A program made the position numbers and the translations under genes. DNA of 51,024 nt, from positions 1-51,024 of the IMG/VR virus record IMGVR_UViG_3300034013_000646. One strand, written 5' to 3'. This DNA is from a virus. Shown here in pieces: positions 1 to 51,024 of the stretch. The notes under the pieces are model-generated. The model ran no database searches, was not told the origin of the DNA, and saw nothing but the letters and a program-made list of their open reading frames with translations. Every line of letters starts with the position of its first letter. Positions within the stretch are counted from its first letter, which is position 1.

Positions 1-143
1 CTGTATTCAACACCCGTCTTTGTGGTGGTTATCGTTATTTCGGTGTGCTGCTTTACGTTATACATAATTATTACCAAAAAAGCACAAACAGCACCTAAAA
101 AGGCAAATATAATTATTGCGGTTTTGTTAAATTCCTTTTCCAT
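1..143 (-). CDS. Small membrane protein, cut by window edge
   Basis: The start codon is at 143 and the gene runs off base 1 after 47 codons. A short polar N-terminus (MEKEFNK) is followed by one hydrophobic stretch at about residues 8-28 and a polar tail. If base 1 is joined to base 51024 the frame continues for 12 more codons and stops at TAG, overlapping the ATG of recT, giving a protein of about 59 residues. The start lies one base after the stop of the upstream HTH gene, so the two are probably co-transcribed with recT. Function unknown; it may be a membrane peptide like the others in this genome. Confidence 0.6.
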   Translation of the reverse strand, partial: MEKEFNKTAIIIFAFLGAVCAFLVIIMYNVKQHTEITITTTKTGVEY

Positions 144-144
144 T

Positions 145-369
145 TTATTGAGTTTTAATTAGTGAGTAACTAGCGTATTTTACACGCCCGTAATAAATCA
201 TTGTAGTTTGAATATTATGCCCTTTTTTTCTAAGGTCACTTATTCGAGCCGCCAATCTTTCGCAATCGCATATTTGTCTTGCTATTTTTGTAGTTATTGC
301 GTGGCCGCTTTGCAGATAAGCCAAAATTTTGGAGCATTGCGATTTTGTGACTTCGTTTTTTAATGTCAT
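145..369 (-). CDS. Small helix-turn-helix protein (HTH_39-like)
   Basis: 74 residues. The core, about residues 9-50 (QCSKILAYLQSGHAITTKIA, then CERLAARISDLRKKGHNI), matches the pattern of the small phage winged-helix proteins assigned to HTH_39, in which a short helix-turn-helix is followed by a conserved R-I-x-D-L-R-K-x-G-x-x-I recognition segment. Such proteins are thought to bind DNA, but their role in phages is not well defined. Its ATG overlaps the stop of the upstream gene (ATGA), so translation is probably coupled. It sits between the replication initiator gene and recT on the circular map, so a regulatory or replication-linked role is plausible but is inference. Confidence 0.65.
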   Translation of the reverse strand: MTLKNEVTKSQCSKILAYLQSGHAITTKIARQICDCERLAARISDLRKKGHNIQTTMIYYGRVKYASYSLIKTQ

Positions 370-1124
370 TTTCTTTGCATTTTTATAGTTTGAAATTGTA
401 TGTATGTTTCTAGTTTTGGCTTGTTTGTGTCGTCCGGTATTTTATTCCATTCACTTTCCCAATATTTCAATATTGCCGCGTCCGGTTCAAATTTATTAAC
501 CGTTAATTTTTCGGTCAACTTTAAAAACCATTCTTGCATTTCAGGCGGTAACGGTACGGCGTTTGAATAGTCAACTTTATTGTTATTTTGCCGCGCTTGC
601 GTTATTGCTTCTCCTGCTAATAATCTCAATTCAAAATAATCCTTTGCCCAATTGGAAAGTATTTCAATGTCAAGCCTGTCAAATATTTTGCCCAACTTTC
701 CGGTAACGCCCATTCTTATGCACGTTTTCCAGTCTGCAATTGTCATTGTTTTGTGTTCGTCAAAAAGTATTTCCGCGATTGGTTCTATTTGAAACGCTTC
801 AATATTTTTACCAGCATTCAACAAAAGTATGTTTGCTGTGATAATTTCAGTCAAAACCATGATAGCCGTATCTTTTCCTAGGTAGTGCGCTATGCCGCCA
901 ATTGTGGGCGTATCTGCTAGTATTGCCGCTGTTGGTGTAGATACTTCAATATTTTTCCACGCCCCGGTAGCAATACAAAAGCATTCCTTTGCGCGTTGTG
1001 CGTTAAATTTCGATGGTTCTATTTGCTCCCACCGTTGCAGCGTTTTGGTCGGTACTGTCATCTCCGTATAGCGACCTAAACGCCCTTTCTCTAAGTCCGA
1101 TGACTGTATTTGCAAGTGCTTCAT
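366..1124 (-). CDS. Replication-region protein of unknown function
   Basis: 252 residues. Not confidently recognised. The central segment, about residues 118-170 (EILFDEHKTMTIADWKTCIR, a run of MGVTGKLGKIFDRLDIEIL), resembles a domain in Bacteroidota phage proteins annotated DUF6633, where a TxxDWxxCxRxGxxGxxGxxFDR-like block recurs; this is from memory. The gene overlaps the 3' end of the initiator gene by 122 bp; a later in-frame ATG at 1061 would still overlap by 59 bp. It ends in an ATGA overlap with the small HTH gene. Context suggests a replication accessory role, for example helicase loading, but the sequence does not show it. Confidence 0.6.
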   Translation of the reverse strand: MKHLQIQSSDLEKGRLGRYTEMTVPTKTLQRWEQIEPSKFNAQRAKECFCIATGAWKNIEVSTPTAAILADTPTIGGIAHYLGKDTAIMVLTEIITANILLLNAGKNIEAFQIEPIAEILFDEHKTMTIADWKTCIRMGVTGKLGKIFDRLDIEILSNWAKDYFELRLLAGEAITQARQNNNKVDYSNAVPLPPEMQEWFLKLTEKLTVNKFEPDAAILKYWESEWNKIPDDTNKPKLETYIQFQTIKMQRK

Positions 1125-2196
1125 GCTTTTTAGTTGTGTTTGACTTGTGATTAGTATTAGAGCCTGGCTTGTTGCTGTTCAAAATGTTCTGAATGATAAA
1201 ATTAAAATTCCTTTGGCATGATGACGGGGCAAACATTACGCCGCCGCCCTTCGTTTCGTGTATCGCATAGAAATAATCAAACGCGCCGCAAAAAAATATT
1301 TTAATTGCTTGTGTGATCTTTTCAGGTTGGATAGTTACAAACTCTTTTGTTTTCGCAAACTCCTTTTCAACAACCGCAAAAGATACCATTTCAACTATTT
1401 TTTTGATGCTTGCAAAATCCCGTTGTCGCGACTGCTCCCAATTGTACGGGTTTATTTCCAAATTCTTTTCTTTGCTCTTTGCCTCTAATGCTTCATTAAA
1501 ACTATCCATTGCCGCGCCCGTGTAATTATCCGGCAAAATTACTTTTCCGTTTTTGCTCAAAAGTTCGCGCCGCGCCCCGGGTGTATCTTTTTTTTGTGTA
1601 CGCTTCTTTTTAGGCAAAAGTTCATTTTCAAAAACATCATTTTCATTTTCAAAAGATGCAAAAACTTTTGTTTTTGGAGTACTATTATCATTAGTACTAT
1701 TATTAGTACTATTATCATTAGTATTATTATTGTACGGATGGTTATCCGTAGGGGGTACGGATGAACGTCCGTAGGTGTACGGATGGTTATCCGTAGGGGG
1801 TACGGATGAACGTCCGTAGGTGTACGGATAAGCGTCCGTACTATTGCCCGCTTGGCCGTCTTTAGAAAAGACTAAAAGGTCGTATGTTCTGCCCCATGCA
1901 AAGAAAGTTTTACCAGTTATTTGGTTTTCATTGTGGAACATAATAACGCCAGCCGCCTCTAATTTTTTCATTCTGCGATAAACAGAATCTTTGCTATTCA
2001 ATCCAAGCATAGGGGCGTTCTCTATAACTATATTGTAGTCAATCCAAAAGTACACGCGCCCGTCGTCAATGCGTTTAATACACCCCGCACTATTTGCAAG
2101 GTCTTTAAATGCGTCAAATACGCAAAGGTCGATAACGTCCAATTTTAGGCCGTGCGTAATTACTGCGTATTGGTTCAGATTAAAATTATACTTCAT
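1003..2196 (-). CDS. Replication initiator / replisome organizer with intragenic origin
   Basis: 397 residues. The N-terminal 110 residues look like a winged-helix domain of the replication-protein type (SKDSVYRRMKKLEAAGVI as the recognition region). A low-complexity linker follows at about 118-175. It contains two copies of a 15-residue repeat (PYTYGRSSVPPTDNH) and an Asn/Thr/Ser-rich block, and is encoded by the iteron array and A/T-rich repeats described separately. The C-terminal half (about 230-370) is predicted to be mostly helical and has no motif I can name. The layout, a DNA-binding domain with iterons coded within the gene, is the lambda O plan, so this protein probably binds the repeats and recruits the host helicase. 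The sequence shows no Walker motif, so it is not itself a helicase. Confidence 0.7.
   Translation of the reverse strand: MKYNFNLNQYAVITHGLKLDVIDLCVFDAFKDLANSAGCIKRIDDGRVYFWIDYNIVIENAPMLGLNSKDSVYRRMKKLEAAGVIMFHNENQITGKTFFAWGRTYDLLVFSKDGQAGNSTDAYPYTYGRSSVPPTDNHPYTYGRSSVPPTDNHPYNNNTNDNSTNNSTNDNSTPKTKVFASFENENDVFENELLPKKKRTQKKDTPGARRELLSKNGKVILPDNYTGAAMDSFNEALEAKSKEKNLEINPYNWEQSRQRDFASIKKIVEMVSFAVVEKEFAKTKEFVTIQPEKITQAIKIFFCGAFDYFYAIHETKGGGVMFAPSSCQRNFNFIIQNILNSNKPGSNTNHKSNTTKKHEALANTVIGLRERAFRSLYGDDSTDQNAATVGANRTIEI
1678..1731. repeat. A/T-rich tandem repeats, candidate DNA unwinding element
   Basis: Four related units AGTACTATTATCATT / AGTACTATTATT / AGTACTATTATCATT / AGTATTATTATT lie end to end directly beside the iterons. 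They are nearly pure A/T apart from the AGTAC junctions and encode an Asn/Thr/Asp/Ser-rich linker of the initiator. An A/T-rich repeat block next to iterons is the usual arrangement of a duplex unwinding element. Confidence 0.6.
1733..1840. repeat. Five palindromic iterons, candidate replication origin
   Basis: Five 18-bp elements share the arms TACGGA...TCCGTA and start at 1733, 1756, 1778, 1801 and 1823. Copies 1 and 3 are TACGGATGGTTATCCGTA (arms extended to 7 bp); copies 2 and 4 are TACGGATGAACGTCCGTA; copy 5 is TACGGATAAGCGTCCGTA. The spacing alternates 23/22 bp, about two helical turns, so all sites face the same side of the helix. The array is inside the initiator gene, as in lambda O/ori. 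A CRISPR reading is excluded because the units are palindromic, too short and coding. Confidence 0.7.
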
Positions 2197-2203
2197 TGCG
2201 TTA

Positions 2204-2485
2204 TTAGTTAAAATTTGATGTATTATACAGCACGGTCATGTCGCCACTTAAAAGCCGCTCAATTCTTTCCAGTTTTTCGGCTCGCTGTTGGTCGGTATGG
2301 AACTCATAAAAATCAATATTTTTTATCTCCTCTCTTGACTTGTTATCAAGCACCCAAAATACCGAAAATGTAATATACTGCTCTTTACAGGTCGTGGTAT
2401 TAAATCTAATCCCGCACTTAATTTCTTTTGCAGAAATTGCGCCCATTTGCGTACAAATTTTTGCGGCTATTTCGTGTAAGTCCAT
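2204..2485 (-). CDS. Small hypothetical protein, paralogue of its neighbour
   Basis: 93 residues beginning MDLHEIAAKICTQM. It shares start, length and layout with the adjacent upstream gene (MDLHKITIAITRQM): a short N-terminal helix, a beta-rich centre with a TFSVFW/FFTVFW motif, a DFYEFxTD / FFYEFQSD motif near residue 60, and a charged C-terminal helix. The pair is best explained by a tandem gene duplication. Located between the early promoter at 3065 and the initiator gene. Function unknown. Confidence 0.6.
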   Translation of the reverse strand: MDLHEIAAKICTQMGAISAKEIKCGIRFNTTTCKEQYITFSVFWVLDNKSREEIKNIDFYEFHTDQQRAEKLERIERLLSGDMTVLYNTSNFN

Positions 2486-2489
2486 ATTA

Positions 2490-2771
2490 TTATTTTTTGT
2501 TATTAAAAAGTTGATCTTCGTTTATTTCGCCTTGTAAATATTGGTCAATCTTTTGTATTTTTTCTTTGTGTTCGTTGTCGCTTTGAAACTCGTAAAAAAA
2601 CAAAGACTTAGTCCTTTCATTTGAAACATAAAACGGCTGCCAAAATACCGTAAAAAACACGACTTGCGTTCCGTCATTTTGAGTAGTAAAGGATAGCGAC
2701 ACTTTGCGCTCCTTTGCTTTTTTCATTGCCATTTGCCTGGTAATAGCAATTGTTATTTTGTGTAAGTCCAT
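2490..2771 (-). CDS. Small hypothetical protein, paralogue of its neighbour
   Basis: 93 residues. Its shared features with the downstream 93-residue gene (MDLH start, VFFTVFW core, FYEFQSDNEHKEKI segment) indicate a tandem duplicate. Identity is modest, so the duplication is not recent. Four bases separate the two genes. It starts directly after the stop of the 35-codon membrane ORF and belongs to the same early transcript. No catalytic motif is visible. Confidence 0.6.
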   Translation of the reverse strand: MDLHKITIAITRQMAMKKAKERKVSLSFTTQNDGTQVVFFTVFWQPFYVSNERTKSLFFYEFQSDNEHKEKIQKIDQYLQGEINEDQLFNNKK

Positions 2772-2772
2772 A

Positions 2773-2880
2773 TTATTTGATCGGTAAAATGCCCCACGCT
2801 TGCAATAAAATTACCGCGCAAAGGCCAAAGGATATCCATGCCGCTACGTACTGAGCAGCAATTTTAAAATCTTTTTCCAT
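2773..2880 (-). CDS. 35-residue single-span membrane peptide
   Basis: An ORF (MEKDFKIAAQYVAAWISFGL...) with one hydrophobic segment at about residues 8-28 and a short basic end. Its MEKxF start resembles the membrane protein at the left window edge. It is the first gene after the structured leader at 2901-2978 and abuts the next gene start. Very short, so coding status is likely but not certain. Confidence 0.5.
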   Translation of the reverse strand: MEKDFKIAAQYVAAWISFGLCAVILLQAWGILPIK

Positions 2881-2900
2881 GTGAAAAGGTGAATAAAAGA

Positions 2901-2978
2901 AGCCGGAATACTTGGGAGCAGTGGTTTGGATTAACCAAGGGGAGGCGTTTTCCCCATACTGCTCCGAAATATCCGGCT
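2901..2978 (-). ncRNA. Structured four-stem element in early leader RNA
   Basis: Nested complementary arms can be read directly. Outer stem: 2901-2907 with 2972-2978 (AGCCGGA/TCCGGCT). Second stem: 2915-2922 with 2958-2965 (GGAGCAGT/ACTGCTCC). Two hairpins lie inside: 2922-2926 with 2933-2937 (TGGTT/AACCA), and 2939-2943 with 2951-2955 (GGGGA/TCCCC). The element lies between the early promoter at 3065 and the first start codon at 2880, ending about 20 nt before it, so in the minus-strand mRNA it would be a 5' leader structure. It does not match any riboswitch or tRNA I know. Confidence 0.5.
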
Positions 2979-3064
2979 ACAAAAATAAAACAAATCAATA
3001 CGCCATTATTAAAACACTTGCTTCCGGTATCCCTCCATTGCTTTAGCGTGCTTCAATAACAATA

Positions 3065-3096
3065 CAAAGGTAAAAACTTTATTCCAATATTTGCAA
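3065..3096 (-). promoter_or_regulatory. Bacteroidota-type promoter for the replication genes
   Basis: Minus-strand TACCTTTG (3065-3072) fits the -7 box TAnnTTTG. TTGC at 3093-3096 lies 20 nt upstream, as expected for the -33 box. The palindrome TTGCGCAA (3100-3107) is just beyond. Transcription would start near 3058 and run through the structured leader into the small membrane gene, the paralogue pair and the initiator. Confidence 0.6.
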
Positions 3097-3121
3097 CTAT
3101 TGCGCAAATATTTTTTTGTTT

Positions 3122-3427
3122 TTAGTGTTTGCTAAATTCTGACATTTTATTGAGGTATTTTTTCCGCAAATCAATATCATTTAACATATCTAAGTAACGA
3201 TCCGGAATAACAACTTCATGCGTACTTACAAAAACGGGTTTTTCGCTTTCCTTTGAAATAACGCCGCCTTGAACTTTTTTGTACATTTCATCAATCACCT
3301 CTTTCCATTTTGCGTCGGCATCTTTAAAGTTTTCTAAGGGCGTACCAAACGACACGCACAAATCCCTTGCGCCTTCGTAAAGTTCGTGCAGTTGCTTAAT
3401 TCTTTCGTATGCTAAAAAGTCACTCAT
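3122..3427 (-). CDS. Hypothetical protein
   Basis: 101 residues, mainly helical (MSDFLAYERIKQLHELYEGA at the N-terminus), with no cysteine pairs, membrane segment or catalytic motif. It follows the small HTH regulator gene by 11 bp and precedes the promoter at 3065, so it is the last gene of the regulator transcript. Function unknown. Confidence 0.55.
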   Translation of the reverse strand: MSDFLAYERIKQLHELYEGARDLCVSFGTPLENFKDADAKWKEVIDEMYKKVQGGVISKESEKPVFVSTHEVVIPDRYLDMLNDIDLRKKYLNKMSEFSKH

Positions 3428-3438
3428 TTTTTTGCGTT

Positions 3439-3666
3439 TTATTTGTTACCCATTTTTTCAACTTCAATCTTTGCCTGTCTGACTAGATTATAAGCGGCCA
3501 ATTTTATTTCCGCCGCGTCACGTCTGTTTTTAGGCTGAACACCTGACAAGCACCGCGATACCTTGCACCGAGTAAAACCCGTTATTTCGGCAATACGCGC
3601 TTGTTTTATGTTGTACCGCTTTAACTGCTCGTTTATACTTACCAATTCTGCTATTTTTGATCTCAT
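3439..3666 (-). CDS. Small HTH transcriptional regulator (Cro-like)
   Basis: 75 residues. Residues 18-45 (NIKQARIAEITGFTRCKVSR) form a clear helix-turn-helix of the kind where a protein made of little more than the HTH acts as a Cro-like repressor. The C-terminal half is basic. The 14-bp palindrome TTATTGCGCAATAA covers the expected start site of its own promoter (3687-3714), which suggests autoregulation. The same TTGCGCAA core recurs at other promoters, so this protein may control several of them. That link is inference. Confidence 0.6.
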   Translation of the reverse strand: MRSKIAELVSINEQLKRYNIKQARIAEITGFTRCKVSRCLSGVQPKNRRDAAEIKLAAYNLVRQAKIEVEKMGNK

Positions 3667-3686
3667 ACTTTTGCTTTACTGCTTTT

Positions 3687-3714
3687 TTATTGCGCAATAA
3701 ACGGAGCAAATGTA
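3687..3714 (-). promoter_or_regulatory. Promoter and palindromic operator of the HTH regulator
   Basis: Minus-strand TACATTTG (3707-3714) is a -7 box. The perfect palindrome TTATTGCGCAATAA (3687-3700) follows by 6 nt and would cover the transcription start, the usual place for a repressor site. No good -33 box is visible. Confidence 0.5.
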
Positions 3715-3759
3715 AGGCAATTAAAGATAATTGAACGGGTAAATTACGAAAAGATGTTC

Positions 3760-4059
3760 TTAGATGTTATTAAAGTCTTTTTCGCCAACTATGTACGATT
3801 CGATCAAATCAATAATTGAAATGTTTAAATCCTTTGAATTATTCGGATAAATATAAAGCGATTTGTTATCTCTATGCCCATTAAAAAACGTTACGTCAAC
3901 AAAATGTATTCCATCTGGACAAGTTGAATATTTTACCCAAATTGTACCACGCGAAATATCATAGTATTTTTCAATAAAAGTATTTAAGTGGTTTGCAATT
4001 GCAACTAAAAACGGTTTCCCATTGTCGTCAAAAAAATGATTTTCTTGTAATTGTGTCAT
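3760..4059 (-). CDS. Hypothetical protein
   Basis: 99 residues with a mixed alpha/beta pattern: an N-terminal acidic stretch, a central strand region (GTIWVKYSTCPDGIHFVDVT) and an acidic end. No signal peptide or membrane span. It stands alone between the regulator gene and a divergent small-RNA promoter. A weak minus-strand -7 box TAGATTTG at 4138-4145 may serve it. Function unknown. Confidence 0.5.
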   Translation of the reverse strand: MTQLQENHFFDDNGKPFLVAIANHLNTFIEKYYDISRGTIWVKYSTCPDGIHFVDVTFFNGHRDNKSLYIYPNNSKDLNISIIDLIESYIVGEKDFNNI

Positions 4060-4074
4060 TATTTTTTGTTTTTA

Positions 4075-4105
4075 TTTGTGAATAGTAAAAAGTCCCGTAT
4101 ATTTG
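4075..4105 (+). promoter_or_regulatory. Forward-strand Bacteroidota promoter (small RNA)
   Basis: TTTG (4075-4078), a 19-nt spacer and TATATTTG (4098-4105) make a near-consensus Bacteroidota promoter on the plus strand, opposite to all nearby genes. The start would be near 4112. Confidence 0.6.
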
Positions 4106-4111
4106 CGCGTC

Positions 4112-4240
4112 AAAAGTTCATAGAACACATTTTTAACCAAATCTAATTATTATGAAATAGTCAAAAACATCCCTGCGATTCGCGGGCGCAATTTTAAAAA
4201 CTTTATAAAAGCCTAATCAATAATACGATTAGGCTTTTTT
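4112..4240 (+). ncRNA. Predicted forward-strand small RNA
   Basis: A transcript of about 130 nt is implied by the consensus promoter at 4075-4105 and the strong intrinsic terminator at 4207-4240. It holds no ORF beyond ATG-AAA-TAG. A bulged GC hairpin (CCCTGCG/CGCGGG) lies near 4170-4185, followed by the terminator stem. It occupies the gap between two minus-strand genes. Its target, if any, is unknown. Confidence 0.5.
4207..4240. terminator. Bidirectional intrinsic terminator
   Basis: AAAAGCCTAATC (4207-4218) pairs with GATTAGGCTTTT (4227-4238): 12 bp with an 8-nt loop. On the plus strand it is followed by TTTTTTGTTTT. On the minus strand a shorter U tract follows, directly after the stop codon of the gene at 4244, so it may end both transcripts. 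Confidence 0.75.
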
Positions 4241-4243
4241 GTT

Positions 4244-4666
4244 TTATACTTTGCAGAATGTCGAGTGCGATTCTAGTTCTTTTTTTTGTTTTTCAAGCAA
4301 GCCTAATAATTCTGTTTCGCTGTTACCAAAGAACTTTGTAGGGTAGTACGGGTCGCCCTCTTTTGCCTTTGCCCTGTACGCCTCAAGTATTTTAAAGCGA
4401 TTATCAATAATTGTTTCAATAGCGTAACAAATTGCTTTGTGTGCTACTAAGTTAGCAGCCGTTCCTTCATGCTCCCATTGCTGCCATTTTTCGCCGTCCC
4501 ATTTTTGGCCTAACGTGGGCATGAGTATTGCCAGTCCGTCGTTAATCATTTGCGACTTGTTTGCCTCTTTTAACATAGCATACATTTCATCTGTAACCCT
4601 AACCCTTAACCAGGTCTTTTTTGGGTTATCGCTTTTTTTTCTGCCTTTTTTTGCTTTATGTGTCAT
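4244..4666 (-). CDS. Hypothetical protein with ribbon-helix-helix-like N-terminus
   Basis: 140 residues. A very basic N-terminus (KAKKGRKKSDNPKK) leads into KTWLRVRVTDEMYAMLKEAN, which has the strand-then-helix pattern of ribbon-helix-helix DNA-binding proteins. The rest is helical with a central W-rich segment (GQKWDGEKWQQWEHEGTAAN) and a charged C-terminal helix. It could be a small DNA-binding regulator, but I do not recognise the family. The last gene before the terminator at 4207. Confidence 0.5.
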   Translation of the reverse strand: MTHKAKKGRKKSDNPKKTWLRVRVTDEMYAMLKEANKSQMINDGLAILMPTLGQKWDGEKWQQWEHEGTAANLVAHKAICYAIETIIDNRFKILEAYRAKAKEGDPYYPTKFFGNSETELLGLLEKQKKELESHSTFCKV

Positions 4667-4685
4667 TGCGTTGTTGTGTGTGTTA

Positions 4686-4916
4686 TTATTTTTTGCGCGT
4701 AACTTTTACCGCGCTTGGCGTGTGCGCGTTGCTGATCGTAAACAAATACCCGCCGCCTTTTGGCGTACTTGTTTGTTTGTCTATGTCCGAAAGTTTAGTG
4801 CATTTCATTGCAGATAAAACACGTCGTTTTATTGCTGGTGTTGCGTTTTTTATTTGCAACACTTGTTGAGGCGCGTTTTCTGTGGCTGGAATAATCCAGT
4901 AGTGTGGTTTACTCAT
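4686..4916 (-). CDS. Hypothetical protein
   Basis: 76 residues, strongly basic at the C-terminus (AVKVTRKK). Contains SDIDKQTSTPKGGGYLF, a possible loop-strand segment. No cysteine cluster, membrane segment or known motif. Spacing of 4 bp to the upstream gene and 19 bp to the next suggests one transcript with 4244-4666. Confidence 0.5.
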   Translation of the reverse strand: MSKPHYWIIPATENAPQQVLQIKNATPAIKRRVLSAMKCTKLSDIDKQTSTPKGGGYLFTISNAHTPSAVKVTRKK

Positions 4917-4920
4917 TGTG

Positions 4921-5229
4921 TTATAATTGATTCCAGTTTACGCCAAATTCATCTGTGCGACCATCTCTCGCATAAACGGTTTCATGTTCATTATAACCTC
5001 CGTTTTTATGCTCCCAAATAACATCTGCAGCCTTGCTTGCGGCTGTCATCTTTTCAAGAATTGGATATATTTCAGGATGTAAATTTTCGATGTCATTATC
5101 CATAATTACTATACCGCAATTGTCTGACCATTCCAATATCTTTACACCATTGTGTAGTACGGAAAAATTTTCAAATGTGCCATTTTGAGGCACACTGTAA
5201 CTCGATTTTATAAACTCGTAATTTGGCAT
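4921..5229 (-). CDS. Hypothetical protein
   Basis: 102 residues, acidic, predicted alpha/beta (ILEWSDNCGIVIMDNDIENL in the centre). The start is preceded by an A/T leader (AATATAAAAATATTATG) shared with several other small genes here, which supports this start. No known family recognised. Confidence 0.55.
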   Translation of the reverse strand: MPNYEFIKSSYSVPQNGTFENFSVLHNGVKILEWSDNCGIVIMDNDIENLHPEIYPILEKMTAASKAADVIWEHKNGGYNEHETVYARDGRTDEFGVNWNQL

Positions 5230-5317
5230 AATATTTTTATATTTTTAAGTTTTAAAATTCCTTCCCGCTTTTACACGGGGCATTGCTGCGTGGTTCGATT
5301 AAAAAGGTGTGTGATGG

Positions 5318-5590
5318 TTAATTGCTTGTATGTAATTCTATTTTGTCCGTAAATCCGTTATAGGATAAATAAACAATATTTCCGAACATGCCTACTTCGC
5401 TTGATTCAATACGAAGCACATATACTGCATTTCCCGCGCCAGTAGCGTATCGACTAGCATTTTTTACGATTAACTTAGATAACTCTTTCGTTTGTTTTAC
5501 ATCTCCTTTTTTGTTGAAAATATTTTCCTTTGGAACAAGCATTGGAGTGGCTTTTTCAATGTTGTTTGCGGCTAATTGTAATAGTGACAT
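5318..5590 (-). CDS. Hypothetical protein
   Basis: 90 residues with a helical N-terminus and a beta-rich C-terminus (NAVYVLRIESSEVGMFGNIV). The start is preceded by the conserved leader AATATAAAAATTATG. The 14-bp motif GTGGTTCGATTAAA (5290-5303) follows its stop and recurs after the stop of the next upstream gene (5627-5640). Function unknown. Confidence 0.55.
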   Translation of the reverse strand: MSLLQLAANNIEKATPMLVPKENIFNKKGDVKQTKELSKLIVKNASRYATGAGNAVYVLRIESSEVGMFGNIVYLSYNGFTDKIELHTSN

Positions 5591-5654
5591 AATTTTTATA
5601 TTTATTTTGCTACCTGCAAATTCCCTGTGGTTCGATTAAAGTAGAAATACAAAA

Positions 5655-5855
5655 CTAAGGCACAAATACCGCCTTTAATTTGCCGGACGGAGTAAAATAC
5701 AATCCGTGCAAAGAGTTATTTTCAATTGCGTTCAAAATATTGTTTGCCTCTCTAATAGATACATATTGCTGAAGTGCATCAATAGTAGCATTAACAAACT
5801 TAACTACCTTTTCAGAGTTTTTTGATTCATGGATTGCAATTTTTTCAACGTTCAT
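5655..5855 (-). CDS. Hypothetical protein
   Basis: 66 residues: a helical core (VKFVNATIDALQQYVSIREA) and a short strand end (GLYFTPSGKLKAVFVP). First gene after the GTTACCAC-class promoter at 5908, with the leader TTTAAAAATTATG before its start. Function unknown. Confidence 0.6.
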   Translation of the reverse strand: MNVEKIAIHESKNSEKVVKFVNATIDALQQYVSIREANNILNAIENNSLHGLYFTPSGKLKAVFVP

Positions 5856-5907
5856 AATTTTTAAAATTTAAGTGAGTGAATAAGTGCGTTACCGCGTTTT
5901 GATAGGT

Positions 5908-5941
5908 CAAAGATACTGGCGTTTTACATTACGGTGGTAAC
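5908..5941 (-). promoter_or_regulatory. GTTACCAC-class promoter, copy A
   Basis: Minus strand: GTTACCAC (5934-5941), exactly 18 nt, then TATCTTTG (5908-5915). The same two boxes with the same spacing occur at 39885, 40528 and 43342. Flanking sequence is also related: TTTCAGAAAATATTGAAAG and GATTGATAAT upstream, A/T leader downstream. It drives the small-gene cluster 5855-4244. Confidence 0.7.
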
Positions 5942-6026
5942 ATTTAATCAATTATTTTTCAAAAAAAGTAATTTTTATTTTTCAGAAAATATTGAAAGTT
6001 TGTAAGTGATTGATAATGAACACAAT

Positions 6027-6064
6027 AAAAAAAGCGCAAAGGTTTTCACCCCGCGCTTTTTTTT
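6027..6064. terminator. Bidirectional intrinsic terminator after the late operon
   Basis: AAAAAAAGCGC (6027-6037) pairs with GCGCTTTTTTT (6053-6063) around a 15-nt loop. It lies 30 bp past the stop of the holin-protease gene, so it ends the long structural and lysis transcript. Confidence 0.8.
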
Positions 6065-6093
6065 GATTAAAATTCCTGTCTTATGCTTACTGT

Positions 6094-8133
6094 CTAATTT
6101 TTTGGAAAGTGCCGCAACTGGTCATTTGTCCACGTTACTACATTGCCGCTGTTGTCGCTTCCTGTTATTCGAGTAATATTAATCGGTATCTTTGTCTTAT
6201 ATTGCGTATAGATCAATAATTCGGCAAAATAGGAACTCCAATACACCGCGTCGGCAAAGTCCGAACCTTGAGCAAGCACAAGCCCCCTGTTAGCAAATAC
6301 AAGCGTACTAAATGCTTCCGCTATTCTTTTGCGCTCTACGTCTGCATTTGTATTGCTATTTACAGATAGTTCAATTTCGGAAATCGTAACAAATTTGGTA
6401 CTATTTGCTTTTATCGTTTTTGCACTTAGTCTTTGTATTTGCGGTATGGCAGACGGCACTGGCTTCCTAGGTAGCGGCGTACTAGGTAGCGGTATATTTT
6501 CGCCCCAATACATTTTATAGTCGTTTTTAAAATTTAGTGTGTAAATTCGTATTGGGCGTACCGGATCGCCTGGTGGTGTTGGTGGTGGTGTTGGCGGTAC
6601 AACCGTGCCGGGTCTAGTATTCAAAACCGCCTCTATTAAAGCGATACCGTACCCAGTGCCGTTATCTTTGCCCGTCGGTGCTATGTCCCTAGAAACAGCC
6701 GCTAAATACGTTTTAACCGCCGTGTAAGTAGGCAGCAAATCGCCCCACTTTGATATTGCAATAGCAACCACGCCCGATAAAAAAGGCGTTGCCATGCTTG
6801 TACCTGAAATTGTAGCGTATTGATTATTTAACCAGCAACTTTGAATACTTCGCCCTGGCTGCGCGTTCCAAACCTGTACGCCCTGTGTGCTGTAAGATGA
6901 ACGCCCGCCCGATTGATCGAGCGAAGCGCACGTAATTGAGTACTGAGACGAACCAGGGTACTGTACACCTTCGCCGCCTGTGTTGCCCGCTGCAATGCAG
7001 TACACGCCGCCCAAATCTGTTATTGCTTTCATTGCTGCCTCTACGTTACCAATTGCCGCCGTGTTGCCGCCAAATGAACCACTTACAACCGTGCGTATTC
7101 CTGCTGCTTTTCTTGCTCTATCTTTTGCAAGTTGATCTACTTCGCACAACCTAAACCACTCAAACGAACCGCCGCCCGTTGCCCCCAAAATTTGATCAAA
7201 CTCGAAAGTAAGAACGCCCGATTTGATAAGGTCGAACGCAATGCCAAAATCCTGTGCAAAGATAATGCCGCCTACGTGCGTCCCGTGTCCGTTACGATCA
7301 ATTCCCCGTGCGTCGGTGGTGTAATTAAACCCCGCCTGTTTGCCCTGCTGCAATTGCGCGTGGTCGGTATCCATTGCGGTATCAACTACCCTAATGTGTA
7401 CCTTGTTTTTGCATTCCGCCGCAATGCGATTACGGAGCGCGTTTAGTTTGTGCTGTTCCGCACCCCAATTCGACACCAGCACCCGTGTGCCGTCCCGTTT
7501 AGTTACACCGCTTTCTATGTTTTGCGGAAATTCACCGGGCTGGGGCAAAATCTCGAATGTATCCTTTTCAAGTTGCTGAACCTGCTCTATGTACGCGCTC
7601 CGTAAATTTCTGTTAGTTTGTCCACTTAAATTATGGCAAAAAAAAACAAGCATTAAAATAGCGGTCGTTTTTGCGGCTGGTAATTTTGGCAACTTTGCGT
7701 TTTTAAATATTTCCCAAATAATAGTAGCAAGTCCAATTGTAGCCGTTAAAATTTGCTGCCAATTGCCGCCAATACCCGCCTCAACGACCGACCTTAAAGC
7801 CACGAACAACTCGGGCGTAAGTGACGGGAAAAGTTGAATAAAAATAACAGATAAAAAGCCCCATGTGTTTGAGTTTTTTACCCATCCAATTGCGTCAATT
7901 TTTGCATCTTTGAAAAAGTTTCTAAATAAGCCAATGCCGCTAATTATAGAAAAAAATGCTTGCACCATCTTTTCGGCTTCGCCCGTAGGAAACCCTACCC
8001 AAAGCGTACCAATTACAAGCGTAATCATTAAGGCGAAGTTTGCGGAAAACAATTTTCCTACAACTACCTCTTTTGTGAGCGGCTCTTTTGCTTTTACCGC
8101 GCCGCTTTTTGCTTTCTGTTTGTTGTCTGCCAT
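6094..8133 (-). CDS. Holin-like membrane domain fused to subtilisin (S8) protease
   Basis: 679 residues. Residues 1-150 hold about four hydrophobic segments (32-48, 56-74, 88-105, 128-143) in the style of phage holin proteins. A fifth hydrophobic stretch (157-170, TTAILMLVFFCHNLSGQ) looks like a Bacteroidota signal peptide now internal. Residues 245-500 are a subtilase domain with the full triad: D251 (RVVDTAMD), H283 (NGHGTHVGG) and S446 (SGTSMATP), plus the oxyanion Asn384 (AAGN). A proline-rich linker then leads to a C-terminal region without a recognised motif. The first triad motif is DTA rather than the usual DTG. Last gene of the late operon, next to the endolysin, so a role in lysis or in cutting host envelope proteins is likely; this is inference. 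Confidence 0.85.
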   Translation of the reverse strand: MADNKQKAKSGAVKAKEPLTKEVVVGKLFSANFALMITLVIGTLWVGFPTGEAEKMVQAFFSIISGIGLFRNFFKDAKIDAIGWVKNSNTWGFLSVIFIQLFPSLTPELFVALRSVVEAGIGGNWQQILTATIGLATIIWEIFKNAKLPKLPAAKTTAILMLVFFCHNLSGQTNRNLRSAYIEQVQQLEKDTFEILPQPGEFPQNIESGVTKRDGTRVLVSNWGAEQHKLNALRNRIAAECKNKVHIRVVDTAMDTDHAQLQQGKQAGFNYTTDARGIDRNGHGTHVGGIIFAQDFGIAFDLIKSGVLTFEFDQILGATGGGSFEWFRLCEVDQLAKDRARKAAGIRTVVSGSFGGNTAAIGNVEAAMKAITDLGGVYCIAAGNTGGEGVQYPGSSQYSITCASLDQSGGRSSYSTQGVQVWNAQPGRSIQSCWLNNQYATISGTSMATPFLSGVVAIAISKWGDLLPTYTAVKTYLAAVSRDIAPTGKDNGTGYGIALIEAVLNTRPGTVVPPTPPPTPPGDPVRPIRIYTLNFKNDYKMYWGENIPLPSTPLPRKPVPSAIPQIQRLSAKTIKANSTKFVTISEIELSVNSNTNADVERKRIAEAFSTLVFANRGLVLAQGSDFADAVYWSSYFAELLIYTQYKTKIPINITRITGSDNSGNVVTWTNDQLRHFPKN

Positions 8134-8134
8134 A

Positions 8135-8395
8135 TTATTTAGATTTTTTCCTACTTTTTGTAGGCTGTGAAAAACTTTCTAGTGTTGCCTGCATTTCCGC
8201 AACCTGAATCGAAAGGTTTAGGCGGTCGCTTTCGCATATGTGCAAGCGGTTAGCAACTAACTGTATTTCAGACCTCAATTCCGTCTTTTGCTCTTTTAGT
8301 TGCTCATTTAAATACCAAACTAAAGCACATAGCAGCACTACTAAAATACTTTGCTCTAATATCTTTTTTTGTAATTCCGTCATTATTTGAATCAT
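8135..8395 (-). CDS. Small membrane protein with coiled coil, possible holin or spanin
   Basis: 86 residues: one N-terminal membrane segment (residues 14-29, ILVVLLCALVWYL), then a charged coiled coil (30-75) and a basic tail (KSRKKSK). The layout suits an Rz-like spanin or a class III holin. A second start (MTELQKK, residue 5) is equally possible. It sits between the HU gene and the holin-subtilase gene, inside the lysis cluster. Confidence 0.55.
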   Translation of the reverse strand: MIQIMTELQKKILEQSILVVLLCALVWYLNEQLKEQKTELRSEIQLVANRLHICESDRLNLSIQVAEMQATLESFSQPTKSRKKSK

Positions 8396-8449
8396 TACAG
8401 CACGGTCGTTTTATTACTTACTGTAATATAAAAACCGTGCCAAATTTTT

Positions 8450-8782
8450 TTATTTAACTTCTAAGTGCTTGACTTGTTCGCGCAAATTAGCCGCAACAAT
8501 GTTGCGTAATTTAATCGCGCCTTTGAACTTAAATTTCAGATAGTCCGGCTTTATCACCTCTTTGCCGTCAACGACATACCTACGACCTATGCAAGCCGCA
8601 ACACGGAACGTTCCTATATCGTCAAGCACAACCGCGTTAACGCCTTGTCCTGCTGCCTCTGCAATGTTCTGAAACGCTAAATTTATAACGTCGCGCAAAA
8701 CATCTTCGTCAAGTCCCGTTTGACTTTCAAGGCGTTTTACTAAGTCGCTTGTGTCGTAATAACCTGTTACTAATTTACTCAT
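8450..8782 (-). CDS. HU/IHF-like DNA-binding protein
   Basis: 110 residues. Residues 11-60 follow the HU plan: paired helices, then AVVLDDIGTFRVAACIGRR, matching the GFGxF-xVxxRxxR arm base of HU proteins. The C-terminus (LKFKFKGAIKLRNIV) corresponds to the final strand and helix. Bacteroidota phages often carry divergent HU proteins that may organise phage DNA. Here it lies among late lysis genes, 5 bp from the endolysin gene on one side. Confidence 0.75.
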   Translation of the reverse strand: MSKLVTGYYDTSDLVKRLESQTGLDEDVLRDVINLAFQNIAEAAGQGVNAVVLDDIGTFRVAACIGRRYVVDGKEVIKPDYLKFKFKGAIKLRNIVAANLREQVKHLEVK

Positions 8783-8787
8783 AATAG

Positions 8788-9261
8788 TTATTTTTTATTG
8801 TTATTTAATCTTGTGTATTTTGCGCTGCCATCTTTGCGGCGCGTTGCAATTACCGCGCTTTGTCGGTTTTTGCGGCGTGTTGTGTACGAAATATGTACCC
8901 ATTCCCCGAACTCCTCAATGACCTGATCGAACTCAATGCCTGACAATAAAATAAGGTGAAACAGTTCGTTTGCCGTGTAGCCTTTTGCGTGTATGTCTGC
9001 TGCTTCGCCTCGTAGATGCTGCGAATTTGGCGCACCGCCAACAGCCCTATTTAATGCTACACATCTAAACCCGCTCGAAACTCGAATAGATACGCCCAAC
9101 TTATCACATAGAGGTTGCAAAACGTTTTCACATAAAGCGGTTAATGCGGTTGTCTGCTTTTCGTTCGGAATGTTTTGTATTCCGCGCCGTGTTGCAGTAT
9201 CGCTATGTATCATTTTGCGCAAACTAAAATCCTTTGTTATTTGTCCGTCGGGTGTAAGCAT
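8788..9261 (-). CDS. M15-family peptidase (endolysin)
   Basis: 157 residues. It carries the zinc site of peptidase M15A: S80-x-H82-x-x-G85-x-A-x-D89 (SQHLRGEAADI) and the third ligand H123 in WVHIS. The length is normal for the catalytic domain alone. Such enzymes cut D-Ala-containing peptide crosslinks in peptidoglycan, and in phages they act as endolysins. No signal peptide, so export would need a holin, consistent with the adjacent membrane proteins. A basic C-terminus (TRRKNR, TRRKDGSAK) may aid wall binding. Confidence 0.85.
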   Translation of the reverse strand: MLTPDGQITKDFSLRKMIHSDTATRRGIQNIPNEKQTTALTALCENVLQPLCDKLGVSIRVSSGFRCVALNRAVGGAPNSQHLRGEAADIHAKGYTANELFHLILLSGIEFDQVIEEFGEWVHISYTTRRKNRQSAVIATRRKDGSAKYTRLNNNKK

Positions 9262-9266
9262 AAGAT

Positions 9267-10136
9267 TTATATTTTAAGGTAAGACATTTTTGACCCTGCC
9301 TTTAATGTTACATTGCTTGTTCCCACCTCCGACCGTAAACGCATTTGAACTGTGCCGCCCGTTACAACCGTAACAAGCCAAACACCCTCGATATACGTGC
9401 TAATTGTTGCGGCGGGATTACCGCTTGTTCCGCTACCATTTATCGCCGTTGTGCCTGCTATTGCATCATTTTGCACCTGTTGCATAGAACTAAGTGTTTG
9501 CGCCCCGATTTGATTTGTAACGCGACCCATTACGACGGTAGCGTCATTAGGCGCGTTAAGTGCTAACCCTATACCTGTCACCGCGCTTGCAAATGTCGCA
9601 AAACCGTACAACCGCACTACATACGACGTGTTTGCTTCCGCTGTAAAAGATAGCCCCGTTACGTCTGTTAAAGTTATTGTACTGTTGCTAATATCGCTCG
9701 GTAAATTTACAAACGTCTCAGAATTTATAACAGGTAAAGCCTGTTGTATGTTTAATTGCAGTGTACTATCTTCTACCCAACTACCAATTTTTTGCGTAAA
9801 AATTGCAGTAGGCTTTGTGGCCGTAAATGTGCCGCCTGTTCCTAAGAAATAGTCTTTGCCCTTTTCGAGCGCAAAACCTTGCAATGTGCCGCTATATGCA
9901 ACTTGTATTGTGTCATTTGCAGCGAACGCCGTATCTATTGCAATAGCGACCGCCGCGCTGTCTATTTTTGTATTGCTTGCTATCCATGCCTTGCCCGCTG
10001 TAATCCTAACAAGCGACCAATTTGGTATTGCTTCGCCTGCTAAAATGGTTGTGACGTTGCTTGCTCCAATTATTCGCGGTTGTGCGTTTACCGAAAAGCA
10101 GCAAAAAAGAGCCAAAATAATAATAATGTACTTCAT
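9267..10136 (-). CDS. Secreted-type fibre-module protein
   Basis: 289 residues from MKYIIIILALFCCFSVNAQ, a textbook signal peptide with the Bacteroidota end N-A-Q. A longer frame to 10250 exists, but this start is 4 bp after the upstream stop and gives the signal peptide at the terminus, so it is preferred. The rest is beta-rich and Gly/Thr/Ala-rich, resembling tail-spike or capsid-decoration repeats (GTTAINGSGTSGNPAATIST), ending in a segment typical of fibre tips. Role unknown; fifth of five consecutive signal-peptide proteins. Confidence 0.65.
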   Translation of the reverse strand: MKYIIIILALFCCFSVNAQPRIIGASNVTTILAGEAIPNWSLVRITAGKAWIASNTKIDSAAVAIAIDTAFAANDTIQVAYSGTLQGFALEKGKDYFLGTGGTFTATKPTAIFTQKIGSWVEDSTLQLNIQQALPVINSETFVNLPSDISNSTITLTDVTGLSFTAEANTSYVVRLYGFATFASAVTGIGLALNAPNDATVVMGRVTNQIGAQTLSSMQQVQNDAIAGTTAINGSGTSGNPAATISTYIEGVWLVTVVTGGTVQMRLRSEVGTSNVTLKAGSKMSYLKI

Positions 10137-10140
10137 GTCT

Positions 10141-10848
10141 TTAATTTCGTATGTAGTAATAGGCCGCACTTTTTGAAATAGCAGACGCGGCAAACGAGAT
10201 GCCAAAGTCTGCTGCATAGTGCCACCATTTTGTATTTGCTTTTGTCCCAATCCCCAGTATTACGCCGCCTGTAATATATCCAATTTTGCGCGTGTCGTCG
10301 GCAAAATGGTAAAAATCATTTGCGCCCGTCCATTTTATAAAACCCGACTTAAATCCGTTTTCAGGATCGCCGCCCACGTAAACAGAACGCCAACTTTCCG
10401 AACCCCAAAATCCTGTTTTTGATGCGTTCCATTTGCGATCAAAACTTGTACGCCCATCGTGTAGATAGCCCTCCAAAAGTCCGTCCGCTGCACCACCGAC
10501 CGCGATCAACGACCAAGCGAACATTTTTGTACGGGTTATTTTGTAGGTACTTGCAACCGTCCGAAATTTGCGGATAGTTGAGGGCTTTTGTTGTGGTGTA
10601 AAATCGCGGTACTCGTTCGGGCGAAAAGTGTGCGTTTCTGCTGTGATAAATAGGTCGCGACCGCCAACACTTAAAGGCGTGTTCATTATGTAACCGCTAG
10701 TAACACCAAACACCCCGCACTTATTAGGGTCAAACGCTACAATAGTATCCTGACATAAATAAACGCCGCCCACAATTGGATTTAATCCTTGCGCCTGTGC
10801 AGATAGGCTGCACAACAAAAGCAGCATTATTAATTTAATATTTTCCAT
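10141..10848 (-). CDS. Secreted or envelope protein of unknown function
   Basis: 235 residues. Signal peptide MENIKLIMLLLLCSLSAQAQ. The mature part has a Tyr/Trp/Gly-rich C-terminal half (residues 120-230) with moderately hydrophobic segments (MFAWSLIAVGGAADGL, IGYITGGVILGIGT, AADFGISFAASAIS), so it could associate with a membrane. It is not repeat-like and does not look like a fibre. It overlaps the next upstream gene by 19 bp. Possible roles include lysis or superinfection exclusion, but nothing in the sequence decides. Confidence 0.65.
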   Translation of the reverse strand: MENIKLIMLLLLCSLSAQAQGLNPIVGGVYLCQDTIVAFDPNKCGVFGVTSGYIMNTPLSVGGRDLFITAETHTFRPNEYRDFTPQQKPSTIRKFRTVASTYKITRTKMFAWSLIAVGGAADGLLEGYLHDGRTSFDRKWNASKTGFWGSESWRSVYVGGDPENGFKSGFIKWTGANDFYHFADDTRKIGYITGGVILGIGTKANTKWWHYAADFGISFAASAISKSAAYYYIRN

Positions 10849-11564
10849 ACTTTGCCCCTTGTGTTGTATTTGTAAATTTTGCCGTCAATTATTACCGTGC
10901 CATCTGCAAGCAATATCGTTTTGCTGGTTTGCGGATCGCTTTCTTGTGTTGGTTCGCTTGCGCTTCTTGACCTATTTGTGTCCGATATTGGGCGCAATTC
11001 ATACTGATTATTAATGTTCCTGTATACCTTATTTGTATTACTTGTTCTGTACAAGTCCGTCGTATACCCGTTTAGATTGTAAAGCCTAACAATGCTACCC
11101 AAAAATGTCATTGTGCGCCACGTTGTAGCCGTGTCCGCTCTCCATTGCCAATTTGTAGCCGTTCGCCTAAATCTAATGCCTGTATTATTTATTCTCCAAA
11201 AGCCATTAGTGTATAAATTAGGCTCTTTTTTTGCAATACTATCAAGTGGATTCCTCCCAATAATAGTACCGATGTTTCGAGAATATCGGGAAAGTTCTGT
11301 AATTCGCCTCCTTAGCGTAGCCGCGTCCCTTGCAATTGCAGCCGATTGCGTTGCCTCCGCTTCGATTTTGCCCGACAAAGACAATAAAGCCGCCGTTGTG
11401 TCCCCTATTTTTGTGGTATTTATTGTTTCAACATCGCCAAAAACCTGCAAACGTGATTGGTAAAAAACTCCGGCACGGTTAAAAATCCATGTGCTATCAA
11501 CGTCCTGTGCAAAAGCATTGCTAAAGGAAATAAAAAAGATGCTTAAAATGAAAAGATATTTCAT
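10830..11564 (-). CDS. Secreted-type protein with coiled coil, possible fibre component
   Basis: 244 residues. Signal peptide MKYLFILSIFFISFSNAFAQ, then DVDSTWIFNRAGVFYQSRLQ, a helical coiled-coil-like stretch at about 60-100 (IEAEATQSAAIARDAATLRR) and a C-terminal part rich in W, R and Y. The C-terminus (GTVIIDGKIYKYNTRGKVWK) looks like a small beta structure. Coiled coil plus beta tip is a common fibre plan; the signal peptide is not. Confidence 0.6.
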   Translation of the reverse strand: MKYLFILSIFFISFSNAFAQDVDSTWIFNRAGVFYQSRLQVFGDVETINTTKIGDTTAALLSLSGKIEAEATQSAAIARDAATLRRRITELSRYSRNIGTIIGRNPLDSIAKKEPNLYTNGFWRINNTGIRFRRTATNWQWRADTATTWRTMTFLGSIVRLYNLNGYTTDLYRTSNTNKVYRNINNQYELRPISDTNRSRSASEPTQESDPQTSKTILLADGTVIIDGKIYKYNTRGKVWKILN

Positions 11565-11585
11565 GTTATAATAATTTATTTTGTT

Positions 11586-11900
11586 TTAATAGAATTTAGT
11601 TACAATGATATTGAAAACTGCTGATGCTGGGTCGCTTGAACCGCCCGAACCATAACGATTGTATCTTACCGTTACCGTGTTGGCTGCTGAAACCCACGCC
11701 GTGTAGCAACTATTCGCTACAATTGCCTCAACACCGGGTGCAACTGTCACCGCGTCACCGACCGCCGCTCCTGTTACCGTTACCGTTAAGTCACTGCCTG
11801 AGTGCGCGCCTGTTGACGGGAAATTAAGCGTTGCGGACGCTTTGATAATTGCAGGTATGGTGTGCCATGATGTGCCGTCGTAATTTTCTAGTTTACCCAA
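11586..11900 (-). pseudogene. C-terminal part of a frameshifted fibre gene
   Basis: 104 residues read from an internal ATG (MGKLENYDGTSWHTIPAI). The same frame is open upstream to the 28-bp duplication at 12047-12102. Removing one copy of that duplication joins it to the N-terminal part at 12034-12999 (… ITGRDASNRITDAA … PYGFNTDLGKLENY). The tail is a beta-rich domain ending IIVTKFY, like the end of the neighbouring 984-residue fibre (WHVLNSSQ … LNVIIRN). It is probably made only when the repeat contracts, or by internal initiation. Confidence 0.6.
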
Positions 11901-12033
11901 ATCTGTGTTAAACCCATACGGGTATTCGCCGCTTGCTGGTGTCGGCCTTGTTGCTGTTGTCCATACTTTTGTCGCTGCGCTTAGCGTTCCGCCGGCAAAA
12001 GATAAACCCGTGCCTATTGCCGCGTCTGTTATC

Positions 12034-12999
12034 CTATTGCTTGCATCCCTGCCCGTTATTGTTGCTGCTGTTGACCCTGCCCGTTATTGTTGCTGCTGTT
12101 GACCCTGACGACGGAATTGTTACAATGCCTGATGAAACGGAAAAACTTTCTATTGGCTGTGTTGGCAGAACAGAACCAGCTGCCACACTTTCGTACGGGG
12201 CGGTCAAAACCTTAAACCCTGTTGCTGTTGCAATTATTGCGCTTTTGCCAATTGCACCATAGTTAAACCCGCTTCGCCATAAAGTGCCGCCGTCCTGGTA
12301 CATATAATTTCCTAATCCTATGCCGCCGCTCCCAAACTCTGTTATTACATTTTGCGCGTTATTGCCGTCGTAATTTGCCCTTAATAAAACTGAACCGTCT
12401 GTTGCCGCTCCTGTGCCTGCTACGATTTGCCCGTTTACGTACATTTTTGCGCTTGCAATAGGTGATGCCCCAACCCCTACACTTGTACCGTTGTCCTGTA
12501 TTTGACTATTTGCTATTGCACTTAAACCGCTAAATTTTGTTACATAATTTGCCGTACCCGTCCCCGTAACCGTGCCTTGTGGTATATTGAAAGAGCCGCC
12601 GCCATTGCTTAGTGTGACAGTTGGCGCACTATACGATATTGTTTGATACGCCTCTGTTTTTGGTTTTACCCATGCCACACCATTCCATGCGTATATTTCT
12701 GGGTTTGGAGTGCATGAATTTATAACAATTAACGAATTGTGTTTTGCAGGTGTGTAATTAGGTGCGGAACAACCTGTTATTTGCTGGATTCGATCACCGC
12801 TTTTTGCCCACGTTGTGCCACTAATGTGTTCATACCAAATATAAGAATTTTGGTCAACCGCAAATTTTGCCCCGCTTACGCCCGGGTTTGTTGTCGGCGC
12901 GCCCGTTGTCCAAATAAATGTACCAACTCCCTGTGAACTACATTTTTTTGCGCCTAATAAATTTACGATCAAAAAGACCGCTAAAAAAAGTAATCTCAT
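12034..12999 (-). CDS. Tail-fibre-like protein, N-terminal part (frameshifted)
   Basis: 321 residues. Signal peptide MRLLFLAVFLIVNLLGAKKC followed by SSQ. The body has the Gly/Thr/Asn-rich pattern of phage fibres (LSNGGGSFNIPQG, TGTGTANYVTKFSG) and shares modules with the upstream fibre. The last 14 residues (RVNSSNNNGQGCKQ) come from a shifted frame caused by a 28-bp tandem duplication. Without it the protein would continue through 11586 to about 460 residues. Probably a host-recognition fibre that is off in this sequence. Confidence 0.65.
   Translation of the reverse strand: MRLLFLAVFLIVNLLGAKKCSSQGVGTFIWTTGAPTTNPGVSGAKFAVDQNSYIWYEHISGTTWAKSGDRIQQITGCSAPNYTPAKHNSLIVINSCTPNPEIYAWNGVAWVKPKTEAYQTISYSAPTVTLSNGGGSFNIPQGTVTGTGTANYVTKFSGLSAIANSQIQDNGTSVGVGASPIASAKMYVNGQIVAGTGAATDGSVLLRANYDGNNAQNVITEFGSGGIGLGNYMYQDGGTLWRSGFNYGAIGKSAIIATATGFKVLTAPYESVAAGSVLPTQPIESFSVSSGIVTIPSSGSTAATITGRVNSSNNNGQGCKQ
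12047..12102. repeat. 28-bp tandem duplication that shifts the fibre reading frame
   Basis: Two perfect 28-bp copies at 12047-12074 and 12075-12102 (each starts CCCTGCCCGTTATTG and ends GCTGCTGTTGA), followed by 5 bases of a third. Since 28 is not a multiple of three, the copy number decides whether the two fibre ORFs are joined. Slipped-strand mispairing could change it. Confidence 0.85.
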
Positions 13000-13003
13000 A
13001 TTT

Positions 13004-15958
13004 TTAGTTTCTAATTATTACGTTTAGTTTGTAAGTTTGCCCTGCCGTTAATGTGCCGTTTGCGCGTATTGTGTAACTACCTGTCGTTTGTGTATCTACA
13101 TAAAATTTTGTTATTTCGGACGCGGTTAATTGGTTGGCCGCTGAAAAAACAACCGTCGGGGCAACACTCCACGTGTTTGGAAAAGTTCGAGTGTAAATAA
13201 CCGCGTTTGCGGTTGGTGCTGTTCCAACCAATAGCGTTACCGTGTATGCCATTTCCGCCCCGCTATTTACTGTTATTGTAGGCGTTGTGCCTAGTGCGCC
13301 GCCCGCTGTTAAAGAAACGCTTTGCGAACTATTAAGAACGTGCCAGTTTGCGCTTGCCGTCCTTGTTTCTAGTCCAAACATACTACTATTGTACCTTAGC
13401 CATCTTAACGCGCTTGTGGGTCTGTTTCCTGTATTTCCGCTGCTTAGCGCTATTCCGTCAGTCGTGTTGTCCATATCAATCGAGGCCAATGGTGCTTCTT
13501 TATTTATGCCAAATTTTCCATCAGTTGTTATTGATAGCCCCGTTGATCCGCCGCCCAATTGCGCAAAAGGCTGCAACTTAAAACTGTTACCTTCCGATGA
13601 ATTGTCAATACCGTGAATCCATTTTGTAGTCGCACCTACCAAATTATATTGTACAGCCGGGTCGCCACCAGCCGCCGCCGTGTTTACCTGCAAAATAGTG
13701 CTACCTGTTCCGCTGTTTTCTAGTCTGTGTAGGTAGTTTGTCGTAGTTATGCCCGTTGTGTTGCCTGTCATATCAAGGCCATAAATAGTTTCACCAGCCG
13801 CCGCCGTTGCCGTTGTTTGTATTGTGCTTCCGAAACTTGGCAAAGTACCAGCGTTTACTTGTAACCCTACGCTTGTGCTATTGCCTGTTACATTTAAACG
13901 ACCCGAGCCTGGTGTTGCTGTGCCAACCGATAAATTTGTGCCGTCAAATGCAAAATTATTTGTTGCTGTAATTGCGTTCGTTCCGCTCCAATACGCTACT
14001 TTGTTTGCTATGCCTGTGCCGCCAACCGTTCCCGATGCGTTTAATATGCCGCCTGTTATGCTTAATCCTGTTCCTAATGCAATATCCCTACATATATTAT
14101 CCGAGCCAAACCCCGCTATCGTTGTGGCCGTGCCTGTTCGAGTTGAAACCTTTAAATTTCCGACAACATCTAACTTTGCGGTTGGGGTTACGCCTGTGCC
14201 TATGCCCACATTGCCGTTTAGTCCGTCAATGAACATTCTGAGCGTATTTGTCGGTGTTACGATATTTGGATCTGCAAAAAAGGCCAAGCCGCCTTGGTTG
14301 CCATTTTGCGCCCTGTCAACACCTGTAATAGAGCCAAAAATGTATCCTCCAATACCTTGAAAATCAATCCCCATATAGTTGGGCGACGTCGTTTCTCCCC
14401 CTAAATTATAATCAGAAAAAATACTCATTTTTAGCCCTTTTGCCGCGCTTCTGTAATGCAGTCCGTACGATGGCGAAGTGGTGCCTATACCTACGTTTCC
14501 CCCGTTAAAAAATGAGTTTGCGCCTGTTGAAAAACGTATCTTTTCAGAACCTGCATAGTCGTAAAAACTTGCATCGTTAACAGAGCCCGATTGACCGTAC
14601 CCGATGCGAAAAAGAAACCGAGCCCCATTTTCGCTAAAAACGTCAAATTCGCCTTGTTCGCCATCCGATGACGTTGAAGCAGCATAAAACAATGTACGCC
14701 CTGCGCCCCCAACCAAATTTTGAGTAACAAATCGTGATGTACGGAGTGAACTAGATGCTGAATTAAATTGATCTATTTGTAGGCCGTTTAAGCCCGTGCC
14801 AGCCGCCGCCGCGTATGTATGTACGCTGTTGTTTGGTGACGCTACCCCAATACCCAATCTAAAGTTTGACGGATCGTAATTTAGGCCAATATTTGATGCA
14901 ATTGTTTTTGTTCCTGTAAAATATGATACTTGTGTTGCTGCGCCTGTTCCTGTTATATCCCCTTGCGGAATAGCAACCGAACCGCCGCTCAAACTTAGAG
15001 ACAAATTAGGTGCAGAATATGAAAGTGTTTGTATCTCGTTTGTAGTACTTAAATCACCCGTGTTTGTAACCGTCACAACGCCCGCGCTACTTGCTACGCC
15101 TATACCAGTACCCGCCGCAACACCAACAACGGGCAAATTAACACCCATACCCGAACTTATGCCCAATGCCTGACCTGTTAATGACAAATTTTGTATTTCG
15201 TTAGCAGGGTTTGCGTCCGCGTCGTTAACATTCAAATTCAATGTGCCGCCGCCATTTGACAGGGTTATATTCCCAGCCGCACCCGTGGTACTGATAGTTT
15301 GGTTAATGTTAGGAGCAGTATTGGTTATTGTCAAATCAGTACCAGTGGCCGCTAAAGAAATAGATGTTCCAGCCACAAAGTTAACATCCGTACCCGTTGA
15401 ACTATTTAGCGTTACGGGCGAACTTGTACCTGTAAAAGATAAATTTGTGCCACCTGACGAAGCAGGTGAAGTAATAATGTATTTTTGTGTAAGTGTATCA
15501 AAAAATACCGTTGTGCCGCCCCTGCCTACAATCTTAATAGTGTCTAAGTAATTTATTGCGGTTGTACGTAAGCTATCCGATGCAAAAAATGAAAAGTCAA
15601 CATTTGCGCCCGCGCAAAAAGTAGAATCAATAAAACCTGAAATTGTAGAAAAACCCGTTTGGTTTAACGGTATGGTTATACGGTCGGGGTTTGTTCCGGT
15701 CTGCTCAATAAATTCAACTGAATTACCAGGGCGTAAACGGATTAAATACGGTTCATCTATCCACCTATTAAAAACACCTAATCGGTACACCATAAGGCCG
15801 TTAAAAGACCTGCTTTGAAAACTTGTACCGACGCAAATATCACAACTATCGCCTGTCATATTTGCATTGCTAAAACATTCAAATTCAAAAATAGGACTTT
15901 GAGCCTTTGCACTCAATCCTAAAAAAATGACTATTAATGTAGTTACTATAAATCTCAT
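13004..15958 (-). CDS. Large tail fibre / adhesin with signal peptide
   Basis: 984 residues. N-terminal signal peptide MRFIVTTLIVIFLGLSAKAQ, then a Cys-containing head region (residues 28-42, FSNANMTGDSCDICVGTSFQ). Then come long Gly/Ser/Thr/Asn-rich beta repeats with recurring NVGIGTxxP-type and TGTGxAxxVxYxxG modules, and a beta C-terminal domain (residues 890-984). This composition is that of long phage fibres in Bacteroidota phages. It sits directly after the baseplate-like gene (2 bp gap) in the host-recognition module. The signal peptide is unexpected for a virion part assembled in the cytoplasm. Confidence 0.75.
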   Translation of the reverse strand: MRFIVTTLIVIFLGLSAKAQSPIFEFECFSNANMTGDSCDICVGTSFQSRSFNGLMVYRLGVFNRWIDEPYLIRLRPGNSVEFIEQTGTNPDRITIPLNQTGFSTISGFIDSTFCAGANVDFSFFASDSLRTTAINYLDTIKIVGRGGTTVFFDTLTQKYIITSPASSGGTNLSFTGTSSPVTLNSSTGTDVNFVAGTSISLAATGTDLTITNTAPNINQTISTTGAAGNITLSNGGGTLNLNVNDADANPANEIQNLSLTGQALGISSGMGVNLPVVGVAAGTGIGVASSAGVVTVTNTGDLSTTNEIQTLSYSAPNLSLSLSGGSVAIPQGDITGTGAATQVSYFTGTKTIASNIGLNYDPSNFRLGIGVASPNNSVHTYAAAAGTGLNGLQIDQFNSASSSLRTSRFVTQNLVGGAGRTLFYAASTSSDGEQGEFDVFSENGARFLFRIGYGQSGSVNDASFYDYAGSEKIRFSTGANSFFNGGNVGIGTTSPSYGLHYRSAAKGLKMSIFSDYNLGGETTSPNYMGIDFQGIGGYIFGSITGVDRAQNGNQGGLAFFADPNIVTPTNTLRMFIDGLNGNVGIGTGVTPTAKLDVVGNLKVSTRTGTATTIAGFGSDNICRDIALGTGLSITGGILNASGTVGGTGIANKVAYWSGTNAITATNNFAFDGTNLSVGTATPGSGRLNVTGNSTSVGLQVNAGTLPSFGSTIQTTATAAAGETIYGLDMTGNTTGITTTNYLHRLENSGTGSTILQVNTAAAGGDPAVQYNLVGATTKWIHGIDNSSEGNSFKLQPFAQLGGGSTGLSITTDGKFGINKEAPLASIDMDNTTDGIALSSGNTGNRPTSALRWLRYNSSMFGLETRTASANWHVLNSSQSVSLTAGGALGTTPTITVNSGAEMAYTVTLLVGTAPTANAVIYTRTFPNTWSVAPTVVFSAANQLTASEITKFYVDTQTTGSYTIRANGTLTAGQTYKLNVIIRN

Positions 15959-15959
15959 T

Positions 15960-16583
15960 TTATACTATTGTTACTCGTTTTAAGAATCCAGGCAAACCCG
16001 CCGTGCTGCTTTCGTTGTGCCAAAACGGATCGTGATAAGATAGTCCGTCATCAATTGCGCTTTCGTCGCTGTCATACTCAGGTAGCAAATTTAATGCCTC
16101 GATAATTTGCGCGTCCGTTGGCGGTATGTATGCGTTTACATGTACCTCTATTGTAGTTTCAGGAACTTCGACAATTAAATCACTTTCGCCGCTCCAAAAA
16201 TTACCGCAACCGCCGCCGCAATCGGACGGCGTTGTACTTGCAAGCACAAAACAAAATTGAACAAATGCCCGTCGTTCGTCGTCTGTATCTGTTACCCACA
16301 AAGTGCCAAATACCTGCACATCACCGCGGCTATCAAACACAAGTGTATCGCCCTCAATGCCCAATAAAATAGAACCATTTGCCGCGCTAATTACCGTAAT
16401 ACCGTCACCTACCGATAAAGATTGAATAACAACGCCGCCCGCCGTAATAATATCCATATTAAAATCATAACCCGCAATATTTACAGGTAATGAATTTTGT
16501 GTGATAATTACAGGCAAAGGAATATCCGTACCCTGTAACGATCTTATTTTAACCTTTTGCGGTGCTATGTTTATAGTAGGCAT
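15960..16583 (-). CDS. Baseplate upper protein-like (BppU-like N-terminus)
   Basis: 207 residues from MPTINIAPQKVKIRSLQGTD. The first 120 residues resemble the N-terminal domain of BppU-type baseplate proteins: strand-rich, a GxxFxMDI segment (GYDFNMDIITAGG), then ITVISAANGSILLGIEGDTL. Two cysteine pairs (DCGGGCGNF) follow in the middle. A longer frame would start at 16619, inside the terminator hairpin, so the inner start is preferred. Probably connects fibres to the tail tip. Confidence 0.55.
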   Translation of the reverse strand: MPTINIAPQKVKIRSLQGTDIPLPVIITQNSLPVNIAGYDFNMDIITAGGVVIQSLSVGDGITVISAANGSILLGIEGDTLVFDSRGDVQVFGTLWVTDTDDERRAFVQFCFVLASTTPSDCGGGCGNFWSGESDLIVEVPETTIEVHVNAYIPPTDAQIIEALNLLPEYDSDESAIDDGLSYHDPFWHNESSTAGLPGFLKRVTIV

Positions 16584-16605
16584 ACTGGTATTTTTAAAGC
16601 AAAAA

Positions 16606-16639
16606 CCCCCGAACCCCAAAAAGCAATGAGGCGCGGGGG
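16606..16639 (-). terminator. Intrinsic terminator between head and fibre modules
   Basis: On the minus strand CCCCCG (16634-16639) pairs with CGGGGG (16606-16611) around a 22-nt loop, followed by TTTTTGCTTT. It lies 29 bp past the stop of the gene at 16668. The loop is long, so it may be partial and allow readthrough. Confidence 0.55.
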
Positions 16640-16667
16640 AGCAATGAACTACATTTTTTTATCCTAA

Positions 16668-17375
16668 TTAGGCAGCAACAAAATCAACGCGGCAATTTGT
16701 CGGTGATAATAGCGTACCAGTCCATCTAATGTCGCTTTCTTGCGCCGCTGTGATAGTCACGGTGTAAAGCGTAGATGTAGATGAACCCGTTGAGGTTGTA
16801 ACAACTGTCGCGTGGCGAACCGCTCCTGCTGTAAGTGCAGCCGTTACGCTTGTAGTTATTTGGCTGGTAGTAGTAGTACCAGGCACAATGTCAATAATTG
16901 CAGTAGTTACACCGTTTGCAGTTACTGACTGACCAGTCAACGCGCCAAAAGCAGATCGCACATAAGTACATACGCCCTCTTGTACACAAGTTTTTGTAAA
17001 TGCAGCCGCACCTCCCGACGCTGTAAGGCTTACCAACTCTACGTCTGAGTAAGACGTAACTACAAAGTTTGTGCTTACTGCTGCAATTGTAAGGCTTTCT
17101 AACCCGTCTGCATAATCTTCGTAACCGTTTGCCGCAAGTGCTGCAATAACAGCCGCCTTGACAGCCGCCGCACCGGACACCGCCGCAAAAGTTAGTGTTT
17201 GATTATTGCCGTCCCGGTCTTTGATAATCAAGCCCGTGACGGTGTTGGCCGCGACATATGTTGCTACATATTTGCACATCGTAGTGCCGTCGCCGCAGCA
17301 TGGAGAGTCTGATTCGTGAATTTTTATGGTATTATCCGCGTTTTGGTCTGCGACCAATAAAGTCTTAAAACTCAT
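16668..17375 (-). CDS. Structural protein, possible decoration or tail protein
   Basis: 235 residues, very rich in Ala, Thr, Val and Ser. N-terminal CCxDGTTMC cluster (residues 25-34: PCCGDGTTMCKYVAT), then two similar beta halves with TLTF/TVTI strands. No signal peptide. Codon and residue make-up suits an abundant virion protein. It could be a capsid decoration protein or the major tail tube, which I cannot place elsewhere. Located at the end of the head module, just before a terminator. Confidence 0.5.
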   Translation of the reverse strand: MSFKTLLVADQNADNTIKIHESDSPCCGDGTTMCKYVATYVAANTVTGLIIKDRDGNNQTLTFAAVSGAAAVKAAVIAALAANGYEDYADGLESLTIAAVSTNFVVTSYSDVELVSLTASGGAAAFTKTCVQEGVCTYVRSAFGALTGQSVTANGVTTAIIDIVPGTTTTSQITTSVTAALTAGAVRHATVVTTSTGSSTSTLYTVTITAAQESDIRWTGTLLSPTNCRVDFVAA

Positions 17376-17387
17376 ATTATTACTTTT

Positions 17388-17693
17388 TTAGTTTGTTATG
17401 ATTAACGGCAAACCGTCGATTTCTCTATATTTGTTTGCTATTTCAGCGTCGTTCCATTTACCAATCGGGCAATGCGTCACTTCATAGCGCAATTTTTTAG
17501 GATTAAGATTTATTTCGCACTCCGTTTTTACTTCTAGGTAGCACCCGCAATCTTTACACTTTAGGTTTTTAGCATTAAAGTTATCGCAACCCCTACAAAT
17601 TTGCATCCTGTTTTCTGAAACCTCAATACTAACCTTTTTTGTTTCTAGTGCCGCCTTTGCTCCTGCTTTTAATAGTTCATTAATTAAATTCAT
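17388..17693 (-). CDS. Small zinc-ribbon protein in the head module
   Basis: 101 residues from MNLINELLKAGAKAALETKK. Two CxxC knuckles (CRGCDNFNAKNLKCKDCGCY) plus later Cys (TEC, THC) point to a zinc-binding domain. The frame is open further upstream to 17831, but the ATG at 17693 makes an exact ATGA overlap with the upstream stop and avoids a 142-bp overlap, so it is chosen. Small Cys-rich proteins of this type occur near phage head genes; the role is not known. Confidence 0.65.
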   Translation of the reverse strand: MNLINELLKAGAKAALETKKVSIEVSENRMQICRGCDNFNAKNLKCKDCGCYLEVKTECEINLNPKKLRYEVTHCPIGKWNDAEIANKYREIDGLPLIITN

Positions 17694-18364
17694 GTCCAAT
17701 CTGTATTTATTACCGTTGCGCCTTTTCTGAAATTCCAACGCCGTGACGTTTTGCCCGTTGTTTTGCATCCGTTTGTAGTACAAATAAAAGGCAAAGGCAG
17801 GTTGTTTGTAGCCGCCGTATTTTCCAGCCACTCAATCATGTTTGTGGTTGTGCGCTCAATGTCTTTTTGAATGTCACCCCTAAACCGTTGTATTTCATCC
17901 ATTTTGCCTGACCTAAACCCTGTTCCGTCCCCGGTGTTTGGCGTTACGCCGCCGCTTGTTACTCGCAAAGTTGTGCGTGCTAAAGTAGCATCAAAGACCT
18001 TCATCGCTAAAATGTTTACTAAATACACGTCCCACAATTCGTTGCAATCCACGTCTGTAAACATTTGAAATTCGCTCCAATCGTCGTTGTAACTTGGCTC
18101 TGTTGCGTTATTGTCGTTTAACGATGTGAACAATGTGCCGTAATAGTCCACCGTATCACCATCCATGTACACGTCCGATTTATTCCATGGCACTACGTCC
18201 GACGGTACGGGCGTTAATTTCGTTTTTAGATAGTCCCATAAATCCGAACCTAAGCACGTGCGTACAAATTCCTGTTCAATTTGCGGAATTAGTTTGCAAA
18301 ATAGCGCGGTAGGATAGTCCCTGCTTGCGCCGCTGTTAATTAGAACTTGAAACGGGGTTATCAT
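17690..18364 (-). CDS. Head-tail connector-like protein
   Basis: 224 residues. Follows the portal gene directly (overlap 29 bp) and has the start (MITPFQVLINSGASRDYPTA), the helical bundle and the length expected of head-completion adaptors in Bacteroidota phages (DUF6712-like, by memory). Residues 40-100 are acidic and Tyr/Trp-rich. Position after portal is the main support. Confidence 0.5.
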   Translation of the reverse strand: MITPFQVLINSGASRDYPTALFCKLIPQIEQEFVRTCLGSDLWDYLKTKLTPVPSDVVPWNKSDVYMDGDTVDYYGTLFTSLNDNNATEPSYNDDWSEFQMFTDVDCNELWDVYLVNILAMKVFDATLARTTLRVTSGGVTPNTGDGTGFRSGKMDEIQRFRGDIQKDIERTTTNMIEWLENTAATNNLPLPFICTTNGCKTTGKTSRRWNFRKGATVINTDWT

Positions 18365-19730
18365 TGCTTTGTGTGTTATCTACTCCTGTTTGTTGCATTT
18401 TGAAAAGATCAATCATGCTTTGTATTGGATTATCAAATGTAATTGAATACCTTTTCATATCTTGCATGTTTAAAATGTCCCAACCTGCATTAATAATTTG
18501 ATTCGTAAACGTTACAATAGTTTCTCTAAGGCTGTTTATTGTCGGCTCTACATTTGTAAGGTAGTCCATCAAATAGGCGTTATCTGAAAAACCGTTAGAT
18601 GATTCTTTGCCTATAAAACGGGGTGTTACTTGGTGCGCTCTTGTTATGTGTCCAATCGCTATTTCGCCCGTAACGTCGTACCAATTTTCCGCCGTGTTCG
18701 GTTTTACTTGAAAAACAAACATTTCACCTGACCCGTATGGCCGCTCCGTAATTAGTACGCTTTGCGGCTTATCTGCTTTCATCGAAAAGTTATGCTCAAA
18801 TCTATGTGCAAAATCTTCAAATCCAGCACCTTGCGCGCCCTCGTTATCAATTGCGTCCGATTCCTGACCGCCCTCAACTTCAATAATCAATTGCCCCGAA
18901 AAGTTGCCCGCCGCTTGCTTTGTAAGGTAGATGCTATCTTGCACCTCTCTATAAGCGTACACCGTCCCGTTTTCAGATTTTGGCCGCCCGTGGTAGTCAA
19001 GTTCACCCGATTTTAAAACAAACATTGTGCGGCTTACACCGTTTTCATCTGCTGTAAATTCCGGGTATCCTGTCACTAATCGAGGCGGGTTTTTCCTTAA
19101 ATATTCATCGCTCCATTTTTTAGAAACGCCGTATATTTTATACTCAGTATCTGTTTTTGCGGGTAAAACGTGTTTTTCTTTATGTACGTTTATATTTATG
19201 CGTGTTTGTCCGTTTACTGTTGCATACGACAATTCAACATAAGCCTCACCTACCGACTGATAAAAGGTACTTATTAAAGCGTGTGCGTTTTGTAGTCCTT
19301 GCTCAAACGTAAAAAAAGTATCTACGTTAGTAGAGTACACAATTTGCTCTTGTAAAGAAACCTCGGTGCTTTCAGTAGGCAAATTCCAAACAGGATTAAC
19401 CGCGTTTATAATTTTTGTCCGACCTCCGACCGCATACTCCGTCTTTTTAGAAATACAAGTGCCGTGTGTTGGGCTTAGTTTTCTAAGCATCATAAACAGG
19501 TCTAACAATCCGTGTGAACTGTTTAACATAGAACCAGCATAGGGAACAAACGGCCATTTTTTGAAAAAATCACCTAACTCCTTACTGTCTGTTACCTCGG
19601 ATTCAAGCGGATTTCTAATGTCAAACATAGACATAGATCGCGTGCCGCTCCTGCGTCCCCACAATTCTTTTTTAGGATTAGTCGGGGTGTGTTCACCGCA
19701 ACAATCTATGTCTATTGTTCTTTCACTCAT
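18336..19730 (-). CDS. Portal protein
   Basis: 464 residues. The pattern LSPTHGTCISKKTEYAVGG (about 85-103), SVGEAYVELSYA (about 167-178) and the later REVQDSIYLTK / MKADKPQSVLITERPYGSG / ITRAHQVTPRFIG block match the conserved core of phage portal proteins (PBSX-type). The portal forms the dodecameric DNA gate at one capsid vertex. A cysteine pair near the start (DIDCCGEH) is shared with other virion proteins here. It lies after the capsid gene rather than directly after the terminase, which is unusual. Confidence 0.75.
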   Translation of the reverse strand: MSERTIDIDCCGEHTPTNPKKELWGRRSGTRSMSMFDIRNPLESEVTDSKELGDFFKKWPFVPYAGSMLNSSHGLLDLFMMLRKLSPTHGTCISKKTEYAVGGRTKIINAVNPVWNLPTESTEVSLQEQIVYSTNVDTFFTFEQGLQNAHALISTFYQSVGEAYVELSYATVNGQTRININVHKEKHVLPAKTDTEYKIYGVSKKWSDEYLRKNPPRLVTGYPEFTADENGVSRTMFVLKSGELDYHGRPKSENGTVYAYREVQDSIYLTKQAAGNFSGQLIIEVEGGQESDAIDNEGAQGAGFEDFAHRFEHNFSMKADKPQSVLITERPYGSGEMFVFQVKPNTAENWYDVTGEIAIGHITRAHQVTPRFIGKESSNGFSDNAYLMDYLTNVEPTINSLRETIVTFTNQIINAGWDILNMQDMKRYSITFDNPIQSMIDLFKMQQTGVDNTQSNDNPVSSSN

Positions 19731-19969
19731 TATTTGCTATTTTCCGCTGCTACTGATTCGATTATAAACGGGTGACCTTGCTTAAAAAGATATGCAAAGT
19801 CTGCTTGCGTTGCCGCCTTTGCGATTCTTTTAGTTGGCGGCGCGTCTGCTGTGCCTGGTATTTCTACACTAACATCTGTACCCATTAAATTAACAGGCTT
19901 ACCCGCTTCATTAAGGGAAATAGACACCGGAAACATTACCAAAACTTCGTTCTTTACTTCGTACTTCAT
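19730..19969 (-). CDS. Small hypothetical head-module protein
   Basis: 79 residues: strand-rich N-terminus (KNEVLVMFPVSISLNEAG), a flexible centre (GTADAPPTKR) and a helical end. One-base overlap (TAATG) with the portal gene implies coupled translation. Function unknown. Confidence 0.55.
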   Translation of the reverse strand: MKYEVKNEVLVMFPVSISLNEAGKPVNLMGTDVSVEIPGTADAPPTKRIAKAATQADFAYLFKQGHPFIIESVAAENSK

Positions 19970-19970
19970 A

Positions 19971-20525
19971 TTACAGTGCTAAAATTGCGGAATCGGTTAA
20001 TGATGTTGCTGGCGCAAGTGAAAAGGTTGTTCCCTCTATAAGCATTTCCAAACGCGCTTGGTTTGCGCCCGTGTCCGACATTGCAGACGGGATAACCCGC
20101 GTATCTGTTTTGCTGCCTACAAAACCACCGACGGCGGTTGCGTCGATCTCAATGCCTTGCACAAAACGAGTACCGTTGTTAAGTACGTGTATAACTACGA
20201 CGTTACAACAATCCTTCATGTTATTTGCGGCAATTGTGTACGCGCTTGACAGTCCTTTAAATTTAAGGAATGCGGTTTGTGTTGCAATATATGGCGCGCC
20301 CGCGTTTGCGCGTGCGCCAACTTGGTTAAAGTAGGCCGTGTCGTCTTTGTCATATGCAAGTGCTTTCCAAAGACCTGTTGAGGCCATTGTTAGACCCGAA
20401 ATAACGCCCGACGTAAGGGTAACGGCTGTAATATCTGCAAGGTTACAAATGAACGAACGAGCAATACCGCCGCCGTCATTTGTACACGTTGCTACGCTAT
20501 TTAAAGCGGCTAATGAACAAGGCAT
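19971..20525 (-). CDS. Virion structural protein, possible tail tube or decoration
   Basis: 184 residues, Ala/Thr/Ser-rich and mostly beta. An N-terminal segment (GIARSFICNLADITAVTLTS) and a central DCCNVV cysteine pair are visible. It follows the major capsid gene by 32 bp. The composition suits a copious virion protein. I cannot tell a tail-tube protein from a head decoration protein by sequence alone. Confidence 0.5.
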   Translation of the reverse strand: MPCSLAALNSVATCTNDGGGIARSFICNLADITAVTLTSGVISGLTMASTGLWKALAYDKDDTAYFNQVGARANAGAPYIATQTAFLKFKGLSSAYTIAANNMKDCCNVVVIHVLNNGTRFVQGIEIDATAVGGFVGSKTDTRVIPSAMSDTGANQARLEMLIEGTTFSLAPATSLTDSAILAL

Positions 20526-20557
20526 ATTTTTCTTTTTTAATAGTTAAAGGTTAAGCC

Positions 20558-21778
20558 TTAGGCCGGAACGGGACGTAAAATATGTGATGCCATTACGCAC
20601 ATTTTAGGGTCTGCAATTGCCGCGCCCCAACGGAATGTAGTCGACATAAACACTTTTCCTTTATCCTCGAGGCTTGTTGACTGTTGAACAACCAATCCAG
20701 CACCCGAAAACAAGCGGTTTGAAACATCTTCCACGTTTGAAAGTACACCCCATGAACCAGGTGTTACAATTGCAGCGCGGTGCGACTTAACGCCCGTAAT
20801 TGCGTCAAACTCGGTGTTAGCCTCCCATGTAATAACAGGCAACCCTTCCCACTCCATTACGTTTTTAGATATGCGTGTTGTGCCGTCCGACATTTCGATC
20901 AAGTAACGGTACGCCAACTCATTAGTTGGAGCCATATCCTTAATATACTTTTTGTAGGCGTTAAATTCAGCAGTTGTAACCAAAATTACAGGCTTTAACA
21001 TACGCCCGTCAACATTTACGCCGCGATTGATAGCGATTTTCAACTCGGGCGAAGCAGCATCAACAAGTGCTTCAAAAAGTTCTGTAATATCGCCAACATA
21101 TTTATCCGTTGCAATATCAATACCGCTTGCACCTGTTGAGATAACTAGATTGTAGTACTGATTGTATAGGTCATCTTCTTTGAGCGCGTCCAATTGCGTA
21201 ACTAAACCGCCGCAATCGCCGGACATTTGCTGACCGTAATAGTCGACCCATTCTTGCGTATCAACTGCATAAGTTCCAGTAGTGTTCACCTGCTCGATAA
21301 TAGGGTGGTTTGCGAAGTTGTAAAGGCTAAAGAATGAATTACCTAAACCTAGGTAAATACGCTCTAACATTAGACCTAAAACCTGTTGCGCCTCTGCACT
21401 ATCTGTCAAAGGTGTTTGACTGCCTGGTGTAAATAAACGCTCAAAACAAGTGCCATAGAAAGCGTCCGGACATTGTTCTCCGTCATACTCTACCGGACAC
21501 GTCGGGAACTCGGAAATATTCAAACGAACGCCGCCTTTAGGATTCCATGTACAACCGTTTGAACGTGCGCCCAATAGGTGTTTTGGTGTTGTAAAGGAAG
21601 CAAAACGCCCCTTTAAATCGCGTCCTAAATTGACTTCCGCGTAGAGACCTAAGTCCCTCGCATCTTGGTCAAGATTTTTAACCGCAAAGTTTTGAAAAAA
21701 GCGCAACGCGCTTTCGGTTTGTAGTGTAATTTGTGGGCCACTAGCCGACGTAATACTGAAACCTCCTTCAAGTATCAT
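20558..21778 (-). CDS. Major capsid protein
   Basis: 406 residues from MILEGGFSITSASGP. An in-frame start 15 codons earlier would begin with a basic, non-conserved stretch inside the spacer, so this start is preferred. Placement directly after protease and scaffold genes, length and mixed alpha/beta composition fit an HK97-fold major capsid protein. Features include a long N-terminal region (QTESALRFFQNFAVKNLDQD) and a C-terminal block (TTFRWGAAIADPKMCVMASH). I cannot confirm the fold from sequence alone, but no other gene here fits the role. Confidence 0.7.
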   Translation of the reverse strand: MILEGGFSITSASGPQITLQTESALRFFQNFAVKNLDQDARDLGLYAEVNLGRDLKGRFASFTTPKHLLGARSNGCTWNPKGGVRLNISEFPTCPVEYDGEQCPDAFYGTCFERLFTPGSQTPLTDSAEAQQVLGLMLERIYLGLGNSFFSLYNFANHPIIEQVNTTGTYAVDTQEWVDYYGQQMSGDCGGLVTQLDALKEDDLYNQYYNLVISTGASGIDIATDKYVGDITELFEALVDAASPELKIAINRGVNVDGRMLKPVILVTTAEFNAYKKYIKDMAPTNELAYRYLIEMSDGTTRISKNVMEWEGLPVITWEANTEFDAITGVKSHRAAIVTPGSWGVLSNVEDVSNRLFSGAGLVVQQSTSLEDKGKVFMSTTFRWGAAIADPKMCVMASHILRPVPA

Positions 21779-21800
21779 AGTTATTTCTTTTTTAAAGTTA

Positions 21801-22331
21801 TTAGTTAGTTGCCTTTTGTGCAATATTCAAATGTTTAGCCAAACGGCTGTCTAAAATAGGGACTATTTTGCTTTGCGTTTGGTCTGCTTCTTTGAGTGCC
21901 GGCACGGGCGCATCTTCCTGTTTTGGGATTCCAGTACCTGCTTTTAGGCTTGCAATTGTAGCAGACAAAGAGGCAATTTGCGTACTGTGCGATTTATTAG
22001 CAGTTTCAATTTGAGCGGTCAAAGCGGCAATGCTTTCATCGCGGTTGTTTATTTCCGTTTGTGATGCCGTAATTTGATCCGTCATTGACTGTATAGTCGT
22101 GTCACGGTCTGCAAGTTGCTGCGTAAGATCGTCAAGGTTTGCCTGAAAACCGTTTAGGCGTTCGGTCATTTGTTCGACCTGTGCCGTAAGTGCGTCAACA
22201 CCCGCGCTGCTCAAAATTTCGGGCAACGTTTGTTTTTGCTCCGAAAGAATATTATCAATTTCGGCCTCAGTCGCTTCCGGCTTTCCGAAAAATTGGCGTA
22301 AGCCGCTTAAAATAGAATCGTAAAATTTCAT
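21801..22331 (-). CDS. Scaffold-like coiled-coil protein
   Basis: 176 residues. Residues 30-130 are a long heptad-like coiled coil rich in Gln, Thr and Ala (LTAQVEQMTERLNGFQANLD, QIETANKSHSTQIASLSATI). The C-terminus is basic. Between the prohead protease and the capsid gene this is the usual place and form of a scaffolding protein that guides procapsid assembly and is then removed. Confidence 0.7.
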   Translation of the reverse strand: MKFYDSILSGLRQFFGKPEATEAEIDNILSEQKQTLPEILSSAGVDALTAQVEQMTERLNGFQANLDDLTQQLADRDTTIQSMTDQITASQTEINNRDESIAALTAQIETANKSHSTQIASLSATIASLKAGTGIPKQEDAPVPALKEADQTQSKIVPILDSRLAKHLNIAQKATN

Positions 22332-22340
22332 ACTGTTGTA

Positions 22341-23237
22341 TTATTTTGTCATTTTTTTAGCGCGTTTCATTGCGTATTGGAAATTACCTATACTGTCAAC
22401 CAAACCGCGTTGTTTTGCTTCGTTTGCCGGGAACATTGCGCCCGATAATGTTTTATTTATATTGCTTGCACTCCCTGTTAAACGCCGTGCATTTTTTACT
22501 TCGTTGTGGAATTGCGTAGTAAGTTGGTCGATGTATTCTTGCAATTTGCTGCTATCACCGTCAATTAACGCCCTTTGCCCGCCGTTCTTTTCAGGCGTTT
22601 GTGTGGAATATATAAACTGGTAACGTTCGCGGTATTCTTGCAATACGGCTTTGTCGATTGGAATAAATGTACCAAGGCTGCCAAACTCTGCTGCTTCGCC
22701 CGATGCGATCTTTTCATCTACGCCAACAAGCCCGCGATATGCCGCCGACGCTTCCATATGCGACCAACTGATTACAGGTTTATTTCTTTCAGATATTGCA
22801 ACCTGCAACTTTGCGCCTGCTATACTTTCACCGCCGCCGCTTTCGCTTTCGATAATAATGCTGTCAATATTTGTGTTTTCGTATGCGTCACGTAGCCAAC
22901 CCGTAAATGTGTCCATTCCGTAACTACTAATACCATCCTGCGAACGCATAACGCCCTGTAATTTCAGTAAAGCAGTTGAGCCGCGTGGTATAGCGTCGTT
23001 TCTTTGTAGGTTCATTGCGCTAACGAGTACGCTTTGTGGCGTAACAATTTGCGGCAAAGATTTTTCGCGACGTTTTGATATGCCCAATTCAGCAAAAGGA
23101 ACACCCGCTTGCAACATCGCTAATTCCGAAAAATATCCATTTAACGCCGTCCACCCAAACGCCTCGTTTACCTCCCATACCTGTACAGATGAAAGGGCTA
23201 ATTCAATCGCGTTATTTAAAAATTGTCGCTGCTCCAT
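22341..23237 (-). CDS. S49/ClpP-like prohead protease
   Basis: 298 residues. Contains the SppA/S49 signature: ALLKLQGVM strand, SIIIESESGGGESIAGA, and MEASAAYRGLVGVDEKIASG followed by EAAEFGSLG, which lines up with the A-A-S-A-A-Y-W active-site loop and the GSIG loop of S49 peptidases; the catalytic serine is the S of EASAAY. Such proteases mature the procapsid by cutting scaffold and capsid proteins. It is the first head gene after the forward-strand cassette and probably needs a new promoter. Confidence 0.8.
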   Translation of the reverse strand: MEQRQFLNNAIELALSSVQVWEVNEAFGWTALNGYFSELAMLQAGVPFAELGISKRREKSLPQIVTPQSVLVSAMNLQRNDAIPRGSTALLKLQGVMRSQDGISSYGMDTFTGWLRDAYENTNIDSIIIESESGGGESIAGAKLQVAISERNKPVISWSHMEASAAYRGLVGVDEKIASGEAAEFGSLGTFIPIDKAVLQEYRERYQFIYSTQTPEKNGGQRALIDGDSSKLQEYIDQLTTQFHNEVKNARRLTGSASNINKTLSGAMFPANEAKQRGLVDSIGNFQYAMKRAKKMTK

Positions 23238-23250
23238 GTTTTTATAGGGG

Positions 23251-23258
23251 CAAAGTTA
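23251..23258 (-). promoter_or_regulatory. Possible -7 box for the head operon
   Basis: Minus-strand TAACTTTG lies 14 nt before the protease start codon. No convincing -33 box is found, so the call is weak. A promoter here makes sense because the genes upstream are on the other strand. Confidence 0.35.
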
Positions 23259-23331
23259 TTGCCAAAAAGTACCTATAATTATTTTTTTGGCTCTTTGTGT
23301 GAATTGCTGTACATTGTTTTTAAATAATGCG

Positions 23332-23339
23332 TATATTTG
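23332..23339 (+). promoter_or_regulatory. -7 box of the forward-strand cassette
   Basis: TATATTTG matches TAnnTTTG and lies 35 bp before the first forward start codon. The -33 box is not clear (TTG at a short spacing of 15 nt). Confidence 0.45.
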
Positions 23340-23373
23340 CATCGTGAACAGGAATGAACGAACACGGCTATTT

Positions 23374-23553
23374 ATGCTTATGTATGCGCAATACATAAAT
23401 AGTTTTTCATACGAAACGCGACGCGAAAGTTATTTACGTGCTGAAAATGCGGTATTCCAATTAACAGGCAAACGCCAATACAATAGTTATGCAACATTTC
23501 GGGCTTCGTTGTCTCGCTACGAAAGGACAAAAAGGAAAGTAAAAAGTAAATAA
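23374..23553 (+). CDS. Small hypothetical protein, forward cassette gene 1
   Basis: 59 residues from MLMYAQYINSFSYETRRESY. Earlier in-frame starts (TTG at 23287) would precede the promoter, so this ATG is chosen. Very rich in Tyr and Arg and basic at the end (RYERTKRKVKSK), with a helical pattern. First of four small genes on the only forward-coding stretch. Could be a nucleic-acid-binding or host-targeting peptide, but nothing decides. Confidence 0.5.
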   Translation: MLMYAQYINSFSYETRRESYLRAENAVFQLTGKRQYNSYATFRASLSRYERTKRKVKSK

Positions 23554-23556
23554 ATT

Positions 23557-23766
23557 ATGATATTTAAAGTACAGGAAATTATCTATAAAATTAGCCCTGC
23601 CAACGTATTTGGAAAAGAGCAAATAATACAAGAAGTGGCTTTATATTGTTACGAAAATCAAGCGAAAGTAATTCTTTGCTTTTATGGTAAAGATAATCAA
23701 GATGCAAAAAAGTATAGTGAGGCATTTGCATTGCAGACAGATATTATTGTTGATATAAAAATTTAA
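23557..23766 (+). CDS. Small hypothetical protein, forward cassette gene 2
   Basis: 69 residues, alternating helix and strand (EIIYKISPANVFGKEQIIQE, AKVILCFYGKDNQDAKKYSE), acidic C-terminus. Starts 3 bp after the stop of the preceding gene. No family recognised. The gene is A/T-rich compared with the structural genes around it. Confidence 0.5.
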   Translation: MIFKVQEIIYKISPANVFGKEQIIQEVALYCYENQAKVILCFYGKDNQDAKKYSEAFALQTDIIVDIKI

Positions 23767-23767
23767 A

Positions 23768-23944
23768 ATGAAACAGGAAAAGATTTTTAAATTTGTTGGC
23801 GATACGCTAAAGTTGCCCGGTGAAGAGCGACAATACAAGGCAGACAAAAAAATAAGAGCCAACAAGAAAAACAGGCTATGGAAAAAATATTTTACTCGAA
23901 AGGATAGAATTAACGCTTTTATACTAAAAAAGTATAGGGGTTAA
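23768..23944 (+). CDS. Small basic protein, forward cassette gene 3
   Basis: 58 residues, start one base after the preceding stop. About one residue in three is Lys or Arg (KADKKIRANKKNRLWKKYFT). The strong charge suggests nucleic-acid or ribosome binding. Function unknown. Confidence 0.5.
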   Translation: MKQEKIFKFVGDTLKLPGEERQYKADKKIRANKKNRLWKKYFTRKDRINAFILKKYRG

Positions 23945-23958
23945 AAAAAATAAAACAC

Positions 23959-24303
23959 ATGAATAATATACAAATGCCAAAGCCATATAAATCATGGCTT
24001 GATTTTTATAATTCCATAAAAAACACCAAAGAGTTTAATTCGCTTGGTTGTTACGGCAAAATTAAATACCAACAATATGACGATAATTTTATGATTACGG
24101 GCATAGTAACTATTTCAAGGCATGAATTAGACACATTAGTTTTAGGTGAAATACTGCCTATTATTCCATCTTATGGCCACGCAAAAGAAATGCTTTACGA
24201 AGTTTCTATGTGCCAAAGTGAAAACACTAAACAAAAATCTAAGTTAGTTGATATGATTGTTTCTGTAATGGAGATACAATCCCCAAATAATCAAGCCCCA
24301 TAA
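23959..24303 (+). CDS. Hypothetical protein, forward cassette gene 4
   Basis: 114 residues, mixed alpha/beta (KSWLDFYNSIKNTKEFNSLG, FMITGIVTISRHELDTLVLG). Its 3' end overlaps the convergent minus-strand HTH gene by 13 bp. No motif recognised. Last gene of the cassette; no terminator hairpin is evident after it. Confidence 0.5.
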   Translation: MNNIQMPKPYKSWLDFYNSIKNTKEFNSLGCYGKIKYQQYDDNFMITGIVTISRHELDTLVLGEILPIIPSYGHAKEMLYEVSMCQSENTKQKSKLVDMIVSVMEIQSPNNQAP

Positions 24304-24800
24304 ACCCACTTGTAAACCGTCCGATAAGCAACGCCATATTTAACCGAAATTTTGGATATATTTACCGGCGTATCGCTTCGCATATCTGAGATAATAAGCG
24401 GGCGTACAATTGCGCTGTAAGGCAAACTCAACAACTGATCTTTTATATAGTCGGGTAAATCGCAAAACTTTGTAGCGTCACTCATGCCAAAACGATTAGC
24501 ATAAATAACAATATTTTTCTTTTGTCGGTCAATATCAACAACGCGCAAAGTAACAGCATTGCGCCGCTTTTCGCTATCAAAAGGCGCAACCGTTATAAAT
24601 GTGCGGCCAAAATCACCATCAAAATAGTAGCCTGTTCGATCTTGTGTTACGTTTTCAATTACGCCGTTCGATAACAGACATCCAAAAATATCAGTAGGTA
24701 GAATTAAAATACCTTCGCCCGTGTGTACGCGCTGCCTAAATTCGCCCTCTGTTAAGTTTACATACATCTCAATCCATTCTTTTGCCTTTTCTACGTTCAT
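24291..24800 (-). CDS. Hypothetical protein with C-terminal helix-turn-helix
   Basis: 169 residues from MNVEKAKEWIEMYVNLTEGE. The ATG makes an ATGA overlap with the upstream stop; an earlier ATG at 24824 is less likely. The C-terminal 25 residues (VNISKISVKYGVAYRTVYKW) form an HTH of the resolvase/transposase type. The N-terminal 130 residues are mixed alpha/beta with TFITVAPFDSEKRRN. It is co-translated with the nucleotidyltransferase-like gene. Confidence 0.5.
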   Translation of the reverse strand: MNVEKAKEWIEMYVNLTEGEFRQRVHTGEGILILPTDIFGCLLSNGVIENVTQDRTGYYFDGDFGRTFITVAPFDSEKRRNAVTLRVVDIDRQKKNIVIYANRFGMSDATKFCDLPDYIKDQLLSLPYSAIVRPLIISDMRSDTPVNISKISVKYGVAYRTVYKWVYGA

Positions 24801-25516
24801 ATTTTGTCGTTTTCGTATGCCCATTTAAACCATTTAATAATAGGGGCTTCGTTGCAGCAATATTGATTAGGTGATATTTTTAGGTCATTGTGCAATTTCA
24901 TTAACGCGCCCCATTTTTGCGCTAAATACAGGGCGCGCGCTTGTCTTTTCTGCTCCGTTGTTAGTTTGTCAAAATCCCACATAGGTACTTCAATTTTGTG
25001 ATCTAATAAGGTAAATGGGCATGCGTCAGCATTAACGCCAAACTGTTGCGAAATAAACGCTTTGCAATCCTGTATAATGTTTTCGTACTTACTTTTTGAA
25101 TAAAAAGTAAAATCAAAATCACTTATTTGCTTTTCTGCTTTACCAAATTCATTACGCATATACCGAACACTAAAAAGCGAATTACCATCTATGTAATCCC
25201 CATTAACCCGCGATCCAGTGGCGTATATTTGGACACCTTGAAAATAGTCTGCAATGGCTAAATAAACCACCTTTGTGCTTTCCGGAAATTGGTCAAATGA
25301 CAAAACCTTTCTGCTGTCTCTAATTTTAATTGCAGAATCGGACGGTTCAATATTTATTTCAACGCCCGTAATCCTTCTTTTTGACTGCTTAATTGACCAC
25401 TTCCATAAAGCCAAATTATTTACACTTGGCACGTATTGCGCTTTACTGTTTGGATATAATTGCTTGTATAAATCAAAAATTTCCCTTGCTTTTATTTCCG
25501 CTTCTTGTTCTGTCAT
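24797..25516 (-). CDS. Nucleotidyltransferase-like protein
   Basis: 239 residues. YATGSRVNGDYID followed by SDFDFTFYS resembles the hG[G/S]...Dh[D/E]h signature of the nucleotidyltransferase superfamily, with an unusually long insert of about 30 residues between the GS and DxD parts. A third acidic residue could be in DHKIEVPMWDFD. Substrate unknown; members add nucleotides to RNA, proteins or antibiotics. It follows the tail genes by 10 bp and is followed by an HTH-bearing partner, so it could be part of a small accessory or toxin-like pair. Confidence 0.5.
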   Translation of the reverse strand: MTEQEAEIKAREIFDLYKQLYPNSKAQYVPSVNNLALWKWSIKQSKRRITGVEINIEPSDSAIKIRDSRKVLSFDQFPESTKVVYLAIADYFQGVQIYATGSRVNGDYIDGNSLFSVRYMRNEFGKAEKQISDFDFTFYSKSKYENIIQDCKAFISQQFGVNADACPFTLLDHKIEVPMWDFDKLTTEQKRQARALYLAQKWGALMKLHNDLKISPNQYCCNEAPIIKWFKWAYENDKI

Positions 25517-25526
25517 AAATGCAGTT

Positions 25527-28238
25527 TTAGTACTCGGTTGTTATTATACAGTTTTCCGGCTCGCTATACGTTTCACCTCCGTAGCCAAACGCGCTGAAAC
25601 CCGATCCGAACCACGTCTGCTGCTGTATGCTTTCGGTGTATCTGTAAATAACCTCCGTTGCATTTGATATTTCAATTATGAAACCTTGACAAACTGGCTT
25701 TTTAATTGTAAAAAACCTCGCACCTTTTACGGGATCTAATCTATACGCATACTCAAAAGACATATAAGGCGCACCGATACTATTCAATGTGTCAACTAGG
25801 TTTGATACATACGGTTTACCTAAAATATTTATTATGCGAATAACACCAAAACCGACCGGGTCAGTAATTGCACTAACTCCGTCAACTTCAAACTTTGTTA
25901 TTGTTAGCGTGTCAAGTGTAGTCTGTCTCAAAAATTGCCCAAAATCTTGGTAGTACTCGCATTTTGAAAATTGACAACCGCACGGCAATTCGCAGCACTC
26001 ACTTTCTGTTGGCGGTATAAAAAATGTGGCTGGTGTTGGTATGTTTGAGCAGCCCACAAAGTCCCGTATTTTCGTCATTGGAGCATTGATCGGCCTACCC
26101 CTAAACATAAACCTGTAATTGCGCCTAAAGTCAACTGCATTGTAAAAATTCATGCTCATTAACATTAGTAAATCAATCTCAAAACCGCCTTTTAATTCGT
26201 TAGATATGTTTAGGTAGAAAGTATTAAACATATCCGTGTCGCTGTTTGGAGTAAACGGCACGTTATATACTTGCTTTTCAAATACCAAATTTCCGTAAAA
26301 ATCTGGTGCAGGCTCTAATACCCGCGTCGGCAACATAGAGGCGTACGCAAATTGGTTAATCAATCCTACATTTGTTGGACTTGGTTTTGTCGTAAAAAAG
26401 AACGACGCAAATTCATCTAAAAAGTTTGTAACGTTTGGGTTTTTCTGCTTTACCGAACCATAGGCATAAAACAGGCGGGGCGCAATCCTAAACGATCTTT
26501 GCCGCTGGTCATTGTCCCACAACCTAGGAAATACCGCGCTTGATCCGACTTTGCCTGGTCCAAAAATCTCAAAACCATCATGCAATAAATCATCTACACC
26601 CTCCAAGGTTGGCTCAAAAACAGGGTTATATATTTCCATTGTTTCGTCAGGCAATAAATTGCTGTTTAGTATTTTACGGCGGTACGGCTCTTTTGTAAGT
26701 TTTAGCGAATCAATGTAACTATCTGTGCTATCCTTAAATCCTACCTCTAAAAATCTTGTTTGTTCGCTGTTAACCGCTTTTGGTTGTTCGCTACCCTGCA
26801 CAACAAGTTCCGATATGTCAACGCTTGGTTGTTCATCTAACAAAAACCCTGCTACGTTTGTGCCGAACACATTAACCCCGTTCTTTGGGTATAGTGTAAC
26901 GGTTTTTGTTACTTCGTCTGTTGCGGCTTGTGATCTTGTTAGATGGCAAAACGCCTTAAAATGGTCAAGCAAAAAGCGTTCATTTTCTACTGCTTTTTGT
27001 ATGTCTATTGTTTGCCCGGTATAAAAACTTTTATCATCGGGATATACGCGACCGCGTGAACCTGCTTTAATTGTTAGTGATAGCGTGTCTAGTTCCGGCA
27101 AACGAATAGCGGCCTTTTGCCCCGGCTGCAAGGTTACTGTAATTCTAACAAAACATTCTTTTTCACTACCAGCGGGAATGCTTACCGTTACATCTTCACC
27201 AATTATTTCACCTGTAAAAATTCCGCTTGTTCCGGAGTCTAATTCAGCAACATGGAAAGTAATATTTTGAGCCGAACCGCTTGGACTTGACACAACACCC
27301 GCAAACTCAAATGTATATTGGTATGCAATTCCTAGTGTGTTTTGTATGCCCGCTAAAAATATAATACCGCCCAATACAAGGTTATCCATGTTTGAGAAAT
27401 CGAGCGTATTGAACGGAATGCCGGAAAATTGCAAGAAACCGCCCGAACCTACAATATCAACAGTTTGTAGTGTTGACACGGCTTTTTGCGAACCCGCTTT
27501 ATAGTACTCCTCATTTAGAATATAAACATAAAGACCTGCGACTAAATCACTATCAAATATTAACCCGTCAAGCGTCCAGCCTATTTCACAAAACCCTTGC
27601 TTTAAAAGGTATGGAAGCGATATAAGCGGGCGTAAATCTTCTAATGCTAACGCCTTAAAACGTGTCGTTTGACTATCATTTACAGGCAAAGACCTATCGC
27701 ACCAATTCCCATAATCCATAGGTGGCCATATCCAAACCGCGTCACCATCTTGATTTTTCCATTTTCTTAGCAACCAGTTTGCGTCAATATTTTCTTTTGT
27801 CAGTTCAAATGTACCGTAATCAATTGTGTTGACTTTTTTTGTTCCTGCCAACTCAATCCAGTGATCGGGAGCGCGGCGCAATTCTAAAGACCATTCACCG
27901 CCCTGCGTTTTTGGTATTCCGGTGACAACCAACCGTGTGTACTGCAAAGGGTGACCCGCAATCCTTACACGCACTTCATAATATTGCCGCCTGTTATCCA
28001 CCACATTAGGCGTTAAGAACTCTACAAAAATAGCATCGTTGGTCGGGTTTGATGGTGCGCTAAACGGTTGCGCCCCGTCTGTTTTTAGTTTATTCGCATT
28101 GGTTAATGCCTCTACATTTTTTGTTAAACGTATAGCCTCGTTGTTTGTAATATCTAACAATACGCTGGTAACTCCGAGCCTGTTACGGGTCGTTGCTGGT
28201 AAGTTGTAAAACTCTATTTCGATGCAGTTATTTCTCAT
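25527..28238 (-). CDS. Large tail-tip / baseplate protein
   Basis: 903 residues. N-terminal half is beta-rich with domains similar in pattern to phage tail hub or distal tail proteins (FYEVRVRIAGH-like strands). Near residues 755-775 there is a tight Cys cluster (ECCELPCGCQFSKC), a likely metal site or disulfide knot. Second of two large genes after the tape measure, the usual place for baseplate and tail-tip proteins. Family not recognised. Confidence 0.6.
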   Translation of the reverse strand: MRNNCIEIEFYNLPATTRNRLGVTSVLLDITNNEAIRLTKNVEALTNANKLKTDGAQPFSAPSNPTNDAIFVEFLTPNVVDNRRQYYEVRVRIAGHPLQYTRLVVTGIPKTQGGEWSLELRRAPDHWIELAGTKKVNTIDYGTFELTKENIDANWLLRKWKNQDGDAVWIWPPMDYGNWCDRSLPVNDSQTTRFKALALEDLRPLISLPYLLKQGFCEIGWTLDGLIFDSDLVAGLYVYILNEEYYKAGSQKAVSTLQTVDIVGSGGFLQFSGIPFNTLDFSNMDNLVLGGIIFLAGIQNTLGIAYQYTFEFAGVVSSPSGSAQNITFHVAELDSGTSGIFTGEIIGEDVTVSIPAGSEKECFVRITVTLQPGQKAAIRLPELDTLSLTIKAGSRGRVYPDDKSFYTGQTIDIQKAVENERFLLDHFKAFCHLTRSQAATDEVTKTVTLYPKNGVNVFGTNVAGFLLDEQPSVDISELVVQGSEQPKAVNSEQTRFLEVGFKDSTDSYIDSLKLTKEPYRRKILNSNLLPDETMEIYNPVFEPTLEGVDDLLHDGFEIFGPGKVGSSAVFPRLWDNDQRQRSFRIAPRLFYAYGSVKQKNPNVTNFLDEFASFFFTTKPSPTNVGLINQFAYASMLPTRVLEPAPDFYGNLVFEKQVYNVPFTPNSDTDMFNTFYLNISNELKGGFEIDLLMLMSMNFYNAVDFRRNYRFMFRGRPINAPMTKIRDFVGCSNIPTPATFFIPPTESECCELPCGCQFSKCEYYQDFGQFLRQTTLDTLTITKFEVDGVSAITDPVGFGVIRIINILGKPYVSNLVDTLNSIGAPYMSFEYAYRLDPVKGARFFTIKKPVCQGFIIEISNATEVIYRYTESIQQQTWFGSGFSAFGYGGETYSEPENCIITTEY

Positions 28239-28244
28239 TTTCCG

Positions 28245-29948
28245 TTATTGGTTTGCGGGGTTTTGTACTGATATGTCAGACAAATATACAGTTGCTGTCA
28301 TTTCCGCAAATTCGCCCGCTGAACTTATTTGAACCGTACCGGGGTCAATTATTATTTTCCTTGCAAATTCTACATCTCCGTTTACCTCTTTGATAAATTT
28401 AACAGGTGACAAAATAAAATCCTGAAACCAATCAATACTTTCTTTGCTGTTGCTTAGTGCAGACGCTCTAATCGTTTTTGTTTCGTAGTTGCGAAGGTTT
28501 ACGAGTGTGCGCCCGCCCTGCTTGTTTGTTTTGTCAAAATCCCATGCACACGGAACATATAAATTAACCTCCGTCCCTTCACGGGTAACGGATTGATCTA
28601 CTACCTCAACAACCATTGTGCTATAACCGCCCTGTGGTGTTAAAAAATATACGTCTGTTGACTTGTTGCAATCGCAATTTATTGGAACGTATTTTAAAAT
28701 TTCGGTTACGGACGCAATCGGATTGTCGTCTAAATCTGTTAGTATTACCCTTACCGTATAGTAATCATAAACACTAACACCCGTAATATCCTCAACGTGA
28801 CCTGGCGACGTATTAAAGCATATAGGATAAAACCACCTGTTAGGGTCAGTATTAGAATCCATTATCACAAAATTGTCCGCTGCTTCAATTTCGCCCTCGA
28901 AATACACGGTAAACGTTGCGGCCAATTTATAATCTTCGCCAAACGTTTCTGAAAAATTGTTTGTTAGCCATAACCACGAATAACTATCTTTGCAAATCCT
29001 AATACCGGACGGTTGTGAGGTTAAAAACTTTTGCAGTGTTTGTCCGTTGGGGTATCCGTCGGGGTGATTAAACCAGTAGCGACGCATTCCAAAAGGGTCA
29101 TTTTTAGGGAATGCAGCGTTAATGCCTACTACATAAGCGGATCTCATAAAAGTACCTGAACGCGCTACACAATTATCCCTATAAATCCAGCCGTAATTTA
29201 GTTGGAAAACCTTCATTAAACTTTGCGCGTTATCTTCTATACTTACAAAAGAATCTATCGAAAGTTCGGGTAAGATAGTGTATAGTTGCCCTTCAATGTC
29301 GGTGCGGTAATCTATGCAAACGGGTGCAACTGAATCACAAAGGCGGTCAACTTCATGCCCTTCAAATTCCGTTACTGATAACGGCGTATTTAGGTCGTTG
29401 TTATAAATTAACTGAGTAACAACCTTAACGCCTGCTACATAAACAGGAGAAACGCCGTTTTCATACCCAACAGTTGCGCCCGCATCCTCGACCGCTGCCA
29501 AATCCATCGCTGCTACTGTAAAGTTTGCTTGCTCCCTGCAATCGTTCCACGTTATTGTTACCGTGTACGCGCTGCCATTAAAAGTTATTGTTTGCCGCGT
29601 TTCCCTAGCAAAAAACAAGTTGCCACGTATCATGTTTAAAAAATTCTCGGACGTTGTTTTGCCTGACGTTGTTGTCCTAAATGAATTAGCCGTAAACGCA
29701 ACGGAATTATTAATAGTAAAATCGTAGCCCCATATTTTGAACTCCGTACCCGGTGATACGACAATTGTGCTTAACGGGAACGTAGCAATCACAACGGCGT
29801 TTTCTCCCGCTGTTGTTACCGCGTCTGCGTCGTCAAGTTGCAAACACCACGTAAAGCAATCCGATACCGGAACGGGTACGCCTTTAGGGTCGTCACTTGC
29901 AATTGCATCAATCGGGGTGCTTTGCGGTTCTGTTAGTACTGTTATCAT
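28245..29948 (-). CDS. Tail protein, possible distal tail protein
   Basis: 567 residues, first gene after the tape measure, with ATGA overlap. Two beta-rich halves (PGTEFKIWGYDFTI; GGYSTMVVEVVDQSVTREGT) and a central Tyr/Trp region. CDCN pair near residue 430. By position it should be the distal tail or baseplate hub protein. No catalytic motif seen. Confidence 0.6.
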   Translation of the reverse strand: MITVLTEPQSTPIDAIASDDPKGVPVPVSDCFTWCLQLDDADAVTTAGENAVVIATFPLSTIVVSPGTEFKIWGYDFTINNSVAFTANSFRTTTSGKTTSENFLNMIRGNLFFARETRQTITFNGSAYTVTITWNDCREQANFTVAAMDLAAVEDAGATVGYENGVSPVYVAGVKVVTQLIYNNDLNTPLSVTEFEGHEVDRLCDSVAPVCIDYRTDIEGQLYTILPELSIDSFVSIEDNAQSLMKVFQLNYGWIYRDNCVARSGTFMRSAYVVGINAAFPKNDPFGMRRYWFNHPDGYPNGQTLQKFLTSQPSGIRICKDSYSWLWLTNNFSETFGEDYKLAATFTVYFEGEIEAADNFVIMDSNTDPNRWFYPICFNTSPGHVEDITGVSVYDYYTVRVILTDLDDNPIASVTEILKYVPINCDCNKSTDVYFLTPQGGYSTMVVEVVDQSVTREGTEVNLYVPCAWDFDKTNKQGGRTLVNLRNYETKTIRASALSNSKESIDWFQDFILSPVKFIKEVNGDVEFARKIIIDPGTVQISSAGEFAEMTATVYLSDISVQNPANQ

Positions 29949-32900
29949 ATTTCCGTTAATTGTATTAGTTGTTGTTTGCGTTCGTTTGTTCTGTCTGCAT
30001 CATTTAGCCCCTGTGCAATTGCGGCGTATGTTTCTTTCGCTACCTGCTCAGCAATAAAATAAACGCTTTCTTTGTCAATTGATGCTTTTGCCTCTATATT
30101 TAGGCTGCTTTGCGCCCTGCTTTGTGATGTGCTTAATGATATACCGGGTGCAGTAGAGAAACCTCCCGTTGCATATCCTGTGCCTGTTGACGCGCCGCGC
30201 TTTGTTCGTAGCCTGTCAAGTTCCTTAAACAAACTAGGGAACATTTGAACCTGTGAACGCGGGGCAACATATTCATCTTCATGCAATTTTGCATCAACAA
30301 CCCTTTCGCCTGTTTCGTCAACATACGCGCCTTTGCCCGTAAAACCACCTACCGCAAACTTTTGCCGCGCTATTATTGCAGACTGCACCGCCGCCCCAAT
30401 ACCTGTTGCAATAACAAGCGGAACATTAGGGAGCGCTTTAACCGTTGCCAATGCCCCAGCAATAATGCTTTCAATTAATGCAATCCGTTTGCGTTCACGT
30501 GCCGCCTCTTTTTCAATTTCATCCTTTTTAGTTGCGTATTCTTTGTCTATTGCCTCGAGTGCTTGCGCGTTGCCTTGTGCAAGTTCCCTTTTTTTCTCAT
30601 ACTCTTCGTCTAGTGCGCTTAATTCTTTGTCTTTTTCGTCGTCAACTTTTCGCGCCTGCTCGTTTGCAATAGATTGTGTTAATGCAATAGCACTATCAAA
30701 TGCCGCATTTATGAACGCCTCCCTTATTTCCTGTTTGCGCTTTTCCGCTTCTTCTTCAATTTTTAATTGTGCATCTACTTGCTCCTTTGTTAGTTCAATT
30801 TTCTGTTGATTAGCCGCCCTTATTAACTGATTTTTTATTTCCTCCGTTTCGGCTGTTGTCTCAATATCAAATTGAGAAAATTCGACCGCCGCTTCACGTT
30901 GCGCGTCTGTCAACTCCTTTATTTTTGCTTCGTCAGGTACACCCAATTCGACCGCTGCTTGCTTGCTGCCTGCTTCAATTTGTTGTTGATCGGTTAACGG
31001 CGCGGCTCTTAGCCTATCAATACTATCCTGTAATGTTTTTAGTTCCTTTTCCGCCTCTACTAAATTGCCCAAAATCTTAGGTATTTGGTCAGGCTTTGCG
31101 GCCTCTAATGACGCTTTTAAATCGCTTACTTTTTTCTCTAAAAAGTCAATGCTGCCAATTGCCGCGTCACGCTCTTTTTTTACCTTAATTTCAGACTTAC
31201 TAAGTCCGTCGTTGTTTGCAATTATATCTTTTTGCGTTTTTGCAATAACCCTATTGCTGTCTGCAAATTGCCTACGGCGGTCTAGTTCATCCTGCTCTAT
31301 GTCCGATAAATTATTTTCCCTATTGTTTGTAATGGCGGTAAAGTTTGCATCAACTTGTTTTAACTTATTTTCAAGTGCTGCAATATCGCCCTCAACTTGC
31401 GACTTTAAGGACTTGCGCGCTGCCTGTATTTCATCTACCTCAATAAGCCCCACATCCTTTGCAACACGCGCAACTTCACCAAAAGTTAATTCACGAACAA
31501 AAGCCCGATCCGGCGTTGCGTCTAGTTGTACCTGCCTTACTTTCCGGTCTAGTATTTCCTGCTCAATTGCCGCTTTTGCTTGTATTTTAGATCGCTCAAT
31601 TACTTGATCGCGCAATGTATTTGTTAGGTCTTTTTGCAGTACGGTTAATTGTCCAATGCTTGCCTTTTCAAGTTCCTGTTGCGTTAATACGTCGGGATAT
31701 ATTTTTAGCAAATTTGATATTGCTTGGTTGCGCTGGTCGCGGCTTGCTTTGTCGTTTTTTAGTACATTAAAATTCTTTTCGGTATTGATTGTCTCTACTG
31801 CTAATTGCTTATTTGCATCTTCTAACGACGTAGAAAGTATTTCATTCGCCGCGCTCAATCCTGTTGTTTTACCCGAAAGGTTAAATATCTTATCTGTTGC
31901 AACCGCTACACCGCCCACAAATTCAGCAAGCAAATTGATAGCATCGCCTAATGACGAACTAAGGCGGCTATTTGTAAAAAGCGCGTTAAATGAATTAGAT
32001 AACTTATCTATGCTTGCGCCAAACGTTGCGTTTTTCTTTTGGAACTCCTGCGTTATTGAATCGGTGTTACCTAGTGCCGTACCTGCTTGCGTTACGCGCT
32101 TACTAAGCAAATCCATATTTTCGCCCAACTTACCTACAACCTCACTAACGCCCGCGCCGTCAACATCTAATGTTTTGAGCGTTTGAGATAGCGCGGTGTT
32201 GCTTAACTCCTTTGAATTTAATTTCGTGATAAATAACTGTAACGCTCCAAAAATGTCATCATTTACCAACTGTTTAAAATCCTGTGCAGGTTCATCTATT
32301 GCCGCCGCAAACGCTTCTGGTGCTGTTGCAAGTCGTTGCAATAGTCTAACAGATGCGGTACTGCCTCTTTCTGCATTAATTCCTAATTCGTCAAGTGTTG
32401 CAGATAGTCCGATTATTTTATTAGAGGTAACGCCTAAAGGTTGCGCCGCCCCTGCAATACGACCCGCAAAGTCTGCTGTTGCTGACGCACTCGACGCGCC
32501 TTGTGCCTCCAAAAAGTTAAGCGCGTTACCTATCCTTAAAATATCCTCACTAATCTTTTCGCTCTTAATGTCCGTAAGCACGTTGCGAAGTTTGCCGACC
32601 ACCTCCGTCGTTTGTTCTGCACTACCTCCAAACTGGTCACCGAGTGCAACATTAAGCGTATCTACGCTTTCTGTAAAATCAAATAGTTCCGCTTTTGCAA
32701 CCCCTAACTTACCGCCAATTTCTGCAATACCTAGTTGATCTACTAAAGATGTTCGCGTGTTGCGCTGCTCCAAAAGGTCTGCAAGCGCTTGTATTTCCGG
32801 TATAGATGCGTCAGCCGCTTTTGCTACGTCCGCTATTCCGTCAGATGTTTTTGCATTTACATCGTTAAATTTTGCAAACGCGCCCGTAACTGCTCCAATT

Positions 32901-33361
32901 GCCGCTGTTACACCTAAAGCCCCAAAAACGCCATCGAACGCGCTTTTGTAATTGCCGACGTTACCAGTAAAACGTCCTATGCTTTGCTCTATTCCATCAA
33001 TCTGCTTTTTTAGGTTTGCCGCGTTTTTTATAAGGCTTTGCCCTAAAATGCTTTTTCTTTGAACCTCGTCAAGTTTAGATATTTCAACGGACAACTTTGA
33101 ATACTGCAACCGCAACCCCGCCAACGAATCGGTAGGAACTTTTAACGATTTTAATTCTGCATTAAGTTTCTTTTGTTGCTCAGTTAGGTCATTGATAGCA
33201 AGTTTTGCATTAACAGCCGCCTGTCTTAATAATTTTTGCCCCTCACTGCCATCTTCTACCTTTTTAAGTTCTTTGTTTATTGCCTTTAGCGCGTCCCGTT
33301 GCTTTGCAAGTTCCGTGGCGACATTAACATCGTTTGCTACCAGTTCAAATATTAACTTCAT
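29945..33361 (-). CDS. Tail tape measure protein
   Basis: 1138 residues, the longest ORF. Residues 15-75 are a coiled coil (KQRDALKAINKELKKVEDGS). Residues about 130-460 match the TP901-type tape-measure core: Ala/Gly-rich helices, with a LGINAERGSTASVRLLQRLA segment as is typical. Long charged coiled coils at 640-960 follow, then a Gly/Ala-rich hydrophobic segment (IIAGALATVKALPNVPLVIA, near 985) and the FAVGGFTGKGAYVDETGERV block found at the end of many Bacteroidota phage tape measures. Length sets the tail length, suggesting a siphovirus tail of about 170 nm by the usual 0.15 nm per residue. Confidence 0.85.
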   Translation of the reverse strand: MKLIFELVANDVNVATELAKQRDALKAINKELKKVEDGSEGQKLLRQAAVNAKLAINDLTEQQKKLNAELKSLKVPTDSLAGLRLQYSKLSVEISKLDEVQRKSILGQSLIKNAANLKKQIDGIEQSIGRFTGNVGNYKSAFDGVFGALGVTAAIGAVTGAFAKFNDVNAKTSDGIADVAKAADASIPEIQALADLLEQRNTRTSLVDQLGIAEIGGKLGVAKAELFDFTESVDTLNVALGDQFGGSAEQTTEVVGKLRNVLTDIKSEKISEDILRIGNALNFLEAQGASSASATADFAGRIAGAAQPLGVTSNKIIGLSATLDELGINAERGSTASVRLLQRLATAPEAFAAAIDEPAQDFKQLVNDDIFGALQLFITKLNSKELSNTALSQTLKTLDVDGAGVSEVVGKLGENMDLLSKRVTQAGTALGNTDSITQEFQKKNATFGASIDKLSNSFNALFTNSRLSSSLGDAINLLAEFVGGVAVATDKIFNLSGKTTGLSAANEILSTSLEDANKQLAVETINTEKNFNVLKNDKASRDQRNQAISNLLKIYPDVLTQQELEKASIGQLTVLQKDLTNTLRDQVIERSKIQAKAAIEQEILDRKVRQVQLDATPDRAFVRELTFGEVARVAKDVGLIEVDEIQAARKSLKSQVEGDIAALENKLKQVDANFTAITNNRENNLSDIEQDELDRRRQFADSNRVIAKTQKDIIANNDGLSKSEIKVKKERDAAIGSIDFLEKKVSDLKASLEAAKPDQIPKILGNLVEAEKELKTLQDSIDRLRAAPLTDQQQIEAGSKQAAVELGVPDEAKIKELTDAQREAAVEFSQFDIETTAETEEIKNQLIRAANQQKIELTKEQVDAQLKIEEEAEKRKQEIREAFINAAFDSAIALTQSIANEQARKVDDEKDKELSALDEEYEKKRELAQGNAQALEAIDKEYATKKDEIEKEAARERKRIALIESIIAGALATVKALPNVPLVIATGIGAAVQSAIIARQKFAVGGFTGKGAYVDETGERVVDAKLHEDEYVAPRSQVQMFPSLFKELDRLRTKRGASTGTGYATGGFSTAPGISLSTSQSRAQSSLNIEAKASIDKESVYFIAEQVAKETYAAIAQGLNDADRTNERKQQLIQLTEI

Positions 33362-33900
33362 TGTTGCAGTATTAAGTTTTCAAAACCTTTGAATGTTTCT
33401 GAAAAAAGAAACTGTATTTTAATACCAAATTCTTTTTCTATTTTTTCACTTATGCTTTTTACTTCATTGTCTAAAACGGTTTTTATAAACCCTGTCCGTT
33501 CGCCTGTTTTTGAAAACCTAGCACTTGCACGGCTTGGCATTCCTTCGCGGGCGTGAACGTGCGCCGTTGCAAATGCTGCTCCAATTGCTTCACGCCCCGA
33601 CAAACCGCGCTTTTCAAAAAATGAAATAAGTCCTTGTATGTATTGCGATTTACCACCACGACCGCGACTGCCTGAAAATGGTATCCTGTTTGCCTTAACT
33701 CCAAACTCAACAAATACGCCGTAATTTTCCATTTCCATTTTTGCCGTTATCGTACCGTTGCCTTTTGTGGTAGTGTAGTCTATCGAATCGCGTAATTTGC
33801 CCGTCAACGTATGCCCTTGGTCGTCCTGCGAAGCCCTAATTTTGCCCCGCAAATCAAACATAACTGCGTTTATTATTTCGTCAAATCCTAAATCTAGCAT
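33358..33900 (-). CDS. HK97 gp10-like tail completion protein
   Basis: 180 residues. TLTGKLRDSIDYTTTKGNGT followed by YGVFVEFGVKANRIPF is the typical HK97 gp10 pattern (LRxSI, then Y...VEFGT, then P-rich loop). Such proteins join head and tail or cap the tail tube. ATGA overlap with the tape-measure gene. Confidence 0.7.
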   Translation of the reverse strand: MLDLGFDEIINAVMFDLRGKIRASQDDQGHTLTGKLRDSIDYTTTKGNGTITAKMEMENYGVFVEFGVKANRIPFSGSRGRGGKSQYIQGLISFFEKRGLSGREAIGAAFATAHVHAREGMPSRASARFSKTGERTGFIKTVLDNEVKSISEKIEKEFGIKIQFLFSETFKGFENLILQQ

Positions 33901-34637
33901 CCCTGAAACTGATTAATAGGGTCAACACAATTAACGCCGCCAAATTCAACATCTAAGCACCAATCAACTCGCACCTTAACGCGTATTTTTGTGCCGTAGG
34001 TGTTTGTTGCTCCCATCTCTACATGCGTTGTACGCACCTCTTTATTATCTGATTGAAAAGCGTCCCCAATATCGTAATATGTATCATACTGCTCAATTTC
34101 GCCACTACTTAACAAACGGTCTAATATTGTCCGATTGTAAACGCCTGTAACGTCACCAACCCGCGCAATTATTGACGCGCTTATGTAGTTGATAGCATTT
34201 AATAATATAGCCTTTGTGTCTCTAAATATGTGGTTAATGGTTCTGCTTTCGCACCTGCCAACTTTGCCATCGCACTCATTTTTAAAAGAATCTAATACCG
34301 CAATTTCCAAAAAGCAATACTCTCTCATGCTTTTTTCTATAACGCCACGGGTAAAATCACTCGACAACTCGAACGCCGTTAATACCGGATAATCTGCTAC
34401 GATATTGTTAGGTGTAAACTTTTTGCGCTCCCATGCACGGGAATAAAAGTACGGCGTGTCTTTATCGGATAGCGTCGCGCCCATTGCGGGCGTTTGTAGT
34501 TCTGCTCCGTGGTCTAATTGCAGCACTCGGAATGTTTGCGGCTGCTTACAATCAAAGCCCGTTGTTGCGGGGTATCTGCGTACAGCGTCCAATAAAATGC
34601 TGTAATATGTTTCTAATGTTATATCGCTGTACGTCAT
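33894..34637 (-). CDS. Tail-module protein of unknown function
   Basis: 247 residues, no membrane or coiled-coil segments. Cys-containing ends (FDCKQPQTF; CVDPINQFQGC). The C-terminal part (TYGTKIRVKVRVDWCLDVEF) is a beta sheet. It lies between the tail chaperone and the gp10-like gene, where tail-terminator or connector proteins are common, but I do not recognise it. Confidence 0.55.
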   Translation of the reverse strand: MTYSDITLETYYSILLDAVRRYPATTGFDCKQPQTFRVLQLDHGAELQTPAMGATLSDKDTPYFYSRAWERKKFTPNNIVADYPVLTAFELSSDFTRGVIEKSMREYCFLEIAVLDSFKNECDGKVGRCESRTINHIFRDTKAILLNAINYISASIIARVGDVTGVYNRTILDRLLSSGEIEQYDTYYDIGDAFQSDNKEVRTTHVEMGATNTYGTKIRVKVRVDWCLDVEFGGVNCVDPINQFQGC

Positions 34638-34639
34638 AT

Positions 34640-35616
34640 CTAACTTAATGCGTTTTCAATACTTAGTAATCTTACCGCCGTTTGGAAATTAGCAGTATAA
34701 ACTGCCTCTATTTTCGTTTTCGCGCTCGTTTCAAAGAATCCCTTATCAATAAGCGTCGGGATAAGCGACCGCCATCCGATCCGTTTAAAGACTTCTTCGC
34801 TGTGATCCTTAGCGGCTGCCCGCGCCTTGGCCGCTGCTTTAAAGTCACCAGTGCCGCTATCGTTAGGGATTGGAGGTACAAAAAAGTAGCGACATTGCGG
34901 CTGCTCTTTAAGCGACCCGAAAAAGCGGTTAAAAAAAAATCGGTATCAATTGCCGCCCCTGCACTTATTACTTCACCATCAACGCCGCCAAAATGGTTTG
35001 CACGTTCTAGGATAAAGTTTTCGCGCTCTACATCGTCAGTAGGTAATACTTCGCCGTCTTTCCTGCAAAGAATAGCAAGCAATCGCAAATATTTTGCAAA
35101 GGCTTGGCTTCCTGTTTCGTCATCATCAATTAGCATTTCAAATGCCCTGTTTGCTTCTAACGCCTCAATGCTTTCTATTACTGTCAAGTTTGGCAATACC
35201 TCACTAAGTCCCGACGCTAAAACCTTGGTAGCAATAACTGGTATATTATAGTATTCGCCACAAAAGTCAAAATACGGCGCACCTGTACTTACCTTTGGCG
35301 TTGCTGCAATCATGCGCAAATGATTATCAATTAACTTTGCAGCATAGCCATGCAATTGCGCTACCGTGTTTAACTCAAAATCTTCTTTGTCTTTTTCCGT
35401 TTCATACACGCCGTTGAAAACGTCCGAAAGGTCAACGCCATAGAACGCGCTTACCGCTTTTGCGTGTTGCGCTAAATAGTTGTCCGGTGTTGAATTGCCG
35501 ACCTCGATTAAAAAGTCAATGTACCGATTTAAAGGCACTTCGTAAAGCGTTTCTGGTACGTCAAATTCAGCAATTGTTTCACCTTGTGCCGTTTGTACTT
35601 TACCCCTTGCTTTCAT
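34640..35616 (-). CDS. Tail assembly chaperone, -1 frameshift product
   Basis: Zero frame gives 302 residues ending at 34708. A -1 shift at the heptamer T TTT TTA (34930-34936) instead gives about 325 residues ending at 34640, three bases from the next gene start. The zero-frame tail after the slip is a low-complexity basic string (RPRRGQPLRI, RRLLIRDSLK). The -1 tail (NRFFGSLKEQPQCRYFFVPP … FKRIGWRSLIPTLIDKGFFE) reads like a normal protein. The N-terminus (AEFDVPETLYEVPLNRYIDF) has the pattern of tail assembly chaperones, which use this device upstream of the tape measure in many phages. An assembly miscount of the 9-base T run (10 would fuse the frames) is the alternative. Confidence 0.65.
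34930..34936 (-). other. Slippery heptamer U UUU UUA for -1 frameshifting
   Basis: On the minus strand the zero-frame codons GAT TTT TTT TTA ACC contain T TTT TTA, the same heptamer used by HIV-1 gag-pol. Slipping by -1 reads TTT TTT AAC CGC and enters a frame open to 34640. Confidence 0.6.
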
Positions 35617-36115
35617 CGGTTTTTAATTTTGCGGCTATTGCCTTGATTATCTGTTTGCTGTTCATTATATCGGCAATTGTCGCGCCTACACGCCCCGCGT
35701 ATTCTCGCAACTGTTCGCCTGTATATTTTTCTGTAACCGCCGTAATTGACAACTTTAGTATATCACTACTCATTAATTCATTATCAACCCCCACAACAAC
35801 CGCCGTGCCGCTTTGGCTTGCTTCGCTGTCCGGTGGTTGCGGTGCTGCTGCTTGTGATTGTTGCGCTGTCGTTTTGATTGGGCGGTGTGCGAAAGTTGCG
35901 CTCCATGCTTCCGCGCCCGTCTGCTTTCCCGCTTCGGTTGGTTGCGCTTGAAAATTAGCGACAACTACCCTGCCTTCTTTTGCTCTTTGACCCGTAAGCA
36001 AAAAAGACTTAAACTGCCTAAATGGTGAACTATTGCCGCCGTACGCTTTATGATACGCCTGCAATAAATTTGCCTCTAATTCCGGCAATTGTTCGTAAAC
36101 CTCTTTGTTAATCAT
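35600..36115 (-). CDS. Hypothetical protein between terminase and tail genes
   Basis: 171 residues. Helical N-terminus (YEQLPELEANLLQAYHKAYG), a Gln/Ala/Pro-rich linker (QSQAAAPQPPDSEASQSG) and a helical C-terminus with TGEQLREYAGRVGATIADIM. Overlaps the tail chaperone gene by 17 bp. Function unknown; linker and position suggest a structural or assembly role. Confidence 0.55.
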   Translation of the reverse strand: MINKEVYEQLPELEANLLQAYHKAYGGNSSPFRQFKSFLLTGQRAKEGRVVVANFQAQPTEAGKQTGAEAWSATFAHRPIKTTAQQSQAAAPQPPDSEASQSGTAVVVGVDNELMSSDILKLSITAVTEKYTGEQLREYAGRVGATIADIMNSKQIIKAIAAKLKTDESKG

Positions 36116-36139
36116 ATATGTATGTAGTTAATTACGTTG

Positions 36140-36169
36140 CAAAGTTACTGAAAGTTTTGTATTTTCAAA
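36140..36169 (-). promoter_or_regulatory. Bacteroidota-type promoter before the tail operon
   Basis: TTTG (36166-36169), 18 nt, TAACTTTG (36140-36147) on the minus strand, in the 65-bp gap after the large terminase gene. TSS near 36133, 18 bp before the next start. Confidence 0.5.
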
Positions 36170-36180
36170 AAATAATGAAA

Positions 36181-37602
36181 CTAAACGACACTACGAGTAT
36201 GTTTTTTTGCCCGTGGACGTATGTCATAGAATTTTTTCATTATCAAAAGGTCTGCAAAATCGGGACTTCTGCCTATTGCCTGCTTAACTTCATCTTTAGG
36301 TATTAGCCTTAGTTTTTCAATACCGGGCATTCGTTTAAGTTGTCGTAGTTCATCCGATAACATTTCAATATCGTTTTCATCTTTTACACCCTCTAAGTAT
36401 AACCCGTACTCGTTTATTTGATCTGCCAATAAAAAAGCGCACTGTGATCGAAGGTTAAAAAACTGTTTGTAGTCTTTGCCGTGTTCGACTGGTGACGCGT
36501 TACCATTAAACGGTATTGCGCCCGGTATAAAACCACCTTTGCTGCCAATGAACGCGCCTACTCCGTCAGCATCATAAACAATTGCAGACGCTGGTATATT
36601 GTATTTGTTTCTGAAACGCTGTATTAAATCCAATACCTGTTTGCCGCCGCTCTTTTCCATTTTACTATGTTCCACCAGCACATCACCCTCAAAGTACGCA
36701 ACCCGGTATAAATCGCTACCGTGCATCGCTACGTCACAAATCAAGCACTTTCTTTTTGCGTCACGCTCAATAAAGGAATTGGAATATAGGTCTGTTATTG
36801 CGTCGTTGTCGGTTAATTGGTTTGGGTCATCTTCGTACTCCCAATTCCCTAAAAATAAACGTTCACGGCTTGCGCCCTTTAATCCGTCCAGCCGCTCTTT
36901 GTAACCCGGTTCACTAAATGTATTATCACCGATTAGAGATTGAACAAACGCATATTTGCCGCTTAATGAACCGTCGCGGTATGGTTTGTAAAATTCCGTG
37001 TATGTCCAGTTCTTTGCAGGGTTTGCAGTTATCAGTAATTTACCCTTAATGTTATGCTCTTTATTCAAGTGCCTGCCTATACGTATTTTTAATATCTCAT
37101 AAGCCTTTACGCTTACGCCGCCCGCTTCCTCAATCCAGCCGCCAGTGTACTCAGTAGAACCAAAATTATTAAAGTCCGGGTCGCCTGGCTTGTACATCAA
37201 ATCCAGCCCCTCGATTACAGACCCGTTATCAAAGACAAAACGCACGGCCATTTCATTATAACGGTATGAATCAGACGGAATGCCATGCTTTTTAAATACC
37301 TTGTTCATTGTCACGACCGTGGACTTTCTTACCTCGCTTAGATGCTTACGACCAATAAACCACCGAGTGCCGGGGTAGGCCAAACAATTCCATAGCAACC
37401 ATTCACATCCGAGATAACTTTTCCCCCCGCCCGCCGCTCCACCAAATAATATCTCCTCTTTGTACGAATCGCATAAAAACGACATAGCCGCTAATTGCCT
37501 ATCATGCAACCTTAGCGGCTTATAAAATCCTGCCTTAAACGCCTCTATCTTTGTGTTGATTATATCCGTGGGCGTTATGGAATTAAGTATGTCAATCCCC
37601 AT
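36181..37602 (-). CDS. terL: Terminase large subunit
   Basis: 473 residues. Walker A GGAAGGGKS (54-62), Walker B WIEEAGG (156-162) and coupling motif LLITANPAKNW (189-199) form the packaging ATPase. Nuclease domain aspartates D290 (LICDVAMHG), D344 (VYDADGVG) and a third in SPDFADLLIM near 455 fit the RNase H-like nuclease. Length is normal for the family. It pumps and cuts DNA at the portal. Starts within the last codons of the small subunit gene. Confidence 0.9.
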   Translation of the reverse strand: MGIDILNSITPTDIINTKIEAFKAGFYKPLRLHDRQLAAMSFLCDSYKEEILFGGAAGGGKSYLGCEWLLWNCLAYPGTRWFIGRKHLSEVRKSTVVTMNKVFKKHGIPSDSYRYNEMAVRFVFDNGSVIEGLDLMYKPGDPDFNNFGSTEYTGGWIEEAGGVSVKAYEILKIRIGRHLNKEHNIKGKLLITANPAKNWTYTEFYKPYRDGSLSGKYAFVQSLIGDNTFSEPGYKERLDGLKGASRERLFLGNWEYEDDPNQLTDNDAITDLYSNSFIERDAKRKCLICDVAMHGSDLYRVAYFEGDVLVEHSKMEKSGGKQVLDLIQRFRNKYNIPASAIVYDADGVGAFIGSKGGFIPGAIPFNGNASPVEHGKDYKQFFNLRSQCAFLLADQINEYGLYLEGVKDENDIEMLSDELRQLKRMPGIEKLRLIPKDEVKQAIGRSPDFADLLIMKKFYDIRPRAKKHTRSVV

Positions 37603-38119
37603 CTTTTTCGGTGTCGCTTTCGCTTTCTAGTATTTCAAGTATGGCAATGCGTTTAGATAGGGGCATATTTGCGAATGGGGTGTTTAGGCTTTCGCCGTTT
37701 GTAGTTATATCTCTTTTATCTCCAAATGTTTCATGCTGTACGCCCTTCAATGCAAATATAACACTTGTCGGATTGGGTAACACTAAAACCTCCTCGGTCA
37801 CCGTTTTGCCAAAACTACCCGTTGCGTTTACGCCGCTTTCCTGTTTTGTCTTTGTGTACGTTTCGCCTTCAATCAATCGAATTAAAGACTTTTGCGCCCT
37901 TGGTCGTAGTTTCTCTAAAAACACTTCATCTGATAATTCTTTGGCTTTTTTATATATATCCTTTAGTTCTGTGTATTTACAAGTCCAAAGGTAGAATGTA
38001 TTTACACTTAGTCCACAAGCCTCACACGTGCTTTCTATTGTGCCGCCCTCTGATGCGTAAAGGTCACAAATCTTTTTTACTAAATCTATCCTTTCATCCT
38101 GCGTTAAATGCCTTTCCAT
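37592..38119 (-). CDS. terS: Terminase small subunit
   Basis: 175 residues. N-terminal helix-turn-helix (IESTCEACGLSVNTFYLWTC) typical of DNA-binding terminase small subunits, then helical KKAKELSDEVFLEKLRPRAQ, and a C-terminal block (PTSVIFALKGVQHETFGDKR) found in Bacteroidota phage small terminases. Overlaps the large subunit start by 11 bp. It recognises the packaging site, which is often near or within its own gene. Confidence 0.75.
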   Translation of the reverse strand: MERHLTQDERIDLVKKICDLYASEGGTIESTCEACGLSVNTFYLWTCKYTELKDIYKKAKELSDEVFLEKLRPRAQKSLIRLIEGETYTKTKQESGVNATGSFGKTVTEEVLVLPNPTSVIFALKGVQHETFGDKRDITTNGESLNTPFANMPLSKRIAILEILESESDTEKDGD

Positions 38120-38145
38120 ATTTGGCGTTATTATCTTATTTTACA

Positions 38146-38235
38146 CTACCACCCAACAACGGCAAAAATCAAGCCGAAATACAGCAAAACGCCGCAAGTA
38201 ATAGCAAGTATTATAAATTTATTTTTGTGCCTCAT
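38146..38235 (-). CDS. 29-residue membrane peptide
   Basis: MRHKNKFIILAITCGVLLYF then GLIFAVVGW: short basic start and one membrane span. Overlaps the end of the preceding gene by 17 bp and precedes terS. Very short, so only moderate support. Confidence 0.4.
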   Translation of the reverse strand: MRHKNKFIILAITCGVLLYFGLIFAVVGW

Positions 38236-38452
38236 TTATTATTTTATTGCATAACGCTTGCGCTTCATCAATATCTTTGCAATACCCTAATACCACGCAC
38301 CCTATATGCAATCCTTTGCTTTTGGCCGCGTGTGAAATATTCCCATTATTGCCAAAATAAACAATCTGAATATCATTTACATCTCTTATTAGTTCCTCAA
38401 AATCCACGTGTCTTTGCTGGTTAAAAACATTATATTCAAAACTGCTTATCAT
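38219..38452 (-). CDS. Hypothetical protein
   Basis: 77 residues, alpha/beta (DIQIVYFGNNGNISHAAKSK; DIDEAQALCNKIINEAQK). First gene after the TTGCGCAA-class promoter at 38476 and upstream of the terminase genes, so it may head the late transcript. No motif recognised. Confidence 0.5.
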   Translation of the reverse strand: MISSFEYNVFNQQRHVDFEELIRDVNDIQIVYFGNNGNISHAAKSKGLHIGCVVLGYCKDIDEAQALCNKIINEAQK

Positions 38453-38475
38453 AATTTTTTGTTTACAAAGTTACG

Positions 38476-38508
38476 CAAAGATATTGAATAAAAATTAAAT
38501 TGCGCAAA
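38476..38508 (-). promoter_or_regulatory. TTGCGCAA-class promoter upstream of terminase
   Basis: Minus strand: TTGCGCAA (38500-38507) 16 nt before TATCTTTG (38476-38483); TTTG also at 38505-38508. The same arrangement is at 41185-41216. A related palindrome covers the start site of the HTH regulator gene, hinting at shared control. Confidence 0.6.
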
Positions 38509-38510
38509 TA

Positions 38511-38546
38511 AAATAAAAAAAGCCGCCCATCTTACAACGGAGCGGC
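38511..38546 (-). terminator. Intrinsic terminator of the RNA unit
   Basis: GCCGC (38542-38546) pairs with GCGGC (38522-38526) on the minus strand, followed by TTTTTTTATTTTATTT. A near copy lies at 40641-40672, sharing GCCGCTCCGTTGTAA. Confidence 0.65.
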
Positions 38547-38680
38547 AAAGTTAAAAATTGAAAAACCATATTTTATAAACTCACATCTTTTTTTCGATTG
38601 ATACAAGGCACTGGTAAAAACCTTAAATTTACATCTAAGGTTTTTTAAGCAATGCAATTCTTTATACGTGTTTTTTACTC

Positions 38681-38738
38681 TTTGGTTTTGGGTAACCGTC
38701 CCGATTTGCACCAGGACGGAAAACCCCAAAAAACCAAA
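38681..38738 (-). ncRNA. Large hairpin in the RNA unit
   Basis: Nested pairs: TTTGG/CCAAA (38681-38685 with 38734-38738), GGGT/ACCC (38690-38693 with 38723-38726), CCGTCC/GGACGG (38696-38701 with 38714-38719). The loop on the minus strand (TGGTGCAAATCG) resembles a tRNA T-loop, but no acceptor stem was found. Confidence 0.4.
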
Positions 38739-38757
38739 TGAAAACAATCTTTATCTT

Positions 38758-38805
38758 AATAACCCGCAATAATGCGCATAATTTAGAGGCGTTGCGGGTC
38801 TTATT
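38758..38805 (-). ncRNA. Second hairpin in the RNA unit
   Basis: ACCCGCAA (38762-38769) pairs with TTGCGGGT (38792-38799), extended by AATAA/TTATT with one bulge. No coding frame covers it. Role unknown. Confidence 0.4.
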
Positions 38806-38842
38806 GTTGCGCGGCTCTACTAGTCCGCACTTTGCGTATTTG

Positions 38843-38916
38843 GGCAATGGAAAGGACTTGAACCTTTGACCTCCCCCGCGTAAACAGAGGCATTCTACCA
38901 ACTGAATTACCATCAC
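38843..38916 (-). tRNA. tRNA-like gene with 8-nt anticodon loop
   Basis: Cloverleaf parts on the minus strand: acceptor GTGATGG/CCATTGC (7 pairs, two G-U), D arm ATTC-AGTTGGTA-GAAT, T arm AAAGG-TTCAAGT-CCTTT, variable loop AGGTC. The anticodon arm is 18 nt, one more than normal: stem CCTCT/GGGGG with loop GTTTACGC (38878-38885). UAC (Val) with G37 is the best anticodon; UUA is possible if the extra base is placed elsewhere. Discriminator is C and CCA is not encoded. It may be a +1-shift tRNA, a repurposed tRNA or a decaying gene. Confidence 0.6.
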
Positions 38917-38987
38917 CATTTTAAAAGCCGCTCATATTGCTACAATTGGCTTTTTTTACCCATAAACAACTTATATTCAATTTCCTG

Positions 38988-39071
38988 TGGAGGCATGGGA
39001 ATCGAACCCAAAAATAAAGCCTAATTAATCAAAATTAGACTTTCCTAGACCCCCGTTTTAAATAGCCGCCA
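38988..39071 (-). tRNA. Degenerate tRNA-like sequence
   Basis: Acceptor TGGCGGC/GCCTCCA (6 of 7 pairs) and T arm TGGG-TTCGATT-CCCA are clear. The D arm has an over-long loop. The middle is an 11-bp hairpin AAAGTCTAATT/AATTAGGCTTT with loop TTGATT, longer than an anticodon arm. Probably a tRNA relic or tRNA-mimic rather than a working tRNA. Confidence 0.4.
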
Positions 39072-39127
39072 ACTCTCTTTTGAATTGACGGCATCTCATG
39101 TATATAATCTCATGAAAAGTGGTAGTG

Positions 39128-39157
39128 CAAAGATAGGTAGATTTTTTCAATTTGCAA
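39128..39157 (-). promoter_or_regulatory. Promoter of the RNA unit
   Basis: Minus-strand TATCTTTG (39128-39135) with TTGCAA at 39152-39157, 16 nt upstream. TSS near 39121 leads into about 600 nt without a gene that holds the tRNA-like elements. Confidence 0.5.
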
Positions 39158-39175
39158 TATCATTAACATTTGCCC

Positions 39176-39373
39176 TTAAAAGACGGTGCGAATATCCACC
39201 AACTCAACCGACTTTATGTTAGTAGGCTGCTTTTGTAAATGACCGTTGTATGTGCCGTAATTTTTGCGGCTGTCTTTTTCTGGCTTCATCCATTTTTCAC
39301 CGTCCCAATATAAAATCTTTTTTGTTCCGTTTATTCGGTAATATTCGCCTATTTCTAGTTTTGATAAATCCAT
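39176..39373 (-). CDS. Small hypothetical protein
   Basis: 65 residues: LEIGEYYRINGTKKILYWDGEKWMKPEKD has a short beta-barrel-like pattern with W-D-G-x-K-W, as in small DNA- or wall-binding folds. Basic C-terminus. 11 bp after the upstream gene. Function unknown. Confidence 0.5.
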   Translation of the reverse strand: MDLSKLEIGEYYRINGTKKILYWDGEKWMKPEKDSRKNYGTYNGHLQKQPTNIKSVELVDIRTVF

Positions 39374-39384
39374 TTTTTATTATT

Positions 39385-39711
39385 TTAAATTGTTTTTGAT
39401 TTATGCGGAACGCCGTTGCGCTTATGTACTGCCATTGCGGCAAAAACATAACGATCTACAATTTTGCGCTTTCTTTGCGTCGGCTTTTTAATGTGCTTTA
39501 GTTTTTTATGCCAAAACTTTTTTAAGCCGTTTATATATGCTTTTCGCTTTGCTATTTCAGCGTTTATTTTGCTTTCAATTGGTATTACGTATTGAGTACC
39601 AAAGGTAGCGCGCCAAACGTCGGACGCGTCAATGCTGGTATCGTTTGCCTCGTTTGTTTGCTGTGCTATTTCTTCGCACTTTTGCATTTGTTGCTTGAAG
39701 GTTAATTCCAT
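39385..39711 (-). CDS. Hypothetical basic protein
   Basis: 108 residues. Acidic N-terminal half and strongly basic C-terminal half (KKFWHKKLKHIKKPTQRKRK), which suggests nucleic-acid binding. No HTH can be named. 15 bp after the mini-protein gene at 39727. Confidence 0.5.
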   Translation of the reverse strand: MELTFKQQMQKCEEIAQQTNEANDTSIDASDVWRATFGTQYVIPIESKINAEIAKRKAYINGLKKFWHKKLKHIKKPTQRKRKIVDRYVFAAMAVHKRNGVPHKSKTI

Positions 39712-39726
39712 TTTTAAATGTGATTT

Positions 39727-39834
39727 TTAATCTTTAATGCCCCAAAGTTTTGTATTTGGATTCCATTTTGCTCCTGTGCGTTTTGCTACTTCCCTTGGGT
39801 GTGTTGCGCTGAATGGTATTGATAAGTAAATCAT
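39727..39834 (-). CDS. 35-residue DUF5710-like mini-protein
   Basis: MIYLSIPFSATHPREVAKRT followed by GAKWNPNTKLWGI reproduces the core of the DUF5710 domain (xYLxVPFxExxxAKxLGAxWdpxxKxWyV), normally a part of larger phage and plasmid proteins. The start is preceded by the conserved leader AATATAAAAATTATG and the GTTACCAC promoter at 39885. Confidence 0.6.
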   Translation of the reverse strand: MIYLSIPFSATHPREVAKRTGAKWNPNTKLWGIKD

Positions 39835-39884
39835 AATTTTTATATTTTAAGATTAAGTGAGTGCGTTACCGCTTTTTGATGATA

Positions 39885-39918
39885 CAAAGATACGGGTACT
39901 TTGTATTATTGTGGTAAC
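39885..39918 (-). promoter_or_regulatory. GTTACCAC-class promoter, copy B
   Basis: GTTACCAC (39911-39918), 18 nt, TATCTTTG (39885-39892), minus strand. Serves the mini-protein gene and the two genes after it. Confidence 0.7.
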
Positions 39919-39977
39919 TTTTATTCATTTTTTTTCAGAAAAAAGTGTTAAAGTTTTTTCAATTATTTCTGAAAGAT

Positions 39978-40199
39978 TTACAGGTATCCAAAAAACCTAA
40001 CCCCGTCTTGTGTGTATAAGTGTGTTACATTGAGGTAAAAGTAAAGATTATTATATTCGTCAAAATAATAGTCGTCGCTTGGTGCTTCTATCCATTTTTC
40101 CGCTTGCATTTGAGGCAAACTATTTGCAACCGCAAAAACCACATTTGTAGTTTTGTAGTCCCTTTTCACAAAATCTGCATTCTTAAACACTTGCATCAT
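39978..40199 (-). CDS. Small hypothetical protein
   Basis: 73 residues, acidic and Tyr-rich (DDYYFDEYNNLYFYLN), alpha/beta. An imperfect GCCCG...CGGGC hairpin lies between it and the upstream gene. Function unknown. Confidence 0.5.
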   Translation of the reverse strand: MMQVFKNADFVKRDYKTTNVVFAVANSLPQMQAEKWIEAPSDDYYFDEYNNLYFYLNVTHLYTQDGVRFFGYL

Positions 40200-40267
40200 T
40201 GTATTGTATATTTAGTAGTTAGTGAAAAATTTGCCCGCTTTTACACGGGCGTTTTGTTGGCGTTGGC

Positions 40268-40474
40268 TTAATCATATCTTTTAGATAGCCAATTTTCAAA
40301 ACCAATTTTTTGGTCTTTTGCATCTAAATTGTTAAATTCTACGAATCTATTAGATACCCACTCATGCAAAGTTTGCATTTCAGAAAAAGGCAAGCCAGTA
40401 GATTGCATTAGCCTATTAATAAAAACGTCGTAACAGTTTTTTAATGCTTGTGTAATTTCAATTGCAGTATTCAT
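40268..40474 (-). CDS. Small hypothetical protein
   Basis: 68 residues, all-helical pattern (AIEITQALKNCYDVFINRLM). Preceded by the A/T leader TAAAATATTATG and the GTTACCAC-class promoter at 40528, which supports the start. Function unknown. Confidence 0.55.
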   Translation of the reverse strand: MNTAIEITQALKNCYDVFINRLMQSTGLPFSEMQTLHEWVSNRFVEFNNLDAKDQKIGFENWLSKRYD

Positions 40475-40527
40475 AATATTTTATTTAAGTGAGTGAGTAA
40501 TTAGTACGCTGTGCGTTTTTGATGATA

Positions 40528-40561
40528 CAAAGATACGGTACTACTTTATTAAAGTGGTAAC
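40528..40561 (-). promoter_or_regulatory. GTTACCAC-class promoter, copy C
   Basis: GTTACCAC (40554-40561), 18 nt, TATCTTTG (40528-40535), minus strand. Upstream it shares TTTTTATTTTTCA and GATTGATAATC with copy A, and like copy A it lies just after a terminator. Confidence 0.7.
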
Positions 40562-40640
40562 AAAAAAGCAATTATTTTTCATAAAATTACATTTTTATTT
40601 TTCAAAAACTTCTGAAAGTAGATAAACGATTGATAATCAA

Positions 40641-40672
40641 TAAAAAAGCCGCCCGATTTACAACGGAGCGGC
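40641..40672 (-). terminator. Intrinsic terminator, near copy of 38511-38546
   Basis: GCCGC (40668-40672) pairs with GCGGC (40648-40652) on the minus strand, followed by TTTTTTATTG. Ends the transcript of the two membrane proteins upstream. Confidence 0.65.
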
Positions 40673-40692
40673 CAAAATTAAAATAATCTCAC

Positions 40693-40839
40693 TTAATAAA
40701 AATATAAAAATAAAATACAAAAACTCCAACCAAATAAAGATCGCATCTTAAAAATTACATAAATTAGCATCCAAATACAGGCACTAAAAATAAACGCATT
40801 TCTGCAACCCTTATTAAAACCTCCATCTTGCTCAGTCAT
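40693..40839 (-). CDS. 48-residue membrane peptide
   Basis: Starts by a TAATG overlap with the upstream gene and shares its MTEQ start. One or two hydrophobic segments (AFIFSACIWMLIYVIF; FGWSFCILFLYFY). Function unknown. Confidence 0.5.
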   Translation of the reverse strand: MTEQDGGFNKGCRNAFIFSACIWMLIYVIFKMRSLFGWSFCILFLYFY

Positions 40840-41168
40840 TACGGCAATTTTTTGATGTACCTAATGAGTATATAACCCAAAACTAGCGCGCCACTAGTTG
40901 AAAACAAAGCAAACCGAACGCCCATAAAAGGAAATACCGATACAAGCAACCCGACCGCGCCGCAAATAACAAAAGGGCAATCCATAATGCAAGCGTATAG
41001 AACAGATTTATTGCCGTACCGTCTTTTGACCCAATCTGTTACAAACCATAACGGGTAGGTTATATCTCGCATTAATAACCATATCGCAGTACCAATACCC
41101 GCGCCGGATATGGCTGCCATAATTTGCATATAAAAGGTCAAAAATAAATCTGTGCTTTGTTCTGTCAT
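40839..41168 (-). CDS. Multi-span membrane protein
   Basis: 109 residues with three likely membrane spans (16-33, 58-80, 85-103) and a basic loop (WVKRRYGNKS). First gene after the TTGCGCAA-class promoter at 41185. Could be a superinfection-exclusion or holin-like protein; no family recognised. Confidence 0.55.
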   Translation of the reverse strand: MTEQSTDLFLTFYMQIMAAISGAGIGTAIWLLMRDITYPLWFVTDWVKRRYGNKSVLYACIMDCPFVICGAVGLLVSVFPFMGVRFALFSTSGALVLGYILIRYIKKLP

Positions 41169-41184
41169 GGTTATTTTTTTTGCG

Positions 41185-41216
41185 CAAAGATATACGATAT
41201 TTTTTTATTTGCGCAA
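41185..41216 (-). promoter_or_regulatory. TTGCGCAA-class promoter with two palindromes
   Basis: TATCTTTG (41185-41192) with TTGCGCAA at 41209-41216, 16 nt upstream, and a second TTGCGCAA (41180-41187) overlapping the -7 box. Two sites over one promoter suggest repressor control. Confidence 0.6.
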
Positions 41217-41225
41217 TGTTTTTAT

Positions 41226-41462
41226 TTACCGCCAAACATCTCCATTGACGTATGATTTTTGATATTCATCATCTAACCTTTGCTTAAATTCGCTCACCAG
41301 GTTTTCAACAGACTCTTTGCTTACTGGCTCAATTGCATGGAATTCAAGTCTTGCTCCTTTGTGCATTCCAGAGCGGTAAGCAATTTCTATTTGCTGTTTT
41401 ATGTAATCAGCAGAATACCATGTTTCGTATTTACCGTTTCTTTCTATTGTTAATGTATCCAT
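41226..41462 (-). CDS. Small hypothetical protein
   Basis: 78 residues: short strands at the N-terminus (TLTIERNGKYETWYSADYIK) then helices. No known motif. Located directly upstream of the promoter at 41185. Confidence 0.5.
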   Translation of the reverse strand: MDTLTIERNGKYETWYSADYIKQQIEIAYRSGMHKGARLEFHAIEPVSKESVENLVSEFKQRLDDEYQKSYVNGDVWR

Positions 41463-41471
41463 TTATTTTTT

Positions 41472-41759
41472 TTAAACTGTAACGCCTAATTCATCTGCAT
41501 TGTGTTCTGTAATTTCCTCTAAGTCGAAAGAATCGCCCTTGTATCTTGCGCGGTCGTTCTTAAAAGAAAATATTTCATTTTCAATATCTTCGCTTACAAT
41601 ATTTTCACTTAATGAAGTGCCTAATACGTCTGTACTATTGCCGACCTTTAAAATTCCGACCGCCTCGGCAAAGTTTAAAGCCTCAATTATTTGACCGTAA
41701 ACAGATCGGTGTTTATCGAAAAACATATATTCTGTTCTTACTACTGCAAATCTTTTCAT
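41472..41759 (-). CDS. Hypothetical protein
   Basis: 95 residues, acidic, with a strand-helix pattern (FAVVRTEYMFFDKHRSVYGQ). ATGA-type overlap with the upstream membrane gene. Function unknown. Confidence 0.5.
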   Translation of the reverse strand: MKRFAVVRTEYMFFDKHRSVYGQIIEALNFAEAVGILKVGNSTDVLGTSLSENIVSEDIENEIFSFKNDRARYKGDSFDLEEITEHNADELGVTV

Positions 41760-41992
41760 TGTATATTGTGTCTGTAATATATGGAAATTATAGAAATAAA
41801 TATATCAAAAACGACCTTTACTGAAAAAATTATAAGTACGTAATTAAACTGCCTTTGTAGTTTATCCATGTAATAGCCCATAATATTCAGTTTGCTTTTT
41901 AAACCGTCTGCGTATCGCTGCCAATCCTTACCCTCGTCCGTTTTTGGCGGTGGCGGCATTGGGTTTTGTATTTGTGGTATGTTTTTGTTCAT
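41756..41992 (-). CDS. Single-span membrane protein
   Basis: 78 residues: proline-rich N-terminus (QNPMPPPPKTDEG), helix, then a C-terminal membrane span (about 50-72, YVLIIFSVKVVFDIFISIIS). Layout of a tail-anchored protein. Function unknown. Confidence 0.55.
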   Translation of the reverse strand: MNKNIPQIQNPMPPPPKTDEGKDWQRYADGLKSKLNIMGYYMDKLQRQFNYVLIIFSVKVVFDIFISIISIYYRHNIQ

Positions 41993-42000
41993 GTTGTTGC

Positions 42001-42276
42001 TTAATTTATGCTGTCTGCGTCGTATGGCAGTGAGTTAATCTTTTCATCAACCGAAAAGCATTTTACAGTTACGCAGCCTTTGCGCGTTTGAGAATCAAAA
42101 CAATGTTCGGCCTCAAAGTCTCTTGAATACGATATGTCTTGCTCGGTTAAAAACAAAGACAATTCATCGGCTAATTGCTGGTAAAAAGAAATTTGTTTGC
42201 TGTAAATGGTGGTTTTATAACTAATCCAACTGCCGTTTTGTGTTACAGTTCCGCTTGAAAGTCTTACTATTTGCAT
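42001..42276 (-). CDS. Hypothetical protein
   Basis: 91 residues, beta-rich N-terminus (VRLSSGTVTQNGSWISYKTT) with a later FDSQTRKGCVTVKCF strand pair. No family recognised. Overlaps nothing; 13 bp from the upstream gene. Confidence 0.5.
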   Translation of the reverse strand: MQIVRLSSGTVTQNGSWISYKTTIYSKQISFYQQLADELSLFLTEQDISYSRDFEAEHCFDSQTRKGCVTVKCFSVDEKINSLPYDADSIN

Positions 42277-42289
42277 TGTGTTTTATATT

Positions 42290-42610
42290 TTATTGAGTGT
42301 ATTGATCAGGATTAAAATCAATTATTTTTCTAACGCCAAATGGCGATTTATAGTCAAGCAAATAAATAACACCAATACTTTCATGGCAAAGTCCTGTTGC
42401 TATTTTTTTTACTAACGTTTGCGGCGTTTGCGGATAAATACATATTTGCAGATGTTTATAAATATCTGCCTGCAATTCATCAAAATCTACTGTTATCATT
42501 TTTATTGCCGGATGCCTGTATCTATGTTCACCATGTGAAAAATACTGTTCGCCCGGATAAATTTCTTTGCCTACCCAATGACCTGTTTCAGATTTTACTA
42601 TTTGCGCCAT
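42290..42610 (-). CDS. Hypothetical protein
   Basis: 106 residues, His/Tyr-rich near the N-terminus (YFSHGEHRYRHPAIKM), alpha/beta after that. The histidines could bind metal, but no known motif is formed. Starts 5 bp after the stop of the interrupted gene at 42616. Confidence 0.5.
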   Translation of the reverse strand: MAQIVKSETGHWVGKEIYPGEQYFSHGEHRYRHPAIKMITVDFDELQADIYKHLQICIYPQTPQTLVKKIATGLCHESIGVIYLLDYKSPFGVRKIIDFNPDQYTQ

Positions 42611-42615
42611 ATTTT

Positions 42616-42900
42616 TTAGTTTTTTATGTATTTTGCAAGAAAAACGGTAACAGTTAAATCGTACCCGGAAAGTAAATCATTAAAAAGTGCTTCGTGATTA
42701 ATAATATATTTTTCCAGCCGTTCCAGTTCCGCCAAATTTTTTTGATTTACTACTTCATATTCGTTCGCCTCTCAAACGTCCATTTCTTTGTAGTGCGGCA
42801 ATAGTGAATAATTGTGATAATTTACGGCAGATTTTACCGATAATATTTGGCCAATTACGCTATCTTGGTGCTGCGATTTTAATTTCAAAGTATTTGACAT
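42616..42900 (-). pseudogene. Small gene interrupted by an in-frame TGA
   Basis: A 95-codon frame from 42900 (MSNTLKLKSQHQDSVIGQIL) is broken by TGA at 42772-42774 after 42 codons and then continues for 51 codons (EANEYEVVNQKNLAELERLE…AKYIKN) to a TAA just before the next gene. Spacing to both neighbours fits the full frame. TGA is a normal stop elsewhere in this genome (ATGA overlaps), so recoding of the code is unlikely. A nonsense mutation or readthrough remains. Confidence 0.55.
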
Positions 42901-42947
42901 TGCTTATATTTTATTGAGTGAAATTTGCCCGTTTTTAGGCGGGGGGT

Positions 42948-43142
42948 TTATTTATATTTTATGTGCTTTATTATTGGATAAATTGATGTTGAAAACAAAC
43001 TGAAAACGTAAAATACAACAACCAATACAGGTATTATTTTTTTACCTTCATCCGTAAATGCGTTTGTAAAAATAGACAAAAACAGAAACAATCCATAAAA
43101 AACAGTATTCCTTATACCCATTCCAATATAAAACCTTATCAT
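42948..43142 (-). CDS. Two-span membrane protein
   Basis: 64 residues with hydrophobic segments at 10-28 and 38-56 and a basic end (KHIKYK). ATGA overlap with the upstream gene. A small holin-like or exclusion protein is possible; unknown. Confidence 0.55.
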   Translation of the reverse strand: MIRFYIGMGIRNTVFYGLFLFLSIFTNAFTDEGKKIIPVLVVVFYVFSLFSTSIYPIIKHIKYK

Positions 43143-43318
43143 AGTGATGCTTTTTTGTCTAAAAATTTACGCCAAAGATTTAGCAAGGTTTTATTTTCCT
43201 TCCCATAAATACTATCGAGATTCCTTAACTGGTCAATTGCGTATTCAATATCAGATAAGTCTGTACAATTTGACGGATTCAAGTAAGGATCTTTTTTTAT
43301 TGCGTCTTTAAGTTTCAT
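43139..43318 (-). CDS. Small hypothetical protein
   Basis: 59 residues from MKLKDAIKKDPYLNPSNCTD. An upstream in-frame ATG at 43396 would place the start before the promoter at 43342, so the inner ATG is chosen. Helical. Function unknown. Confidence 0.55.
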   Translation of the reverse strand: MKLKDAIKKDPYLNPSNCTDLSDIEYAIDQLRNLDSIYGKENKTLLNLWRKFLDKKASL

Positions 43319-43341
43319 GTTGCTGTGCGTTTTTGATAGGT

Positions 43342-43375
43342 CAAAGATACGCCCACTTCGCATTAAAGTGGTAAC
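43342..43375 (-). promoter_or_regulatory. GTTACCAC-class promoter, copy D
   Basis: GTTACCAC (43368-43375), 18 nt, TATCTTTG (43342-43349), minus strand. The leader to the start codon is about 17 nt. The related tract TTTTTATTTTTCA and a TTGAAAG element lie upstream. Confidence 0.7.
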
Positions 43376-43451
43376 ATTTAATAAACTTTTTTTCATTTTT
43401 ATTTTTCAAAAACAATTGAAAGTTTATAACGTACTAAAAATCAATTACTTA

Positions 43452-43832
43452 CTAAACAAAATACCTAATACCGCCCCGCCTTTTATTTTCCTGCCTTTGC
43501 AATAAACCCGCCTTAAAAGCACGATACAAAATATTCCGCACCTTTTCGGGTGTACTGCCTATGCTGTCTGCTATCTCATTTGAGTACTCAGAGCCGTTTT
43601 GCACCTGCCTAATCACTTGCATCATTTTGTCGGTCGGTTTTATTTGCCGTTTGCGCGGCGCGTATTCGCCCGTTACAAAGATATGCCCGTACGTTACCGT
43701 TGCAATGCCCATTTTTTCAGCGCGCTTTAGATCGCGCTTTGTGATGTGGTGCGCTTTGGTGTAAGTTTGTAGCGGTACTGGCTTGCTTGTTGTAGCAAAC
43801 TTGCTGAGCGTTTGTTTTTGTGCTTCGTTCAT
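43452..43832 (-). CDS. Winged-helix DNA-binding protein
   Basis: 126 residues. The C-terminal half (YSNEIADSIGSTPEKVRNIL then FKAGLLQRQENKRRGG) is a winged helix: helix-turn-helix followed by a basic wing ending in R-Y-F. N-terminal half has another helical repeat (HHITKRDLKRAEKMGIATVT) like a small HTH. Likely an early transcription regulator. Confidence 0.6.
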   Translation of the reverse strand: MNEAQKQTLSKFATTSKPVPLQTYTKAHHITKRDLKRAEKMGIATVTYGHIFVTGEYAPRKRQIKPTDKMMQVIRQVQNGSEYSNEIADSIGSTPEKVRNILYRAFKAGLLQRQENKRRGGIRYFV

Positions 43833-43838
43833 TGTTTA

Positions 43839-44048
43839 TTAGTATGTCCCTGTTTTTGTGCAATTGTGGTACGCATTGTTTATTTTATTGCCATTTTTAT
43901 CCTTTAGGTTTGGAATATTTATTTTTCTCCAGCCGTATTTTTCAAAATATGCAACATCTAAAAATGGAAGTTTAAACCCATAAGAATAATCAAAATGATG
44001 GATATAGTGAATCCCTGTAATTAATTGTATTAGTCTGTATTTTTTCAT
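43839..44048 (-). CDS. Small hypothetical protein
   Basis: 69 residues, rich in Tyr, His and Asn (IHYIHHFDYSYGFKLPFLDV), basic overall. No motif recognised. 3 bp after the upstream gene. Confidence 0.5.
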   Translation of the reverse strand: MKKYRLIQLITGIHYIHHFDYSYGFKLPFLDVAYFEKYGWRKINIPNLKDKNGNKINNAYHNCTKTGTY

Positions 44049-44051
44049 ATT

Positions 44052-44600
44052 CTATTTAGTTGGAAAGTCTGCATTGTTGCCCTGCTTGTACCAGTCACCT
44101 TCCTTTTTTAGCATTGATAGGTGCATGGTCATTGCGGTTAAAATTCCGTTTAACGCCCGTAATTGCGCCGCTACGACTTCATGTTGCGCCTCCGCTATTG
44201 CTTCATTCATCATTAATTCGCCGTTTGCAACCTTAGCCTTTTCCCGTGCGTCTGTTGTGCTTTCGCCTGCTGCCTTTAACGCTAATTTAGACTTTACAAA
44301 ATCAATCGCATAGCGTGTTTGAGCCGCTCGCTTTTCTACTGATGCGTTGCCTAACTCCTTAGTATATTCAAAACAGTAAAAAGCAAGGGCGCTCATTTGT
44401 TTCTGCAAAAAAGCAATGTCGTTAAAATCGACTGGAATAGAATTAAACCATTCAGCAATTTTAGACGCTTCACTTATTGCGCTGCCAGCCGTGTAAATAT
44501 TTACAATGTGTTGGCCGTCGGGTAGCGCCTCTACCAAATTACGAATTATGGGCTTGGTTTCTGCTGTAATTTGTCCGCGCTTTGTTTCTATTGTTATCAT
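44052..44600 (-). CDS. Hypothetical helical early protein
   Basis: 182 residues, predicted all-helical, with an Ala/Glu-rich centre (KLALKAAGESTTDAREKAKV) and a C-terminal Met-rich helix. Clean spacing to both neighbours. No catalytic motif. Function unknown. Confidence 0.55.
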   Translation of the reverse strand: MITIETKRGQITAETKPIIRNLVEALPDGQHIVNIYTAGSAISEASKIAEWFNSIPVDFNDIAFLQKQMSALAFYCFEYTKELGNASVEKRAAQTRYAIDFVKSKLALKAAGESTTDAREKAKVANGELMMNEAIAEAQHEVVAAQLRALNGILTAMTMHLSMLKKEGDWYKQGNNADFPTK

Positions 44601-44657
44601 AATTTATATTTCACTTGATTTGCCGCCGCCTAATCTAAATTAAGCGGCGGCAATGAT

Positions 44658-44861
44658 TTACAGCCCTCTTTCTAGTAATTGCAAGCGCATATCCAATACA
44701 TTGCTGTACTGCTGCATTGTAAGCAATTGTGCAGAAAGTAGGTATTGGTGATTTACTGAAACCGAATCAATGCGATCCGAATTTAGGAACGCTTTCAATC
44801 TTTCAATCTTTTCATCTAATTTCGCCTTTTCCTCAATGACGCGTGTTTTAAAATCTGACAT
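44658..44861 (-). CDS. crAss001_48-related small protein
   Basis: 67 residues. SDFKTRVIEEKAKLDEKIER, then LKAFL, and YLLSAQLLTMQQYSNVLDMR match the small helical family labelled crAss001_48-related in Bacteroidota phages (match from memory). Two helices, coiled-coil-like. Function unknown, widely shared among phages of this host group. Confidence 0.65.
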   Translation of the reverse strand: MSDFKTRVIEEKAKLDEKIERLKAFLNSDRIDSVSVNHQYLLSAQLLTMQQYSNVLDMRLQLLERGL

Positions 44862-44901
44862 AAGTATGTGTGTTTGCGCGGCTTTAGCCGCTGTTTAAAA
44901 G

Positions 44902-45003
44902 TTATTCAAAAATTGCATTAACGCCCAATGCTGCAACAAATAAAACAATTATTACCCATGCAATTGTTTCCCATGTTATTGCTTTTAAATTTTCCTTATT
45001 CAT
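44902..45003 (-). CDS. 33-residue membrane peptide
   Basis: MNKENLKAITWETIAWVIIV followed by LFVAALGVNAIFE: one span at about 13-30. 12 bp after the RuvC-like gene. A perfect GCGGCT/AGCCGC hairpin follows it. Short, so moderate support. Confidence 0.45.
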   Translation of the reverse strand: MNKENLKAITWETIAWVIIVLFVAALGVNAIFE

Positions 45004-45015
45004 ATTTTTGTTGAA

Positions 45016-45495
45016 TTATTTTATGTGCATAAATCCTATCATAGCCGCGTCGCGTTTTTCGGGGTTTGTTACGCCCTTATGCCCTGTTATTTTTTTAAAC
45101 ATTTCCGCGTCGTGCTTCCAAAGGTTGGGCGTTATTGGCTTGATTAGTCGGCATGGTATTCCTAATCCTTCACACATTTCAGCAATTAAAATGCCTACTT
45201 CGTGATTTCTGCCAACATCGCGACCAACCTCAGCTGCTTGTTTTGCGTTTAGTTTTACAATTTTGCCTTTTTTGTCTCTGTACTCTAAGTGAAAGTTAGA
45301 TTTATTTAACCAACCTGCCTCAAGCAAAACAGAACACGACCCGCAACCGTTTTCTTTTTCAATTTCCAGCCGTTGCATCAAATCGTAAAACCCTAAAGAC
45401 TCAAGGGTTAGTAATTTTTTGTCGTGGTAAATTGCGACACCCGACTTATCAATGTCCGGGTCAATACAAATAGTTATTTTGTAGTCGTCACTCAT
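45016..45495 (-). CDS. RuvC-like Holliday junction resolvase
   Basis: 159 residues with an RNase H-fold pattern: D12 in ITICIDPDIDKSGVAI, E59 in CSVLLEAGW, and D149 in NPEKRDAAMIGF, the order and spacing of RuvC-type resolvases. Such enzymes resolve branched replication or recombination intermediates before packaging. Fits with the RecT/YqaJ pair. An ATGA-like overlap links it to the upstream gene. Confidence 0.7.
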   Translation of the reverse strand: MSDDYKITICIDPDIDKSGVAIYHDKKLLTLESLGFYDLMQRLEIEKENGCGSCSVLLEAGWLNKSNFHLEYRDKKGKIVKLNAKQAAEVGRDVGRNHEVGILIAEMCEGLGIPCRLIKPITPNLWKHDAEMFKKITGHKGVTNPEKRDAAMIGFMHIK

Positions 45496-45736
45496 CTTTT
45501 TTGCTTAGTTTTAAATAATTATTGCAAATTTCAACGGCTCGATGATTTTCTTTGCTGTAAAAATGCGCCCGCAATTTACTTACATAATACACCCCTTTTG
45601 CAAGTTCGACGCGTGGTCGGTACTGTTTGCTGTTTAGGCTAAAATAGTACTCATTATCTTTGCCAAGCGTGGCTTCGATTAAATGCAGTACGCTTTTTGT
45701 GGCTTCACGTATTTCGTTGGGTAGATTGTCAATCAT
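45488..45736 (-). CDS. Hypothetical protein
   Basis: 82 residues from MIDNLPNEIREATKSVLHLI, chosen because its ATG overlaps the upstream stop (ATGA). Helical with a central YYFSLNSKQYRPRVELAKGV. Function unknown. Confidence 0.5.
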   Translation of the reverse strand: MIDNLPNEIREATKSVLHLIEATLGKDNEYYFSLNSKQYRPRVELAKGVYYVSKLRAHFYSKENHRAVEICNNYLKLSKKDE

Positions 45737-46092
45737 TCCACAATAATTGAAACATTGCCATAAAAACGAATTTCTAGAAAATTGCACAACGCCGCAACAA
45801 AAGAGCCGCCGCCTGCTCGGTCATACCTGTACCAAAAATCAAGTACAATGTAATTTTCGCCTTCTTCTCTGATGTTTGCATAGTAGTCGTTTGACATTGG
45901 GTAAAGATTAAAGCGACCTATTGCCACTCCGTCGTTATCTCGATACCAGTACCGTCCAATGCGGCTTGATTCATTAATCTCCCTTTGTGTTGGAATATGG
46001 CCGCCCATTGCTGCTACTGCTGCAAGGTTTAATACGGCGGTTAAATAATGCTCGAAAAGTTCGGGACTTTTGCCCGTAATTTTAATTTTCAT
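45733..46092 (-). CDS. Hypothetical protein
   Basis: 119 residues, alpha/beta, Tyr-rich centre (SSRIGRYWYRDNDGVAIGRF) and a C-terminal IRFYGNVSIIVE strand. No motif. Overlaps a possible membrane peptide upstream by 10 bp. Confidence 0.5.
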   Translation of the reverse strand: MKIKITGKSPELFEHYLTAVLNLAAVAAMGGHIPTQREINESSRIGRYWYRDNDGVAIGRFNLYPMSNDYYANIREEGENYIVLDFWYRYDRAGGGSFVAALCNFLEIRFYGNVSIIVE

Positions 46093-46153
46093 TATTTTTT
46101 CTGTTTAAAAATGTGAGTAGTGCAATTGTGAAAACCACACCGAGGCAAAGCAT
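46082..46153 (-). CDS. Possible 23-residue membrane peptide
   Basis: MLCLGVVFTIALLTFLNRKN: one span plus a polar tail, in the 115-bp gap between the methyltransferase-like gene and the next gene. A competing 33-codon frame begins at 46204 (MTEQITANGG). Only one of the two is likely real. Confidence 0.3.
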   Translation of the reverse strand: MLCLGVVFTIALLTFLNRKNNEN

Positions 46154-46207
46154 AGCATTCTGATTAATACCGTTGCGCCTCCGTTTGCTGTTATTTGTTC
46201 TGTCATT

Positions 46208-46888
46208 TTATTTTGCTGTTTGATATTTTTCTAATAAAGTTTTGCCCCATTGGTTTGCTATGGCCTTTGCTATGCCTGGGAATGTTTTGCTTCTTATTGC
46301 GCGGTTCTTTTCGTTGTTGCCCCATGTTGGTGTTTCTGCGTACCACTTAGGCATAACATTACCTGATTCAGAAACAACCATATCACCCCTATAAACGTGC
46401 GTAACATTGCTATCAAAAAGATTTGCAGTTTTGTTATGGTACAACGGGTCTAATCCTTTTAACCACAAACACGTTGTTTTTTGAAACTCATCACCAAAAA
46501 AATACGGCTGTATAATTTGCGGCTTTGGCAGCCTTTTATTACCATTCATTGCGCCCATTGGGTTTTCCATGTAAACGTGGTCGCAAATACTTGTAACATA
46601 CTCCCATAACTGTATTGTCCACTCCGTTGCTTCAATCCTTTCCTGGTGTTTTGGCTTGCCCTTTGCGTATGTCCTATTACCCGATAAAGTCATTTTTGTA
46701 CAAACTGGGTGCAATCCAATAAAGTCCCACTTTTTAAGCCGTAACGCCTGGAATATATCCATTTTCAAATGCCATTCAGGATGCCCGCCCGAACAGTCTT
46801 TTAAATCGCAACTAAAAGCATTTATTCCTAATGCCCTTAGTTCGATGGTTACGGTTTGGCTTTCCTCAAAGCCTATTAAAAAGTTCAT
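46208..46888 (-). CDS. C5-cytosine methyltransferase-like protein
   Basis: 226 residues from MNFLIGFEESQTVTIELRAL; the ATG at 46903 would overlap the upstream gene. The start (EESQ..., then FSCDLKDCSGGHPEWHLKMD) is the SAM-binding region of a phage family annotated as DNA cytosine methyltransferase. HPVCT (65-69) stands at the catalytic PC motif position, and ENPMG (113-117) is the ENV/ENP motif. FFGDEFQKTTCLWLKG matches the family's conserved C-terminal block. It may modify phage DNA against restriction. Pro before the catalytic Cys is replaced by Val, so activity is uncertain. Confidence 0.7.
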   Translation of the reverse strand: MNFLIGFEESQTVTIELRALGINAFSCDLKDCSGGHPEWHLKMDIFQALRLKKWDFIGLHPVCTKMTLSGNRTYAKGKPKHQERIEATEWTIQLWEYVTSICDHVYMENPMGAMNGNKRLPKPQIIQPYFFGDEFQKTTCLWLKGLDPLYHNKTANLFDSNVTHVYRGDMVVSESGNVMPKWYAETPTWGNNEKNRAIRSKTFPGIAKAIANQWGKTLLEKYQTAK

Positions 46889-46892
46889 TTTA

Positions 46893-47171
46893 TTAAAATG
46901 CAAGGTTGTCCAAAATAAAATCTTCGGTTATGTCTGTTCCGTCTTTTGCAAGGTCTATTAAATGTCCTATGTAGATATGGGTATCATTATTTGATTCAGG
47001 GGTAAATCCTAGCCCATCACCAGGAAAATAATCAACATGCCCTTTTATTCCAAGTGTTTCAACTATTGCTATTTTTAAATCATTTGCTTTTTGCTCCGCA
47101 ATATCTTGCGCCTTTTGCGCTTGCTGCCATGCGTACTCAATTTTTCGTATTTGCTGTTTCGTTAAAATCAT
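46893..47171 (-). CDS. Hypothetical protein
   Basis: 92 residues: N-terminal coiled-coil helix (IRKIEYAWQQAQKAQDIAEQ) and an acidic C-terminal half. 4 bp before the methyltransferase-like gene start. Function unknown. Confidence 0.5.
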   Translation of the reverse strand: MILTKQQIRKIEYAWQQAQKAQDIAEQKANDLKIAIVETLGIKGHVDYFPGDGLGFTPESNNDTHIYIGHLIDLAKDGTDITEDFILDNLAF

Positions 47172-47174
47172 TTT

Positions 47175-47681
47175 TCAAAATAGTTGCGCCTGCTCATCGG
47201 TCGTAACACCGTCAGGCCGTTTAAATTTGTTCGCACCTTTAACCCTTTTGCAGTCGTTAAAATAGTGCGTTTTATGTACGTCAGGATTAAATACCGTTTC
47301 TTTCATGCCTACATTTTCAGCAAAAACGGGAACTGATTTTTCAGAACCTTTGAGCCATAAAACTAAATGACCGCAATCTTTGCACGGTTTTGCGTCCGTC
47401 CGTTGTGGCTTTGGTAGTTCTGCTTTTGCCGCAATAGTCCCCTGTTTTGTGTTGAGCATATCCACCGCCTCGTTAAACGCCTCTTTGTAGCCCCTAGATA
47501 CTTCTTTATACCCTGCGTCGTCTCCAATTTGCCGCGCCACACTCATTGCCTTTAAAATATTCATAAAGGTAATTATTGGCTTTAGCCCGCCTTGCATTAT
47601 TAACTCTTCAATGACACGCGCCTCGGTCGTTGTTACCGCGTCCGTTCCGTTTAGGTTGTGTATTGTAATAACTTTATTCAT
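47175..47681 (-). CDS. Hypothetical protein with zinc-knuckle
   Basis: 168 residues from MNKVITIHNLNGTDAVTTTE; an ATG 13 codons earlier is inside the preceding gene. CKDCG (near 115) with a later HYFNDC suggests one zinc site. N-terminal part is helical. Function unknown; overlaps the upstream gene by 8 bp. Confidence 0.55.
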   Translation of the reverse strand: MNKVITIHNLNGTDAVTTTEARVIEELIMQGGLKPIITFMNILKAMSVARQIGDDAGYKEVSRGYKEAFNEAVDMLNTKQGTIAAKAELPKPQRTDAKPCKDCGHLVLWLKGSEKSVPVFAENVGMKETVFNPDVHKTHYFNDCKRVKGANKFKRPDGVTTDEQAQLF

Positions 47682-47877
47682 CTTGCTGCTCGTTAAATAG
47701 TTCTGGGTTTTCAAGTTCAATTTTCTGCAATTGCTTTTTTAGTTTGATCGAATCCTGCTTTAAAATTGCCTTGTAAACGTTTTCTAACCCGGTGTCGTGG
47801 AGTTCTATTGCGTTGCTTTGTGGTTGTTTGTTTTCGTCCTGGTCGTCTGCCATTGGTATTGGACTGTCATTTTTCAT
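47674..47877 (-). CDS. Small acidic hypothetical protein
   Basis: 67 residues, acidic and Gln/Asn-rich (ADDQDENKQPQSNAIELHDT), then a helix (NVYKAILKQDSIKLKKQLQK). Possibly disordered N-terminus. 4 bp from the SEC-C gene. Confidence 0.5.
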   Translation of the reverse strand: MKNDSPIPMADDQDENKQPQSNAIELHDTGLENVYKAILKQDSIKLKKQLQKIELENPELFNEQQDE

Positions 47878-47881
47878 AATT

Positions 47882-48079
47882 TTATGTTTTAGTTTTTAGT
47901 AAACAACATTTTTTGTACTTTAGGCCGCTTTCGCATTTTGGGCAAATGGCGTTCCTGTTTATTTTTGGCTCTGTGCGTACTGGTACGTCGTTGCCATATC
48001 TTTTCCGCTTTGGATAATATATGTCAAACGGAGGCGGTGCAAGTATTGTAAATGGTAAAACTTCTTTTGTTATATCCAT
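47882..48079 (-). CDS. Small SEC-C-like zinc-binding protein
   Basis: 65 residues from MDITKEVLPFTILAPPPFDI; an in-frame ATG 4 codons earlier is also possible. The C-terminus NRNAICPKCESGLKYKKCC is a SEC-C motif (C-P-C-G-S-G-K-K-Y-K-x-C-C) with CPKCESG in place of CPCGSG. SEC-C binds zinc in SecA and many small proteins. A DNA- or protein-interaction role is possible. Confidence 0.65.
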   Translation of the reverse strand: MDITKEVLPFTILAPPPFDIYYPKRKRYGNDVPVRTEPKINRNAICPKCESGLKYKKCCLLKTKT

Positions 48080-48081
48080 GG

Positions 48082-48450
48082 CTAAATCCATTTGTTTTCG
48101 CCCTTTATTTGGCGAAGTTTGTTATATAATGTTTTGCCCTTCATGTAGTCTGTAAGTGCGTCCAACTTTTCAACAACGACCTTATAACTGTCATTATGGT
48201 AGATATTGATTACCATTTCATTGGTTTTCTCTTTAAAGATGGACACTTGATTAGCAATTACCTTTTTATTGTTCTTTACAAAATTAAGGCGTGTTGTGAC
48301 GTGTACTCCGTCAACAAACGAATCAAAACCCTCGATTAAAAGGTTGGTAAGGTATTCGTTTATTTTTTTTGCATTAACCTTTGGTATTTCGTGCTGGTCA
48401 ATTGTGAATAGGTCTTTGTACTTTTTTTGCGTTTGTGTTTGCTGCTGCAT
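48082..48450 (-). CDS. Hypothetical protein
   Basis: 122 residues; Gln-rich start (MQQQTQTQKKYKDLF), then alpha/beta (FVKNNKKVIANQVSIFKEKT). Function unknown. The MQQ start is shared with the next upstream gene. Confidence 0.5.
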   Translation of the reverse strand: MQQQTQTQKKYKDLFTIDQHEIPKVNAKKINEYLTNLLIEGFDSFVDGVHVTTRLNFVKNNKKVIANQVSIFKEKTNEMVINIYHNDSYKVVVEKLDALTDYMKGKTLYNKLRQIKGENKWI

Positions 48451-48461
48451 ATTTATTTTTT

Positions 48462-48764
48462 TTAGTGTGAATTACCTGCTTGTTCAAAAAAATAAACAAT
48501 ACCTTCTATGTCCTGCCTAATCTTTTGGGGCAACAAAAAAGACCCGTTTTTTATTTTGTGTTCAATGTCTATTTTTTTAATATCTTGTATTGTTTTTAGC
48601 ATATCAAAACCAATACTTTGCCCAAGTGACAGATGTATTTGAGTTGCCCTAGATAGTGGTACGCGATTATAAACAGTTTCAATATCTCCGTTTTCATTAA
48701 AGCAAGTAGTTACTATAATTACATTGCCGTCGCCATCGGAGCAAGAATCGAAATTTTGCTGCAT
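48462..48764 (-). CDS. Hypothetical protein
   Basis: 100 residues: beta-rich acidic N-terminus (CSDGDGNVIIVTTCFNENGD) and helical C-terminus. No family recognised. Leader before the start is A/T-rich. Confidence 0.5.
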   Translation of the reverse strand: MQQNFDSCSDGDGNVIIVTTCFNENGDIETVYNRVPLSRATQIHLSLGQSIGFDMLKTIQDIKKIDIEHKIKNGSFLLPQKIRQDIEGIVYFFEQAGNSH

Positions 48765-48788
48765 TTTTATTTTTTTAGTGTGTAAAAT

Positions 48789-48941
48789 TTACATAATCCT
48801 GTTGCTTACCCAAATATAAAATTGAGCCGCGCCGTAACGCCTTAAATATTCGGCATCTATAGTAAAGCACATTTCTGCGTTTTCTTCTTTGAAATAAATT
48901 GCCCACATTTCGCGCAAATCTTCTTTTGTAAGTTTGTCCAT
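48789..48941 (-). CDS. 50-residue hypothetical protein
   Basis: MDKLTKEDLREMWAIYFKEE at the start, then DAEYLRRYGAAQFYIWVSNR. Charged helix followed by an aromatic segment. Fills the gap between two early genes and ends 24 bp before the next start. Function unknown. Confidence 0.5.
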   Translation of the reverse strand: MDKLTKEDLREMWAIYFKEENAEMCFTIDAEYLRRYGAAQFYIWVSNRIM

Positions 48942-48962
48942 TATTTTATCGTTTTAGTGTGA

Positions 48963-49217
48963 TTAATCTATGTATGTTGGGGTGTATTTGACAATATCTA
49001 ATGCCTGTTTGTTGGTTATCAATACGCCTTCTTGCTTACGTAGTTCCGACTCTGTTACATACATTTCAAGTTTTTGCATTATTACTACAAGGTTTTTCGT
49101 CTGCTCAATCCGTTCGCAAAACAGACGCAAACAATCGCAGGCTGTTTTTGTGCCGTGAAGTCCACCCAAATCATCAATTACTTGTTTTGCGGTTTCTACT
49201 AATTCCTTGTTGCTCAT
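48963..49217 (-). CDS. Hypothetical helical protein
   Basis: 84 residues, predicted helical (NKELVETAKQVIDDLGGLHG; LFCERIEQTKNLVVIMQKLE). Directly follows the YqaJ-type nuclease gene by 5 bp. Could assist recombination, but this is only by position. Confidence 0.5.
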   Translation of the reverse strand: MSNKELVETAKQVIDDLGGLHGTKTACDCLRLFCERIEQTKNLVVIMQKLEMYVTESELRKQEGVLITNKQALDIVKYTPTYID

Positions 49218-49222
49218 TGTTG

Positions 49223-50107
49223 TTAGGATATGCGAAAAACGCGTGATTTTGTTACTGTTTTGTATTTCTTAAATATTTCCGGCTGTTCTAATTCTAGTAG
49301 TTTTGCATCTACCCCAATCCTTTCCTGTTCTTTCCAAGAAAACATCTTTGCGCCCATAAAGGTAGCCGTTTCGTTTTCCATCATTTCAAGTTGTATGGCC
49401 TCTTTCAGTTCGTCGTTTGCCGCTTCTAGTTCCTTAATTTTTGCGCTGTTGCTTTTTATTTGACTGTGATAAATTGCTAAATCTTGATTTAACTCCTTAT
49501 TCCCGCCAACCTTTGAAACAATCTTTAAAATGTCGTCTTTTTTTAGCGGTGGAGGCGCAATATTTTGCAATACGTTTACCGTCCAAAATTGTGCAGCCTG
49601 CTCAATCATATCACTAAAAATATCTTCGTTAAATTCAATTTCTATCCAATCAAAGTCAACACCGCGCGACAACCACGCAATATAGCCGCGCCGCTTTCCT
49701 GTTATACCTTGATACCATAAATTTTGAAAGTACCAGTTTAGTGGAATATCGTCTTTGGTAGGCGTTTTTTGTGTCGTCTTTATTTCTAGTACCGCGTCCC
49801 CGTGTTTGCCCTTTACAAATCGGTCAGGTGTACCAATGCAAAACGTGTGTACTTCGTGTGAAAAATGCTGGTCACCTCCGCCGTAAAGTTCAAATCCTTG
49901 ATCGGCAAACATTTGAGCGACAACTGGCTCTAAATAATTTCCAGCAACCGTAAACTTATTGCCCTCAAAACTTGCAACGCGCCCCGTTTTTTGCTCCCAA
50001 AGCGCGTATGGAGTTTGGTATGGGTTAAGACCTAGCACGCTTGTTATTTCGCTCCCTCCGATGCCTTTTGATCGGAGGGTATGCCATTCTTTTTTTTCAC
50101 TAGTCAT
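49223..50107 (-). CDS. YqaJ-family recombination exonuclease
   Basis: 294 residues. RSKGIGGSEITSVLG (13-27) is the YqaJ start motif. Catalytic residues of the lambda-exonuclease fold: E60 (YLEPVV), D95 (GTPDRF), E108-x-K110 (LEIKTTQ). Residues 205-245 are a coiled coil (IYHSQIKSNSAKIKELEAAN). It chews DNA ends so RecT can anneal strands. ATGA overlap with recT. Confidence 0.85.
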   Translation of the reverse strand: MTSEKKEWHTLRSKGIGGSEITSVLGLNPYQTPYALWEQKTGRVASFEGNKFTVAGNYLEPVVAQMFADQGFELYGGGDQHFSHEVHTFCIGTPDRFVKGKHGDAVLEIKTTQKTPTKDDIPLNWYFQNLWYQGITGKRRGYIAWLSRGVDFDWIEIEFNEDIFSDMIEQAAQFWTVNVLQNIAPPPLKKDDILKIVSKVGGNKELNQDLAIYHSQIKSNSAKIKELEAANDELKEAIQLEMMENETATFMGAKMFSWKEQERIGVDAKLLELEQPEIFKKYKTVTKSRVFRIS

Positions 50108-50997
50108 TGCGCTATTTCGTTTTTACGATTATTAAAAATAGCCTTTACATCTTCACGGCTGCTCCATTCCGACGCGCCTTGATTCCAGTACCTTTGTAGT
50201 TCGTCGTTATCAGAACACGCCTCAACGCCTTCACGTATGTTTTTAATGTCTGTTGCTTCAATAATTTCTGAATTTTCAGAAATTTCAATTGTTCCCGAAA
50301 CGTTGCCGCCCTTAATGTCGTCTAATTTGATAGCACGGTCGTCTGTTGCAATAGCAGAAATAGTTTGAGACGACAAAGGGACAATTTTTAACAGGTTACG
50401 AAGTGCTGTTTTTTTCCACATTTCATCAGCCCATTTTAGCCAAACTTTTTCAGGTTCGCCCCTTTGTGAGGGCGAAGCCATTCTCCTTTTTTCTACCTCT
50501 GTTTTGCCCATAACAACAAACTCTTTACCGCCGTTTTCAAACTCAACAACCGCGTAAACGGCAAACGTTTCGCCCGTGTTTTCTAGTGCTGGTATATGCT
50601 TAATTCGCGGGGTTGTACCGCGTTCAAACTCAAAAACATCATTGCGGCGCACAACCTCAGCAAATACGCTTTTTACTTGTCCGCTACGATATGCAAGGGT
50701 AATTAAACCCTTGTAATCAATTTGGAATTGACAATCAATTTGCCCTGTCATTCCATTTTTGCGCGGTATAAAATGACATTGACCAAGTGCGGTATTTAAT
50801 CCCAACAAAGAGGCGTGAAGCACCGCACCAATTAGCGTCTGTACGCTACATTCTTTTAGTGCAGGATTAGTGGATATTTGGAATACAGCCGCCTGTATAA
50901 TTGCGTCAGGTTTTCCGCCGTTGGGCATTGCCTTAGCGATCTGTGCGGCGTATGGCGCAAGTGTAGCCTCGATTGAAGTAGAATTAAATCCTACCAT
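50104..50997 (-). CDS. recT: RecT-family single-strand annealing protein
   Basis: 297 residues. LGLNTALGQCHFIPRKNG (71-88) followed by CQFQIDYKGLITLAYRSGQV is the conserved RecT core, and KVWLKWADEMWKKTALRNLL is its later block. It anneals single strands in partnership with the YqaJ-type nuclease. The frame is open to the window edge, but on the circular map a stop lies just beyond and no other start occurs, so 50997 is the likely start. The upstream membrane gene stops on this ATG. Confidence 0.9.
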   Translation of the reverse strand: MVGFNSTSIEATLAPYAAQIAKAMPNGGKPDAIIQAAVFQISTNPALKECSVQTLIGAVLHASLLGLNTALGQCHFIPRKNGMTGQIDCQFQIDYKGLITLAYRSGQVKSVFAEVVRRNDVFEFERGTTPRIKHIPALENTGETFAVYAVVEFENGGKEFVVMGKTEVEKRRMASPSQRGEPEKVWLKWADEMWKKTALRNLLKIVPLSSQTISAIATDDRAIKLDDIKGGNVSGTIEISENSEIIEATDIKNIREGVEACSDNDELQRYWNQGASEWSSREDVKAIFNNRKNEIAQ

Positions 50998-51024
50998 TGT
51001 TCCTGGTTTTGTTGCGCTTGCAAG

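Follow-up and report, generated by a model that had tools for sequence, protein, structure and literature searches.

Assembly of tailed phages is classically described as cytoplasmic, yet a number of phage proteins have been described that use, or appear to use, the host Sec route. The secreted endolysin Lys44 of phage fOg44 and the signal-anchor-release (SAR) endolysins are exported in this way during infection (PMC6116005), and Lom of lambda is a signal-bearing outer-membrane protein encoded in the tail-fibre region. In Nixviridae phages of Porphyromonas gingivalis, five genes of unknown function carry signals that expose an N-terminal Gln (the Bacteroidetes "Q-rule") and may modify the host outer membrane (PMC10367356), while signal peptides have been mentioned on lyases of Ingeline and Nekkels (PMC8776804). 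Fibre proteins used outside the cytoplasm are found in the predatory bacterium Bdellovibrio, where Bd2439-type proteins serve in prey recognition (PMC10769870). Literature searches for signal peptides on phage fibres gave only these partial notes, and the general pattern described below seems unreported in the papers searched.

Signal peptides in the fibre block

The window analysed here is the whole 51,024-nucleotide stretch of the virus record IMGVR_UViG_3300034013_000646, from a phage of a probable Bacteroidota host. A first-pass annotation had proposed that five consecutive fibre-module genes, identified by the positions 13004, 12034, 10830, 10141 and 9267, encode products with Sec-type signal peptides ending in AQ or SQ, directly after the baseplate gene. 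This observation was confirmed. All five products start with a short basic n-region, a strong hydrophobic core (best 9-residue mean Kyte-Doolittle 3.0-3.6) and a small residue followed by Gln (Table 1). A rule-based scan for Q-rule Sec/signal-peptidase-I signals identified these five and no others among 82 ORFs of the window; shuffled proteins passed at 0.37% (91 of 24,600), equivalent to about 0.3 expected, and the chance that five random hits fall on five adjacent genes is about 3e-6 (78 of C(82,5)). In 10141 the scan placed the cut two residues earlier than shown, between SLSA and QAQ. A generic signal predictor recovered all ten E. coli exported proteins tested, although one lipoprotein was called as the wrong signal type, and in the lambda tail region it called only Lom, and not J or the other fibres.

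Four corrections to the first-pass annotation were required. The 9267 gene begins at the ATG at 10136, not at the longest ORF start at 10250. The ORF at 12034-12999 is the 5' part of a longer gene, which has been broken by a tandem duplication and of which intact relatives exist. The placement directly after a baseplate gene is only plausible, as the 15960 protein has a weak hit to a PHROG of unknown function. Finally, 10141 has a predicted export signal but no fibre features, and the block is better described as four fibre-like genes plus one predicted exported protein of unknown function.

Table 1. Features of the fibre block and its surroundings. Signals are given up to the residue preceding the +1 Gln; L numbers denote phage loci compared with the window.
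Position (strand)	Product	Signal	Supporting observations
13004..15958 (-)	Large fibre protein (984 aa); cysteine-bearing N-terminal domain, GIGTTSP-type repeats, receptor-binding C-terminal part	MRFIVTTLIVIFLGLSAKA	C-terminal 464 aa is 56% identical to the C-terminus of the 771-aa L002 protein, whose N-terminal domain is unrelated but which also has a Q-rule signal; signal identical in L001, with two synonymous changes only
11586..12999 (-)	Second fibre gene (12034); conserved ~107-aa N-terminal part (signal included), variable C-terminus	MRLLFLAVFLIVNLLGAKKCSS	Frame broken by a 28-bp tandem duplication at 12047-12107; relatives of 482, 648 and 883 aa are intact, keep the N-terminus and replace the rest
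10830..11564 (-)	Fibre-like protein (244 aa); long helix then beta domain (predicted)	MKYLFILSIFFISFSNAFA	Relatives at 59% and 56% identity in L022 and L023, again last in a run of four Q-rule genes; weak AF2 model (pLDDT 57.6, 46-residue helix, beta domain at pLDDT about 70-80)
10141..10848 (-)	Predicted exported protein of unknown function (235 aa); probably not a fibre	MENIKLIMLLLLCSLSAQA	Conserved C-terminus; no further membrane span by hydropathy; place taken by two unrelated small Q-rule proteins in L024
9267..10136 (-)	Fibre protein (289 aa); conserved mature N-terminal domain (~117 aa), exchangeable tip	MKYIIIILALFCCFSVNA	Relative in L001 carries a Gly_rich_2 tip (PF21722) and matches PHROG_754 minor tail protein; PHROG_4368 (unknown function) match, E=9.8e-9
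15960..16619 (-)	Protein just upstream of the fibre block; candidate virion-side adaptor	None	PHROG_1084 match, E=0.0016; the same PHROG lies beside the signal-bearing fibre genes in L002 and L037
6094..8133 (-)	Fused holin-like region and subtilase (679 aa); may be a sixth exported protein	ILMLVFFCHNLSG (internal signal-like stretch before the protease)	PF00082, E=4.5e-23; same fusion in L024; the two parts lie in different frames in L001 and L002

The block lies between structural and lysis genes of a tailed-phage genome, which encodes a tape measure, terminase and head protease, with an endolysin and the subtilase downstream. A conserved N-terminal part with an exchanged C-terminal part, typical of receptor-binding fibres, was found in the 12034 and 9267 families, and the 13004 C-terminus was found on another N-terminus; this was not seen for 10141. 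Searches of the window proteins gave no Pfam fibre hit and only a weak tail-fibre PHROG hit (E=0.017) at the 3' end of the 12034 gene, while relatives matched Gly_rich_2, PHROG_754 and SO2946-like_C. No C-terminal sorting domain of type IX secretion cargo was found in Pfam or NCBIfam. The strongly hydrophobic cores followed by a signal-peptidase site are not those of SAR proteins, which have a weakly hydrophobic, uncleaved anchor. Cysteine content was counted but was too uneven to support an argument.

Among 50,697 annotated phages, no close DNA or protein relatives were found for 13004, 10141, 10830 or the intact 12034 relative, and only one weak match was found for 9267. Comparison with solved structures gave nothing significant. 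AlphaFold models built from 3-4 sequences were weak (pLDDT 58 and 43) and fold searches with them gave no match below E 0.001, therefore TNF/C1q-like and Bd2439 hits for 9267 are leads only. No relatives of the two proteins tried were found in a bacterial and archaeal genome collection, at the limited sensitivity of that scan, and the assignment to a Bacteroidota host is consequently a probable one.

Signal-bearing fibres in other phages

The same arrangement, of two to five adjacent signal-bearing fibre genes, occurs in many unrelated phages. In the cultured Cellulophaga phages phi10:1 (gp91-94), phi19:1 (gp101-103), phi18:3 (gp85-87) and phi39:1 (gp25-26), twelve Q-rule proteins are annotated in their records as detected in virions by MS/MS. 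On the strength of that annotation, signal-bearing fibres are virion parts in these phages; for the window this is an inference from the shared plan, and no close sequence homology links its fibres to those detected beyond short repeat matches. Signal and MS detection were associated in phi10:1 plus phi39:1 (6/3 v 20/119, Fisher p=0.001). Cellulophaga phages of different families share the same signal-bearing lyase and carry one N-terminus on different proteins. Of eight fibre genes found through an internal repeat and complete at the N-terminus (L033-L037, L040, L041 and L043), all eight have a signal.

Forty of 41 block genes, including the 4331 gene of L041, have Gln at +1, against an average of 71% for Bacteroidetes signal peptidase I substrates (PMC5837995), though most blocks were noticed through the Q-rule scan and the comparison is partly circular. 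In several pairs the signal drifts to 42-56% identity while the mature N-terminus (the next 60 residues) stays at 67-98%, with A, G or S before the site and Q after it remaining fixed. The receptor-binding part moves between unrelated docking domains, each with its own signal. These data point to cleaved export signals rather than anchors. Export is not a general need, however, as several Bacteroidota phages (P12002L, 11b, Versailles, BS-TP3, B40-8, FCL-2, phi18:1 and phi38:1, as far as these were read) have no signal on their tail genes.

Proposed export of the fibres and alternative explanations

The first-pass annotation offered four options without choosing between them, and its interpretation was partly supported: fibres exported and added at lysis is the option best supported here. 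In this view, held with moderate confidence, the block encodes the receptor-binding fibres of a siphophage; each subunit would be exported by the Sec translocon of the host and cut by signal peptidase I before the Gln, which is probably cyclised to pyroglutamate (in phi18:3 gp85 the peptide diagnostic of cleavage would be QVLVPENTGYGYDNLTTVQLNALTK). The subunits would fold and trimerise outside the cytoplasm and join the cytoplasm-built tails when the cell lyses, docking through their conserved mature N-terminal domains. The sequences themselves show the signals, their restriction to this block, their recurrence in unrelated phages and the modular evolution of the fibres, and presence in virions rests on the annotation by others of cultured phages of the same plan; cleavage, location, docking at or after lysis and virion membership of the window's own proteins are inferred. 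There is no known tailed-phage precedent for how an exported fibre meets the tail.

An alternative, which appears unlikely but is the strongest of the rivals, is that the signal-bearing proteins are not virion parts but act on the surface or surroundings of the infected cell, blocking receptors against superinfection or degrading capsule. The signals are well supported, some of the Cellulophaga proteins are annotated as pectate lyases, Lom and the Bdellovibrio fibre proteins offer parallels, and 10141 fits this better than a fibre role. However, it does not explain the annotated detection of twelve such proteins in virions, where they are the obvious fibre candidates, nor the conserved docking-type N-terminus with exchanged C-terminus; coating of the cell is not excluded as an additional role. 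A dual fate, in which part of each fibre pool is exported and part is built into tails in the usual way, is also unlikely. It would reconcile the signals with detection in virions, and export of abundant late proteins can be incomplete, but no internal start or weakened signal was seen, the hydrophobic cores are strong, and an uncleaved pool would carry a hydrophobic helix into the virion.

Uncleaved hydrophobic N-termini anchoring cytoplasmic fibres in the tail are still less likely. The signal is kept on every fibre of the block, and in Cellulophaga phages the signal plus about 22 residues is found as a unit on different proteins. A docking helix should nevertheless be conserved, whereas it drifts while the residues that follow are kept; an anchor does not need Gln after a signal-peptidase motif, and different docking domains all carry generic signals. 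Recent capture of host surface genes, with the signals as relics, is very unlikely, since although the signals follow the rule of the host phylum, the bacterial genome scan, at its limited sensitivity, gave no relatives of its two queries, the genes recur in many phage backbones and they show fibre-type module exchange.

A broader reading, considered as likely as not, is that a large group of tailed phages builds its virion in two compartments, with head and tail made in the cytoplasm and receptor-binding fibres exported by Sec and joined to the particle only when the envelope opens. These would be mainly phages of Bacteroidota but perhaps also of other phyla, as L037 and L043 have three or four adjacent signal-bearing genes at the fibre position, mostly without the +1 Gln. 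If fibres of many Bacteroidota phages are exported and processed by the host, a step of virion assembly lies outside the cytoplasm and depends on host Sec, signal peptidase I and perhaps glutaminyl cyclase. This would explain signal-bearing phage genes of unknown function, suggest that fibres act on the host surface before lysis, and offer a sequence mark for finding receptor-binding proteins that Pfam and PHROGs miss.

Comparison with described systems

The Cellulophaga phage blocks are the closest in plan to the window, with two to four adjacent fibre- or lyase-like genes, each with a Q-rule signal, beside the tail and lysis genes, and with N-termini shared between different C-termini. They show no clear full-length homology to the window's proteins, the window phage is uncultured, and their signals as a group are not discussed in the papers found. 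The Q-rule proteins of the P. gingivalis phages share the exposed N-terminal Gln but were not tied to fibres or virions. Lom is a single outer-membrane protein and not a fibre, and is a better parallel for 10141. The Bdellovibrio proteins share use of fibres outside the cytoplasm, and the hit of the low-confidence 9267 model to Bd2439 was weak and non-significant, but they are encoded by a bacterium and are not part of a phage. Lys44 and the SAR endolysins share with the proposed fibres the use of the host Sec route during infection, but are lysis enzymes and not virion parts.

Secretion signals and gene structure of the fibre block

The 51 kb sequence, from an uncultured virus, has the gene content of a siphophage-type genome and is read mainly on the minus strand; the locations of the genes and other features discussed here are listed in the table below. 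The gene order is unusual, with the terminase followed by the tail genes (tape measure), then the head protease and capsid- and portal-like genes, and finally the fibres. Among the annotated phages that matched over most of the terminase, those with names were phages of Bacteroides, Polaribacter, Cellulophaga and Flavobacterium at 36-41% identity, therefore a Bacteroidota host is likely but not proven.

Locations of features in the window and in the other virus contigs compared (L001 to L043)
Contig	Feature	Position	Remarks
Window	Terminase large subunit	36181-37602	
Window	Tape measure	29945-33361	
Window	Head maturation protease	22341-23237	
Window	Region from terminase to fibres (unusual gene order)	15958-37602	
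Window	Endolysin-like peptidase	8788-9261	
Window	Holin-like region fused to subtilase	6094-8133	Intact fusion; internal signal-like stretch
L024	Holin-like region fused to subtilase	12012-14051	Intact fusion
L001	Holin-like region and subtilase	13459-15446	Two parts in different frames after a run of T
L002	Holin-like region and subtilase	12438-14464	Two parts in different frames after a run of T
Window	Perfect tandem duplication in second fibre gene (12034)	12047-12107	28 bp, 2.2 copies
Window	Possible tRNA (ARAGORN)	38842-38916	Anticodon undetermined
L022	Further Q-rule protein, ~180 aa	15364-15906	Downstream of head-protease-like genes, away from fibre block
L023	Further Q-rule protein, ~180 aa	15007-15570	Downstream of head-protease-like genes, away from fibre block
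L037	Adjacent signal-bearing genes	4207-8836	Signals mostly lack +1 Gln
L043	Adjacent signal-bearing genes	4963-8368	Signals mostly lack +1 Gln; tail-fibre PHROG and Laminin_G_3 matches
L041	Region in which a signal-bearing 158-aa protein precedes the fibre genes	3011-8055	Genes resemble the window's backbone by eye

The first-pass annotation had described five consecutive fibre-module genes (13004, 12034, 10830, 10141 and 9267, each named by its position) whose products begin with Sec-type signal peptides, and this observation held, with corrections to individual genes. Each of the five products begins with a Sec-type signal ending in a small residue followed by Gln. A rule-based scan of all 82 ORFs for signals of this Q-rule type identified these five and no others, while shuffled proteins passed the same scan at a rate of 0.37%. 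Gln at +1 is the mark of signal peptidase I substrates in Bacteroidetes, in which on average 71% have this residue (PMC5837995). A generic signal predictor recovered known E. coli signals and, in the lambda tail region, called only Lom. The signal of 13004 differs from that of its counterpart in contig L001 by two synonymous changes only.

Three of the genes required correction. The 9267 gene starts at 10136. The 12034 ORF ends early owing to the tandem duplication, which may be an assembly error or real length variation in a fibre gene; the downstream frame runs on to 11586, and relatives have the intact gene. The 10141 protein is predicted to be exported but shows no fibre-like exchange pattern, and in contig L024 it is replaced by two unrelated small signal-bearing proteins. 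A sixth exported protein may be encoded by the fusion of a holin-like region and a subtilase, in which the internal signal-like stretch ends in SG followed by Q; the separation of the two parts into different frames in L001 and L002 could reflect homopolymer errors or frameshifting.

Modular evolution and recurrence of signal-bearing fibre genes

The signal-bearing genes evolve in the manner of fibres. In the 12034 family about 107 N-terminal residues are kept and the remainder is largely unrelated between relatives, while in the 9267 family the first 135 residues are kept and the C-terminus of the L001 relative is a Gly_rich_2 tip with a match to a minor-tail PHROG. The C-terminal 464 residues of 13004 reappear at 56% identity in a 771-aa protein of contig L002, in which both the N-terminal part of the protein and the tail genes are different, yet this protein too has a Q-rule signal. 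The signal therefore stays when the docking domain is changed.

The same arrangement recurs in other contigs. L022 and L023, which have largely different backbones, carry four adjacent Q-rule genes. A scan with an L022 fibre, which matched distant contigs mostly through an internal repeat, returned eleven further contigs beyond its own lineage (L033-L043), and in the eight in which the matched gene has its N-terminus within the locus, all eight have a signal, usually with signal-bearing neighbours. In blocks listed by position in Bacteroidota-like contigs, Gln was present at +1 in 40 of 41 genes, counting gene 4331 of L041. Most of these blocks were first noticed with the Q-rule scan and this count is partly circular, whereas the count of eight of eight is not, as the search did not use the signal. 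In L041 the signal-less gene at 15960 of the window is absent, its place being taken by the signal-bearing 158-aa protein. L037 and L043 are clear tailed phages (portal in both, terminase in L043) with three or four adjacent signal-bearing genes, and their hosts are perhaps not Bacteroidota.

The feature is not universal. No Q-rule signal was found on the tail genes of P12002L, 11b, Versailles, BS-TP3, B40-8, FCL-2, phi18:1 and the part of phi38:1 that was read.

Signal-bearing proteins annotated in virions

In cultured Cellulophaga phages annotated by virion MS/MS, the fibre block is built of such proteins: gp91, 92, 93 and 94 of phi10:1, gp101, 102 and 103 of phi19:1, gp85, 86 and 87 of phi18:3, and gp25 and 26 of phi39:1. 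All twelve have Q-rule signals. The product of gp104 of phi19:1, also MS-detected, has a signal-like start ending in FG followed by K. In phi10:1 and phi39:1 together, signal and MS detection are associated (Fisher p = 0.001), although the counts rely on annotation text, some of it incomplete. The same signal plus about 22 residues sits at 88-93% identity on otherwise different proteins, and a near-identical signal-bearing lyase is shared by phages assigned to different families, Assiduviridae and Pachyviridae. The link from these proteins to those of the window is by plan and position, sequence matches being limited to short repeats.

Cleaved signal or anchor, and relation to known systems

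If the hydrophobic helix docked the fibre to the virion it should be conserved. Instead, its identity falls to 50% (9267, window against L002) while the next 60 residues are 95% identical, to 42% against 67% (10830, window against L022) and to 42% against 75% (gene 7194 of L022 against L023), with the site between A and Q fixed. This was not shown by every pair, as in 12034 and 10141 the signal is as conserved as, or more conserved than, what follows. Taken with the +1 Gln, these data suggest that a cleaved signal is far more likely than an anchor. The interpretation in the first-pass annotation, which had left open several options including export with addition at lysis and hydrophobic N-termini as virion anchors, was partly supported.

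The proposed mechanism is export by host Sec, processing by signal peptidase I, probable cyclisation of the Gln, folding outside the cytoplasm and docking to tails at lysis. The signals are read directly from the sequence, whereas cleavage, the compartment and the docking step are inferred. Fibres or tailspikes of T4 and P22 can be added to particles in extracts, so late addition is plausible. Export before lysis could also cover or trim host receptors. The signal-less 15960 protein, which weakly matches PHROG_1084, is a candidate adaptor on the virion side; the same PHROG lies beside the signal-bearing genes in L002 and L037.

No paper linking signals, fibres and virions was found, in a literature search that did not extend to most subscription papers or to any preprints. 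One survey reported that DGR target proteins of phages lack signal peptides (PMC6199706), which fits a feature confined to some lineages. Q-rule proteins of unknown function were noted in P. gingivalis phages (PMC10367356), and signal peptides on lyases of Ingeline and Nekkels were mentioned in one sentence (PMC8776804).
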